Position numbers and translations under genes: made by a program
Notes under the pieces: model-generated
Database searches by the model: none
What the model was told of the DNA's origin: nothing
The model's input: the letters and a program-made list of their open reading frames with translations, nothing else
Shown: positions 1 to 64,000 of the stretch, piece by piece
Position numbering within the stretch: the first letter of the stretch is position 1
Layout of the letters: the number at the start of each line of letters is the position of its first letter
Assembly (NCBI GenBank): GCA_937625935.1
Contig: OW569369.1
Coordinates: 372,001-436,000 of the forward strand
DNA length: 64,000 bases
Direction: 5' to 3'
DNA from: Tetramitus jugosus
Lineage: Eukaryota; Heterolobosea; Eutetramitea; Acrasida; Vahlkampfiidae

Positions 1-28
1 TCAATGGTAGCTTTATTTGTAGCGGGGC

Positions 29-885
29 TTATCTCAGTGTCATGGCGTGCCAATCTAGCACATCCATGACATACTCAACTTGGTCATCCACAATAAATAC
101 AATCAACAAATTGTTGATCTCTCGTAGATCTTTACTGTTCATTGTCATCAAACGCTTGTTGTGCACGTTCTGCACAGTCACCATCCATCTCTCCTCATCT
201 CCTTCTTGTTGTTTGTAAATCTTGTGGATCATTCCAATCCTATGTCACCAATTGAGGTAGGTCAACATTGATACAATCACACAAAATGCAGAGGAATACA
301 TACGATCGGTCCTTGAACCTGACAAAACTGTTCTGAAAGGTTCTTTGCCTGACATGAGCTCTGGACTCTACCAATCTTCCATCAATTCTAGCGTACTTGA
401 ACACTGTTTGACTGAAATCCCTAGTTGATGACGACTTTTGTTTGTCTTGACCGTAAATAAAGACAGACCGGTCATCATTAGATGTAGTGGGCAATCACCA
501 TCTTTTTGCTCTTTCATCACAAGTGTTAGTCAGGACAACTGAACAAGCACACAGCAAGTCATTCACATACCTTCATTCGTTGTAGTACTTTTCTTGTCGT
601 ATCATCCTTCACTTCACTCATTCGACGGTCCGAGAACTGATAGAGCGGTATCGCTTCTGACAATCCCTTCTCAACACGATAGGTGCCATGTATCCCACTG
701 AGAACAATCTTGTTAAAACTCTCAAACGGAAAGGCACTATAGCAGATCAACGGTCCATGTCTCTTGTAACACCAGCCATAATGAATGAGCAAATGAATGT
801 TGTAGGTGGCCCGATCATACCCATAGAGAGTTTGGAATCCTTTGACATAGTCGAACAATTTTGCTTTCCATCCCAGTTGTGTTGA
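29..885 (-). CDS. DUF4218 / transposase-associated protein, C-terminal part (5' end unresolved)
   Basis: Three exons can be joined in frame on the minus strand: about 885-571, 434-304 and 239-29, with introns 570-435 (starts GTATGT) and 303-240 (GTATGT...ATAG). The first holds YNIHLLIH, GPLICYSAFPFESFN and GIHGT, the pattern of the DUF4218 domain of CACTA/Tnp2-type transposon proteins. The next ones give ARIDGRLVESRAHVRQR, then FVRFKDRS joined to IGMIHKIY, matching the end of that family. No in-frame ATG opens the first exon, and a stop lies just upstream (886-888). The start is therefore missing, in an unplaced exon, or lost by decay; ORFs at 815-1121 do not resolve it. Intact splice sites argue it was recently functional. 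The family call comes from motif recall; the splicing is inferred. Confidence 0.55.
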
Positions 886-1137
886 TCAACAGAGGAGTCA
901 CCATCGACTCTAATTCTTTTCCAACATCTCTGATGTTCTTCTCTTTCCATTTGTCTCCAATTCTTCTTATTGCTTTGTTGTTGTTGACGGGAAGTTCGTA
1001 TGTTTTGGATTTTTGTATCCCTTTGCGGAGTAATTTCTGTACTTGGTTGACTGGCGCCACCTGTCGGAAATTTTTGTTTCGACTGGCAAACAAAAACAAC
1101 AACTACGGTATACAATGTCAAGCTCTACTGCCTCGCA

Positions 1138-1578
1138 ATGAAAACAATGATTTTAATTGCTGGTCCGGCCCTGGGTTTAGATCCTCTGGGAGTTAGCTAT
1201 GCCTTGCCCAGTGCTGCCAAGAAATTGGAACGAACAAACTTGAAGCGAGAGGATGTCAAAAAGATTGTTTCTCTCGCAACGCTTCATTGTACCTTCTTCA
1301 AGGAGAAGAAGAGGAAGGAAGATGTATTGAAAAAGCAAGCAATCTATAATGGAAGGGATGATACTCTGTTGAAGATTGCCATGAGTGCTCAGGCTGCTCT
1401 GAAAAGTCGCAAGAAGTTCTCCGAATATGTGTCTGTTGCATTGAGAGCATTGCATGCCGATAGAATCGACGGTAGCAACAAGAGACTGAGAGAACCTACG
1501 GTACCAGAAGATACTGAACAAGATAACGGTTGTAGTACAACCAAGAGAGCAAGAACTAGCTCTTACATTGAAGAATAA
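1138..1578 (+). CDS. hypothetical protein, 146 aa
   Basis: An ATG-initiated frame of 146 residues, rich in Lys, Arg and Ala, with a basic C-terminal stretch (TTKRARTSS) that could be a nuclear localisation signal. I recognise no family. A possible 3' splice site (GGGTTTAG at about 1179) lies inside the frame, so this may be the last exon of a longer gene. It diverges from the DUF4218 fragment. The 245 bp after it (1579-1823) hold two short overlapping frames without recognisable content and a GC-rich patch near 1750-1810. Confidence 0.4.
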   Translation: MKTMILIAGPALGLDPLGVSYALPSAAKKLERTNLKREDVKKIVSLATLHCTFFKEKKRKEDVLKKQAIYNGRDDTLLKIAMSAQAALKSRKKFSEYVSVALRALHADRIDGSNKRLREPTVPEDTEQDNGCSTTKRARTSSYIEE

Positions 1579-1823
1579 ACATCCAATCATTTGAAACAAA
1601 ATGAGAGCTGCTTCTTTTTGTTGGTTGAGGAGCTTCCAACACCAAACAACGTCACTTGCTCAGGTAGAGCAAGCCATGGAGCTCGAACCCAGAGCACCCT
1701 CCTGCTGTGCAATGAACCGTACTCTCACTCTGACAACTGGCGCAACCAAAGACCCAAAAGAACGCTACCTGACACGCCGAGGGGCAAGGCGGCGCTTTAT
1801 TTTTTTACCCGGGGAACCCCAAT

Positions 1824-2948
1824 TCAACCTTCCATCAGAAGTTCGAGGAGGTTGACATAAGACATGTCCTTTCGAGCTCCCATCAAGAACGATAAAGATG
1901 TGGTTGTGTTCTTGTAATCCACATGATAACGCTCTCTTAGAGTGGCAATAGATCCCGAAAGCGTGGAGTACACGTTTCCAATGAATGACTTTGCCAACAC
2001 TCCTGTTGCCATCTCTAATGCAACTTGGAGATTTTCATCTTTCATGAGTTCCGTGCCTGTCACCATGGAGTATTCTTTCAGAATATCCTTGGCATTTATC
2101 CAACGGTTTCGACGCATGATGTCAGCCGGTAATTTCGAATTCGATAGGATAATAACATTCGAAACATTCCACTGTTTTCCTATTTTCACCAACTTTGATT
2201 CCATCTCAGCCATCGTATAGTAACAATCCTTTCTTTTGTTGTTCGCACAATAATTACCAAAGTCACCCAAACGAACATGGACGACCATCGATTGACTCAG
2301 ATCGATATTTCCATGAGCAAAGGCGCTACTCACTAATTCATAAACTTGCTGCGAGAAATCAAAAACTGATGAACTCCCCAAATAAAGGACATCATCAACA
2401 AGTATAACATCTTCATTGTCATTCTTGTTTACGCACTCTCTGAGCAAACGTTCCTGTTGTTTTCTGCTCATTCCTCTCACCCCAGTGCAAGTCTTTATTT
2501 TTCCATAGCTCCACACAGGATGAGACTCTGTCGCAATCTCGTATGGCACATCCTCATTGACTCGATACAATTGTCGGAAATTGACCATTGATTTGCAACG
2601 AACATTTTGACGTAATCGGTTTGAGAAGACCCATCCCTTCTGAAACGATCGTGTCCTCGTGTGATCATTGTGGACACATGGATGAATGAGCAAAGTTCTG
2701 TTCACCAACTTGGAGATATGGCCACCATTGCTGAGAGCCATAATGTAATTGTTGAGACCTCCATTGCCTTTCACTGCCACGTACTTTTTGGACATTCGTG
2801 GAGTTGCTTGTTGTGACGTTCTTTGTTGTGCAGAAGAAAGAGTGGTAAAGTCAAAGAATAGTCTTCGACTGTCTAATAGGAAGCCACATAGGCATAGCAC
2901 AATTATAATAGAGATGAAATACGTTTTGGTGCGAAGGGTTCGAGCCAT
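1824..2948 (-). CDS. type II membrane glycosyltransferase, O-fucosyltransferase-like
   Basis: 374 residues from the ATG at 2948. This start puts a basic tail followed by one hydrophobic segment (about residues 8-26) at the N-terminus, a Golgi signal anchor; the open frame continues upstream but adds no such logic. The luminal part has GNGGLNNYIMAL near residue 60 and VVHVRLGDF in the second half. These are the substrate-loop and HxRxGDF-type motifs of GDP-fucose protein O-fucosyltransferases and related GT-B enzymes. Likely role: transfer of fucose or another sugar to proteins in the Golgi. Fold family fairly likely; donor and acceptor not determinable from sequence. The ABC transporter gene follows upstream, also on the minus strand, 223 bp away. 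Confidence 0.65.
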   Translation of the reverse strand: MARTLRTKTYFISIIIVLCLCGFLLDSRRLFFDFTTLSSAQQRTSQQATPRMSKKYVAVKGNGGLNNYIMALSNGGHISKLVNRTLLIHPCVHNDHTRTRSFQKGWVFSNRLRQNVRCKSMVNFRQLYRVNEDVPYEIATESHPVWSYGKIKTCTGVRGMSRKQQERLLRECVNKNDNEDVILVDDVLYLGSSSVFDFSQQVYELVSSAFAHGNIDLSQSMVVHVRLGDFGNYCANNKRKDCYYTMAEMESKLVKIGKQWNVSNVIILSNSKLPADIMRRNRWINAKDILKEYSMVTGTELMKDENLQVALEMATGVLAKSFIGNVYSTLSGSIATLRERYHVDYKNTTTSLSFLMGARKDMSYVNLLELLMEG

Positions 2949-3171
2949 TGATGAAATTTGTTCCTCCTCTTTGCACTGGCTGCTGCTGTGCAATTGACGA
3001 GACAGGTCGTTTTGGAAGCAAGGAGGTTCATCAATGGCCAAAACAAGGGTGGGATTACAACGAATTTTAGGGTCAAAGATCGCCGAACCTTCGAACAAAA
3101 CGGCGAAAGGAACCTCCGATGAAACATTCGCCCACAACAACAACGGATTTTAATGAGTAATCCCCTTTTCT

Positions 3172-5175
3172 TTACAAATGATGATGATGGTGGTGGTGGC
3201 CTCGGGATTGAAGAGATGAACTTTCACCTTGCTTTTCCTCTTGCTTCTCAGCATCTGGATCAGGTGATTTGAGTGTTTTGGTGCTCTGCTTGTCCCACAG
3301 TATCTTGTACTCGCCATTCTGTTCCAACAATTGCTCATGTGTGCCACGTTCAGCAATCACACCATCCTTCAGTACGATGATTTCATCCGAGTCAATAATG
3401 GTACTCAATCTATGAGCGAGAACGATTGTTGTTGTCTTGCCTTTGAAAACCTCACTCAGTTTGTCTTGAATTTGCTTTTCTGTTGTGCTGTCCAGTGCAC
3501 TTGTTGCTTCATCGAACACTACAATCTGGGGATTCTTCAGTACGGCTCTGGCAATGGCCACTCTTTGTTTCTCTCCACCGGACAATCGAGTGCCTCTCTC
3601 GCCAACGACAGTGTCCCATCCCTTTTCAAAACTCTCGATTTTTGGAAGGATAGCCGCAATTTCGGCTGCCTGAACAACCTTCATGTCATTTGCTGTGAAA
3701 TCACCATATTGAATGTTGTATCTAATGGTGTCATTAAACAGAACAGTGTCCTGTGGTACAATACCAATGCACTGTCTAATCGATTGTTGGGTCACCTGTG
3801 ATATGTCCTGACCGTCGACAAGGATTCTACCCTCTGTTGGGTCGTAGAAACGAAATAGGAGCTTATTAATGGTCGTCTTGCCTCCACCCGAAGTACCGAC
3901 AATGGCTAATTGCTTTCCCGGTTTGATCGTGAAGGAAACTCCCTTCAGGACTTCATTTTCGCTTTCGGAACTGTATTTGAAACGGACATTTTCGAATACG
4001 ACTTCACCACCCTGAGGAACAAAATCCTCAGCACCTGGCACATCTCTCACATCAGGCTTCTCCTTGAACAAATCAAACATATTCTCCATATCGACCAATG
4101 ATTGCTTAATCATACGATAACTTGTTCCTAAAAAGTTCAATGGGGAATACAATTGCAAAATAAAGGTGTTGATCATGACAAAGTCACCCACTGTCATTTT
4201 GCCCTTGGATACCTGAGATGCACATAATAGCATGACAGCTAGCTGACCAATGCAAATAATTGCGCTCTGACCTACGTTGAGCAAAGCCAAACTCGATGTT
4301 GATTTTTGCGCTTGTATCGTGAATAGATCCAACGCATGTCTGTACCGGTCGGCCTCATGCCTCTCAGCACCAAAGTACTTTACAGTCTCATAGTTCAACA
4401 AACTGTCAACTGCCTTGTCGTTCGCGTCATTTTCATACTTGTTCATATCTCTTCTGTATTTTGTTCTCCATTCTGTGACGACGATTGTAAATACGATATA
4501 TAGCACAACACAAACAAATGTGATGACAGAGATCCAAGCGAGATAACGAACAACCAATATGCCGCACACCATGACAACTTCAAACAAGATGGGTATAATG
4601 TTGAACACGAGGAACACGATCACAAACTGAATGCCCTTTGTTCCACGATCAATTCCTCGCAGCACACCACCCGTCTTACGATTCAAATGAAACGAAATGC
4701 TCAAACTGTGCAAATGAGTAAACAGTTCAATGGAAACTTCTCTCAGAGCAATGTTTTGCACCTTGACAAACACCACATCTCTCATGTTTGTCAAAAATTG
4801 AACGGACAATGAACCGAAACCATACAGCATAATGGCCAACAATGGAAAACTAATTTTCTCCAATTCGTCATCCTTGGTCATCTGATCAATGGCATACTTG
4901 TATGCAAAAGGTGTGGCCACATTGACCAACTTGCTAAAAATGAGACAAAGAGCTGCAACAATCACTCGAATCCTCAGATCCCAATTGTTCTTTGGCCACA
5001 AGTATGGAATCACTGTTTTAGTGAGTTGATAATGATGTTTCACTCTCATCCAAGCATAGTGAAAGCCTCCTTGGTGATCTGATCCCATTTCGACATCATT
5101 GTCTTCATCTTCATCGTTGAGTGGACGCCACGATCGGGGCAAACATGTTCTCAATGCATATCTCAGCCTATTCAT
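3172..5175 (-). CDS. half-size ABC transporter, ATM1/ABCB6/ABCB7 class
   Basis: 667 residues from the ATG at 5175; the upstream extension has no ATG. One membrane domain (about residues 60-360, several hydrophobic spans) with NYETVKYFGAERHE, the hallmark of the mitochondrial ATM1/ABCB6/HMT1 group. Then one nucleotide-binding domain: Walker A GTSGGGKTT (427-435), signature LSGGEKQR (about 531), Walker B IVVFDEATSAL (about 551) and the H-loop in LAHRLST. All catalytic residues are present, so it should hydrolyse ATP as a homodimer. Substrates of the family are glutathione conjugates, Fe-S precursors, porphyrin or metal-thiol complexes. No classic mitochondrial presequence is obvious, so vacuolar HMT1-like or ABCB6-like location is possible. 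The protein ends in a natural run of seven His plus Leu. Confidence 0.93.
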   Translation of the reverse strand: MNRLRYALRTCLPRSWRPLNDEDEDNDVEMGSDHQGGFHYAWMRVKHHYQLTKTVIPYLWPKNNWDLRIRVIVAALCLIFSKLVNVATPFAYKYAIDQMTKDDELEKISFPLLAIMLYGFGSLSVQFLTNMRDVVFVKVQNIALREVSIELFTHLHSLSISFHLNRKTGGVLRGIDRGTKGIQFVIVFLVFNIIPILFEVVMVCGILVVRYLAWISVITFVCVVLYIVFTIVVTEWRTKYRRDMNKYENDANDKAVDSLLNYETVKYFGAERHEADRYRHALDLFTIQAQKSTSSLALLNVGQSAIICIGQLAVMLLCASQVSKGKMTVGDFVMINTFILQLYSPLNFLGTSYRMIKQSLVDMENMFDLFKEKPDVRDVPGAEDFVPQGGEVVFENVRFKYSSESENEVLKGVSFTIKPGKQLAIVGTSGGGKTTINKLLFRFYDPTEGRILVDGQDISQVTQQSIRQCIGIVPQDTVLFNDTIRYNIQYGDFTANDMKVVQAAEIAAILPKIESFEKGWDTVVGERGTRLSGGEKQRVAIARAVLKNPQIVVFDEATSALDSTTEKQIQDKLSEVFKGKTTTIVLAHRLSTIIDSDEIIVLKDGVIAERGTHEQLLEQNGEYKILWDKQSTKTLKSPDPDAEKQEEKQGESSSLQSRGHHHHHHHL

Positions 5176-6122
5176 TCTTGGTTGATGATCTTTCAGTTCA
5201 ATAAATAAAGTGAATGTTTGATCAGTTTTTTCAGGGCACAAGTTTGAATTTTATTGGAAAATGAATGGCTCAACCATGGGAATGTGCGGAGCGCACAAAC
5301 TCTTCAAGGGTCGAACTTAGGTCAGAAATCAGCACAAGAGACTTGCTTTAATGACATTCAGTTGACAAGAGCAGCAATACAGTAGTATGTGAAGCTTCAC
5401 ATATGAAAATTCGCTCATTTCTCTTTCCGATCATATTTGGGAATAGTGAGGAAGAAAAGAAAAACCGAACAGAGTGTATAATTTTAGACTTATCGGGGAA
5501 TAACGCGTTAACCGGCCTCCCTTTTTCACTTTGCCCAAAAAAATTCTGAGTTCTTATTCGCTGAGTGTTTTGCATTTTTTTTCTACTGCACCTCGTTTCT
5601 TCTGTTGGTGTGCATAACCGCCAATCAGATTGCCTTTGGGACAAGAACCACTCTTCACCATCACAACAACAACAACAACAAAAACAAAATCACCTGCATT
5701 TGCACCGAACACCATCCACCAACAAGACACAAAAAAAAACATTGGGCATTTTACCTTCCAAAATTCCCTTCCCCCAACACACAAAAAATACCTCCCTTCT
5801 CTCTCTCATCTCATCTCGTCTCACCACCATTACTCAACTCTCACACTGTAAACAAACATTACAACAACAACAGAGAACTCTGATTATTTTGATCGTTTGA
5901 TTGCAATACCTTTCCCCTGTACTATTACTCTCAACAAAAAAAAAGTGTAACATTATCTCATCCCACATAGAGCAATCATCAATACCATCGAATCATCATC
6001 ATCAATATTCAGACGCACGCACACACACAAATAAGCAACATCTGATCACTAAAGACCAAATTGCAAACCCACATCCATACAACACCATCACATTATCCAA
6101 CCGAGAGAGAGCGAAAAAAAAA
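5176..6122. other. 947-bp divergent intergenic region
   Basis: Lies between the ABC transporter and the Cys4 protein start. The right half (about 5650-6120) is CA- and AAC-rich with few G residues on the plus strand, the composition seen in 5' leaders elsewhere in the window. Open frames here are low-complexity and lack ATG-led coding character. No gene is recognised. Presumed to hold both promoters. Confidence 0.5.
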
Positions 6123-8975
6123 ATGTTATCTACCATTGACGGATCACAACAACAGCAACAGCAACAAACATCTGCATCGTCGTCGTCGTCGTCGTCTTTG
6201 ACGTCATCAGAAAAAATATCACAACAACAGCAACAACACCCTGTATCACCATCATCACAAAAACAACAGTCAACAACATCAGTACCACAACCATTGACTG
6301 TTGTTCCTCATCAGCATCACCATTACAACAATAACAAGGATCACACATCTGTTGATGCACAACCATCACCCACTGTAACAACAATTGATGCATCTGCGAA
6401 TTTGACCAGTTTGATCTCAACGACGACAACTACGAGTACATCTGCCACTACTATGATTACCAGTAGTAGTAGTAGCAGTAGCAGCAGTAGTAGTGGTGGC
6501 AATAGCAGAGCCAATAACACGAGTAGTGGAGCTTCACAACAACAACAAAAGAATAAGAGCTCCAATGTATCATTACAACAGAGTGTGGTGGAAAAGTCTC
6601 ACCATGCTCAAAACCCACAACAGCAACATCACCACCACCATCATCATCACCATGCTCATCAACAACCACATTCCCATCATCATCACTCTCATCAGACAAC
6701 ATCCAATGCACCTGTTTCTCAAAATAGTAATAACAATAACAATAATAATAATAATAACAATAATGAGAATCAACGGTGTTGTGTCGTCTGTAATCGCAAC
6801 AGTCCAAAATCCATTTTTTCCTGTCGTTATAAGGTTCACGAAAAAAACATTGCTGCACTCAAATTGTTCTTCAAGACAGAGTTGGATTACGGTGAGTTGT
6901 GCGATCGGTGTTATCGACTCTGGTACAAGCACAAGAAGGCCACTCAGACCAACACTACCCAACCATCATCCACCAGAGGTGGAGGATCCAGAAGCAACGC
7001 AAAGAGAGCCAACAGCAGCAATAATAGTTCGGCGGCATTGGCAAACAAGAAGAAAAAAACAACACTGGCAGAAAGCACCTCTGCTGCAGCAGTTGTCAAC
7101 AAGAACAAATCCACGAATCCCACCACCAGTAACAATAGTAGTAGTAGCGCAAGAGTCGGTAAAAAGGTCAAGATCTCGACGATTACTGGCAATGTGCACA
7201 ACACTAGTTCATCTTCACATCCATCCACCGGTGGCAGTGCAAACAAGAAATTGACTGGTGTGTCTCGGCGGCGTCCCAAATCATCACTGCAAGCAGAGGA
7301 CGAGGAGGGAAGTGAAGACGTCGATCAAGAGGACCAAGAAATGGAACGGAATGTCCACCACCGTAAGAACAACACTTCAACGAGTGATACGGACGAGAGT
7401 GAAGAAGAAGATGGCAACAGCAACAACATGATTGTTGACGATGACGATGAGAATGCTGCCGGAAATGATGAGGACGATGAAGACGACTATGACGATGATG
7501 ATGATGATGAGGAGGAGGAAGACTACGAAGATGATGGCGATATCCAAGCTCATCATTCGTTCCGTCATGCCACTCGTGCTGGTCATTACCCCGTAGTAGA
7601 TTCGAATCCGCACAATTGGAATGCGCGCCCAAATCTGAATCGTCGGTTTGTTACGACCAAGCATTTTTACCACCACCCGACGCATTTTTTCCGAGACCTT
7701 CAACCAAATCCAGCACCTTCTCTCGGAAAAACCTCCGCATCAATGAATCAGCCGCCATCAACCTCCTCCCCACGAGCTCACAGCCAATATCAACAACAAC
7801 AACAACAACAACATAAGCTTGACTCCTCATCCTCCACACTAACAACAACAACAACAACAACATCAACTCAACAACCATTGACCTCCTCTGACGAAGAAAA
7901 GCAATTTTATCACATGACATTTACACAGGGGCCATCATCAATGAATCGTCGATTGAGACACCAGCAATTCTATCAACACTTTTACCACCATCTCGCTCAA
8001 TCCACCCAAAACAACACTCCTGTTAGTACTAACAATAATCATAATAATAGTAATAATAACAGTGCTGATGATGAACAACAAAAAGAAAATCAATTGAATG
8101 AAAATGAAAACATTGTGATTCAAGTCATTCAAAAAATGACTCACGTTCCAAGAAAGAGTCGCCGAAAAGCACATCCATTGCGCAGTCCTGCAAAGTCTGA
8201 TGCTCTCTACGAGAGTCTCAATGACGATTTTCATCACTTGTTATTTTTGACGTGTTCACAGAAATCATCATTGTCTCAGCATCATCAGCATCATCATCAT
8301 CCATCTGCTGTGAAACGGAAGAGAGAAACCTGTGAGAATGATGACAGTGCTGTTGATACTGTTGATACTGTTGATAGTGGTAGTCCAGTACAAAAGGATA
8401 ACGAATCTGAGGAGAAGACACCGTTTGACGAACTGTATTCATTCTGTTTTGCGAAATCTTCTACGGCATCGGATTTGGGTAAACACAACGATCGAAGCAG
8501 CAACAACAAAAGTGAGAAGAATGATAAGAAGCAGAGTGAATCACTGGTGCAAACTGTTGTTGATACACATGTTGATGCATCTTCACCACAGGCATCCAAT
8601 GAAGAGGAACAACAACAAGCTGCTGCCCAAGAGAATATCGAACAAAAACGATCAGAGAGTCCGACACACGTTACAAAAGCTGAAGAAGCAACAATAACGA
8701 GTACCGTTGATGATGCAGGTGTTGTGGATAAGGTAACAGATGCGACAACACGTGTTCAAGCAGAAGATCATTTGTCTGCTGGAGTCGTTCCTCCACCCGC
8801 ACCTGCTCGCGCATCGGAAGATGACACGGCATCAACGGCACAGCCTCAGCAACAACAACAGGTACAAGAACCACAGAAGAAGCGAAGGAAACTGCCTCGA
8901 GTGGAGATGGATCCATCTGCTGAGGATGATGTCACCTCACCGCTGGGTGCAGCCCCGCCAACAACTTCTCAATAG
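6123..8975 (+). CDS. low-complexity nuclear-type protein with Cys4 zinc-binding-like motif
   Basis: 950 residues from the ATG at 6123, preceded by an A-rich leader; the open frame to 5901 has no ATG. Runs of Gln, Ser, Thr, His and Asn dominate. One ordered island stands out: C220-x2-C223, C234, and C260-x2-C263 (LCDRCYRLWYK) at about residues 217-268. The spacing resembles treble-clef or ZAD-type zinc fingers but I cannot name the family. A long Asp/Glu block (about 430-480) and a basic KKRRKLPR near the C-terminus suggest a nuclear, chromatin- or transcription-linked protein. Function not known. Confidence 0.8.
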   Translation: MLSTIDGSQQQQQQQTSASSSSSSSLTSSEKISQQQQQHPVSPSSQKQQSTTSVPQPLTVVPHQHHHYNNNKDHTSVDAQPSPTVTTIDASANLTSLISTTTTTSTSATTMITSSSSSSSSSSSGGNSRANNTSSGASQQQQKNKSSNVSLQQSVVEKSHHAQNPQQQHHHHHHHHHAHQQPHSHHHHSHQTTSNAPVSQNSNNNNNNNNNNNNENQRCCVVCNRNSPKSIFSCRYKVHEKNIAALKLFFKTELDYGELCDRCYRLWYKHKKATQTNTTQPSSTRGGGSRSNAKRANSSNNSSAALANKKKKTTLAESTSAAAVVNKNKSTNPTTSNNSSSSARVGKKVKISTITGNVHNTSSSSHPSTGGSANKKLTGVSRRRPKSSLQAEDEEGSEDVDQEDQEMERNVHHRKNNTSTSDTDESEEEDGNSNNMIVDDDDENAAGNDEDDEDDYDDDDDDEEEEDYEDDGDIQAHHSFRHATRAGHYPVVDSNPHNWNARPNLNRRFVTTKHFYHHPTHFFRDLQPNPAPSLGKTSASMNQPPSTSSPRAHSQYQQQQQQQHKLDSSSSTLTTTTTTTSTQQPLTSSDEEKQFYHMTFTQGPSSMNRRLRHQQFYQHFYHHLAQSTQNNTPVSTNNNHNNSNNNSADDEQQKENQLNENENIVIQVIQKMTHVPRKSRRKAHPLRSPAKSDALYESLNDDFHHLLFLTCSQKSSLSQHHQHHHHPSAVKRKRETCENDDSAVDTVDTVDSGSPVQKDNESEEKTPFDELYSFCFAKSSTASDLGKHNDRSSNNKSEKNDKKQSESLVQTVVDTHVDASSPQASNEEEQQQAAAQENIEQKRSESPTHVTKAEEATITSTVDDAGVVDKVTDATTRVQAEDHLSAGVVPPPAPARASEDDTASTAQPQQQQQVQEPQKKRRKLPRVEMDPSAEDDVTSPLGAAPPTTSQ

Positions 8976-9006
8976 AAGACCCTAGTAAATTTTTTGCATT
9001 TTTAGT

Positions 9007-12000
9007 TTACTGACCATTGTTCGATGCATTGATAATGTTCTTGGCCAAACCTTTAGGCATTGACGAGATGGCAAGCTTGGTAAACTCAGACTTTAGTTCC
9101 TTGGTTTGCTTGACGGCCATCTTTGTGAAATGACCAATCCAGTTCGAACTTTCCTTTGTTCGCGGGTCTTCCTTGCCGAACAGTGCCATCAGAATGTTGT
9201 AAGACTTCTTCTCGCAGTCCAGGGCCTCTCTAAACTTGTTCATAATGTTGTAACTAACAGCTAGTGCATGATACGATGCAGCAGTCTGGAAGTGCTCACC
9301 AATAGTTGCCTCATTGATACGCAGAGCTTCCTTCAAGTGTTGCACCGATGTTTGCACATCACCCAACTCCTGATACATCATGGCTAAATTCGTGATCAGA
9401 GAAGCATAGTCTGGATGATCGAAACCACAAACAATTTCGAAAATGTACTTTGCTCTCAGGAAGTGTTTCAATGCCAGAGTTTTCTGTCCAATAAAGTGAC
9501 ACAGCATGCCCAATAATTGATGGTGCTGGCATGCCATTGCGTTATCGACACCCATTACTCTCTTGCCAATAATTAAAGCCTTGTATTGATGCAAGAGACT
9601 CTGTGGCAGATCAGAGGCATGATATAGGATCGTACCCAAGAAACTAAAGCATAGTGAGACTTGTGCGTTCATTGGTCCCTTGACTTGTTGGAACAGAACA
9701 GTGGCCAGCGAGAAGAACTCGAAGGCTCTTTCTAGATTGCCCAGTGCCAATTGTTGTTGGCCCACTTCCAAATGACCGTATGCATTGATGCTCCTTGGTG
9801 CACTGTGCTTCACTACAGGAATGAGGTCCAAAATGTCATCCTGGTCAAATGGAGATGATTGATTCCAAGTGTAGTCTCTACAGGTGACTACAAGACCAAC
9901 TTTGAGTGCAAAGTTTCTCAATGTAGATAGCTTTGGCAATTCGGACAAGTTTGCCTCCTCCAACTTGTATCTGTACTTTCTCTCAACGAGATGCTTGAGT
10001 TGCACTCGGAGACCAGCTGGAGTGATTTGTGGTCCTCCCTTTGATCCCAACTTGTAAACTACCTTTTGACTTGGAGACTTCTTCTTTTTCTTCTTTGGAT
10101 TGACAGCAAAGTCGCAACCGAGGAGGCAATTGAGGAACAACTCAATATTCTTTGCCATCTTGTCCTCGCTAGTGGATCGAAGAAGGGCAGCAAATTCATG
10201 CTTGGCTGCTCTACACAACATTTCTTGCTCGCACAGCATTCTCAAATGTGGAAGCTTTAGTTCTGATGCTCTGGCGGCGATGTGTCCCAGGTAACGCATG
10301 TTGATACCCTTGTCGTGCATCACTTCAGTCAATGTTCGTCCATCGATCAAATTTGAAATATCTAATGACGCTACATCGTTGATAAATGCCTCAATGACAA
10401 TATCTTTCAAGTAGTTGGAGATTTCAGTAACATTCTTGATGTCTTCTTGATTTTCTTCCTCTGTGCCAGCCAGGGTATGCGTTGTGAACACATCTGGATT
10501 AAACTGAATTGGATCCATCTTGACAGATTCTGGATCAATTTCTTCGTTACTTTCAGCTGCCTTCTCCCTAATAGCTTCTGACAGCTTGTATCGTGTAAAG
10601 AATTTGAGAACTTCTGGTCGCAGGATGGCCGTAGGAACATCCTTGAAATTGGCATCTCTCGGTGTGGTTCTCACGAGATCGAGCACATAGAATCGACCAT
10701 CAGAGCCTGCGATACCCTTGCAGTCAGATGGACCACACAATGTATGGACAGTGTCTTCCTTGTCATGAATAGCATGCTGTTTCATTTGAAGCTTCTCAGC
10801 TGCCTCTCTCATCAAAGAAAAGTACTTTTCATCAGCATTGATAAATGTCTCTCCGTCGTCGAGTGATCCATACACATGGCTCGATCCCTGCTCGCCATAC
10901 AAAATACCAGGAATAATGCTCTGTGCAAGCACTCTGTGACCCTTGTAGTCAATGATTGCAGTTGCCAATGTGTGAACACCATGAATATCAGCCTCATTGA
11001 ATGCAATGACTCCCTTTAGGTCATTGTTGGCATTTGCATGTGCATATTCGTCCAGATAGGTTGTAAACTTTGATCCATCATAATTATCCACTGCAAAACT
11101 GAAGAAGATATTGTTCTGAATATAGACGTATGATGATTTTGGATCCATGGGGTTAATTGGTAGTACAGATTTGTCCACGACAGCCTTTGCACCAGAAGTG
11201 GCAGCGTCAACAAAGTCGCTGTGCACCTTGAAAAGTGTTCTATCTCTGACGACTCTTTCAGTCATGGTACCACATGGCATTTCCTTGCAGCTCTGATACT
11301 CTTCATTCCACTCCCGTACATGATTTCTAGGATCGTTACCCAGAATGGAATAGAGTGATTCTTCGGATCTCACACGATCATACGTGTGCTTCTTTGGGAA
11401 GTCGAACCAACGAGGTGCTGGGAATGGCATTGGAGTCACTTCGAACGGATGCCTGTTCATTCTAATGCTCATTAGTCTTGGGAATTCCTTCTTGAACATT
11501 GGACTCAACTCCCACAGCAGACCCAACAACGTGTGACTCTTTTGTGGCTTGTTCACTGGATTAGGTGAAAAGTTTGTTCCTTGTGAGGCATTGAGATAGA
11601 ATCCATCACATGTTGCAGTAACATGGAACGTTTGTTCCTCCAATGTTTGCACTTCCAAGTAAAACAGGTCTCCTCTCATCTTTCTATTACCAGTAGGTGG
11701 ATTGAACGCAGAAAAGATGATACTGTTGACACACTTTGGTAATTCAGCATTCGTCAGTGACGTTAAATATTGCATATTCTTGAAAACGAAACGATTCGGA
11801 ACAAATAAGTTGCGAGAATCATAATCAATCGGTATGTTCGTTTGATGATTGATTGCAGATTGCAAAACTTCATCATCTTGCGACAATGGTTGTTCCTGTT
11901 CGTGTTCGTGTTGCTGCTCCTGCGTTTTCAGTTGTTGTGACTCTTCCGTCTTTTTTGCATTCTTCTTGTTCTTTTTCGATGATTGATCATGGCCACCAGT

Positions 12001-13005
12001 GTGCGTCGTACTCGATGATGTGGATGAGCTCATTGTCGAATGCTGATGCGACTGTGCACTACTACTACTACTATTCGTGTTACTACTATCCACACTATTC
12101 ATCATCATCATCATTGGTTTGTTCACTGGAATCAAATCCAAATCACAATTCAACGCATGAGCCAATTCATTATACGATTCTAGTTCGACGACATTGGACA
12201 GCGATGGATAAGAGTATTGATAGTTTTTAGCGGGTTGAGCAATCATGGCACCAGCAATGTACATGGTATCCAGTGGAGCACCCAACAAGTCTCTCAATCG
12301 ATAAACATGCATTCTCGCTTCCTTTTCATCATACAAGGCTTTTTGTACACACAAAAATTGTGTCAGTCAACTTTCACTACTTGCACATTGAAACATCACA
12401 CATATCATCACACATTGAAAAATAGAATAGATCACAGTTGAACACAGAAGACATACATGGAACCATCTTGATGGCAGCATCAGGCTGTACTTCATCATAA
12501 CTCTCAATATCAGTAAAGTCCTCCAACACTCGATCACCAATCTTCAATTGATAATTGGTAATGTAACATGTTTCAATGCACTCTGCCAAAACTTGTTTAA
12601 TTTCAATCGTAGTGTCCGATCTTGAAATCTGATGATTGTCACAACCAATGATCAAGAAAAAAAAAACGTGTTTCAATTATTTGGGTGAGTGTGAGAATGA
12701 TTTGACAAATGATGGCAAGAAACATGAACAATACAACATACTTGGACACGCAATTTTGCACCTGTTGGTGTCTGAATCAAAATGACAAAAATTTCATGAG
12801 GTTCCATCAAATCATCCTCCTCCTCATTCATATCGATATCGGCATCACCCATCGCATAATGTTGTTCATTATCACCGTCCATTGGATGATTATGATGATT
12901 TAGCATTTCATGTTCATGATGTTGTTGTTGTTGTTGATTTTCATGTGGTTGTGATTGTGATTGTGATTGTGGTTGTTGTGGTTGTTTCTTTGGTGCTTTG
13001 GTCAT
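9007..13005 (-). CDS. clu: clustered mitochondria protein (CLU/CLUH homologue)
   Basis: Three exons, 13005-12742, 12628-12457 and 12338-9007, joined in frame across introns 12741-12629 and 12456-12339, both starting GTATGT; 1,255 residues. A Gln-rich leader is followed by the CLU N-terminal ubiquitin-like domain (about 75-165, with TNYQLKIGDRVLEDF and ARMHVYRLRDLLG). The CLU domain follows (about 455-700, with RWFDFPKKHTYDRVRSEESL and DLVRTTPRDANF), then an eIF3-p135-like middle and C-terminal TPRs (about 1025-1180). Family members are cytosolic proteins that bind mRNAs for mitochondrial proteins and control mitochondrial distribution. A Ser/Gln/Lys-rich insertion (about 230-310) splits the N-terminal part. 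The intron structure is read from the sequence and keeps the frame. Confidence 0.95.
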
Positions 13006-13516
13006 GATGTGGAGAAAGAGATGAGAGAAAATAAGGTGTAAAATAAGGTGTGAATAAAAAGGTGTTTTGTTTTTTGATTGTGTGAAACGATTGAAGCGCT
13101 GTGCAAAGCTCGTGTTGTTTGTTATTCCGGTGAGGGATAAAATTCCGGTAATTTAGCCTCAAATCGCAGGTTCATGAGGAAAGGAAATGGCTTGATCAAA
13201 ATCGTGTTTCCTGATTGCTGAACTTGCTCTTCGACTGCGAGCAGGAACCCCTCATCTCGTGAAATTCAAGCGGATCATTCCTCCACTTGTGCTCCTCTTA
13301 CCTCGGCCGTCATGCTGACACACCAGAAAAATGAGCGCCAGACAAATTGACCTCCGGAAATGCAAAATTAGACTGTTCAAACAACAAGAACAAAAAGAAA
13401 GAGCAAGAGCTTGTTTCACCCTCTTATTATTATTCTTTATAGAGCGGTGGAGATTGATCAAAAAACAATCATTCAAAAACACTGAATTTACACACCAAAC
13501 TAACTCACTCACACAA
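13006..13516. promoter_or_regulatory. 511-bp divergent promoter region, CLU / WD40 gene
   Basis: Interval between the CLU ATG (minus) and the WD40 gene ATG (plus). Open frames cross it on both strands (for example plus 13331 onward) but they show no domain and the conserved coding signal begins at 13517. No clear TATA or operator motif is recognised; both promoters must be here. Confidence 0.45.
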
Positions 13517-14957
13517 ATGACCATATCACCATCTCTTCCCTCATCCTTCAACGCATCATTGGACAGTGGTACTGGTGCAGTTACTTCGCAATTCGTCGAT
13601 CCATCCAAAGTCATTCTCCACACTGAACCTTCGTGCACGGTTCAACATTGGCAACTGAGAGATTTGGTTCAATGTTGTCAAGATGATCCAACGAAACTGT
13701 ACTATGTCAATCATAGATCAGTGTATCGGTATGATACCATCACTAGAAAGGTATGGACTTATTCGCAGCTGAATTCATCATGTGTTGGTGGTTGTGTTTT
13801 GTGCATGTTTATGTGTTAAGTGTGGAAATATGTTCGCTTAACTTGATTTTTTCTAATAATGTTTGTTTGTGTGTGTGTACAAATGGTAATTGTTTTACAC
13901 GTAAACATAGTCCACTTTGGTTCAATCTGTTGATTTTACTCCTGTTTCCATGAGTGTCAATAATGGTTATTTGGTGACTGGTGGACACGAAGCTCAACTC
14001 TCTGTAAAATCATTGAGTGACAATGAAGTCATTCGAACGTATTATCATGTCGGTGGCACGATCAACAATGGGTGTCACATATCGTCTCACCTATGGACAG
14101 ATAGTCCACTCAACAATCATCGAACACCTCGACTCTTTGTGTCAAACAATGACAACACTGTAAAGGTTTATAAACTGCCATCGTTGGCACTGGTTCAGTC
14201 GTTTGAGATGGGAGTAGCATGTAATTTTACGTCGACAACAAGAGATGGGAAACTTATGGCTTCGGTCAGCGATCAAAACGATCTGTTTTTGTATGATATA
14301 TCGTCATTGAATGGCTCAACAACATTGAGCGAACAAGGAACAACAACTACGACAACGACAGGAGGAAGTTTGAATACCAATAATAATAATAATTGTCGAT
14401 TGATTGCCAAGATGCAAGAGTACACAGATGGAGGATTCAGTTGCACATTTGATCCAACAGGCACTAAATTAGCGGCTGCCAGTCAAGATGGAACAGTTGT
14501 GGTTTGGGACTTGAGAAACACGAGACAATGCCTGAGGAAATTCGAAGGAAAGCAAAAGGAGCAGCGAGGTGCATGTCGGAATGTAAAGTTCTCTCCAGTT
14601 GGTTGCATCGATTTGTTGATATTTAGCGAGCATGAGTCCTATGTGCACATTGTAGATATGAGGACGTTTGAACATCAGATTTTATCTGTGTCTGACAATA
14701 TACCGAGTGAGATACGATCCAACAGAGGCACCAATACCTCGAGTAATACTTTTGGAGTGATTGGTGGTGGCATAGGAGGCGAAACCGAGACGAGGAGGCG
14801 TACGTTCCTGGTGGGTCGAAGTTCAATCAATGACATTTGTGGTATCGATTTCAATTGTGATAGTAGTAGCATCTTTGTGGGACTGACGGATCTCATTCAA
14901 GAATATCCTGTCGACTTACTCAAGAGAAGATCGTTTGCCAAGGGAAGCATGTGTTAA
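13517..14957 (+). CDS. WD40 / DUF2415-type protein
   Basis: Two exons, 13517-13750 and 13911-14957, with a 160-nt intron (GTATGG...ACATAG) that keeps the frame; 426 residues. The translation is a beta-propeller with WD-like endings (AAASQDGTVVVWDLRN, DNTVKVYKL). DLLIFSEHESYVHIVDMR and the final SSIFVGLTDLIQEYPVD match the DUF2415-containing WD proteins of fungi and other eukaryotes, whose function is not settled. ATG 13517 was chosen because the upstream continuation has no domain character. It diverges from CLU. Confidence 0.8.
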
Positions 14958-15329
14958 TTGTCATTCAAAAGAAGAATCCATCATGCATGCAAACTCACAA
15001 TACATCACCATAATCAGTTTGTAGAATGGGGAACTATTGAAAACGCTCCGCGGAGGGTCGTGACTTTTTGTTTGACAAATTTCGCGGCTACACGTGGCCA
15101 AATAAGGTCCCCTCATTGCCTCAATGAGGAAGACGCAATGTGCCGTTTTTTGTGCACAAACATGGAAAGTGAAACAAAGCACATCTTCCATCATTCTTGT
15201 TGTTCCTCTCACCTCACTGAACCAAGTTTGGCTCATGTGCACAATAACACGCAATTCAAACCAACATCGATAAAACCACTATCAGCCACACCACACCACC
15301 AGCGTTCCAATCACAACACAAAAAACTAA
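14958..15329. other. 372-bp intergenic region
   Basis: Between the WD40 gene stop and the rhodanese start. Short frames on both strands only; the last 60 bp become AC-rich like other 5' leaders in the window. Nothing further seen. Confidence 0.4.
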
Positions 15330-15737
15330 ATGAAAACTCCATCACAAAAAGCCGCCAAAGTCGCTCAGATCGCCATCGAAGAGCTTCGACATCTCATTGA
15401 TGGACATGGTGAAAGTCATACGTTGATCGACGTGCGGACCACAGATGAAGTCTCTGCTGGACAACCTTTTGCGTTACTGCCCACTGCACACAGCATTCCC
15501 TTTTCAGAGTTTTCCGTGGCATTCAACTTACCAGACAAGGAGTTTGAACAAAAGTATCACTTTGAGAAACCGAAGAAGCAATCTTTGGTGATTGTGTATT
15601 GTCAGCATGGTGCCCGGTCAAGTATATCAGCATCTCATCTCGTCACTGATTGTCAATATACTCGCGTATTTCACTTTAGAGGCGGAGCGGCGCAATGGTA
15701 CTCTTCCCCTGATTATTTTTATCGGATGATCCTTTGA
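15330..15737 (+). CDS. single-domain rhodanese (sulfurtransferase-like)
   Basis: 135 residues forming one rhodanese domain: LIDVRTTDEVSAG near the start, a middle SIPFSEF loop, and the active-site loop C91-QHGARS, six residues long as in catalytic sulfurtransferases, followed by VFHFRGGAAQW. The nucleophilic Cys is present, so persulfide chemistry (thiosulfate or polysulfide sulfur transfer, TSTD1 type) is plausible. No targeting peptide is obvious. The downstream 283 bp (15738-16020) hold no gene and end in a CAA-rich leader for the next ORF. Confidence 0.9.
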   Translation: MKTPSQKAAKVAQIAIEELRHLIDGHGESHTLIDVRTTDEVSAGQPFALLPTAHSIPFSEFSVAFNLPDKEFEQKYHFEKPKKQSLVIVYCQHGARSSISASHLVTDCQYTRVFHFRGGAAQWYSSPDYFYRMIL

Positions 15738-16020
15738 TCGTCACATGGTTGTCGTTGAACATTGACTACAGTACACATGTTCCCTTTGAATGAACCACAC
15801 ATCTGGACCCACACCCGCAAAAGCTTTCATGGAATGCCAATCTAATTCTCATTTTGAGAGGAGAGCTTCTTGATTAATGAAGATCACCCTTTTGTTGAAG
15901 AATAAAAGCTAACTGACAGAGAAACAACAAAAAGAATTCAAAACAACAATAGATAAAGCATCAGTAATGCATCAATACAGCTAGAATCTGTTCTACCACC
16001 AACAACAACAACAACTGAAA

Positions 16021-16788
16021 ATGATTACACACCTACATCACACGTATCATCGTCTTTCAAGGACCACTGTTGTTTTGCTCCTGGTGTTCCTATTGACATC
16101 ATTTTCTTCGTTCAAGCAAACATCATCCTTGTTGCTTCCACGAATTGACAAGTGTCCAATTCAACATGAACAATCTTTCCAACAACAACAACAACAACAA
16201 CATCAATATCGCTCTCAACCACCATTCAAATCAAAATTTAATGTCAACCACAGTTTTAATGATCATTCTGTTGTTGTTGTTGAAACAACAAAATTTGATC
16301 AATTCAAACAACAACAGCAACTAAAGCAACAACGACATGAAGACGATCATCATCACCATCCAACGAGGAGATTCTCCTTTCCCATTTTTCATCATCAACG
16401 ATCTCATTATTATCATAACCAGTGTCCCTATATTGTCAATCGTCAGAGTCATCATTATCACCATATCACGAATACGAATGATAATAATAGCAAGAGGATG
16501 GATCGAAAAACCAAGACATTGGATTCATGGAATCAATCATCTAAGGCGCGTATCAATCATCATGATGTAGCAACGCCATCACCATTGTCATCACCGTCAC
16601 CGTCATCCTTGTTAGTTTTGGATGATTTGATGAATGATCATGTCATGTCTTCTGGGGACAATATAACGAACGACGACAAGAAGAAGAAGAGGATGATTAA
16701 GAATGATGCGACGACTACTGCCGAGGAATCGAACACGAGCCGTGTTGTTGATCAAGAGAATGACACTACTTTGTCTTTGGTGTCTTAG
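16021..16788 (+). pseudogene. truncated duplicate of the SUN-domain gene (N-terminal 250 codons only)
   Basis: A 255-codon frame starting with a hydrophobic anchor (TTVVLLLVFLLTS) followed by Gln/His-rich sequence. It repeats the 5' part of the SUN gene at 26645, nearly identical from 16060 to about 16771. The copy then leaves homology at ACTACTT, reads six unrelated codons and stops. The SUN domain, coiled coil and C-terminal membrane span are absent, so normal function is impossible. It retains an AAC-rich 5' leader of the kind seen before real genes, so it may still be transcribed. Confidence 0.85.
16060..16771 (+). repeat. direct repeat, left copy (SUN gene 5' segment)
   Basis: Pairs with 26694-27413 in the same orientation. 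By eye about 14 substitutions over 700 bp (about 2%), plus a few codon-sized length changes in CAA and AAG runs. The first ~40-50 bp after each ATG are also related but much less alike. Confidence 0.9.
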
Positions 16789-17249
16789 GCTCAGCTTCTG
16801 CGTCAACATCAGGCACCCGTGTTGACGACTTTTTGGTAGGAACCTTCTTCGGTGCAGATTGAACCGGTTTGGAGGGTGGAGTGGATTGTTCTAGATTCCC
16901 AATCCATGTCTTCGGCTAGCTTAATAATGGTCTCTACTGTACTGTTGGATGGCATGTTATGATCAAGAGGTTGTATGATAGGCTCAGTAACTGCAATGAT
17001 ATGAGTTGTGCTTTGGTTTGTGGGTACTGTTTGTGATTGAGAATTGGCTTCGACTGGATCTTTGTCGTCGCTTTTAAACCTTTCGGTTGACACCATTTCA
17101 GGGTTGGATTTGGATGTGCAAACCTGGTGGCACGGAATTTGTCTTCGAGCAGCAATTCGACTCGAATTTGATTCAATATTTCGTTGTGTCATTTTCACAG
17201 GCGGTGAATACAACGTCAAGAACATTGTCCATCGATGAAGTCGGAGCAA
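16766..17249 (-). pseudogene. 3' end of an unidentified gene, frameshifted
   Basis: The minus-strand frame reads protein-like sequence (SNSTVETIIKLAEDMDWES), then near 16895 the coherent reading shifts by one base to LEQSTPPSKPVQSAPKKV... and runs through a Lys/Pro/Thr-rich tail to a stop at 16768-16766. The tail looks like a genuine disordered C-terminus. The stop codon lies in the last bases of the left SUN repeat, so the gene end coincides with the repeat junction. No family recognised. Confidence 0.5.
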
Positions 17250-17545
17250 ACAATAGACCTACCATGAGACTTTTGAATTAAATCCTTTCTGAGGGATACG
17301 AGCGTCTGATTGCATCAACAATACCATGTTCAGAGTCGGTACCAACAACTTTGATCGTACAACCTGGCTCCCATGTACTTACCTGATTGAATCATTTGAT
17401 TCACCACTGTTTGGTCTCCTGATTAATTCTCACAGGAGGTGCTGATTTGTTCTTTGAATTCCCATGTGGAGAGGACGTGAAACTCTATTGTATAATTCTT
17501 GCGTGCTCCCACCAATTATCTAATGCTCTATCATATCTACAACAT
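17250..17545 (-). pseudogene. gene debris, unidentified
   Basis: Short protein-like stretches in different minus frames without a continuous ORF, such as DNWWEHARIIQ and TWEPGCTIKVVGTDSEHGI, interrupted by stops. They probably belong to the decayed gene ending at 16766 or to a neighbour. No domain assigned. Confidence 0.3.
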
Positions 17546-17550
17546 AACTT

Positions 17551-18170
17551 TTGATGGTCCTAAAAGCAGACAGAAATTTGACCTCGAATGGAATGAAACT
17601 CGGCATTGTCGGACACTATTACAGTGAAGATTTTAACATGCCGAATTTGAAGGGTTTTGTATCAGATAGAGATTTAGTGTTGACAGCCGTTACTAACAAT
17701 GGTCTGGCTCTTCAATTTGCCACTGGAGATGTGAAGGACCGTGAAGTCGTACTGACTGCTGTTAAACAGAATAGATTGGCTTGGCGTTTCGCATCCATCG
17801 ACTATACACAAGATATAGAAGTGGTTAAAGAGACAGTCCAGAACAAGGGAGAGAAATCAAAGATTTTATGAAGGAGATTGTGGGCATTAATGATCGATTC
17901 TTGGACTGGGCTTCTGATAAATAGAAGAAAGATGGAGGAAAACGATAAGGGTATCGTCAAAATGGCAGTCGCAAGCAATAGAAGCGCCTTGCAATATGCT
18001 TCCGATCAACTTCGGAACAATCAAGAGATCGTTCTCGTAGCTGTGAAGAAACAATCGAGCTCGATTCATCCCGCAACAAAAAAGATTTTGTCATAATATT
18101 AGTCACCAAAGAAAGGATTCCCTCTGCTCTTTCTCATGCATCCTCGCAACTTAGACGTGTCTCTCAGTGA
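17551..18170 (+). pseudogene. DUF4116-repeat protein, frameshifted
   Basis: Repeats of the DUF4116 pattern (VLTAVTNNGLALQFATGDVKDREVVLTAVKQN in 17551-17871; MAVASNRSALQYASDQLRNN in 17878-18096) occur in different frames. Between them, in the third frame, is KDFMKEIVGINDRFLDWAS, and after 18096 ERIPSALSHASSQLR. At least three phase changes are needed to follow one protein, so this is a decayed gene. DUF4116 is a short helical repeat known from amoebae, some bacteria and other protists; its function is unknown. Confidence 0.75.
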
Positions 18171-18279
18171 GATCATTAATGGGTAATACGACGTTCCTTG
18201 AACATAAAACTTTTGCGCAGTCAACCATCTTGTCAGTCAACCAAAATAAACACCAAACTCAAAAAACAAAACAATCGAC

Positions 18280-18782
18280 ATGAGGCGTTCTACAAGAGGG
18301 AGGTGTAACAATGTTAGACCGCTTCTGGACAACACCACCAGCCACATCGTTGTAGAGGGCATGCACAATACCTCGCCTGTCAGGTCTATAAGAGAGTCAG
18401 AACGTCAGGAAGTTAAACTACAATCACGTCCACTGTTCAATGCTATTCATAGTTTAGGAAAGCATTCAGATTCTACCTTCAAGTGGTCAGGAGTATTGTG
18501 GACGAAATGCAAGCAAGATGTCTCGGTACAAAGGAATGTACAGCAACGGATCGTAATTTTTGTTTGTTCTTATCAAGAGGATTACTTATTATAAAAACCG
18601 AAAAAAAGTGTTTCCACACGGGAAACACTCGCTGGGCCATAAAAACGACATTTTTTGGCAAGACCTTGTACACGGCAGTTAGATACTCTTCCATCACAAA
18701 TCGGAACCGGATGCTGCTGGAGACTCCGCACATCTCGTTTTTAATACAACAAATTCATTCTCTTCTTGGAATATTGTTTTGA
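18280..18782 (+). other. overlapping short ORFs, unidentified
   Basis: Plus-strand frames at 18280-18594 and 18483-18782 overlap, and a minus frame (18733-18479) covers the same ground. None shows a recognised motif, and none is clearly preferred by composition. Most likely debris of the island. The gap 18097-18279 likewise shows only the tail of the DUF4116 debris. Confidence 0.25.
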
Positions 18783-18816
18783 TCCCTTCTTCAGGGATTC
18801 GTTGCGAGGGCCTCCA

Positions 18817-19010
18817 CTACCGTCTGGCCTCACCTAGAATGCACTTACTACTGTCCTCTCCCTTCACAACATAACCTCCATAGCGACATGTTTTAAAATT
18901 GTTCAGAACTGAGTCCGGGTTTCTATTCTGCTCATCAAAAAGTGCAATACCATGACCTTCTAATTTGTCTTTTACACTCTTCTTCGCCTTCTTCTGCACA
19001 TTTCCCTAAA
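18817..19010 (-). pseudogene. unidentified coding fragment
   Basis: A minus frame with convincing amino-acid composition (KLEGHGIALFDEQNRNPDSV, NNFKTCRYGGYVVKG) and no ATG at its start. A stop lies immediately upstream, and a TTTAG just before GGAAATG could be a 3' splice site. It may be a last exon or a broken gene. Family not recognised. Confidence 0.35.
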
Positions 19011-19599
19011 TACACATCGCCTGTTCTTCACCACTCATTTGACAAAATCCGGAGATTGCTTCTAGGTGCAGCACGAGATATATACCTATTAATATATGCA
19101 CTCAAGCTTGACTGATGAATATTCATATTTTTGCAACGAACTTGTGTTTGTGTTTTATAGTAGTCAATCCAGTCCAACTCCTCTTTAGAAAGACAGCTCT
19201 TCCTAATTTCTAGATTTTGTCTCCACTATTTGTATCCAACTGTGCTACTTTTTTGTGGTAAATTTTTGTTGGTTAGAGTTGCAAATTGGTGTGCACGTGT
19301 TCTCGCCCAAAGATATTCAATCAAAAAAAGGAGAATACTGTATTCATTGCATAATTGGAAAGAAATTGAAAAAAATGGTAGTACACTAACTAAAGTATTA
19401 AATACTCACAATTTTCCTTCTTTTGTAATGACAAAGAAGGATTATTCTGAAACAAGTAACCCAAAATAGCGAATGGAGATCACCATTTCCTACAGAATTT
19501 TGTAACAATCATCATAAATTTCCCAAAATTTTTTTAAGCAGTAATTCTATTAAAGAGCAGAATAATAGAAGGTATGAAATTATTGACTCAAAATTTCGC
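19011..19599. other. AT-rich stretch of the island
   Basis: More AT-rich than the surrounding housekeeping DNA. One plus frame (19230-19469) has a partly protein-like end (KEIEKNGSTLTKVLNTHN) but no recognised domain. Nothing else supported. Confidence 0.3.
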
Positions 19600-19994
19600 C
19601 AATTCAAGCTGAGTACAAATGACTCCCTTCCAATCATTCAAAATCAATCTGAGAAGGAAAAAGAGAGAGAAACTTTTATCGAACTCGAAGATGATGCCAT
19701 ATGTAAGATACAGAGACAATCTTCGAAAGAGAATTATTCTCCGATGTTGTTATGGGACAATCTGGAGGAATGTCTTATCCATCAAGTCAATCGTTTGTCA
19801 TTGAAAGTACCTCCGAAAAAGTTAAGAAGAAACCTGGTCGCCCAAAGAGGACTTCGGATGAATTCAAAGACCAAATGGACGGTCAAAGAGAACTCATTGT
19901 TTCGCAGGACAGTTCGCAAGGGATTTCTTTAGAGCAATCTCCTCTAAAACGACCAAGAGAAGACAAATTATCATCCAACAACAAGAAAAGATAG
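19600..19994 (+). pseudogene. decayed gene with AT-hook-like motif
   Basis: One frame reads STNDSLPIIQNQSEKEKERE...DDAICKIQRQS, and around 19690-19700 the coherent reading passes to another frame (ERELFSDVVMGQSGGMSYPS...). That continues to KKKPGRPKRTS, an AT-hook-like core, and ends SSNNKKR stop at 19994. A single-base frameshift best explains the break. Possibly a DNA-binding, transposon-linked or nuclear protein. Confidence 0.4.
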
Positions 19995-19999
19995 GGGAG

Positions 20000-20210
20000 C
20001 GATTCCGTAGATGAAGGCACAGGAATTTCAAGAACAACATCAAGTTTTGTGGAAATGATGCTACAGTGGCTGGTAGACCCAGACATACAATGACAGTGAC
20101 AGAGAAGAGTTTCCAGGAAATTTTTCAAAAGAATTCCGAAGTTATGTGTTTGACGAATGTCATTTCCCACCCAGAAAAAACAATACACAATAGGAGGTCC
20201 ACGGGTAGTT
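20000..20210 (+). pseudogene. coding fragment with GRPR motif
   Basis: A plus frame reads NFKNNIKFCGNDATVAGRPR followed by TMTVTEKSFQEIFQKN and ends at a stop near 20212. The layout (basic GRPR linker, then a helical segment) resembles the DNA-binding front of some transposases, but the family is not certain. It may belong with the AT-hook fragment upstream. Confidence 0.3.
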
Positions 20211-20540
20211 AAGAAAGATGAGTTTGATGAGAAATTTCACTCATTTCACGATCAAAAACCTTCGACAATCATCTCATTTGATTCATAGAGAGTTCAACCA
20301 TCGGCTGATTGGGGTATTCGAAGGAAAGGATAAGCTTCTTGGGCTCTTACACCTCTTATGGCCAAGCACGAGAGGACGAAAGAAATTTAAATACTGAATT
20401 GGTATCTCTTAGAAGAGGAAAAGAGTTAAAAGGACGATGCTCGTTTCCAGTTTTCGATTCTTGGCTGAGTCGATATCACTTCTGCTCATTACACGCTGTC
20501 TTAGCAATTGGCAGGGGAATTATAAAATAATTAACATACA

Positions 20541-20806
20541 AGTGTATCAGAAGACAATTTCAAGAATCGACATCTGAACTTGAATGTATTGAAAAACTTA
20601 AGGACGTGGAACTTTTGTTTCTCAACTATGGAATGGATCTGGAGGAGTTGGAGTGTGTTGCCAAATCTGATGACGCAATGAGAGATCTGGCGAATTTCTG
20701 TCAAAAGTACAGTATTTCTGTCCACAAGGAGCTTATGGGGACTGTTGCTGAAATTCAAAAGTGGTATGGTAATTTGAAGAATCATTTGATGAGGAATGGA
20801 CTTTGA
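20541..20806 (+). pseudogene. helical coding fragment, unidentified
   Basis: A plus frame of about 85 codons with strongly helical composition (ELECIEKLKDVELLFLNYG, ANFCQKYSISVHKELMG) ends at 20806. ACAAG just before it could be a 3' splice site. No ATG at its start. It directly precedes the PiggyBac-like remnant. Confidence 0.3.
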
Positions 20807-21496
20807 ATCAGATAGAACCAGTCATCTATCACTTTTTCAATCTCAGTTCATGGTATCTCTGTCTGATCAGGGATTCTTTTCGAGGAGTTAGAATTCATTT
20901 CAAATTGACATTCTTGGTGTTTTTTGTTTTGCCTTTGAGACTAATTTCTTCTATCACTGATCCGTCATGTGATCTTGTTTCATATTTCATGGCTATATCA
21001 AGTTGTTTTTTGCGATGGATATGTGAAACGCAATACCACAAGTTGACTTTGGATGGAGTACAGAGAGGTTTTGGTGTCACTAGTACAGCCCGTAGCAATT
21101 GTACCACAAACCTGTTCAAGGAAGTGGCAATGAAAAATTTGAAAGAGTGTGATGGTTTGAAACTATTCAGCTGCTTTTTACGACCCCTTTTCTGTGCGCG
21201 TCATGGAAGGATAAAGGATCGAAGCCAACAAATTTCTATTCGAATCTCCATGCCAATGATGTGGTTCATACATACAGATTTATTTTGGAAAACAGCGATT
21301 AGCTAATGTTCCATTAATTGCAGATGATTACACAAAGAATGGGATGGGTCATGTTGATGCCTTCAACATGAACATGGTCAATGAAAAGCCCTTACATAGG
21401 AATGCTTCCTGGAGACGTTGTTGCTTCGATGCAATGTTGAAGGTGGTCCTTGTGAATAGTTGGATCTGTAGGGCCAAATCACATGAAACTGGTTGA
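20803..21496 (+). pseudogene. PiggyBac-type (DDE_Tnp_1_7) transposase remnant
   Basis: Three consecutive pieces in different frames follow the family's C-terminal half. GFGVTSTARSN and KEVAMKNLKECDG fit the GTxRxNR-like segment. WKDKGSKPTNFYSNLHANDV (from 21204) fits the W-x-D-x-K...LST/H segment. RLANVPLIADDYTKNGMGHV with DAFNMNM and SWRRCCFDAMLKVVLVNSWI (21296-21496) fits the dYnk-MGGVD-DQ and WW-LVNA ending. Stops and phase changes make it dead. The family is named from motif order. Confidence 0.65.
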
Positions 21497-21635
21497 AACT
21501 ATTGAAACTAGGATGACTCGATAGGCCATGATGTGGACATTGTAGTTGGCGTATTCATTTTGCTTGAAACATTGTATCCATCGAGATATAGCGTTTCTGA
21601 GTGTTTGCCTGTGATGCCGTTTGTGAAAAAAGAGC

Positions 21636-22909
21636 ATGACTCGAAGCAAAAGAACAGTGCCAAGATTCAAGGAAGAAGAAGGAGAAGGAGTGATTTTACC
21701 AACAGAATCAGAATTTGATCCAGTCTCTAAAAGACTCTATCAAGCTGTTCAAAGTATGTTGTCCACAATTTTGAAACAACGTGGAGCATAGAAATGATAT
21801 ACACAAACGTACTGGCAGTGAACGTTTAAATGATATATATTTGTAATTCCAGATGATGATCACTTTGTATTCTTCACTGCAAGCAGAGTATCTCTTGAAA
21901 ATGATGGTACATGGGGAAAAGGCAAAAGCAGATGCAATGGAGAAGTTCTTATCCAACACTAAGGGATTGACAAACTTCAAAATCATTGAGAAAGTATCCA
22001 AAGTAGATCAAACTGTTCTGGGTTATGACATCAAAATGCTGAAGGGTGGTCAGTGCGATCTAGTCATTAAAAATTACAAAGAACTGATTGATGCTCTCCC
22101 AGGATTAGATAGAAATCAGAGTGCAATTCAGAGAAACATTTGGAAACTTTGGGAAAATATCGTCAAAAAGTATTTGGAAGTGAACTTCGGTAAGCCTCAA
22201 GTTACAGCAGACGTGGATACGTTTGCTAAATTGGTTAGACCTGCAAACTCCACTACTGGTAGTTTTCCATATTATATGCATATCATATGGGCACACCTTC
22301 CAGATGACTTTTTTTTCAGATTATTCCGTGGCCACATGACCAAATTCGTGTGTATTGTGAAAAGGAGTCTACCTTAGATGAGGCTTATGTAGTGCTCTTT
22401 GAAAATGAAAATTGTTTGTCGTATAGCACTACGTCCATGCCAAATGATGTCTCAGTTAGCTGAAAATGTTTGTGACTCAAGCAATGTGTTACAAAGAAAC
22501 AAAAGATATGAGGAGTCTGTTGTGAAAAACAATTACATAACTGCCGAGCAAGCTAAATCATATATTAATTATGCAGTAGTCAAAAAGAAATGACGAATGT
22601 AATGCGGGAATATGCTTCACTGATTCAACTTTGTAGTAAGTTGATTAAGAAGGATTCGGATGTTACAGCTAATGAACAGGAAGGAAAATACTTATTTTTA
22701 CAATATCACGGGAAAAATGGAAGGTATCTTGCAGAAGTTATCAGGAGTTGGTGATTGAAGTTAAAGATATTGTTGGCAATGATGTTATTCTTTCTTATAT
22801 GGAATCGGATCATGAAATAGCTCTGGAGAGACAAAAGGACTTCGAAGTTATTGGCGAGTTTACTGTGGTCGATTGTGAGGAACTCGGTGATGTTGAAAAT
22901 ACAATGTAA
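21636..22909 (+). pseudogene. unidentified gene decayed by repeated frame changes
   Basis: The reading begins at ATG 21636 (TRSKRTVPRFKEEEGEGVIL) with a probable intron from 21754 (GTATGT) to 21852 or 21886. It continues in frame 1 (LWENIVKKYLEVNFGKPQV), goes to frame 0 at 22320 (IIPWPHDQIRVYCEKES), frame 1 (RYEESVVKNNYITAEQAKS), frame 0 at 22590 (NVMREYASLIQLCSKLIKKD) and frame 2 at 22742 (QELVIEVKDIVGNDVILSYM), ending at 22909. The first change at 22320 could be an intron (TTTTTTTTCAG just before it); the others look like indels. No family recognised. Confidence 0.5.
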
Positions 22910-23060
22910 AATAAATTAGTGTTGGAGTTGTGGAAAATGAAACAGATTTTGTGATTTATTTTTTCTTTGTGAGTGGGTTGGTTTGTGTTTTTGCACTCTC
23001 CTCCAAATTTTTGTTTTTGGCTTACCCAAAAATCAAACAACCTCATTGTGGGTCAAATTG

Positions 23061-23533
23061 ATTGTGATATATCGGGAACATATTCCTGATCATGAGAGGG
23101 AAATGTCTTCAATGGACAACGTAATAGGGTAATTATTCCAATATCATCTGGATACAATTCACCCTTTGGAATATCTATACGGCAATACAACTTTCTTCCA
23201 GTAATGCTGATAGCCTTTGAATCCTTTATCTAGGGCAATATACTCATCAGAATCAAGACTCTCCCAAACGGAATTCTCTGGAAGTGCAATCAATTGAGAG
23301 TATGTCTTACTTCCAATATACGTATCTGACAAACAATCATTAGCACTACAGAACACAAGTTTTGTAAATTTATGGCCATACTTCTTTCCAGAATACAAAA
23401 TCTTCACAATGCTCTTACTAACAGATTGCTCAACTCCATCCCCTACTAAATTTATCTGAACTCCTCTCCAACTAACTCCCAGACTATCTCTAATACTCCG
23501 GGGATGTAAACAGATGAAACTTACCCATACCAT
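23061..23533 (-). pseudogene. DDE_Tnp_4 (Harbinger/IS5-like) transposase fragment
   Basis: The minus frame 23533-23159 contains NLVGDGVEQSVSKS (first Asp region, matching DGT.. in the family), YSGKKYGHKFTKLVFCSAND and EYIALDKGF (second Asp, matching the GDkGY/ADrGF motif), then LPYRYSKG. The reading moves one base and continues ELYPDDIGIITLL...DQEYVPDISQSI to about 23061. The N-terminal third is absent and there is a frameshift, so it is a dead remnant. It sits just upstream of the RT-like gene on the opposite strand. Confidence 0.65.
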
Positions 23534-23710
23534 GAGAGAAACAAATGTAGCGTAATTGTATCTGTAGATTTGAGATGTGTCGCAATCTGCAATCCAAGCT
23601 AAAAGTCATCAACCACATTTTGTCTGATCCATATACTCCTACGGAATTTTGTTTTGCTTCACTTTACAAAAAAAGTTTTCCGTCGACAAAAATTGTGGCC
23701 ACACAAAAAT

Positions 23711-25249
23711 ATGGCATCAACAGCAACACCACTTTTAGATGTTCTTTTCAAGGAGGGACTGTTCCATCCTGATCTCCCACCATGCTTTGTAAATCACTTT
23801 AATAGATCAACGATGCCAAACGAAGCACCGGTTGAGCCAGTTTCTATCTCTACGATGACAAGGGGTGTTCCCCATTCATTGACTATTGTCCATCCCAAGC
23901 TTCATGGTAACCTGTGTGAAGTGCTTGTGCGACACAAAACTGAAATTGTTCAGCATTTGAAAGATGCATACCCAAAAAAGGAGTTTGTCTCACTTGCTGC
24001 GATCAGTATAATCAATGCATTTGAAAACAATGTTGTTGATCAAAGTTCGCGTAGAGTTTTCATTGAAAGCAATCTAATGGAATATCGAAAATTGCATGGT
24101 TTGTATGGAAAAATACTTCTAAAGGGCACAATCTCAGATCTATATGGATCCATATACACTCATACGATTGCCTGGGCAGCTCATACAAAACCTGTAGCAA
24201 AAAAAGATCAGTCTGATGCGCTTTGGGGTAATGTGATTGACAAGGCAGTAAATTCCACATGTTACAGAGAAACCCATTCAATACCGTTTGGAACCCCAAC
24301 ATCCATTGTTATCTCAGAAATCATTCTCTCTGCTGTCGATAAACAACTACAGGAAGACCTGAAAGGCAACATTCACGGATTTAGAAATGGCGATTTCTAT
24401 GAAATTGTTGTTAGGTCTCGTGAGGAAGCATATATGATTGAAGGAAGGCTCCGTAGTGTATTGAATCTCTATAAGCTCAGAATGAATGTAGATATTCTTG
24501 AGCTTCCTCGTCCTGTTAGACCTCTGTCTCATCAAAAATATGTGGAGATTATCTCGCCTCTCGCTCAGAAAGCATTTGGAGATGATAATGAGGAGTACAT
24601 GGTCGACTTGTTTGACTCTATTCTCTCTGTGTCACAAATGTTTCCTAGAGAACATATAGTGTCATATGTTCTACGCAAATGGGAGAACCATATACCAGAC
24701 TGGATTGACACTTCATTTGAACTTCTCCTTCAGCTTCTAATCCAAGAGCCACCATCAATCAGAATTCTTTCAAAATACTTGCTACCTACCTTGATTCCTC
24801 CAAAGCAGAAGTTGTTACAAGAAGCGCTGGAAACGTTTATCATAAACGCCCTCAATGAGCTTTCACTCAATAATATTGCCTGGGCGTTATACGTTCATCT
24901 GATGGCAAAGGTATCAATTAATATGAAGCTCAAGCAATTGGACGGCTTGGACAATTCGATAATTAGCATTCTTCTGATAGAGTTGATTAATGAGAACCTA
25001 GTAACATCGGATGACAAACAAGAAATTGAGACGAAGGCAAGTGATGATTGGTTATTGTGTTACTTCAAGGGCAACAAAACAAGAGCCAAAGTATTCCGTA
25101 AGCCACAAAAGTCACAAGCAGCTATACCTGTTCGAACATCAGATCCATCAAATATACCCACACTAGATGAAAGGGTCGACAATGTGGAGAACAGGTTAAA
25201 GCAGCTAGAGAAGAAATCATCAAAATCATCGTCTGTTGATGATGTTTAA
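23711..25249 (+). CDS. reverse-transcriptase-like protein of bacterial Abi/DRT type, active site altered
   Basis: 512 residues from ATG 23711 (the frame opens at 23654 without ATG). The order matches bacterial defence or unknown-group RTs: SLTIVHPKLHGNLCEVL (about 56-72), motif A region TISDLYGSIYTHTIAWA (140-156), motif B SIPFGTPTS (190-198), motif C region GFRNGDFYEIVVRSREEA (223-240), then NVDILELP (259-266). A long helical C-terminal part follows, with LSLNNIAWALYVHL resembling the alpha-repeat domain of those proteins, and a short coiled coil at the end. Bacterial relatives read DISDFYPSIYTH and YxDD; here the motif A Asp is Thr140 and YxDD is N226-G-D-F229, so polymerase activity is unlikely. 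No intron; intact frame among pseudogenes. Its stop abuts the kinase stop. Likely an acquired, repurposed pseudo-enzyme; family call from memory of motifs. Confidence 0.75.
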   Translation: MASTATPLLDVLFKEGLFHPDLPPCFVNHFNRSTMPNEAPVEPVSISTMTRGVPHSLTIVHPKLHGNLCEVLVRHKTEIVQHLKDAYPKKEFVSLAAISIINAFENNVVDQSSRRVFIESNLMEYRKLHGLYGKILLKGTISDLYGSIYTHTIAWAAHTKPVAKKDQSDALWGNVIDKAVNSTCYRETHSIPFGTPTSIVISEIILSAVDKQLQEDLKGNIHGFRNGDFYEIVVRSREEAYMIEGRLRSVLNLYKLRMNVDILELPRPVRPLSHQKYVEIISPLAQKAFGDDNEEYMVDLFDSILSVSQMFPREHIVSYVLRKWENHIPDWIDTSFELLLQLLIQEPPSIRILSKYLLPTLIPPKQKLLQEALETFIINALNELSLNNIAWALYVHLMAKVSINMKLKQLDGLDNSIISILLIELINENLVTSDDKQEIETKASDDWLLCYFKGNKTRAKVFRKPQKSQAAIPVRTSDPSNIPTLDERVDNVENRLKQLEKKSSKSSSVDDV

Positions 25250-26584
25250 TTAATCATTCTCATCAGACATGTTATTCTTGATTGCAGGATCTTTCAGATT
25301 TTGAGCATCTTCCATATTCAAATGGAGATTATTGTCAATCAAATCAATAAAGTTTAGAACGACCCTACAAGATTGCGGCCTGTTTTCTTCCTTGAGCTCC
25401 GTACACCAATTGTATAGTACTTGGAACACTGGTGGTATGTTGCTACAATCGTGAGACTTATGTTTTCCACTTTTGATTCTGCATCTGATCTTGCTTTGAG
25501 AAGAAGTCGAAAAGTTCGAGTATGGATCCTCTCCGGTTATCAGCCAAGCAACCATGACTCCTAAAGAATAAATATCCGATCTTTTCGAGTAGAGTGGCTC
25601 CTCACCATCCTCCCAAGCCTCGGCGATCTCAGGGGCTAAATATCTGACAGTTCCACAGGCCCGAGATTGAACATAAGCAGTAGATTTATGTGTGGCGTGG
25701 TATTGAGTACTGGCTTCCCTAAGTGTTGTCAATCCAAAGTCAGCAAGATAGACTTGCTCAATACCAGATTCAAGTCCTATAAGAAAGTTGTCTGGTTTAA
25801 TATCTCGATGAAGCAATCCTTTGGGAAAATCTAAAGTACGAAGTTCATGAATGTAGTCTACACACTCAAAACATCTCTTTATGATTGCTAGTGGATTCGT
25901 GACCTGTTTCACCTTATAATTTACGTACTCACATAAATCACCCTTCTCATAATACCTCATTACGATATCAAAGAATGTCTTATCTTCTGTTACATATGAT
26001 GCTAAATAACGGGTACAATAGTGTGCATCTAGGTTCTTTGTTATACCTATCTCTTGAAGAATAGCAGCAAGACTGCCGGAAACAATATTGTGACGGAATC
26101 TTTTCACAGCTACAGTTTGACCATTCACCTTTGCTTTGTAAACAGCAACACCAGCGCTTTCAGTAGAAAGCGTTCGCGAAATTTTCACATCTTTTTCAGA
26201 TATCTCGCCCGATGGCTCAAGCTGCCCATCGTTCAATAGAAGGTGTTGCTTGAGAATCAATTGACATTGATGGCTAAACTTATTCATTGGCCACTCTAGA
26301 AGGCGCATCTGTGGCTTCACATAATCATGTCTTTCCAATATCTTCAATAGAATGGATGTTGACAGGCTGACCTGTGAAGCATAATTACAGAGAAAAAACG
26401 GAGTGAAACCCACACGCCCAAAAGCACCAAAGTATTCACCATTATTAACCAGAGCATCCATAATCCGGGCCACTTGATCGTTGTTGAGAACTGGACGTAT
26501 CTGGCTCAAATTCGCCATTGCTGTGTTGGCCTCCTCGTAACACGACGCATTACACAACGCCAAAACAAGTGTTTCATCAGCCAT
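25250..26584 (-). CDS. protein kinase with unique N-terminal region
   Basis: 444 residues from ATG 26584 (upstream extension to 26683 rejected because it runs into the SUN gene leader). The kinase domain is complete: VAVKRF (Lys161), QEIG (Glu178), HRDIKPDNF (259-267), DFG (282-284), APE (317-319), DIYSLGV. It is therefore probably active on Ser/Thr or dual substrates. The first ~120 residues (NNDQVARIMDALVNNGEY, FFLCNYASQVSLSTSILLKI) form a helical domain I do not recognise. It converges on the RT-like gene, the two stop codons directly adjoining (TAA|TTA), and starts 60 bp from the SUN gene. Confidence 0.9.
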   Translation of the reverse strand: MADETLVLALCNASCYEEANTAMANLSQIRPVLNNDQVARIMDALVNNGEYFGAFGRVGFTPFFLCNYASQVSLSTSILLKILERHDYVKPQMRLLEWPMNKFSHQCQLILKQHLLLNDGQLEPSGEISEKDVKISRTLSTESAGVAVYKAKVNGQTVAVKRFRHNIVSGSLAAILQEIGITKNLDAHYCTRYLASYVTEDKTFFDIVMRYYEKGDLCEYVNYKVKQVTNPLAIIKRCFECVDYIHELRTLDFPKGLLHRDIKPDNFLIGLESGIEQVYLADFGLTTLREASTQYHATHKSTAYVQSRACGTVRYLAPEIAEAWEDGEEPLYSKRSDIYSLGVMVAWLITGEDPYSNFSTSSQSKIRCRIKSGKHKSHDCSNIPPVFQVLYNWCTELKEENRPQSCRVVLNFIDLIDNNLHLNMEDAQNLKDPAIKNNMSDEND

Positions 26585-26644
26585 GAGTGTTGTTTTTGTT
26601 TTTTTTGAAGAACCTGCAACGGATTTTTTGGAACACCAACCGAA
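26585..26644. promoter_or_regulatory. 60-bp divergent promoter, kinase / SUN gene
   Basis: All of the sequence available between the two start codons. No motif is recognised. It is much shorter than the leader in front of the truncated SUN copy at 16021. Confidence 0.4.
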
Positions 26645-29245
26645 ATGATTGCACTTCCACATCTCACCCATCGTCCTCAGCAACGTCTACTACGGATCAC
26701 TGTTGTTTTGCTCCTGGTGTTCCTATTGACATCATTTTCTTCATTCAAGCAAACATCATCATTGTTGCTTCCACGAATTGACAAGTGTCCAATTCAACAT
26801 GAACAATCTTTCCAACAACAACAACAACAACATCAATATTGCTCTCAATCACCATTCAAATCAAAATTTAATGTCAACCACAGTTTTAATGATCATTCTG
26901 TTGTTGTTGTTGAAACAACAAAATTTGATCAATTCAAACAACAACAGCAACTAAAGCAACAACGACATGAAGACGATCATCATCATCATCCAACGAGGAG
27001 ATTCTCCTTTCCCATTTTTCATCATCAACGATATCATTATTATCATAACCAGTGTCCCTATATTGTCAATCGTCAGAGTCATCATTATCACCATATCACG
27101 AATACGAATGATAATAATAGCAAGAGGATGGATCGAAAAACCAAGACATTGGACTCATGGAATCAATCATCTAAGGCGCGTATCAATCATCATGATGTAG
27201 CATCGCCATCACTATTGTCATCACCGTCACCGTCATCCTTGTTAGTGTTGGATGATTTGATGAATGATCATGTCATGTCTTCTGGGGACAATATAACGAA
27301 CGACAACAACAAGAAGAAGAAGCAGAAGAAGAAGACGATTAAGAATGATGCGACGACTACTGCCGAGGAAGCGAACATGAGCCGTGTTGTTGATCAAGAG
27401 AGTGGAACTACTTGTGCGACAACATTGATTCATGATGAACAACAGGGTCGTCAGAATGATGGTGATGGTCTGAATGACATTTTGTCATCATCAACAACAA
27501 AGACAACAACGAAACAACAGAGACAAGTACCACTGCCACTCTTTAGAGAAAAGCAACCATTGTCGTCTCCGTCTACACCGGAAAAATCAGCGACTGCACC
27601 TGCAACAGCAACGACAACTGCTTCTTACGACGCTGAAAAGAAAAAGTTTAATTTTGCAGCGTACGATGTGGGAGCAAAGGTGTTGAGTACGAATCCTGAA
27701 GCCAAGAAGGCATCTCGCATCCTGAACGAAGACAAGGACAATTATATGCTCATACCGCGACACGTGGACAAAAAGTATATTACGATTGAGTTGTCCGAGG
27801 AGATTTTGATGAATAGTTTTGCGTTGGCAAATTTTGAGTACTATAGTAGCTCTCCTCACTTGTTTCAAGTGTTGGGATCGAGAGAGTATCCGTGCAGAGC
27901 GCCCAAGTGTTACTGGGAGGTGTTGGGCACATTTGAAGCACAGAATACGAGATCTGTTCAAAAGTTTATGCTTCAGAAGCCGTTTGTGGCACGCTATGTG
28001 AAATTTCTGTTTTTGACACAGTATGGAGAGACAGAGTACTTTTGGACGCTGACTCTCATACGGGTTCATGGATCCACACTGTTGGAAGATTTGAGAGATG
28101 CTTTGTATGCGTCAGAGAATTCTGCGGCCAGTGTTGGTGAATCTACTGCTGGTGCGAGTACTACTGTTGCTTCGTTGTCTGATCCCTCGAATCATAGTGC
28201 CACCTCTAGAGTCGGCAGTACACCATTCAGTAGCAACCAGCAAAGCGGATTGAGTAGTATTTCTGGTCAGTTGGATGCAATGATATTGGATATTGAAGCC
28301 AGTTCTGTTCCAATTGATGCACGAATGAATAGTGCAAGTGGTCGTAATACCATTGTCAACTCAGATGTTGCTACTGAAGATGATGATATGACTGTTTCTC
28401 GAGTTGATGGCGAGTCGGATGATGAGGGAGCTGCACCTAGTGTTCACAAGGAGCGCAGTGACAGTCCAGAGTCCAGTGACAACATCTTAAAGTCCCTGTT
28501 AATCAAGATTCAGAGGCAGGAAGAGTCACACAAAACACTTGCTGCTGATATTCAAAAGATTCACAGCAAGTACATTCGTACGTTTCGAGATATTCAAAGA
28601 ATATTGAACAATACGTCCTACGAGCACAATATGCTAGCATCAGCAGTCTATTCGATGGCAAATGAGTTGAAGAATGAGATTATTATTGAGGTGCGCAAAG
28701 GTTACATGAAGGAGATTCACAACCTTCGTGTAATGAATGAGCACAGAATGCAACTTATGCTGCACAACCTGACGGAAGCTATTCATGGTCTTCGAACAGA
28801 CACATCTCAATCAGTGAACAGTTACAAGAAGTTTATGATTATTTGCATGAGTGTACCATTAATTCTCATGGTGTTTGTCCTCTTGCTATGTATCCCATCA
28901 TCGCAGGTTGCAATCATCAAGCAGCCAGATGTCATTAGAAAATTATCGTCGTCGAACAATAGTAGTACTGAAATTGCAAAGAGCACTCCTTCGAAGAAGA
29001 GCTCTAGAACGCGAACAATAGAAGAGCTAGAGAATGATTCCGATATAGAGAGTGATACAATCAACAAACCTGTTTTTATCAATTCAATCCAACAAGAAGA
29101 TAAGCGAGAGAGGTCATCGAGTTTTGCGGCAGAGAGCGCAGCAAAGACAAACAACCCGGTTTCACTTCTTAAGCACATGTACAAGTATTTTACGGAGCCT
29201 CAATCAGAGTCCAGCGTGACAAGGTCACCTTCTAGAGTGCGATAG
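26645..29245 (+). CDS. SUN-domain membrane protein, SLP1/SUCO (osteopotentia) type
   Basis: 866 residues. An N-terminal hydrophobic anchor (about 16-36) precedes Gln/His/Asp-rich sequence. A SUN domain covers about 335-480 (FAAYDVGAKVLSTNPEAKKA, ADKKYITIELSEE-like strand, FQVLGSREYPCRAPKCYWEV). After a Ser/Thr-rich linker come a coiled coil (about 615-720) and a C-terminal membrane span (about 730-752, IICMSVPLILMVFVLLLC). A mid-protein SUN domain with a coiled coil and one C-terminal span is the ER-resident SLP1/SUCO arrangement, linked to folding and nuclear-envelope protein stability. The 5' 0.75 kb is duplicated at 16021. The last 14 nt overlap the convergent SCOC-like gene. Confidence 0.88.
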   Translation: MIALPHLTHRPQQRLLRITVVLLLVFLLTSFSSFKQTSSLLLPRIDKCPIQHEQSFQQQQQQHQYCSQSPFKSKFNVNHSFNDHSVVVVETTKFDQFKQQQQLKQQRHEDDHHHHPTRRFSFPIFHHQRYHYYHNQCPYIVNRQSHHYHHITNTNDNNSKRMDRKTKTLDSWNQSSKARINHHDVASPSLLSSPSPSSLLVLDDLMNDHVMSSGDNITNDNNKKKKQKKKTIKNDATTTAEEANMSRVVDQESGTTCATTLIHDEQQGRQNDGDGLNDILSSSTTKTTTKQQRQVPLPLFREKQPLSSPSTPEKSATAPATATTTASYDAEKKKFNFAAYDVGAKVLSTNPEAKKASRILNEDKDNYMLIPRHVDKKYITIELSEEILMNSFALANFEYYSSSPHLFQVLGSREYPCRAPKCYWEVLGTFEAQNTRSVQKFMLQKPFVARYVKFLFLTQYGETEYFWTLTLIRVHGSTLLEDLRDALYASENSAASVGESTAGASTTVASLSDPSNHSATSRVGSTPFSSNQQSGLSSISGQLDAMILDIEASSVPIDARMNSASGRNTIVNSDVATEDDDMTVSRVDGESDDEGAAPSVHKERSDSPESSDNILKSLLIKIQRQEESHKTLAADIQKIHSKYIRTFRDIQRILNNTSYEHNMLASAVYSMANELKNEIIIEVRKGYMKEIHNLRVMNEHRMQLMLHNLTEAIHGLRTDTSQSVNSYKKFMIICMSVPLILMVFVLLLCIPSSQVAIIKQPDVIRKLSSSNNSSTEIAKSTPSKKSSRTRTIEELENDSDIESDTINKPVFINSIQQEDKRERSSSFAAESAAKTNNPVSLLKHMYKYFTEPQSESSVTRSPSRVR
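26694..27413 (+). repeat. direct repeat, right copy (SUN gene 5' segment)
   Basis: Matches 16060-16771 in the same orientation; the start-to-start distance of the two gene copies is 10,624 bp. Homology ends at ACTACTT, after which this copy continues as the intact SUN gene. Confidence 0.9.
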
Positions 29246-29453
29246 TGTTGTTCAATATTCTCTCGAGTTCATTCTCTAATATTTGATTCTGCTCTCTCAA
29301 GGCCAAATTTCGATCTTCGAGAGCGTTCAGTCGCTGCTCTACGTTTCCCAAACTGTTTTTCACTTGCATCAAGCTCTTCAAGAGCTGTTCGTGTTCCTTG
29401 CCCTGTTCGGCCGAGACTGGCTTTTCTGGTGTTGGTTGTTTGGTTCTTTTCAT
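29232..29453 (-). CDS. short coiled-coil protein, SCOC-like
   Basis: 73 residues from ATG 29453; the ORF extends upstream into SCAR coding sequence, which makes the earlier Met codons unlikely. After a Lys/Pro-rich head the protein is one coiled coil, with NLALREQNQILENELERIL resembling the conserved ENxxLxxENQVLxxYIENLM helix of SCOC (Golgi-linked short coiled-coil protein that binds Arl1/Arl3 and acts in autophagy). Small size and position of the helix agree. Family call moderate, because short coiled coils match easily. It lies 49 bp downstream of SCAR on the same strand and overlaps the SUN gene tail by 14 nt. Confidence 0.6.
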   Translation of the reverse strand: MKRTKQPTPEKPVSAEQGKEHEQLLKSLMQVKNSLGNVEQRLNALEDRNLALREQNQILENELERILNNTIAL

Positions 29454-29502
29454 TTGTTTGCTCGGTTCATCAACACAGTAAAAACGGAATATTTTTATTG
29501 AC

Positions 29503-31437
29503 TTACATGCTCCATTCATCTTCGTTGTCTTCCGAGGACGAGTCAGAATCCGAGTCGTCTCCAATGTTTGCAAACTTCTTTTCGAGTCCTGCTTGCAATA
29601 TGCTGGCGACATCCATTGGTCCTACAGATTGTTTCGGAGGATTTGGTTTATCAGCTAGTTTTCGATCAGAAGCTCTTTTGAGCGTTATCCCTTTCTTGAT
29701 ACTGTCGAACAAGACACTTCTGGAGTCGCTTGGTGCTGAGACCTTTTGTTTCTTCACTTCGTCCAAGTCCACTTTCTTCAGCATGGCACCTGACCGGATT
29801 TGAGAAAGTAGATCACCAATGTTAGAACTTGTTGAAATAGGGCTCTGTTGTGCACTTGTAGAGTTGTTACTTCTCATAGTTTGAGGAAGAGAGCAAGGGG
29901 GAGGTGGTAGAGGTGGCCCACTCATCATAGGAGGAGGTGGAGGAGGTCCACTACTCATCATTGGAGGTGGCAGAGAAGAATTGACCAACCCAAGGAGTGG
30001 TGGTGGCGGAGGTGGGGATGTCACAGTAGATTGTTGGGTTGTTAGTACAGGGAGATAAGGTGCAACTGAGATGCCTAATTCAGGTAAAGGAGGTGGTGGG
30101 GGAATTGTACTAACAGAAACTGGTGGAGAATGTGTCGCAGAATTGAAAGTGTTGTCCATTTCATCGCAATTGTCTTTCTTTGCCCTTTGAGGAATTGCCG
30201 GAAGAGCTTTAGGTTCGTGGAACTTGGGATACGATGCCTTCTCTTCTGTAAATGGTGGGTATGTTTCTTCCTCTTCCAAATTCAAGGGTTGTTCTACCGA
30301 GGAAATTGGTTCTTGAACGACACTCGATTTCGCATACAAATCGAAATCTTCTGGCTTTTCCCAAACACTTTCTCCTGTTAGATTGTTCCAATAGTAATAA
30401 AGTCCAGTATTATCGTCAAATACTTCTTCCCATTCATAAATTTGATAATGGTGTTCTTGCTCAATCTCTTGCTCTATCATAGCTATTGGTTCATCTTCGA
30501 ATTGATCAACAACTGCTTCAGGTATGAGGATTTCTTCAACATTTGGGTTCATTAAAGTGTTGTTGACGATAGTATTAGGTGATACTGTATCATGCTTCTC
30601 TTCTTCAACTGTTGAAAGAGGAGCATCTGAGGATAATGTCAATAGCCCTGTTGCCAATTGCAGATCAATGCTCATTCCAGTTGTCATGGAGTTTCTATTG
30701 CATTGAACTTGGCTCACCTGTCGGGTTTTCTTGCCTTCCTCTACTTTTAAAGCAAGTCTAGCAGCTCTTCTCATTGCCCTCTTTCTCTTCTCTCCCTTCG
30801 CCTTCTCTCGTGCTTCCTTCTTTGTAGTTTCAAGCCAGAGAGTGTAAATATGATAGGGATTGGAGCGAAGGAGAGAGTATGACGATAATTGTTCGTTCAG
30901 CTCTTCTACCATGAATTCAGAATACTCATCTAGGGAACTTAAGTTGCTATCATCACACCGATCGTACATTTCTCTCATACTTTGAGGAATGCTATTCTTG
31001 TTGAAAAGAAAACTTGATGATGGAAAGATAACTCTCTTGCAAGATACGCTTTGTTCAACTATTACAAAACACACCGAACTTGAGCAAAAAGGTTTTCAAA
31101 CATCATGAATTTCAATAACCTCCTTACCTCCTGAGAGCAAAACATCTTGTTGCTTTCGTTGCATGTCCAACAACATGGGTTTAGCACGGTTCATTCTTTG
31201 TCGAACAGAATTGATCCTATCCGAGATACTATCAGTTTCCTCCAAAATAGAGGAGAATAAATCTTGAGATGCCTTCGAGAGCACTTTCAATGATTGCCAG
31301 ATTCCGGCATAAGTTGTGAGCATGGAGGTCATCATAATCGTGTCCGAGTCTACATTCTGATCTAATTTAGTGAAGAATTGAGCTTTGGTTTGACCCGAAC
31401 TGTAATAGTTGGTGATTGTGTGTTGGCTAATTGTCAT
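29503..31437 (-). CDS. SCAR: SCAR/WAVE actin nucleation-promoting factor with an added WW domain
   Basis: Two exons, 31437-31128 and 31058-29503, with a 69-nt intron (GTAAGG...AATAG) that keeps the frame; 621 residues. Exon 1 is the helical half of the SCAR homology domain (YAGIWQSLKVLSKASQDLF). Exon 2 opens with its rest: KNSIPQSMREMYDRCDDSN and RSNPYHIYTLWLETTKK followed by a Lys/Arg run, matching WAVE's NSIPxPV..YxxxD and DPSYFFDLWKEKM. Then a WW domain (about 312-340, WEEVFDDNTGLYYYW...W), poly-Pro, two WH2 motifs (LLSQIRSG..LKKV at about 516; LFDSIKKG..LKR at about 551) and a central/acidic tail ending EDEWSM (Trp619). It should activate Arp2/3 within the WAVE complex at protrusions. Met at 31437 fits the usual head length. 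Confidence 0.9.
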
Positions 31438-31581
31438 TTGTTGGAGTGCGTAGATTCTACAGATGAGCTCGCACTTTGGCGCCAAAAAGAAGCTTACGAT
31501 TCTTCGGGTTACTCCTTTTTGCTGATCAAACACGAGAATCATTTCATTTTCTTCTCTCAGAAATCAACAGTTTGGAAAAGA
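31438..31581. promoter_or_regulatory. 144-bp divergent promoter, SCAR / dynein heavy chain
   Basis: Interval between the chosen start codons of SCAR (minus) and the dynein (plus). If SCAR used the upstream Met at 31542 the gap would be only 39 bp. No TATA box is evident. Confidence 0.45.
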
Positions 31582-34500
31582 ATGGAGGAGATTGGTGACT
31601 CTTCTGGGGATTCTAGACTAGATTGGATTGCAATCAAAGTCAATAGTTGCCTAAAAATATCAAAGCCAAAATGGAAAGAGTTCTTCTCATTGGAAGAGAA
31701 CAAGTATGTGAAACAAAACCAATTATCCTCGTACTTCACTTTATCTCACACTATTATCAAGAAAATCAATCCAAAAATTCTTCGCGAGTGACAATGAAAT
31801 GCACTTGTTCGTTGCAAAGTCCTTACTTAAGGATGAACTAACGGCCACGCTGCAACCCATACCCACTAACAAAAAGGTTGTTGTGATCATGAAGAGTCAA
31901 CCAGTAAAGATTGCAGTTGACAACTATGAAGACTATTTGTATTACGAGGAAATGAGTCACAATTCACTGAGACAAACAGTGTTACTATTGGAGGAATTGT
32001 ATCTCCCAATGATTCAAAACTCAAAGAATCAAAAGCATTGGCCAAAGGTTGTTGGACAAGATATCGTGAGACAGTTTCATCGATTTGTTGGTATCCTTGA
32101 TATGTTCATGGGTCAAACAGCAGGAAACACTATTCTGCCGATTCCTCTAGTCGAAGAGTTGACAAATGACAGAAACGAAGAAGACAGAGGATTGGTTCAT
32201 TCATTGGAATCATCCATCATTGACTGGACAAGAGAAATTAAGGTTAGTCTTCTAATTTGACAAAGGTCGATTATTTTTCTGAATCTAACACAAATTTCAC
32301 ACAAAAAACCAATCACACAGAAAGTCATTGAAAAAGACAGTGAAAAAGCGTTGGTGGAGGCAGAAGAACAAGGCGAGTATCTAGGACCACTCGATGAGAT
32401 TCATTTTTGGAAGTCAAAGTCAGCAAATCTCGCCAACTTGAATGATCAATTACGTGACGACAAGGTCACACAGATCATGTCTATTTTAGAGAAGAGTTCC
32501 AGTACATATGTTGTCGGTTTTAAGAAAACATTGAGTGAGCTAGGAGAAGGTAAGATCCACTTTCGAACTGTTTATTGTCTTTTTTGTTGGCGATCTGACA
32601 CTCCTTTTTTGTTCCATACCAATTAGCTTTGAAACAAGCAACGGAAATTTACGTGTACTTATTGCCGCTGAAGAACCATTTGACAGAGATAACAGATGGA
32701 TCAACCGAGATCAAGAATTTGCCAAAGCTTTTCAGACCAATTGTCCATATTATATATCTAGCATGGCAAGAGTGTCCTCAATATAATTCGAATAATGTAG
32801 GAATTTTAATCAGACAGATATGCAATGATTTAATTTCTCAAATATACAATCATATTGAGCCGGCACAACTGTGGGAGAACGACCTAAGTTTAACTTCAAC
32901 AAAGTTGCGTGAATCAATAGTTACCGCGAATTCCTTCAAGAGTGTTGTTGCTGAGTATCGCGATCTAACATCTAACGATAACCCCCAGCGAGTGTGGAGA
33001 CTAGAACGGAATAGAGTTTTCACACGATTTGATTTATTTATTGAGCGATTACAGGATCTATTAGACATAGTCGTACATATAGAGGAGTTTTCTCAATTAG
33101 AAAAAATTGATATCGGAGGACTCAAGGGAGGTCCGCTCAGTTTGATCGTTACCCAAATTTATAGAGAGTTTCAAAAATTACAAACAAAGATTCAGACGGC
33201 CAAGTACGATGTTTTAGATGTGAAGCAAACGCAATTCGAGAAGGACTTCTTGTATTTCTGTACTTGTATTCAGGATTATGATAAGAGATTAGGATACGTA
33301 ATTTCCAAAGGGTATGAAGCATGTCCGACCATTTCTGCCCAATTCAAATTATTAGAATCATTTGAAACGCATATGAGAAGAGATATTATAAAAACAGAGG
33401 TTGAAGACAAGTATATGAAGTTGTTGAATGCATTTAATAACGATTTGACGACCGTGTACCATATTTTTAATACGCAAAAGGATGATCCTCCTTTACTGAA
33501 CAATTTACCTCGAGTTTCAGGGTCGCTAGCATGGTGCCATGCATTGATCCAACGTATCGCGTGGCCTATGCAAAAGATTGTTCGGCTAAACGACTCTCTA
33601 ACTCAAACAGAGGTAATGAGTACGATAAAGACAAAATACGTTGCCCTCATTGACAAGATTAAAAATTATCAAGTGTTGCTATATGCGCAATGGAGCGATG
33701 GTATCGAGGAGCGAGCCCTTGAAAAGATGAACAATAAGCTGCTTCTAAGACTTCCTGACAGTAGAATATTTGTTAATTTTGACAAAACGTTAACAGCGTG
33801 CATCCAAGAAGTCAAGTATTTAACACACTTCAACATGGAGGTTCCAACTTCAGCTGCAAAAATCTTCGAAAACCGAGACGAATATCGGAGTTACACGAGC
33901 TCCTTGAATCATATTACTAGGCAATATAATACAGTGATGCAAACACTGTTAGATGTTGAACGACCACTTGTGCAAGATCAATTAAAATCAATTGATTTAA
34001 AACTTTCACGGGGAATAGAAGTGATGGATTGGAACAACAACGATATTCAAGCCTTTATCGATGATTCGAAAGATGGAGTTAAGGATCTGTACAATCGATT
34101 GAATGTGTTGAAAGGTAATGTTAAAACGATTGAAAAAATGGTGAATAGTTGGAAGGAACTGTACACTGTTATGACAAACGAAGAGGAGGAATTAGAGGAA
34201 ATTGAGTACAAACCCTCTCGTTTCGTTCAAATGATGACCTTTTGGAGAAATAGAAATGGAGCTCGACCATCAGACAACGAGGAATGTGTATCTGTGACTA
34301 ACGCCATGTTCATGAAATGGAAATCTAAAACGAACGCATCTGTGAAACAGTTGAGCGATGTTGTTAAACATGGACAAAAAATTCACCTCATTGTGTCAAG
34401 TAGCAATGAAAAAGTTGGTGTGGCCGCTAATTCGCCTGAATGGCGGGGGTATATCATATACTTGAACAATTTAGTTTCGACTGGTCTCTATCAAGCAATT

Positions 34501-37500
34501 CAAACGAGTTTAGAATACCTTATCAACTCTTTTATAGCTGTCCAAAATGCAAACGATAATGGTGTACCAATAACAGATGATCTCAATATTCTACTCCAAG
34601 TTAGACTAGAGTTGCAAGGAAATCAAGCATCCTTCAAACCCGATGTGAGCAATGATACTCAAAGCATACAACACAAGGTTAATTATTGGCTCGAAAAAGT
34701 GTTTGATCTGTCAATGCAAATTCGGCGTTTGGACGACCCCTCTCAGAATTTTTATCCACTCATCAAGGAGAGCGCAGAATTGGATGAACTAAAAAGACGA
34801 GTAAAGGATTTGCTCGACCTAACTGTTCAACGAATGATCGAACTCAAGAGCTCATTCGTTCGATATGCATATCTTTGGGAGGAGAATCCAAAAGAGTTTC
34901 TGCACAAGTTTGTGCATGGGAAGAGTGAACTTGATAAAATGTATGGAGATCTTGATGATGATGACGATGATGACGATGAAAAGCATGATCAACCTCCGAG
35001 GCGAACTTTAGAAGAGTTCGAGTATCAAATAGTACGATATGAAAAACTTTTGCAAGAAATACAGGAATTACCCGAGACAGTGTGTTTTGGTTGGCTAACA
35101 GTGGATTGTCAACCAATACGTGATGCTATTATAATATCTGCTGGCAAATGGCGTCTAACATTCCTTGAGTACCTTCTTAAACAAGTACAAGATAATCTGC
35201 TGGAATTCGATAAATTTGTTGAACATTCCAAAGAAGGACTCGTACAGGAAGTAGGCAAAAACGATTACGAAAAGCTGAAAGAGGTAATGGGTTACTTGCT
35301 GCACATCAAAGAACGGCCTGAAAGTAAAAATGGTGAGAACCACTTTGAGCCGCTCAAGCAGACAGTTCAATTGCTCAAGAAGTATGAAATCAAGGTTCCG
35401 CAGGAAATTGTGACTCAACTTGATGATGCTAAGAACAAATGGAAAGATCTACAAAAATTGTATTTTGAAGTGAAAGATAATTTAGCTGGTCTTCAGAATG
35501 AGGAGATTAAGAAGATTAGTGCGGCAGAAGCCAATTTCATGCATGAGTGCGCAAACTATCGTGAATACTTTCTTAAAGCGGCACCGTTTAATTATGACAT
35601 CAGTATAATACAAGCATATCGGAAACTGGATGATGTTCATTCTGAATTGTCAAAATATGAAGATGAATTGAAAAATATGAGAGAGAAACAAAAATTATTC
35701 ACTCTCATACCGAATAACGGAAAGCCTGTCAAGGATTGTCGCATTGATCTTAGGTTACTCAAGAAGATTTGGGATCTGGCAAGCTTAGTAGATAGTCAGT
35801 TCGCAGAATGGAGAAATATTTCATTCTTGCAAATTGACTGTGAAGATATTCAAAACGAAACAAAGATATTGCGCAAGGAATTGCGCGACTTTGACAAAAA
35901 AGTTAAAAGATGGAATGTATTTCTCACTTTGCAGCAATCTGTGCAGAATTTTATGGACACACTGCCGCTGGTCCAACAATTGAGAAACAACGGTATGAGA
36001 GATCGGCATTGGAAGGAACTCATGGATAGAACGGGAGTTAAGTTTGAATTATCAAACAATTTTAAACTTGATAACTTGTTAGCACTGAATTTGCATCAGT
36101 TTGCGGACGAAGTCACCGAGATTGTAGACAAGGCTACAAAAGAAATCAAAATGGAAAAATACTTGAGCGACTTAAAGAAGCTCTGGGGAGATTTACGCTT
36201 TGAATTTAAGGATCACCCCGAAAATCCGATGAAAATAGTTCGTATCCCAGAAGAAGTTGTTGAAAATTTAGAAGACCATCAGGTTCAACTTCAAAATAGT
36301 CGTTCTAATCGCTCTGTAGACCACTTCATGGCAGATATTGATGAGTGGCTAAAAACTCTGGGAGATGTTGACACAATAATTGCACTGTTGACCGAAGTCC
36401 AGAGAAAGTGGTTGTACCTCGAAAATATTTTCATTGGCTCCGAGGACATTCGTGAGCAGCTCCCTGATGACACAAAGAGATTCGAGGGTGTAGATCGCGA
36501 GTTAAAGAAGATCTTGAAACAAGCTGAAAGCCTTCCACAAATCACGCAATTTTGTTCTCAACTGGAACTCGAAGCAACGCTAAATCTGCTACAAGAACAA
36601 CTAGATGTATGTGAGAATAAGTTGTCCGCGTATTTGGAAGAAAAGAAAAAAGCATTCCCTCGATTTTATTTTGTGTCCATTCCAGATTTGTTGGATATTC
36701 TCAGCAAAGGAGGTCAATCACCACATTTAGTAATGAAACATATGCCAAAGCTCTTTCAAGCAGTTCAAACATTAAAGTTCCGAGAAGATGAGAACGGACA
36801 TAAGACAAACGAAGCAGTAGGTGTGTATTCAAGAGAAGGAGAGTATGTTGAATTCATAGAACCTATTCTTCTTTCGGGAAAGGTGGAAATTTGGCTCCAA
36901 AAAGTTTTGACCACAATTGAAAAATCTCTCCGGTCAATCCTTAGTGAAGGTATACAAACCTATGAGGAGAAACCGAGAGAAGAGTGGCTACTGCACTTCC
37001 CATCGCAAATTGTGCTCGTTGCATGCCAGATATACTGGACCCAGGATGTTAATGTTGCGTTCGAAGCGTTAGAAGAAAACAACGAAGGAGCCATGAGGAA
37101 TTATTATAACAAACAGATTGATCAACTCAATAAGTTGATCAAGATGGTTCAAGGTGAATTAACAGCCGATGTTCGCCAAAAAATTATGAATTTGGTCACA
37201 ATTGACGTGCATGCAAGAGATGTAGTAGAGAAACTAATCTTGAGTAGTGTCGTTTCATCTCAAGCATTTGAGTGGCAATGTCAATTGAGACAACGCTGGG
37301 ATGACGCGAATCAAGACTGTATAATTGAAATATGTGATGCTACGTTCAAGTATGGCTATGAATATCTCGGAAATGGTCCGAGATTAGTGATTACCCCACT
37401 GACAGATAGAATTTATATCACATTAACTCAGAGTTTACACTTGATTATGGGTGGAGCGCCAGCTGGTCCGGCAGGAACAGGCAAAACGGAAACAACAAAA

Positions 37501-40500
37501 GACCTGGGCAGTCAGCTCGGTAAAGCAGTGTATGTTTTTAATTGCTCTGATCAAATGGACAACACAACTCTTGGTGATATTTTTAAGGGACTCGCATCGA
37601 GTGGTTCCTGGGGATGTTTTGATGAGTTTAATCGTATCTCGGCTGAAGTTTTGTCTGTTGTGTCTACCCAGTTCAAGAGTATCCTTGACGCCATCAAAGC
37701 GAAGAAAACGCGATTTATATTTGAAACTGACGAAATATCATTAGATCCGACGATTGGAGCATTTATTACAATGAATCCAGGTTATCTAGGAAGAACTGAG
37801 CTCCCTGAATCACTCAAAGCACTGTTTAGACCCGTAACTGTCGTTGTACCCGATCTAGAGCTCATTTGCGAGAACATGTTGATGGCGGAAGGATTTATTA
37901 ATGCGAAGCGGTTGGCCAAGAAATTTATTACTCTGTATAGTTTGAATCGTGACTTGTTATCAAAACAGGGACATTATGATTGGGGCCTGAGAGCTATTAA
38001 GTCTGTACTCGTTGTGGCTGGTGCGTTGAAACGAGCGGATCCAGACTTCTCAGAAGACCATATTCTAATGAGAGCGCTCCGTGATTTTAACCTCCCTAAA
38101 ATTGTGGTCGATGACCTACCAGTCTTCATGGGACTGATTGAAGATTTATTCCCTGGGGTGGAAATGGAGAGAAAGGTTGATGAACAGTTCGAAAAAACTG
38201 TTGCAAAGGTAATTACTCAATCTGGACTTCAAGCTGAGGACAATTTGGTTCTCAAAGTTGTTCAGCTGGAAGAATTGTTGTTTGTCAGACATTGTGTTTT
38301 CATTATCGGTCCAGCAGGGGCCGGCAAAACGGTGAGTTGGAAAGCACTAGCGAAAGCCATTACGACAAGAGGCGACAAAGTCACTGTCAAAGATCTGAAT
38401 CCCAAAGCGATTACCAGCAATGATTTGTATGGATACTTTAATGAGGCTACTGGAGAATGGAAAAATGGCTTGTTGAGTAGCATGATGAAAAGTTTGGGTG
38501 AGATCGAAGACACCAAACCTAAATGGATCATTTTGGATGGTGACTTGGATACAGAGTGGATTGAATCTATGAACTCTGTCATGGATGACAATCGTCTTTT
38601 AACACTGGCGAACAATGATCGAATTCCTCTGCTCAAGCATATGAGATTAATTTTTGAGATATCTCATCTCCATTACGCTACTCCTGCTACAGTATCGAGA
38701 GCAGGTATCCTCTTCATTAGTGAGAAAGATATTGGATGGCAGCCGTATGTTGCCAGTTGGATTGATAAACGACCAAGCACAGAAAGAACACATATGACTA
38801 TTTTGTTTGATCGATATGTGACAGAATGTTTGAACTATGTCAGAACAGAGTTCAAACACATCACTCCACTCTCTGATTTTTCAATGGTGTGCAATCTATG
38901 TCACATGCTTGAAGGTTTGATCACAGCCACAACTGTGCCAAATGCTGAAAAAGAATTGCTGGAACAGTACTTTGTATTCGCTGCTATTTGGTCATTTGGT
39001 GGTGCAATACTTCAAACTGACAAGACCACACTGTCGAGATTTGACAAGTGGTGGAGATCAACTTGGAAGAATCAAGTAAAATTCCCTGAGGCCGGCACTG
39101 TGTTTGACTACTTTTTCAGTTCAGTGACCAACAAGTTTGAATCCTGGGAAGCAAGAAAACCCAAATTTATCTATAACCCTGAAATTCCCTTGTCGAATGT
39201 GATAGTACCGACTGACGAGACAATTTGTATTCGATACTTCCTTGATCTCATCACTGATATCGGCAAACCCTTTATGCTAGTAGGAAATGCCGGAACAGGC
39301 AAGACCAAGCAGGTACAAGAGAAACTGTTGAATCTTGATAGTGCCAGAGCTACATCCTGCACCATCAATTTCAATTACTATACAGACTCTGCATCTCTTC
39401 AACGCGTGATGGAACAACCATTGGACAAGAAGGGAGGAACTAGATATGGTCCCCCTGGAAGTGCTTCACTCATCTATTTTATTGATGATCTCAATATGCC
39501 CGCAGTAGATAATTACGGGACACAAACACCAATTGCTCTTCTAAGACAACACATGGACTACAATCACTGGTATTGGTACGACAAAGGCAAATGGGCAATT
39601 AAGGACATCTTGCAAGTTCAATATGTCGTCTGTATGAATCCTACTGCCGGTAGCTTTGTGATTGATCCTCGACTGCAGCGTCATTTCGTAACCTTGGCTG
39701 TTAATATGCCCTCTCTGGCCAACCTCAAAACAATCTACCTTGCACTAATCGAAGGACATCTGCGAACCTTCTCAAAGGATCTGACTGAGTTTGCTCCCTC
39801 ACTTGTAGCAACATCCCTCATGCTACATGAAAAGATTGCCTCATCCTTCCAGAAGAATGCTGTTAACTTCTATTATGAATTCAATCTGCGTCACTTGACC
39901 AATATTTTCGAAGGAATGTTGAGAAGTAATCCTCAATTCTTAAGGACAGTACCAGAAATGTTACGTTTATGGCGTCACGAGTGCAACAGAGTGTATTGTG
40001 ATCGCTTATCATCCGCAAAAGACGTAACTGACTATCAAACATTGATGAAGCAGATATTGAAACAAAATCATACTGACTTAGCGGATGATTGCCTACAAGA
40101 ACCTCTTTTGTATTCTCATTTCACCCATGGCGTTCACTCGGGAGAAAATTTCTATGACGAATTTAAGGACATAACACACGTGAAAAATTTGCTTGAACAT
40201 GCCTTGAAGGAGTACAATGAGACATATGCTGCCATGAATCTTGTGCTGTTCGAAGATGCTATCTCACATGTGTGTCGTATTAGCAGAATCATTGAAGGAC
40301 CAAATGGCAATGCTCTATTGATTGGTGTTGGAGGTAGTGGAAAACAAAGTTTGTCACGACTGGCTGCCTATATCAGTGACTTTGAAATAGCACAAATTGT
40401 TATTACCCGAGGTTATGGCGTCGAAAACTTGAAAGAAGATTTGAGAACAATGTATAGGAAGGCGGGACTGAAAAACCAAGGAACTGTTTTCCTTTTCACG

Positions 40501-43500
40501 GATAGTCAGATCATTGACGAAAAATTCCTGGTATACATCAACGACCTACTCATGTCTGGTAATATTCCTGATTTATTCCCGAACGATGAAAAGGAAGAAA
40601 TTGCGAATGCTGTTCGTACAGAAGCCAAATCGAATGGAATTATGGATCTATCAATCGAAAATTGTTGGAGATTTTTCATTAGCAAGGTGAAACGAAATCT
40701 CCATGTAATTCTTTGTTTCTCCCCCGTGAACGACAACTTCCGTATCAGAAGCCGAAAATTCCCTGCTCTAGTTAATTGCACTGTGATCGACAGATTCTTT
40801 GCATGGCCAAAAGATGCTCTCCTCAGTGTTGCCAATAGGTTCTTGTCATCAGAGGAATTGAATGGATTCCATGAACCAATAGTCTCATTCATGTCCTTTG
40901 CCCATGAAATTGTGAATGATTACAGCATCAAGTTTAAAGAGGCATGCAAACGACACACTTACACAACTCCAAAAAGTTTCCTCGAGTTGATTAATCTCTA
41001 CAAAATTATGCTTCAGAAGAAACGCAAGGAAACAAATGATAAGATTGTTAGATTACAGAAAGGTATTGAAAAACTGAAAGAAACAACCAAAAACGTTGCC
41101 GAGTTCGAAAAAATTCTTCAAGTCCAAAAGGTGGAAGTTGAAGAGAGTAAGGCAATAGCAGATGGTATTCTGGACAAAGTGAGTAAAGAAAGGAAAATCA
41201 TTGAAGGAGAAGCTGCCAAAGCTACAGAAGAAGAAGGCAAAGCTGCAAAGATTAATGAAATGGTTCAAGAACGAAAGTTATCTTGTGAAGAAGAATACAA
41301 GAAGGCCTTACCTATGCTGATTGCTGCCGAAGAGGCTCTTGATACCCTAAAAGTCAAAGAATTAACTGAATTGAGATCATTCAAACAGCCGAGTTCGGAT
41401 ATTGTCAATGTTTTCTCTGCTGTACTTATCCTACTCAGTCCTAAAACGTTCGTCACGAAGGATCGATCGTGGTCAGCCGCTCAAAAACTTATGTCCCGAG
41501 GTGCCGAAGCATTTTTGAAACAATTGAAGGCGTACAACAAGGATGATATTTTCCCTCACGTCCTGAAAGCAATTCAACCCTACATGGATGATCCAAACTT
41601 CAATGGTAAAAATATCGCAAAGATTTCGCAGGCCGCAGGTGGTCTTTGTGAATGGGTAAAGAACGTGGTCAATTACTACTATGCATTTTGTAAAGTTCAA
41701 CCATTAAAGGAATCACTTGCCGAAGCCGAGGCTCAGCAAGCAGAAGCAGAAGAAAAGTTAGCCAAGGTTAGGGCGCGCGTTGAAAGATTGATGAAGAAAC
41801 TTCGAAAATTGGAAGCAGAGTTTGAAGAAGCCAATCAAAAGAAGCTTGCAGTGATGCAGCAAGCGGAAAACACTCAACACAGACTCGATCTTGCTCAAAG
41901 ATTTGTTCGTGCCCTTGCCTCTGAAAATGTCAGATGGATTCAAAATATAGGAGAACTAAAGCAACAGGAATCATTCCTAATTGGGGATGTTCTGTTGGCT
42001 TCTGCGTTTGTTTCCTACATTGGAAGTTTTGACATTAACTTTAGAGCTCAATTAGTAACTGAATGGGTCAATATGATTAGACAACTTTCAATTCCAGTGT
42101 CAGATAACATCACACCTGTGAAAGTATTAACAAACGACGCAGAGATTGCCAAATGGAACAATCAGAAACTCCCTACTGATATCACAAGTACTGAGAATGG
42201 TTGTATTCTTACCAGTTGCGAACGTTGGCCACTAATTATCGATCCTCAACTGCAAGGAATTACATGGCTCAAGAACATGTATGGCGATAAATTAAACATC
42301 GTGAGACTAGGTCGCAAGGGTTTACTAGAAACGATGGAACGTGCAATCACAAACGGAGAAACCGTTCTCGTTGAAAACATACACGAAAGCATTGACGCTG
42401 TTCTTGCGCCCATCTTAGGTAGAAACATCATTGTGAGGCATGGTAAACAATATATCAAGCTGGAGAACGAAGTGGAATATGACCCTAACTTCAAACTCAT
42501 CTTTCATACGAAATTGAGTAATCCTCACTATAACCCCGAAACCCAAGCAGAAACTACTTTGATCAATTTTACCGTCACCGAAAGAGGTCTGGAAGATCAG
42601 CTATTAGCTGTTGTTGTTGGTAAGGAGCGACAAGATCTCGAACAAAAGAGAGCTGAATTGACTCTGCAACAAAATAGATTTAAGATCACCCTTAAGGAGC
42701 TTGAGGACAGTTTGCTGGAAAATTTAAATAATTCTGGTGACGACATTCTGGGAAATGTTGAACTGATTGAAAACCTTGAAAAGACAAAGGAAACATCCGA
42801 CACTATTAAGATTCAAGTTGAGCAAGCCCTAGAAACTGAAAAGGAAATTAACGCAGCGAGAGAAGATTATAGAAAAGTTGCGAAGAGAGGCTCGCTGCTC
42901 TACTTTATCCTAGACCAGCTCAAGCTCATTCAAAATATGTACCAGTACTCTCTTGATGCTTTCGTTGTTGTATTCAATCGGGCTATCTATACTGCGAAGC
43001 GAAGTGACGATCTCTTTGAGCGTATTGAGAATTTGATAGACTCGATTACACATTCAGTCTTTGTATATACCAATCGGGGATTGTTTGAACGCCACAAGTT
43101 AATCTTTTTGACAAATCTGACGTTAAAGATTCTCGAGGATCAGTTGGATGTGGAACAAGTCGACTTTCTGATACGAGGTCCGAAGAGTGTCAACGGAGGC
43201 GAAAATCCATTCGTGGATTGGATGTCGGAAGACACTTGGGCAAGCTTGCATGCATTAACAAATCTCAAGGACTTTGAAAAACTGTACGATGACATCAACA
43301 ATAGTTCAAAGAGATGGAAAGCATGGAGTTTGACAGAAGCACCTGAGAAAGAACCTCTCCCTCAAGACTGGAAGAACAAATCTGATTTCCAGAGACTGCT
43401 AGTGATCCGAGCTCTGAGGCCTGATCGTATTACATCGGCAATGAGAGCCTTTGTTAGAACTGCGCTTGGAAAACGATATACAAATCCTGAACCATTCAAT

Positions 43501-45285
43501 CTCGATGCAGTGTTTGCCGAAAGTCGCCCTAGCACTCCTCTCTTCTTTATTCTCTTCCCTGGTGCCGATCCGGTGAAAGATATCGAAGAGTTGGGCAAGA
43601 AGTTAGGTTTCTCAGAAGAAAACGAAAAGTTCCATAATATCTCATTAGGTAAGGGACAGGAGATAATTGCTCAGGAAGCATTAACAAAAGCTTACAGTAA
43701 TGGCGGTTGGGTTGTGCTTCAAAATATTCATTTGATGAGAAAATGGTTGCCAGTTCTCGAGAGAAAGCTTGAGGAGTTAAGTGAGGGATCTCACAAAGAT
43801 TTTAGAGTATTTCTATCTGCTGAACCGTCAAGTGATCCTATTCCCCAGAGTATTCTCCAAAGCTCGATAAAAATTACCAACGAGCCACCAGAGAACTTAC
43901 AGGCAAATCTTGAAAGAGCATTTGACAATTTCAGCGTGGAATTCCTTGAATCCTCCATTAAGCAAACCGAGTTTAAAACTATTCTATTTACCCTCTGCTT
44001 CTTCCATGCTTTAGTTCTTGGTCGAAGAAAATTTGGTTTCCAGGGATGGAGTAGGCCATATAGTTTTAATACTGGTGACCTGACCATCAGTGCTGATGTT
44101 CTATTCAATTACTTGGAGGCGAATGATAATATTCCTTGGGAAGATATTCGCTATATTTTTGGAGAAATTATGTATGGAGGACACATTACTGACAAATGGG
44201 ACAGAAGAACATGTACAACGTATCTGGAGACACTGCTGAAAGACGACCTTTTGGAAGGCGTGGAGTTGGCCCCCGATTTTACTTGCCCTCCTCCAAGCAC
44301 CTATGCAGAATACGAACAATATATCAAAGAACAACTACCAAGTGAATCCCCTGTTATGTTTGGTCTTCATCCGAATGCTGAGATTGAATATCTGTCGACC
44401 GAGGCTGAGGCATTGTTTACAACAATCCGAACTCTGAGAGGTGGCATAACGGGAGCAGCAAGCACAACAAGGGAAGAGAAGGTAGCCCTTCGCATTGATG
44501 AATTGTTGACCACCCTTCCAGAAAATTTCAACATGACCGAGTTGAATAACGACGCTGACAAAAAGAATCCATTCGTCAGCGTGGTGCTCCAAGAATGCGA
44601 AAGAATGAACATTCTCCTCTCAGAACTTCGAAGGTCACTTCGTGAACTTCAACAAGGTATCAATGGAGAGCTAACCATCTCTGAACAAATGGATAAGGTA
44701 TTCAATGCGATTGACCTTGATCAAGTTCCTGATACATGGACTAAACTTGCCTATCCTTCACTCAAAAACCTTACCTTCTGGTATGAAGATCTACTAAAGA
44801 GATATGTTCAGCTGGAGGAATGGAGCAGCGAGATGACACTGCCAAAAGTTGTATGGGTGGCAGGTCTCTTTAATCCAATGTCTTTCCTGACTGCCGTTAT
44901 GCAAGCTACTGCCAGAAAAACACAAATCCCATTGGACAAGATGTGCCTCCAAACCGAAGTGCTGAAGAAGTACAAGAAGGATGTCACAACCGCACCTAAC
45001 ACTGGTTGCTACGTGAGTGGCTTCTTCCTCGAAGGAGCTGGATGGGATATTAAGAGTGGAGTACTACGGGAGAGCAATCTGAAGGAGATGAGTGTAGAAA
45101 TGCCCGTCATTCATGTCAAGGCAGTCCCAATCGATAAGCGCGATAACAAATCGATTTATGAATGTCCGGTGTACATAACTTCACAACGAGGCCCCACCTA
45201 TGTTTTCACAGCTCAACTCAAAACCAAACACGACGCATCAAAATGGGTATTAGCGGGAGTTGCTCTGAAACTTTCCACTCAGTGA
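31582..45285 (+). CDS. axonemal outer-arm dynein heavy chain, DNAH9/11/17 (beta) class
   Basis: Four exons, 31582-31703, 31762-32242, 32321-32549 and 32627-45285, with introns of 58, 78 and 77 nt that preserve frame; 4,496 residues, the normal length. The N-terminal tail begins EEIGDSSGDSRLDWI, then EENK joined to KSIQKFFASDNE. AAA1 has GPAGTGKTETTKD (about 1891) with WGCFDEFNRI; AAA2 GPAGAGKT (about 2171); AAA3 GNAGTGKT (about 2496); AAA4 GVGGSGKQS (about 2843). A coiled-coil stalk and microtubule-binding domain follow (from about 3080), then AAA5-6 and the C-terminal domain ending near WVLAGVALKL. AAA1 wording (SAEVLSVV, LFRPVTVVVPDLELICE) is nearest the beta/DNAH9 class. It drives outer-arm sliding in flagella. 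The first exon is inferred from splice phase. Confidence 0.96.
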
Positions 45286-45509
45286 GTTCCCTTTTGTAAA
45301 GTACTTAACATAAAAATTTCTGCGCTAAACAATCACGCGCGCCTCATTTTTGGGCTCCTCAACCCCCCTTAGGTGAATAAGCAACAACGACGCATCTGTC
45401 AAAAAACGACAACAACTACCTTTGGCGAACCAAACAACTCCTCACCAACAACAACAACACAGCAAAAAACAACCAAAATCAACAAAACAAAATCAAAATC
45501 ATTTTTCCA

Positions 45510-46869
45510 ATGGGACAAATACTAGATAAGCCAGTGCTCGACAAGAGTACTCACAGAGGCGAAAACGCCTATCTCAAATATGGCTGCAGCAGCATGCAAG
45601 GATATAGAGTGAGCATGGAAGATAGACACAACTATGAAACAAAATTGTCGAACAATGCCAACGCAGAAGTATCATTCTTTGCAGTGTACGACGGTCACTC
45701 AGGTACTATTTCAACTTTACTTTTTTTTTGTTATCATTTGTGTGTTTGATGGTGGTGGTGATGATGATGATTGGTGATGAATGGATGGGGGAAGTGATTT
45801 GACCTTGCGCGACCAGCTGTACATTTTTTTTTTGTTTATTCTCATTTTTTCATCGGATCATCATCATCGTCATCTACTCTGCTGCTGCTGCTTTGCTTGT
45901 TGAATCACACACATTTTATTCTGACACACCACCAACTTGTCCTTTATCATTATTAATATTATGATTATGATTATGATGATTATGATGAACCTCCAATCAA
46001 TAAAAATAAATCATGCAACACGACGATACATACGCACACATATCATAGGTGATTCATGTGCTGACTTTTTGTCCAAGAACCTGTTCAAGACTGTTGTGGA
46101 AGAAGAGCACAAACTGAGCAATCTCACCGCATCGTCCTTCCTGTCCAACGATGACAGAATCAAGAGTGCGTTCATGAAGACTGATGCACTGTTCGAAGAG
46201 TATGGACACGGTGTGGACGACTCTGGCAGCACTGCCATCACATGCTTTATCAAACGAACAGACAACAATAGCAGCACTCATAAAATGGAACTCATTTGTG
46301 CCAACACTGGTGACAGTCGTTGTGTGTTGTACGATCAGGGCAAAACGGAGCCAATGTCCTACGATCACAAACCAACCAATCCCATCGAGAGAGACAGAAT
46401 TCACAGAGCGGGCTCATTTGTAGAGTTTTCGCGTGTCAATGGCTCATTGGCCGTCAGCAGAGCATTTGGTGATTTGGGTTACAAAAAGTCAACAAAGGTG
46501 AGACCAGAGGAACAAGCGGTGACTGCCCATCCAGATTTGAAGCGAGTCTCTGTCAGTCTCAGTAGCAAGAAGAAGGACTTTACGTTCTTGATCTTGGCGT
46601 GTGACGGTGTGTGGGACGTTATGACCAATGAAGTGGCCACAAAGTTTGTTCACGAGAGACTAGTCAAGCAGAGAGAAGGCAAATATGTGCCCATGTCTCA
46701 ACAACAGGACTCTGAGTTTGATGACGGATCAAGCACTAACAATCATCAGAAGACGTTGAAGAAGGGCGAGTACGATCTGGGCAGTATTTGTGAAGACATG
46801 TTGGACTCTTGTGTCAAAAAGTTGGAATCCAAGGATAATGTCAGTGTCATCATTGTTCTCTTCCAGTAA
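45510..46869 (+). CDS. PP2C-family (PPM) Ser/Thr phosphatase, probably myristoylated
   Basis: Two exons, 45510-45702 and 46049-46869, with a 346-nt intron splitting the Gly of DGHSG; 337 residues. PPM motifs are present in order: SMEDRH, VYDGHSG, GSTAITC, NTGDSRCVL, DHKPTNPIERDRI, GSLAVSRAFGDLGYK and LACDGVWDVMTNEV. They include the metal-binding Asp residues, so it should be an active Mn/Mg-dependent phosphatase. The protein starts MGQILDKP, with Gly2 suited to N-myristoylation and membrane attachment. The intron is the longest in the window and holds GATGAT-rich and T-rich runs. Gap 45286-45509 is an AAC-rich leader. Confidence 0.95.
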
Positions 46870-47300
46870 GAGAGAGAGAGGAGCAATGATGCAACGTTTT
46901 TTTTGGCATTTTGCTGACGTCGTCTCTGTGTGGAGGAGGAGAGAGCATGGACGGAGACAGGAAAAACGTGAAAAAGAACTGAGAGAGAAGAGCAGCAGTC
47001 AAGTGTGTGCCAGCTGCTCTCAAAAGAGTAATGTTCGTGTGTTAGTGTGTAAAGAGGAGCTGTTTGGTGTGCGTGTATATATAAAAGAAAACATACATTT
47101 AAAAAATTTTTACACAACGATCAGTAGTTGCCTACCAAAGCCGTTAACATTGGTCGTTGTTATTCATGTCACCTGTCATACTGATTCATGACTCTTTGTG
47201 TGACATTTGTGACGAAACTCTATTCAACCACCATAAAAAAACCAAGCAACAACAAACAACCAAAAACAAAAACAAAAACAAAATCGATATCAACAACAAC
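46870..47300. other. 431-bp intergenic region
   Basis: Between the PP2C stop and the RhoGEF start. The first part is purine-rich (GAGAGAGAGAGG), the last 100 bp AAC/AAA-rich, as expected for a 3' end followed by a 5' leader. The RhoGEF frame is open from 47157 but has no ATG before 47301. No gene seen. Confidence 0.4.
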
Positions 47301-50300
47301 ATGAGTGATCCAGTTGCTTCCACCATTGTAAAATCTGTTGCTCACATTCAAAAAAAAGAGTATCAACAAGCAGTATCACTCATCAACACACTGGTACCAC
47401 TGTCAGACAAGCCACAGCAGTCACATGCAGGCATCATGAACCAACTTGACTCACTAGTGACTCACGTACTCTGTTCCGATCAATTACCACTCATTGTGCG
47501 TGCGGTCGTAATACTGATGAACGTGTCAAAGGACGAAAAACATGTGCATCGCATTGGACAACTCACCATTCATCACGTTGTTCAACAAGTGATTAAAAAA
47601 CAGGTGGAGCCTCAAACGGTGGAATACTCTGTCATGTTGTTGAGAAATTTGATGAGAAGTGATGAGAATCGACTCTTGTTCGCATCGAATCAACAACTCA
47701 TGATTGACCTGGTGGACTCTCTCGTGCAATACGAATCGAAAAATAAGGCTGCTAAAAATTCGGTCGTCTCACATCGAAACATTACGGTGAATCTGTTGGG
47801 ATGCATCGGTTTGTTGGCATCGAATGAAATGGTGGCCGAACAGATTGTAAAGGTAAATGTGGATACGTTGTTGCCAACGTTGATGAATATTCTGAGGGAT
47901 TATGCATCGAATGCCAATGCTGCTGAAGTGGAAGGTTTGATTGTGTCGACACTGCAGTGCTTGCAATATTTGGCGTATTATTGTGATGAGAATGCAACAA
48001 GGATGCATCGTTTGGGATTGGAGAAGATTCTCGTGGCACATTATGTGACTCGTGGTGGCAATGTAGGTAAAGTGAGCAGTACTTTGAACTTGATTCTGTC
48101 TCAGAATGAAGACAATGTTCAAGATTTGGAGAATGAATCCAGTGGTGATGGTGCTGATGATCATGGTGCTGGCGGTGGAGAGGATTCATTGTCCATTTTG
48201 ATTGAACAGTTGAGAAATGATGAAGACGAAGATGCACAAGTGCGTGCCATTTCCAATCTGTGGTCTCTCGCTGCCAAGCAATCCAATCGTCAAGTGCTCA
48301 GAGATCGATCCGTGGCACAAGAATTGTTGCGCATTCTGCAAACGAGTTCCTTTGTGGAGAATATTCAAGAGGCGGTCGGTTGCCTGGCAACCATGTCTCA
48401 AGACGCCATTACAGCAACATTGGTTGCGAGACAGAATGGTGTGGCCATCATGGCACGTCTCATATCAGTCAAGGACGAATATCAGATTCAACTCTATGCC
48501 ATTTCAATCTTTGGTTTCATGTGTATTCTGACAGATGAGGCATTGGATGATGTGCGTCGTTACAATTTGCTAGAGCGATTGAAGCAGGCAATGAAGTCCT
48601 CGTTGGAGAAGCAAAGAGAGTTGAGTGGTATCGAGCAGAAGAATAAGAAGGTGAAGGAGGATTTGGAGACCATGAACGACATTATTACCTACTTGGTTCG
48701 TATCTTTGCTGCCATGTCGAGAGAGGATGATTTGTGCGAGGAGATGGAAGACTTGGGATTGCTCGATTTGCTGATTGATCTCATTTTGGATCAGCCTGAG
48801 AATGATGCAAGTCAGGAGATGAATGGTGAGGAGTTGGATGCTGAAACTGTGTTGGCCAATGCAAAGAAACAGAGAGAGCATGAAGAGAAGAGAAGCATCA
48901 AGATTGCTGCCTGTACCGCTTTGTGGAACATGGTGAACAATGAAAGAATGAAGATGAAGATTTATGCACGTGAGGGTGCTGTCGACGTCATGACAATGAT
49001 GTTGTCCGAGATTGATCTCGGCAACTCCAATTCGTTGTTAGCCAAGAGGAATGCTGGTTTGTCCGAAGCAGAATTAACAACATTGACAAACAATGCCAAC
49101 AAGAGCTTCGATATTGACATGAGCAATTTGGAAGCTCTGCAGAGAAGACTTGCTGTACAATCTGGTTTGGCCACAATGGCCGACGATGGTGAACTCGAGT
49201 TGGAGGAGTTGGAGCTCGAACCAGAAGAGTTGGAGCTAGAGGAAGCTGAGCTCGAAGCTGAAGAATTAGAGCTCGAACCAGAGGAGTTGGAGCTCGAACC
49301 AGAAGATTTAGAACCAGAGGAGTTGGAACCAGAGGAACTGGAATTGGAGGCAGAAGAGTTGGATCCAGTACTATTGCGTCAACAAAAGATAAGAGAGGAG
49401 GAAGAGAAACGTGAGAGAGAAGAGCGAAACAGAAGAAGAATCTTGCTCGAAAAGAAGAGAGAAGAAAAGGAAAAGAGACGTGAGGAAAGAAGACAGCAGA
49501 AGAGATTGGAGAGAGCCGAGAGAAAGAAGAGAGAGGCCGAGATGGCAGAGAAGGATGGAGAGAACAAGAAGAAGCGTAGTGCAAAGCGTATCATGATTGT
49601 GAAGGAGTTGCAAAAGACCGAAGAGAACTATGTGACTGCATTGGAGAAGATGAAGAAGGAGTTTATGGAGCCATTGCTCACCACAAAGAGAGGCGTTCTT
49701 CCACAGGATAAGATTAAGACAATCTTCTCTGATGTTGGTATCATTCATATGATCAATCGTGACTTCTTGAGAGAGTTGAACCTGTTGTTCGAGGATATGA
49801 GTGATTTGGAGAACAATATGGAGGCAAAGTTGGGCGATTTGTTCTTGAGAAGAGCTGCTACATTCAAGCTCTATTCCAACTATGTGAACAATTATGATTT
49901 GGCTGAAATGACAATGCATGAATGCTTGAGAAAATACAAGCCATTTGCACAGTTTTTGGAAGAAGTTTCTGACAGATTGTTGGAGGAGGGATTGAGACAA
50001 ACAGATTTGGCATCTCACTTGATTCTGCCTATTCAAAGACTTCCAAGATATTCTCTGCTGTTGGCTGATTTGATTAAGCATTCCGATGCTGATCCAAGTA
50101 GCTCTGGTTACGCTTTCATTCAGAATGCTCTGCTGGAAATCAATAGAATTACGAATGTGGTCAATGAGAACAAGCGTATTGAAGAATTCCGTGAGAGAGC
50201 GAATGAGATTGGTAAGCGTCTGGGTCTCAAGAGTTTGGAGAGAAGTAAGTCCTCTACATGGAAGAGAACTGAAGATAAGCTACCATTGTACTCGTATGAG

Positions 50301-50630
50301 AAGTTCAGACCAACTGCCACTCGATCCAAGAAGATGGAATGTACATTGCATTTGTTGAGCGACATACTCATTGTTCATAGGACTGATTCTCTGGTCAAGA
50401 AGATCGTATATGAGATTCCTTTGAGTGATCTCAAGTGTGACAAGAAGGTGGCTGATAAGGACAGAGAAGGTCTTTGTGCAACGATTGAAGATACTAGAGA
50501 GAATGCTACGCTCGAAGAGCCAAAGGTTGTGTTCGAGGTTGTGTTCCCGAACAGAACGCTGCGTGACGACATTGTACAACAAATTAGAAACACTCAGTTG
50601 AACTACAAAGCTGGTATCATCTCTGCTTAA
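47301..50630 (+). CDS. armadillo-repeat RhoGEF (ARM, DH, PH domains)
   Basis: 1,109 residues from ATG 47301. The N-terminal ~620 residues are helical repeats of armadillo/HEAT type (QLRNDEDEDAQVRAISNLWS, QEAVGCLATMSQD). A Glu/Leu-rich minisatellite (about 630-690) and a long charged helix follow. The DH domain (about 755-950) starts IMIVKELQKTEENYVTALEK and contains HLILPIQRLPRYSLLLADLI, the conserved last helix of Dbl-family exchange factors. A PH domain (about 970-1100, MECTLHLLSDILIVHR) ends the protein. It should activate Rho/Rac GTPases, upstream of actin factors such as SCAR. ARM-DH-PH combinations occur in protists with expanded RhoGEF sets; partners unknown. Confidence 0.92.
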   Translation: MSDPVASTIVKSVAHIQKKEYQQAVSLINTLVPLSDKPQQSHAGIMNQLDSLVTHVLCSDQLPLIVRAVVILMNVSKDEKHVHRIGQLTIHHVVQQVIKKQVEPQTVEYSVMLLRNLMRSDENRLLFASNQQLMIDLVDSLVQYESKNKAAKNSVVSHRNITVNLLGCIGLLASNEMVAEQIVKVNVDTLLPTLMNILRDYASNANAAEVEGLIVSTLQCLQYLAYYCDENATRMHRLGLEKILVAHYVTRGGNVGKVSSTLNLILSQNEDNVQDLENESSGDGADDHGAGGGEDSLSILIEQLRNDEDEDAQVRAISNLWSLAAKQSNRQVLRDRSVAQELLRILQTSSFVENIQEAVGCLATMSQDAITATLVARQNGVAIMARLISVKDEYQIQLYAISIFGFMCILTDEALDDVRRYNLLERLKQAMKSSLEKQRELSGIEQKNKKVKEDLETMNDIITYLVRIFAAMSREDDLCEEMEDLGLLDLLIDLILDQPENDASQEMNGEELDAETVLANAKKQREHEEKRSIKIAACTALWNMVNNERMKMKIYAREGAVDVMTMMLSEIDLGNSNSLLAKRNAGLSEAELTTLTNNANKSFDIDMSNLEALQRRLAVQSGLATMADDGELELEELELEPEELELEEAELEAEELELEPEELELEPEDLEPEELEPEELELEAEELDPVLLRQQKIREEEEKREREERNRRRILLEKKREEKEKRREERRQQKRLERAERKKREAEMAEKDGENKKKRSAKRIMIVKELQKTEENYVTALEKMKKEFMEPLLTTKRGVLPQDKIKTIFSDVGIIHMINRDFLRELNLLFEDMSDLENNMEAKLGDLFLRRAATFKLYSNYVNNYDLAEMTMHECLRKYKPFAQFLEEVSDRLLEEGLRQTDLASHLILPIQRLPRYSLLLADLIKHSDADPSSSGYAFIQNALLEINRITNVVNENKRIEEFRERANEIGKRLGLKSLERSKSSTWKRTEDKLPLYSYEKFRPTATRSKKMECTLHLLSDILIVHRTDSLVKKIVYEIPLSDLKCDKKVADKDREGLCATIEDTRENATLEEPKVVFEVVFPNRTLRDDIVQQIRNTQLNYKAGIISA
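49189..49375 (+). repeat. acidic coding minisatellite in the RhoGEF
   Basis: Imperfect tandem units of GAGTTGGAGCTCGAACCAGAA type encode ELELEPEE/ELEAEE repeats. The unit is mainly 15-21 bp with purine-rich sense strand. It stays in frame. Confidence 0.75.
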
Positions 50631-50796
50631 GGTCAAGGATAGTTCAAATAAAATATTTTGCCCCGCCTCTTTGTCCGTTACTAACTTTCCGCTAACTTCA
50701 CTACAGTAACGAGAGTTTGAAAAGTAGGTATATCTAAACCAAAGACAAAAGAAAAACAAACACCTCAAGAATCAAGTAGCTTCCCTCCTCAAAGCC

Positions 50797-52233
50797 ATGG
50801 ATAAATCTGTCAAACCTGGGAATGAAGTTCTAGAAGCCATTATCCAACTAACCAACCTCTTGGAGGAGAAGAAGCTCATCAAAATGAGCCAAACAAACAG
50901 TGGTGCCACTCCCTTTGTCCACTCCTTGAAGAGAAAGTTAAGTGAAAAAGAGCTCCAAAGCTTCCTACTTCACTACAAACCCCTAAACTGTAGCTCCGAC
51001 AAGGAGAGGGTTCAACTTTTCCAAAAGTTTGTCGGAGACATTGAGAGGTCGGAATTGGCTGGAAAAGAATTGATGCTCGACCAAGACAAAACCAAGAAGA
51101 AGAAGAAGAACAAGATGAAAAGCCTTGCACTCCAACCCCCTCTCCCAACGATTGTCGATACTCCAATCGTAACAGAGGCTGAAACTGCTCAGCAAGAAGT
51201 TAAGAGAATCGAGCTGTTAGTAAGCTCTATCCCTTCCAAAGAGGACAAAGAAGATTCTCAGGCTGAACCCTCCTCGGTGATGGACTTCCTTCGTCAATTG
51301 TCGAAGAAGATGCATGACGGCTTTTCTAAGGTAGATGAACGATTTGATAGGTTAGAAGTTAGGATGACTAATATGGAAGAAAAGATGACTAATATAGAGG
51401 AAAGGATGACTAGTATGGAAGAAAAGATGACTAATATAGAGAAAAGGATGACTAATATGGAAGAAAAGATGACGCGTATGGAGGAAAGGATGACAAATAT
51501 GGAGGAAAAGATGACTAACATGGAGGAAAGGATGACTCATGTGGAAGTAAGGCTGACTCGTTCTGAAGAGAGACTCACGGTGTTGGAAGATACAGTGGCA
51601 CAAGGTGTGAAGGATATAAAGAGCATTTTCAGAAGAGAGGATGATTCACCTTGGACAAGTTATCAGAGACAGATATCTTCGATCTATGAATATATGATCC
51701 AAGGTGAACTTTCTTCGGTGTTGAAGAAAACCTACAGTTGGATTGTGAAGGCTGGACTCAAACCTATCACCTTTTTTGCTGACCAGGAAGGTAACTATTA
51801 TGGCTTTGAAAAAGTTAAGCAACTTTTGGATAGCACCGACTATCCTAAAGTTGTCTGCAAATGGAACTTTGAGAACAAGTTGAGTACCAATCCGCCTAGT
51901 ATTCAGTTTAGTTTCTTCGTAACCCACGAGCAGGGTACAGGAATCATTGAAGCAACCCTTTCCGATCTCCTTCAAAATCGAAATGCTCTGGTAGGAAAGC
52001 TTCTACAGCTGGAAAGGCAGGCAGTGTTTGCTTGGGGCTTGACAGGAACAAAACCTCATTTTATCGGATTGGTGTCTCCTTCTTTCTCTGGAAATCCAGT
52101 GTATGACTTGGGTGTAGTCAAGAATGTCATAGAAAAGGAGAAATTGCAAAATGCCATCACTACTGTCTTATCATTTATTGATGACCAGAAATTCCACATA
52201 CTTAAGATCTCCACTCTCCCTGAGATTCTATGA
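50797..52233 (+). CDS. unknown protein with tandem heptad coiled coil
   Basis: 478 residues from ATG 50797. The N-terminal part is helical with a Lys-rich linker (KTKKKKKNKMK). Residues about 187-260 consist of repeated seven-residue units (MTNMEEK / MTNIEER), a parallel coiled coil written by a 21-bp tandem repeat. The C-terminal ~200 residues are a mixed alpha/beta region (YSWIVKAGLKPITFFADQEG, FSFFVTHEQGTGIIEATL) that looks folded but matches no family I know. Single exon, no signal peptide. Likely an oligomeric cytosolic protein. Confidence 0.8.
   Translation: MDKSVKPGNEVLEAIIQLTNLLEEKKLIKMSQTNSGATPFVHSLKRKLSEKELQSFLLHYKPLNCSSDKERVQLFQKFVGDIERSELAGKELMLDQDKTKKKKKNKMKSLALQPPLPTIVDTPIVTEAETAQQEVKRIELLVSSIPSKEDKEDSQAEPSSVMDFLRQLSKKMHDGFSKVDERFDRLEVRMTNMEEKMTNIEERMTSMEEKMTNIEKRMTNMEEKMTRMEERMTNMEEKMTNMEERMTHVEVRLTRSEERLTVLEDTVAQGVKDIKSIFRREDDSPWTSYQRQISSIYEYMIQGELSSVLKKTYSWIVKAGLKPITFFADQEGNYYGFEKVKQLLDSTDYPKVVCKWNFENKLSTNPPSIQFSFFVTHEQGTGIIEATLSDLLQNRNALVGKLLQLERQAVFAWGLTGTKPHFIGLVSPSFSGNPVYDLGVVKNVIEKEKLQNAITTVLSFIDDQKFHILKISTLPEIL
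51355..51560 (+). repeat. 21-bp coding minisatellite (heptad repeat)
   Basis: About ten tandem copies of a unit like ATGACTAATATGGAAGAAAAG, each giving one heptad of the coiled coil. Copies differ at a few positions, mostly ATG/ATA and GAA/GAG. Confidence 0.9.
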
Positions 52234-52499
52234 GGAGAGCAACTAAACGCTCTCAATAATTACTGAGTTACCAATGCAGTTTCTTGAATAAAAATGTGAT
52301 CCAAATATCTTCCTGCGGTTTCTCACACTCCGGTGTTGATCAAATCATTGACGAATTTGGAGAGAACAAATCTACCTTCCATATGGAGGAGGACTGAACA
52401 TTGTATTCTTACACATATGATTGCTGTAATTGTTAACACTAGAGTTCATTTGTTTGGATGTGTACAATTTTTGTAATGGGCACCATAAGATTCATGTTC

Positions 52500-54778
52500 T
52501 TAGTCCATCTCAGAGAATGACAATTTCTTCCGTGCTTTGCTTGAGACCGCCAAGTGATGATTCAATGCGAATACTCGTGGTGTTGGTGCTAGTGATTGTT
52601 TTCTCTCACTTTGGAATTGTAGTGGCGATCTCTGAAGGGAAGACCTCTTTCCAACATTTGGTGTTCTCGATCCCTGTAAGTTCACAAAACTTGAACTCAT
52701 TCCGTTGTGGGGACCACCTACTACTTGAGGTGAAGGAGGTAACCTAAAGCTGCGTCTTTTTGTTATCACATCCTCCACAAGTGTTGCATCGGTCGGTATC
52801 GCATACTGATTGTTACTCAAGTAATCGATGCACTTCCTCTTTACTTGATCCATAATTGGTTCATTACCCTTCCGAACTACAATCTGAGATCCTATGTTCT
52901 GCATTTGAATCGTTGTATGAGCATTTTTGATAGCATTGAGCAATTCTTCGCATTGCTTAGCACCTTTGAATAATCGATGACATTGAGAAATTACGGCATC
53001 TTTAAGACGCTTATTAACCAGTTCACTAAGTTCATATTATCGAATTAGCATCACGAACCATACAGCCATTCATAAACAAATGTGAGTACATACTCTTTTA
53101 GAATCAATGACATTGTTTGGATACATCTGATCAATTTGTCCGGGTCTGAAGTAGGCTTCACAATATTGTACATGAGTGTGCAAGTGAGAGCATTGACTTC
53201 ACTTGGTTTCTGGTACGGAGACTTTGAGAAGCTAACAAAAGAGAATATAGAATCGAAGAACAATTCGGCATTATTCAGTGATGATGCGAATTGACGATCC
53301 ATATGTAACTTGGATGAAAGTATAATGTACTCGGGTACATCGACACAAACATTGGCACTGATCTTCAGAATCAACTTTTGCAGCTCAAGAACATGAATCG
53401 GTTCGAAGTAATAATTCATGGTCTGAGGCATCGAGTCAAAAGATCGAGAGAGTGTGGCTGGAAACTGTTCAAGTGTCTCTCTGTAGGAAGAGATTCCAAT
53501 CGAGTTCTTGATATAGAGTTGCAGAGTATTCGATCGACTCAAGTTCCAAAGCGTGTTCAACAAACTGAACATGATATGATAGTGTTGCTTAAAATGTCTA
53601 ATTGATGAATTGTCGCTGAGTTGAGTTGCACAAATCGATGGACTATTATCGTGCTTCGGCATGGACACTGAAAATCGCTCTCTATTGATGGAAGGGGAAG
53701 GAGACTGAAGAGAAGAACACTTGACTATGTTGTCATAGGTTTCAGTCATCGTTTGCAACATTTTGATCAGGACTGACACCGCTCTGCCAGTCTGGAACCA
53801 GCGATGGAAGTATCGTGCCTTTTCCGTATTGAACTTTTGCGAATCATTTTCACATGAAGTTACATCCTGGAACAACTTCATTATCTTGTATACAACTCCC
53901 ATATCGACTTTGTCGCAACTCAAAAGGTTGAGATATGAATCCAATAAGCCATTGTTGATTATGCCTGGCCATACAACCTTGGTATGTGCTGAAGAAGAGA
54001 ATAGTGAAGAAGTAGCGCCAATCAATCGTTTGAGAATGGCAACATCACAATACATGGCCAACATGCTATTGTTAATCAGCTGTGATTCATAGTTGACTCG
54101 ATCAGAAATCAATTGGAGTAGGATCTCACATCTCTCCGCCTTCAACTGAATTGGCTCGGCTCTGGAAACACATTTCTCAACAATCTGAAGGCATCTGATT
54201 AGCTCAATTGAATCAGAACAAGACTTCTCATAAATATTCGAGTTTACCGGTATATGAACTGGTTGGAACTCTACCAATGGAACAAGTGACTCCATCAATC
54301 CTTTCAAGCTAGCAATTCTATTGACCTCCAATCCTCCTGTCCCTCTATCACGTTTGTTGTTCTCAAACAATTGACGTTTCACGCGTTCATAATCATTTTT
54401 CAGTGATCGGTTGAGGTCAGCGAACAATTCCGAAATGAATACAGTAGCGTTTGCCTTGTCAGACCATGTAGCGAGATCTTGTGTCGCCAGCGCCTCAGAA
54501 TCATTACACATTAAGGTAAATTGGTTCATTTTCTGTGATGCACTCAGCTCGAAAGGTATGTTATTAGGCTTCCCCATTACATGACACAAGTGTTGTTTCT
54601 CCTCTAGATAATGATTTAGCTGATCTCTTAGTGCATTCCTCTCTGTCTCCAAGCTATCAATCTCGATTTCTAAGAGGCGCTTCTGCTCCTTCTGTTGATC
54701 ATTAAGATCAATCTTGATTTTCCTCGGGAGTTCTGTACTCTCATTGCTTGGTACTGTTAATTCTAATTCCTCGGTCAT
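52500..54778 (-). CDS. unknown helical (ARM-like) protein, 746 aa
   Basis: Two exons, 54778-53064 and 53025-52500, joined across a 38-nt intron (GTATGG, CTAAT, TTAG). The joined reading ...FVYEWL-ELVNKRLKDAV keeps the frame, whereas without splicing the first exon stops after YGS. The N-terminus has a coiled coil (LLEIEIDSLETERNALRDQL). The middle is leucine-rich helical repeat-like sequence, and the C-terminus is Ser/Pro-rich and basic. No family recognised. The intron is very short, so an alternative is two adjacent genes or a readthrough form; the frame match favours splicing. The 266 bp downstream (52234-52499) hold no gene. Confidence 0.7.
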
Positions 54779-54992
54779 TTGTTACTCTGTTGTTCATTCT
54801 GAAGAGCAGTTACACTCAAAAGAATTTGAGTTCAGAGAGATCTATGTTACCAGTTATAGCAACTCCCTGAACCGGAATATGCGGAGTATTAGATTCTCAG
54901 AACAACCGAGCGCCATACAATCGCAGGTATGAGTATACTTTCCAATAATCCATTTCTATTCACTTCATGCATAATTTTTACATGTTCACTCT

Positions 54993-55871
54993 TTATTGGC
55001 GCGCGCTGAAGTGATGATGTTGAACACTGCGCACAGACCATGAATTCTGAGTTGATTGTTGGTCTTGCTTCAGAGTGATAACAGCCCAGTTTCCTTCCCT
55101 GAGGGAACCAGCGTTGAGTACGGGAATATTTCCCAACATTGAACTGCCCTTACAGTCGTGTGTATGTCCATGAACATTCAATACAACTCTCTCTTGCAAC
55201 TCATCGCTGTCCACGTGACTCTGAATCGTAGAAGAACCAGATTGGATAACAAAATATGGTTTTGAGTCTTCTGCTCTATCATCTTCTTCCCGATAGAGTC
55301 TTCTCACATTGACTGTTCCAGAGGCACTTGGTCCCACATGAGTCATCAATAGAATTTGTTGCTCTTGTTTTAAGAGGGACTCACGGACAAAAGGCCCAAA
55401 CTCACGCGCAAACGCCTCTTCCGTCTCGAATGGATAGCCAGACCAAACTTGCTCATTACCTCTGCTTTCGTCAAAGAATGCAGGTACTGATCCTCCGAAT
55501 CCAGCAAGCACGAGTCCGTGGGTCAATGGTACTACTCTCTTGTGAATATTTGTACCACCAATTCGAATCGAATCCTCACTCTCCACATCAAATGTCGATA
55601 ATGGATCATGATTCCCTGGTATCCAAAACACCTTGTTCGAGATCTTGGTCAACTCCTTCACCATTTCTCCGATTTTTTCCACCGCACATCGAACGGACTC
55701 TGGATCGGTGTACTCTGGGCCCTTCAAATTACACATGTCACCTGCGAGCAAAACAACATCGATGGGATTCGATGATGACTCAATTTCATCACTCACTGTA
55801 CGAATATGATCCACAGCCAAATGAACATCAGAAACCAATAGGATACGCAGCAACAAATCTTGATTCGCCAT
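54993..55871 (-). CDS. calcineurin-like metallophosphoesterase
   Basis: 292 residues from ATG 55871. Metal-site motifs in order: SDVHL (14-18), LLAGDMCN, PGNHD, LLMTHVGPSASG and NVHGHTHD, the full set of the metallophosphatase fold, so it should be an active binuclear-metal phosphoesterase. No signal peptide. Resembles small cytosolic phosphoesterases of the rhamnogalacturonan/UPF0046 kind, but the substrate cannot be read. It lies 119 bp downstream of the Mpv17 gene on the same strand. The 214-bp gap 54779-54992 shows nothing. Confidence 0.92.
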   Translation of the reverse strand: MANQDLLLRILLVSDVHLAVDHIRTVSDEIESSSNPIDVVLLAGDMCNLKGPEYTDPESVRCAVEKIGEMVKELTKISNKVFWIPGNHDPLSTFDVESEDSIRIGGTNIHKRVVPLTHGLVLAGFGGSVPAFFDESRGNEQVWSGYPFETEEAFAREFGPFVRESLLKQEQQILLMTHVGPSASGTVNVRRLYREEDDRAEDSKPYFVIQSGSSTIQSHVDSDELQERVVLNVHGHTHDCKGSSMLGNIPVLNAGSLREGNWAVITLKQDQQSTQNSWSVRSVQHHHFSARQ

Positions 55872-55990
55872 GGTTTGTAAAATGATGTGATTGGTTGTTT
55901 TCACTTTTTTTTGTGTTTGTTTTTTATGTTCGTTGTTTTGAACACGAGTCTGATCCACAGTGGAATCTGAGATGACAATGCTAGTTTTAT

Positions 55991-56851
55991 CTAACACTGT
56001 GGCTGTTGGACGGTGAGTCGTAATGGTTCAACATCTTCTTTGACATCATTATCAACAACAACAACAACAACAATACTCTCTTGTTGCTTGTAGGATAGAT
56101 AAGCGTTCCAACAAAGAGAAATACAATTGGCATAGAGCACGCGATACAGTGGAGGAACAAGGGTAAAGTTAAATATCTGACCGAGAGGCCACACCTTCAA
56201 ACCGTTGACGTAGGTGTCCCAGAAGCTAAAGCGAACTCTATCATAGGATCGTTCGTAGCACTGTTGGCTCAATTGAGCCACGTTTTGAGAAGACCATTGG
56301 AAGTGATTGTCCGTTAGCTTTTCTCTGATCATTGTAGCACTGGTCATTGCAACAAAGAAGAGCAAAATCGTTGCAGGCGAAATGGTTACTTGATCAATCG
56401 CAATACGAATGAGAGCATTGATGGGCATGTGTTGAACGAGCAAGTCAAATGGCCGCCTGCAAGTCACTGAAACTTTCAAAGCCGTGCTGCTCGCATTTGC
56501 TGTAGCGACTTTTCTGTTGAGCGCGAACCGTTGTTGCGCGGATAAAAGGCGCGAAGAAAACAAAAAGATTGGATTTCTGAATTTCCCCTTGAGGATTCTC
56601 TCTGCGACCATGACTCGATCCATGGTGGAATACCAACCGTGCAATATTGGGCCGAGAACCAACAAGCCATACCCTGTCATTTGCACAGTTCTCGATATTT
56701 GAAACGAAGACCAATCTTTTCGTTCTTCGATAAAGTATTGAGAAGCCGTATCACCAATGCCCAACAAAATACCTGCACTAATGGACCTTGTGATGGTAGG
56801 TGCCACCGTGAGTCTTCCAGTATACCAATTGATAAATCGAAGGAATACCAT
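55991..56851 (-). CDS. Mpv17/PMP22-family membrane protein with internal insertion
   Basis: 286 residues. Family landmarks: WYTGRLTVAPTITRSI, GILLGIGDTASQYF near the N-terminus, RTVQMTGYGLLVLGPILHGW, DQVTISPATI, then WDTYVNGLKVWPLGQIFNFT and VPPLYRVLYANCISLCWNAY. The last corresponds to the WxxWPxxQxxNFxxVPxxxR signature. Four membrane spans are expected; members sit in the mitochondrial inner or peroxisomal membrane as channels. Between the second and third spans about 40-60 extra residues (around 95-135, RNPIFLFSSRLLSAQQRF) are inserted. The C-terminus carries an unusual IVVVVVV run. Single exon. Confidence 0.93.
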   Translation of the reverse strand: MVFLRFINWYTGRLTVAPTITRSISAGILLGIGDTASQYFIEERKDWSSFQISRTVQMTGYGLLVLGPILHGWYSTMDRVMVAERILKGKFRNPIFLFSSRLLSAQQRFALNRKVATANASSTALKVSVTCRRPFDLLVQHMPINALIRIAIDQVTISPATILLFFVAMTSATMIREKLTDNHFQWSSQNVAQLSQQCYERSYDRVRFSFWDTYVNGLKVWPLGQIFNFTLVPPLYRVLYANCISLCWNAYLSYKQQESIVVVVVVDNDVKEDVEPLRLTVQQPQC

Positions 56852-57979
56852 AAATGGGTTGGTTCTCTCTCTATGTTAACTCGGAGCAAACACTTGGATG
56901 ATTTTTTGTTGTTGCGCAGATTTTTTTCGGGTGGAAAAGAGCGGAGGAACTCGATCGAGATTTTGCTGCGTGTCTTTCCTTCAATCAACGAAATGCTCGG
57001 GTTAGAGTCGCATGATGGTTGAAGACAAGCTTCATGTTGATATCAACCAGCCCTGATAAAGTGCGTACGTGCGTGGAACTCTTCAACAGCAGTTGCGTGA
57101 CATTTCGAGCTGTCGGAGAACAAATTGAAACAATAATTCTCATAAACAGACAACACTGACAGTCAAGGAACATAAATGTTAACTTTGGAGCTGCGCGGAG
57201 GGTACCAAGCACCACTGTAAACACGCTCGCATGGATACCGTCCAACTACGCCCGGCGCAAAGAAGAGGTCAAAGTTTATTGTGCCATTCGAAAAGTAACC
57301 ATCTGTAGCTTGAAGCCGAGGACTGTAGTTTGCCACGGACTGTACGGTAATTTTTTTGCCTTCATTGAGTGAGGTGTGATGTTGTTGACACTTTTGGGAA
57401 TGCCAGATTTATTCGGGGCTCGGAATAAATTCGGAGAAAACAGCGATTTCCTCCATATCGAACGACAAGTGACGTATTCGGGAAAAAAAGAAGCTCGAAA
57501 TCCAAAGACAGTAGTGCAGTATTTGGAGGCGGGTGAATAGCAACGTCAAAAGCGGAATGGGAATTATCTGAGCCGACATTTCGAGAAATTCAAATTTGTC
57601 CTCTCCAAGTCAGGGGTGGTTGCTTGATCCTTTTTAAGGGATAACTTGTCCACAGTACGTCGTTCGATAACTCTGCGCTCGATGCAAAGTTTGTTGCTCC
57701 AACAAGATTGATTGAAATCTGTCTAGCGTTAAACCCCTTCTGGACGACCCGAGAGTCCAAAGATCGTCGTTGGCAAAACACAATAACAAGAGAGTCAACA
57801 ACACATTCCCACCACCCACCACCACTATCCCAACATCAATAACCAAACCAACCCACGACAGAGAGAAGATCCACACTTTCTTCTTTCATTGCCTCCTTTC
57901 TAATTCACTCAGAAACAAAACACAAGTTGTTTGACAAAATTATTCCTTCTCTCAGAGACATAACCACCCCGTATTAATA
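56852..57979. other. 1.1-kb divergent intergenic region
   Basis: Separates Mpv17 (minus) from the Zn2Cys6 gene (plus). Small frames exist on both strands but none has protein-like content. Base composition is mixed up to about 57700, then becomes AC-rich toward the plus-strand gene. I looked for tRNA-like or strongly structured elements and saw none. It is one of the two longest non-coding stretches outside the island. Confidence 0.45.
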
Positions 57980-60178
57980 ATGAGTTCCATGACAGAATCA
58001 CCACCACTACCACCTCCTCTAGCACAAAATACTTCCATGAGCGCTAACCAATCAATGCCACCATTGGCACAACAAGAACAAGGAGCAACAACAACAACAA
58101 TAGCACCTCAAGAAGCAACAAAACCAACTGCTGCCATTGTAATCATATCAGAGTCAGATAATGAGAATGAGAATGATGATAGCAGTAGTCACATCAGTAT
58201 GACTCAAACATCAGACTCTTCTCCTTCTTCATCTCCTGCACCACACGACGAGCAAGCTCCTTCACCCTCTTCCTGTACATCTCAATCTCATCATGAACAT
58301 GGTGTGACGATAAGTCGCATAAGCAACCACAAGACTGAGCCTTCAGCGTGCTTTGAGTGCAGAAGAGTTCACAAAAAGTGTGACAAACAGAGACCATGTT
58401 CCCGTTGTATTAAACAGGGCTGTAGCTGTGTTGATATGCCAGTTTCCAAGAGAGGAAGACCAAGGAAAAAGCTTACTTGTATGCCTGGTTTGTCTCTCGA
58501 TGGTGCTTGTCAACTACAACAACAACAAGGAATGCCATTAATGTCCATTGGCAACACACATGAGCAGCAACAACAGCCATTGTTGTACAAGAGCCACACA
58601 ACGAATAGCACCACCAGCAGGAGAAACCAATTCTCGACGACAGCAGCCCATGTCTCCACCTCCACAAGTCATAATAGCTCCTCGACGACGATATCATCGT
58701 CTTCCAATGCAGTTCGCTCAAACAACAACAATAACCATAGCAACTGCTCCCATCACTTTAATAACTACGACAGTCACTCGTGTCAAAGCTCAAGCCAACA
58801 ACATTACCAGCACAATAACAGCACGACTGTGAACCATAGGGCAAACCATCAAGTGAACTACAGTCAAGGTGAGAGCTCTTCTTCCTATGCACCACATGGT
58901 CAACAGTACCAACCAACTGCACACTATGTGAGCCACAACAACTCGGATTATCAAGCACAACCACAACAACAACAAGTGTACAATAACGGCTCTCCATTCA
59001 AGGCAAGTCCAATCAATCAACCCTTTATTGGCAACAACAGCCAATCTTATGTGCCTTCCCCCATGGCAATCCGTAAGAGAAAGATGGAAGGAGAATTCTT
59101 CCATGAACAACATTCTCCTTCCAAGAGAATGAAGGAAGAACACCACGTTAGAACGACGTGGAATCAAGATGCTCATAACAGTTATGGCTCAATGAACAAC
59201 CAACAACCCCCTAGTTATCAACACTATCAACAGCAGCAGAGTCAAACTAACGGTCAAAAACAGAGTGCATCCTTTGCTCATCCTGCCTCCTCCTATTTCA
59301 AGCCAGTTGTCTCTACTGTTTCTGGATATCCACAAGAGCAACAACAGCAACAACTACAATCACAACCACATTCTTCATACAACTATCATCAACAGAGCTA
59401 CCATCATGGCACCCATCGATTAACTCATGATAGTCCAAGTATGGATAGAAAGCAAAGTCCTCACTTCCCACAACATTCAAGTCCAGTTCTCTCTCCATCC
59501 ATGCCTCATAGTTATTCTCATTATCAATCATCCTCTCAAGGCTCAAACTCCAACAGTAACAACAACAGTAACACGAGGGTGAGATACCACAGTCAGAATG
59601 TAGATGGATTCAGAGTGCCCTATGGTTCCTCCAATAACAATACATCAAGTTACTCCAATGGACAATTCCATTCTCAGATTGAGTCTAGTCCAGTCTCTGA
59701 GAGGAGTAGCTCTACGTTCTTTTCAACTGGAGCTCCAGCTTCTCCCTATACTCCACATCCAAATTCGTTGCAGCGTCCTGTTGTTTACGAATACCAGACA
59801 CAACATCAAACAAAGACATCATATCCACAAATCAAGAACGAAGTAGTCAGATATCCGTCATCCAGCAATGGCCCATCGCCGGTGACTCAACCAATGACCA
59901 ATAGCTATCCCCAGCATTATGTACAGGAGACGCCAGTCTCGCAATCGATCAGAGAAACAAACTCCTATGTCCACCCCAGCTCGAGTCAATCTCAATTCAA
60001 GGAGTTTGGATCAAGTCCTAGCACATTCTCTTATCCAATGGCGAGCCCAAAGTTGCACGGCGTCAAACCTGAACCAGTGTGGACGCTCTCTCCTTATCCG
60101 TCAGATAATTGTTTGCCAAAGGTTGAGCAGCAGACCGTTCTCCCACCTGTCAGTACGTTGCTTGCATATCATAAGTAA
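57980..60178 (+). CDS. Zn2Cys6 binuclear-cluster transcription factor-like protein
   Basis: 732 residues. A fungal-type Zn2Cys6 cluster occupies about 124-150: C124-x2-C127-x6-C134-x5-C140-x2-C143-x6-C150 (ACFECRRVHKKCDKQRPCSR...). It is followed at once by an AT-hook-like KRGRPRKK. The rest is Gln/Ser/Asn/His/Tyr-rich and disordered, typical of activation domains; a second basic patch (RKRKMEG) lies near 360. Expected to bind CGG-type half-sites in the nucleus. No fungal-specific middle homology region is visible. Single exon. Confidence 0.9.
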   Translation: MSSMTESPPLPPPLAQNTSMSANQSMPPLAQQEQGATTTTIAPQEATKPTAAIVIISESDNENENDDSSSHISMTQTSDSSPSSSPAPHDEQAPSPSSCTSQSHHEHGVTISRISNHKTEPSACFECRRVHKKCDKQRPCSRCIKQGCSCVDMPVSKRGRPRKKLTCMPGLSLDGACQLQQQQGMPLMSIGNTHEQQQQPLLYKSHTTNSTTSRRNQFSTTAAHVSTSTSHNSSSTTISSSSNAVRSNNNNNHSNCSHHFNNYDSHSCQSSSQQHYQHNNSTTVNHRANHQVNYSQGESSSSYAPHGQQYQPTAHYVSHNNSDYQAQPQQQQVYNNGSPFKASPINQPFIGNNSQSYVPSPMAIRKRKMEGEFFHEQHSPSKRMKEEHHVRTTWNQDAHNSYGSMNNQQPPSYQHYQQQQSQTNGQKQSASFAHPASSYFKPVVSTVSGYPQEQQQQQLQSQPHSSYNYHQQSYHHGTHRLTHDSPSMDRKQSPHFPQHSSPVLSPSMPHSYSHYQSSSQGSNSNSNNNSNTRVRYHSQNVDGFRVPYGSSNNNTSSYSNGQFHSQIESSPVSERSSSTFFSTGAPASPYTPHPNSLQRPVVYEYQTQHQTKTSYPQIKNEVVRYPSSSNGPSPVTQPMTNSYPQHYVQETPVSQSIRETNSYVHPSSSQSQFKEFGSSPSTFSYPMASPKLHGVKPEPVWTLSPYPSDNCLPKVEQQTVLPPVSTLLAYHK

Positions 60179-60404
60179 AAATATTCGTTTTTACAATTCC
60201 GTCAACGTCTTTTTGTTTTTTGGGATCTCGGATCAACCGCGTTATTTTTTCACACAGACAGCGCGGAGTTTCTTGAACTCACTGATCTATCATATCTATG
60301 TTGGGTTACATCAAATAAGAGGTGGATGGTGCTCTGTTTAGAAACATCTAGATCGATCTCACTGATCCACAAAGTGACACCAAAAAGAAAGAGTAACAGC
60401 TACC

Positions 60405-61814
60405 ATGACGACATCCCATTCCGCTCAATCCCTCCCATCCATTGCGTTTGAACCAGTTATTGCTCAACCAACGTTAATTTCGCATGACGCTCCATTGATG
60501 AAATCCATCTTTGCATTCGATCCAAAAATTGAACGATTCCATAGTTCAACGATTGACTCCACCAGTTATCTCCAAAAGAAGAAGACTTATGATGAATTAA
60601 TCTACCAGGGAGTGTTCATTCAATATGAGCACCGCTATGAACAAAGTGTTCAGTTGCTCACTGAAGCAATTGAACTGATGCCAAACGAGCCTGAAGCATA
60701 CCTCCGAAGAGCTCTCACCTACTACTCGTTGGGCAAGTCTCTCATCCATCGAAGCCTCCTTGATGTACAGAAAGGTCTGTATGTACTCGCGGCTCAAGTA
60801 GTCGACAATCATGACAAATTCTCCAACTTGGAGTGGAAAACTCAACTGTTTACCATGAAAGGTTTGTTGTGTGAACTGCAGCAGGATGTCGACAGTTCAA
60901 AGGAACTCTATCAAGAAGTAGTACGATTAAACCCGAAGCACTACTTTGCTCATTTTTCTCTTGGATTTTCTTCTGACATGGAATCAAACTACAAAGAGGC
61001 TATCGAACATTATAAAACAAGTGTCAATTGTGATCCAAAGTACTCTCCGTGCATCATTTACAACAACATTGGACGATGTTACGAGCTGTTAGTCAAGGAA
61101 AAGAAGGATAAAGAAGATAGTTCCAACACGAGAAGTGATACCGGTGATGGAACGGTCACTTCAGGTGATGCTGACATTGTGTTGGGCGATCCTCCACAAC
61201 CCATTGACAGCGAATCATCGGCAACGCAAGGATCAACAGAAGAAGATATCTCCCTGGAAACAGCTCTCAAGTACTATTCAAAGGCTATTGATTCGTACGG
61301 ATATTGCTTCACTGCCAGACAAAACAGAGCGAAATTGTACATCAATATGAAGAAGTACGAGGAAGCAGAGAAAGACCTTAGATGCATTTTAGATCGATCT
61401 CCTTGGCACTACATTGCAATGACAAGATTGGCAGAGTTGTACTTTTTCAATTTGAACAAACAACCAGAATCAATTGATATGTTTAAACGCATTCAACAGA
61501 TCCACTGCACAAAAAGTTTTGCCTTCCGTATTCATGCATCATACGAACATATCATTCAAAAGAACATTGATGCATCATTCGAGATATTAGACTATGCCAT
61601 TGACCGAATGCTGAGCTCTGATCAAGTTCACTCATTGATGAAAGTGAAGAGTCAGTTGTTGCGGAAAATGGACAAGAGTGAAGAAGCTGAAAGAATCAGT
61701 TTTGAAGCTGCTAACTGGCCAGAGACGAGATATGGATTGAATATGAAGAGGAAAATGTTGAATCAATCTTTCCAAGGTCGATTTGTTGATTTAACTGTTG
61801 TGACAGTCGAATAG
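60405..61814 (+). CDS. tetratricopeptide-repeat protein
   Basis: 469 residues. TPR motifs: about 65-110 (YEQSVQLLTEAIELMPNEPE with AYLRRALTYYSLGK), about 165-215 (SKELYQEVVRLNPKHYFAHF, YKEAIEHYKTSVNCDPKYS) and about 285-340 (ALKYYSKAIDSYGYCFTARQ, YEEAEKDLRCILDRSPWHYI). An acidic Ser/Thr-rich linker (about 225-280) separates the halves. A scaffold role is all that can be inferred. It is followed by the RIIa-like gene after 92 bp, same strand. Confidence 0.88.
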   Translation: MTTSHSAQSLPSIAFEPVIAQPTLISHDAPLMKSIFAFDPKIERFHSSTIDSTSYLQKKKTYDELIYQGVFIQYEHRYEQSVQLLTEAIELMPNEPEAYLRRALTYYSLGKSLIHRSLLDVQKGLYVLAAQVVDNHDKFSNLEWKTQLFTMKGLLCELQQDVDSSKELYQEVVRLNPKHYFAHFSLGFSSDMESNYKEAIEHYKTSVNCDPKYSPCIIYNNIGRCYELLVKEKKDKEDSSNTRSDTGDGTVTSGDADIVLGDPPQPIDSESSATQGSTEEDISLETALKYYSKAIDSYGYCFTARQNRAKLYINMKKYEEAEKDLRCILDRSPWHYIAMTRLAELYFFNLNKQPESIDMFKRIQQIHCTKSFAFRIHASYEHIIQKNIDASFEILDYAIDRMLSSDQVHSLMKVKSQLLRKMDKSEEAERISFEAANWPETRYGLNMKRKMLNQSFQGRFVDLTVVTVE

Positions 61815-61906
61815 AGATTTGTGCTGTAAAGGGAGAACAGGAAACGTTCAACTGTCGTACTGAACAAAAACAAAATATTTCTTTGGTAGAAAACAGACTT
61901 TGAATC

Positions 61907-62672
61907 ATGAACACCGATATAGAGATCAGAAAAGCTCTTGACTACCTCGGAAAACACAAGATTAAACAAATTTATAGTAAATTGTTGACGGAAGCAACAT
62001 TGTTCAGACCTAAAGATCCTATTCCCTTCTTCATTGATCGGTTGAAGCACTATGCTCTGATTTCTGATGATTCCTTTGAAGATACCACACATTCCCTGTA
62101 TCAATTTCCCAGAGTGTACGTCATAATATGTCGCGAGTCAAACCTAACGTCCGTGGTGCGAGCCTTCTCCATGAATCACAATTTCGAGCTGTTGGAAGCA
62201 AGCACCGAACAGAACAGAGAAGATCTGGTGGATCAATTTGATCACTACATCAAGAAATGCATGCGAGACACTGTAAATGAAACGTTTTTAGCTCTCAACA
62301 GTCTAAGCAACATGAATGACCTGACGAGATTCGAAAGAACAGTTCACGTATGTAACACACACTGACATTTTATTTTCAAGTTATAGAAAGCTCATTCGCT
62401 CTCTCACCATCAACTTTAATTGAACTGTATGTGTACAACAGGAGATGGTTTCTTGCATTCACATTCAATGTGTGGATAGTGAACACCAAGAACAAAACAA
62501 CAATGAAATTGACTTGCACACAAACAGTGTGTTGACATACTTTGCAGCTCAGAACAAGCTCTGCACCATCAAAGTTCATCTCAACAGTCAAAAAGATGCC
62601 AGCTCTACTCCTAAGAGAGAGAATGATGGAGATGACTTGTATCAAGCTCTACAACAGATCATTTCACAATAA
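61907..62672 (+). CDS. RIIa-like N-terminal domain protein, 223 aa
   Basis: Two exons, 61907-62347 and 62442-62672, with a 94-nt intron (GTATGT...CAACAG) in frame. The N-terminus (YLGKHKIKQIYSKLLTEATL then FRPKDPIPFFIDRL) follows the LxxHxIxxLFxxLxxxLxxxRPxDPxxFLIxxL pattern of RIIa/DPY30-like dimerisation domains, common in radial-spoke, EFCAB and adenylate-kinase proteins of flagella. The remaining 170 residues (YVIICRESNLTSVVRAFSM) match nothing I know. A flagellar anchoring role is inference only. Confidence 0.75.
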
Positions 62673-62775
62673 GCATCACACAGCACAGACAACACAATAC
62701 CATAAGCTTATTCACTCAGCAGTTGTACAAAAAGCTTTCGAACACGAACAATAAAAACACAAAAAATTGATGCAT

Positions 62776-63216
62776 TCATTCGTGGTGTTGGTGTTGGTGT
62801 TGGTGATGAGAACAAGATGGATCATGTCCTTCACCACTATGATCATGATCATGGTGGTGATGACCCTTGCCCTTCTTCCTGTAGTGCTTCTTTTTATCAT
62901 TTTCTCCGTCATCATCGGAATCGGAGTCACTCTCCGAATCCGATTCTCCGAACGCTCGTTTCTTGTGAAAGATGCAGCACTTTTTGGATGTTTTTTGAGT
63001 GGGTCGACTATCTTTCACGTCTTCTGACCATTTCACACGACGATTGGCATCATTTTCTGTCTCTGTGTTGTTTGAAGTGATTGATCTCTCTGATTGGAGA
63101 CGAATGGTGAGAATGGGAGTGTCTGATGATGATGGTGATGTTGTTGTCGTCGTTGTAGTAGTTGTAGTTGTGTTTGCGTTGATGGAGGGTAATGCAGTTG
63201 TTGGTGTCGTTGGCAT
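62776..63216 (-). CDS. PPP1R11: protein phosphatase 1 inhibitor-3 (PPP1R11/Ypi1 family)
   Basis: 146 residues. The core RRVKWSEDVKDSRPTQKTSK followed by KCCIFHKKRAFGESDSESDS matches the inhibitor-3 signature: RVxW-type PP1-docking motif (R60-W63), the Cys-rich KxCCI segment, then RxFGESSxES and an acidic run. The usual VDNE is altered to KDSR. The C-terminus is exceptionally His-rich (GHHHHDHDH, SHHQHQHQHHE). The protein should bind and restrain PP1 in the nucleus. Confidence 0.9.
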   Translation of the reverse strand: MPTTPTTALPSINANTTTTTTTTTTTSPSSSDTPILTIRLQSERSITSNNTETENDANRRVKWSEDVKDSRPTQKTSKKCCIFHKKRAFGESDSESDSDSDDDGENDKKKHYRKKGKGHHHHDHDHSGEGHDPSCSHHQHQHQHHE

Positions 63217-63397
63217 TGTTGTTGTTAGCTTTGCTTGGCTTGGTTTTTTTTGTGTGCGTTGGGTATCTGACGAGTTTTACACGCACGTGGCCTTGTATTC
63301 AGTTGAAGTTGACCGGTTCAATATATTGAGGAGTTATGAGTCTAACTTTGAGTGAATTTTGGTATTTTGGACAAGGATACTGCAAGACTATCTTGGT

Positions 63398-64000
63398 TCA
63401 TAATGTGAGAGTTATTGAATGAGTGTCACAATGTTGGACAACCTTCTCGCGGAAACTATTGTCTCGCTGATTATTGCACCAAGAGAGGCGGCGAAGATTC
63501 TTCATGTACGATAATGCCTTCTCTGTGATTGACTCTTGGTTGCAGCTGTTCATAAATAGTGTGTGTAAATTCGGCAAATGAGCAAAAGCTTCGTCTGTGA
63601 GTTGAGTGCAACTACCAATGTTGAGTGTGTGAACGCTCGTCACATGACGGAGTGCTTCATCTGTAATCTGATTACAACAGGCCATATATAATGTATGAAT
63701 TCCACTCAAATGAACAAATGCATTGTCCGTAATTTGACTGCAATAGGACATATTGAGTGTATGAATTCCACTCAAATGAGAGAATGCATGGTCAGTGATT
63801 TGTTTGCAACCGAGAATAGAGAGCGTTTGAATTCCAGTCAAATGAGGAAACACATTATCTGTGATTTGAGTACAATTCATCATCTCGAGTGTATTAATTC
63901 CTGCCAAATGAGTGAATGCACTGTCAGTGATTTGATCACAATTACTCATACAGAGTGTGTGAATACCAGTCAAATGAGCAAATGCATTGTTTGTAATGGC
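63398..64000 (-). CDS. leucine-rich-repeat protein (AMN1/F-box-LRR-like), 5' end beyond the window
   Basis: About 200 residues of a protein whose start lies past 64000. It consists of 22-residue repeats with consensus GIHTLxMSxCxQITDxAFxHLS, cysteine-containing LRRs close to those of F-box/LRR substrate receptors and of large Naegleria-type LRR families. The last two repeats diverge and the tail is LSWCNNQRDNSF...THSITLTL. Whether an F-box precedes is outside the window. Confidence 0.85.
   Translation of the reverse strand, partial: AITNNAFAHLTGIHTLCMSNCDQITDSAFTHLAGINTLEMMNCTQITDNVFPHLTGIQTLSILGCKQITDHAFSHLSGIHTLNMSYCSQITDNAFVHLSGIHTLYMACCNQITDEALRHVTSVHTLNIGSCTQLTDEAFAHLPNLHTLFMNSCNQESITEKALSYMKNLRRLSWCNNQRDNSFREKVVQHCDTHSITLTL
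63590..64000 (-). repeat. 66-bp tandem repeats encoding LRRs
   Basis: Six or so successive copies of a 66-bp unit containing ATTCCACTCAAATGA-like text on the plus strand, very similar to one another and extending past the window edge. Confidence 0.8.

Follow-up and report, generated by a model that had tools for sequence, protein, structure and literature searches.

A DRT6/DRT4-type reverse-transcriptase homolog with a dismantled active site in a eukaryotic chromosome

Bacterial defense reverse transcriptases (RTs) of the UG/Abi type provide the closest described comparisons for the gene reported here. DRT6 (PADLOC Drt6, PDB 9wy8) is a bacterial single-gene defense RT, and DRT4 (UG15; PDB 9vdo, 9vdv, and 9l9s) is described as making untemplated random single-stranded DNA (PMC13213688). 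For AbiK, the account in PMC9508834 places a catalytic triad at Asp163, Asp247, and Asp248 and a priming tyrosine at Tyr44, reports that the single changes D247N or Y44F inactivate the enzyme, and assigns a dNTP-binding role to an arginine of the fingers hairpin (Arg96 in AbiK, Arg72 in HIV-1 RT). The same account (PMC9508834) describes a three-fold axis in Abi enzymes; AbiK mutants deficient in DNA synthesis are reported there as mostly monomers, which its authors explain by DNA stabilizing the trimer, and Abi-P2 is reported as a stable trimer without DNA. On the eukaryotic side, a subset of prokaryotic defense modules is described as conserved in eukaryotes (PMC11249213), and telomerase (TERT) is proposed to share an origin with bacterial DRT10, which makes it a proposed precedent for eukaryotic use of a UG-type bacterial RT lineage (PMC12632851). 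Among the literature matches listed, titles and abstract openings name no eukaryotic RT of the Abi/DRT4/DRT6 single-gene branch.

In contrast to DRT6, the gene described here resides in a eukaryotic chromosome. Its product (the RT protein) lacks the hairpin Arg, the motif-A Asp, the motif-B-region Gly, the second motif-C Asp, and the motif-D Lys/Thr of DRT6, has a putative C-terminal helix bearing RhxxhE motifs, and is known here from its sequence and not as a defense protein. The residues for synthesis in DRT4 are likewise absent, and compared with AbiK the RT protein is missing two of the three aspartates and has no Tyr in the corresponding loop.

The gene lies in a 64,000-nucleotide stretch (C26:372001-436000, hereafter the window) of a genome assembly of 26,348,746 bases in 56 contigs (table 1). 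A sequence-only reading of the window had proposed an intact frame of 512 codons with the motif order of bacterial Abi/DRT proteins. The frame indeed runs from ATG to TAA with no internal stop, for which the chance at the base composition of the surrounding insert is ~2e-16, and the motifs named in that reading are all present. Homology to bacterial defense RTs is supported by profile searches: the best PADLOC match is Drt6 (1.6e-61, with residues 9-453 aligned to profile positions 4-447 of 511, significant along most of the length), followed by five Drt4 models (1.6e-50 to 7.7e-32) and then by UG14, AbiP2, UG30, and AbiK; no curated cut-off accompanies these models. A PDB search by sequence alone returned 9wy8 (1.1e-20), DRT4/UG15 entries, Abi-P2, and AbiK. 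The Pfam RT models gave no match to the RT protein, and a Pfam match to Sen15 (E=0.23) was dismissed as noise. On this profile evidence, and on the predicted fusion of RT palm/fingers to an alpha-solenoid (see below), we assign the gene, by descent, to the DRT6/DRT4 branch of UG/Abi reverse transcriptases.

Relatives were gathered from several collections. A search of 5.8 billion proteins, in which 7997 candidates were scored, yielded nine proteins, including two that best fit Drt6 (P0002 and P0003) and two that best fit Drt4 (P0004 and P0006); a second search with the homolog alignment returned the same nine and none new. Searching with RT residues 120-512 added six further RT proteins. A genome scan restricted to bacteria and archaea gave 382 confirmed relatives, the best 80 of which were kept, and a viral-contig scan gave 37; all 80 kept genome-scan loci carry bacterial record titles, and the rest come from viral contigs or are database proteins whose source is not named. 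Of 14 control genomes, 3 also gave a Drt6 profile match, including that of an archaeon (Methanosarcina acetivorans). Taking one frame from each of 117 loci, removing identical sequences, and adding the nine proteins gave 124 homologs, of which 111 have at least 470 residues; these were thinned by shared words to the 88 that form the basis of the conservation counts and the tree.

Table 1. Features of the RT gene and its surroundings (window coordinates).
Feature	Position	Strand	Remarks
DRT6/DRT4-type reverse-transcriptase pseudoenzyme gene (predicted)	23711..25249	+	512 codons, one open frame
His55	23873..23875	+	Arg in 87/88 homologs, Lys in one; second strand of predicted beta-hairpin
Thr140	24128..24130	+	motif-A catalytic Asp in 88/88 homologs
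Ser190	24278..24280	+	Gly in 88/88 homologs
NGDF, codons 226-229	24386..24397	+	motif C; second catalytic Asp replaced by Phe229, first (Asp228) kept
Asn-Val, codons 259-260	24485..24490	+	three columns lost in frame, including a Lys in 88/88 homologs; then T260V
C-terminal alpha-solenoid (predicted), about residues 271-459	24521..25087	+	from model secondary structure and alignment to DRT6/DRT4/AbiK
C-terminal helix (predicted), about residues 484-505	25160..25225	+	two RhxxhE motifs; low-confidence prediction
Insert between two SUN-gene 5' copies	16772..26680	.	~9.9 kb; borders are where the SUN copies stop matching
Protein-kinase gene	25250..26671	-	intact; tail-to-tail with RT gene, 0 bases between stop codons

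Identity among the 88 homologs reaches 95% or more in 21 aligned columns. The RT protein keeps 16 of these (P23, P62, SIYTH at 147-151, W155, D177, T188, G194, E203, D210, R225, D228, and L256) and changes five (R55H, D140T, G190S, D229F, and T260V). The sequence-only reading had pointed to Thr140 and NGDF as a changed active site; both stand, and measured against the 88 homologs the loss is more extensive, extending to R55H, G190S, T260V, and the deletion of a column holding what we take to be the motif-D Lys. The motif-A Asp is present in every homolog listed and the first motif-C Asp in 88/88, the 88 have Asp or Glu at the second motif-C site, and all six later-found proteins have the motif-A Asp and DD. 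From the catalytic triad (motif-A Asp and motif-C DD) only D228 remains in the RT protein. Residue 55 is the probable counterpart of the dNTP-binding Arg of the fingers hairpin, and residue 190 presumably falls in the motif-B region. The stretch between P23 and residue 55, which we take to hold the counterpart of the AbiK priming Tyr44, contains no Tyr; at least one is found there in 71/88 homologs and none in 17/88, so this tyrosine is not universal and its absence counts for less than the other losses. Judged by these residues, polymerization has almost certainly been lost.

An AlphaFold2 model joins an RT palm/fingers region to an alpha-solenoid, and the model aligns to DRT6, DRT4, and AbiK. 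The proposal that the RT fold has been retained thus holds as a prediction, for single chains and with the caveat that the input was the alignment of DRT homologs, so that agreement in fold is partly built in. The net charge of the RT protein is -4, with -11 carried by residues 271-445, which does not favor tight nucleic-acid binding, although homologs range widely (-18 to +18, 5th-95th percentile); we set net charge aside as an uninformative guide to the choice of ligand.

The predicted C-terminal helix carries RVDNVE (488-493) and RLKQLE (495-500), two RhxxhE motifs spaced by one heptad. Two consecutive RhxxhE motifs are also described in the trimeric coiled coil of L1ORF1p, and such motifs are reported to stabilize parallel trimers (PMC5940361); L1ORF1p is otherwise unrelated, and only this short trimer motif is alike. 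None of the 111 homologs of at least 470 residues has an RhxxhE motif in its last 70 residues. Over their whole length (60,443 residues in all) these homologs contain 21 such motifs, never doubled, and in shuffled versions of the RT tail it appears in 1.5% and is doubled in 0/100,000. The same crude heptad score is reached in the last 80 residues of 3/111 homologs, so a heptad helix at the C terminus is not in itself unique. The pLDDT block means along the helix are 43 (first block), 65, and 53, with residues 457-488 and 506-512 under 50. The motif pair is suggestive of trimeric or hexameric assembly. By analogy with AbiK, a catalytically dead descendant may need another route to the trimer, and the tail may offer one; however, the structure of catalytically inactive DRT4, a closer relative, was deposited with six chains (9vdv), and together with the DNA-free Abi-P2 trimer this suggests that assembly may not require a coiled coil.

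The RT gene occurs once in the assembly, on a contig of 489 kb, within an insert bordered by two copies of the 5' region of a SUN gene (16048-16771 and 26681-27413; 36 mismatches in 740 aligned bases). Within the insert, window positions 17378-23631 are a patchwork whose pieces are 66-99% identical to other places in the genome. Judging from those contigs whose length is known, at least 15 of the 52 listed matching places are no more than 10 kb from a contig end, and other copies are found deep inside contigs (C37, C22, and C43); our guess is that the patchwork is subtelomere-like material now ~100 kb inside a contig, bearing in mind that a contig may stop short of the chromosome end. A DNA search that passes over very common words found neither the RT gene nor the kinase gene anywhere else in the genome. 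We treat the kinase gene as context for the RT gene, and joint action is no part of our claim. The kinase gene has an N-terminal extension, and the other places it matches in the genome share 31-40% identity with it. The open frame of the downstream SUN copy begins with the ATG at 26645 and overlaps the kinase gene at its 5' end.

In a tree of 89 rows the RT protein joins no phylum, and the smallest well-supported set that contains it has 43 rows. Its branch length is 2.39 against a median of 0.48; because of this long branch, which fits either relaxed or changed constraint, we claim no donor phylum. No ortholog was found in the searched collections, in which eukaryotes are few or absent. A viral-contig search with the RT protein alone gave three pattern matches and no relatives, and a viral structure library returned RTs and RdRps of a generic kind (best E 4e-6), with giant-virus RTs at ~1e-4; delivery by a giant virus, supported by neither search, was set aside. 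The natural reading is transfer from a prokaryote or from a phage-borne copy. The earlier suggestion of a bacterial source thus agrees with the uniformly bacterial titles of the kept genome-scan loci, although collections so poor in eukaryotes are biased toward that outcome.

Several other origins were weighed. Bacterial contamination or a mis-assembled contig would fit the single copy and the lack of a eukaryotic relative in the collections just described, yet we consider it very improbable. The contig carries eukaryotic genes near the RT gene, encoding a dynein heavy chain (33373-45285), a RhoGEF, and CLU/eIF3, SUN-domain, WW/WH2, and rhodanese-domain proteins. There is also a spliced WD40 gene, with a GT..AG intron (13751-13910) whose removal joins its two exons in frame. 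Repeat pieces native to the genome end at 23517 (80% copy on C11) and at 23631 (68% copy on C52), which are 193 and 79 bases upstream of the RT start codon, while at the other end the RT stop codon abuts that of the kinase gene; moreover, the relatives found are too distant for the gene to be a contaminating copy of one of them. Neighbor genes, repeats, and kinase abutment together bear out the eukaryotic location proposed in the sequence-only reading. The S-adenosylhomocysteine hydrolase of this genome is 74.5% identical (350 of 470) to PDB 5v96, the Naegleria fowleri enzyme, which we take to speak against N. fowleri itself as the source; the genus Naegleria, assumed in the sequence-only reading, is at most a candidate. 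An origin by domestication of a eukaryotic retroelement RT or a telomerase-type RT, as opposed to Abi/DRT descent, might find support in the three weak matches (L011, L012, and L013; E 0.003-0.007) that the Drt6 profile gave in this genome besides the RT gene, in frames of 1074-1293 residues that are possibly retroelement RTs; the closest solved fold to the RT protein, however, is neither TERT nor an R2-type non-LTR RT, and we find this origin hardly credible. The donor could also have been a prokaryotic or viral DRT relative that was already catalytically dead, in which case disarming preceded transfer. The best identities (26% over 456 columns for full length in the tree set, 41-43% for local stretches) imply that the true donor lineage is unsampled, and the genome loci compared are the best 80 of 382. 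Against a dead donor, the catalytic aspartates persist in all 88 homologs, with the Asp or Glu noted above at the second motif-C site, and in the six further proteins, and searching viral contigs and structures with the RT protein produced no relative beyond generic RTs; we judge such a donor improbable.

In the relic explanation, a transferred RT was disarmed and is now drifting in a decaying insert with its frame open by luck. For codon choice the null is -0.101 +/- 0.026 bits per codon and the RT frame scores +0.024, whereas simulated host-table genes have a mean of +0.089 +/- 0.021 and a minimum of +0.024 (1000 simulations); the RT frame is thus 3.1 SD under the fully host-like mean and equals the lowest simulation. 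This score, lying between the null and host-like genes, indicates partial codon adaptation. Of the 19 other scored ORFs of the window, 14 are better adapted, which together with the degenerate patchwork and the very long branch favors a relic. An unconstrained frame has a 95% probability of a stop after 0.041 substitutions per site. The SUN copies differ by 0.049 per site, and if this is taken as the neutral divergence of the RT gene, 3.6 stops are expected, or 1.8 at half that divergence. A decayed copy of a frame from C37 within the insert differs at 58/1569 bases with 10 gap openings. Counting stops alone, the probability of an intact RT frame is 0.07 at the full divergence of this decayed neighbor and 0.26 at half, which counts for a relic; when indels are included at the rate of the same neighbor, two thirds of them taken as frame-shifting, the probability falls to ~1e-4 at full divergence or 0.01 at half, which counts against one. 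The neighbors perhaps decayed before arrival, so that their divergence may be no clock and the argument from frame survival is weaker. Also against a relic, six private losses at catalytic positions and in-frame indels have accumulated, yet there are no stops or frameshifts, and the 16 near-invariant columns listed above are kept; private losses without a break in the frame appear to point to selection. We regard a relic as unlikely, if a serious contender. The sequence-only reading had taken the open frame as a hint of selection, and this is sustained, indirectly, by the intact-frame odds and the partial codon adaptation. Selection on the RT frame is likely, and on balance we lean toward the protein being kept for a function.

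We are highly confident that the locus encodes a real, eukaryote-resident, catalytically dead protein of the DRT6/DRT4 type. Our preferred reading, for which belief and doubt are about evenly matched, is that a single-protein bacterial defense RT gene of this type passed into a single-celled eukaryote's genome, that it lost its polymerase chemistry but kept an open frame along with the palm/fingers fold and the alpha-solenoid, and that the resulting pseudoenzyme would work as a three-fold, trimeric scaffold. The channel between palm and solenoid may bind single-stranded nucleic acid or a protein partner, and antiviral sensing or sequestering is one guess at a role. Tentatively, and with more doubt than belief, we posit that a C-terminal coiled coil, and not a DNA product, would hold or help hold the subunits of this scaffold. 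The fuller proposal that a eukaryote domesticated a bacterial DRT as a dead, constitutive trimer, with the coiled coil replacing AbiK-type DNA and the assembly forming a ring that would bind single strands or a partner and may act in antiviral immunity, is speculative and in our estimation unlikely. A natural pseudoenzyme of this kind would provide a direct test of scaffold roles of Abi/DRT proteins beyond DNA synthesis; with catalytic parts lost yet frame and predicted shape intact, the RT gene may have a new use.

Two further features of the insert were observed. A 75-base element at 18753-18827 has at least 18 copies across the genome at 95-99% identity; an ARAGORN scan of 12000-32000 with bacterial settings found no tRNA in it or elsewhere in that range. 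The stretch 19281-20848 is the decayed copy of the C37 frame mentioned above, which is itself intact at its own locus (L018:3798-7103, + strand, 1101 aa). Pfam models gave no match to this frame at E 0.001, and it is possibly an undescribed mobile element protein.
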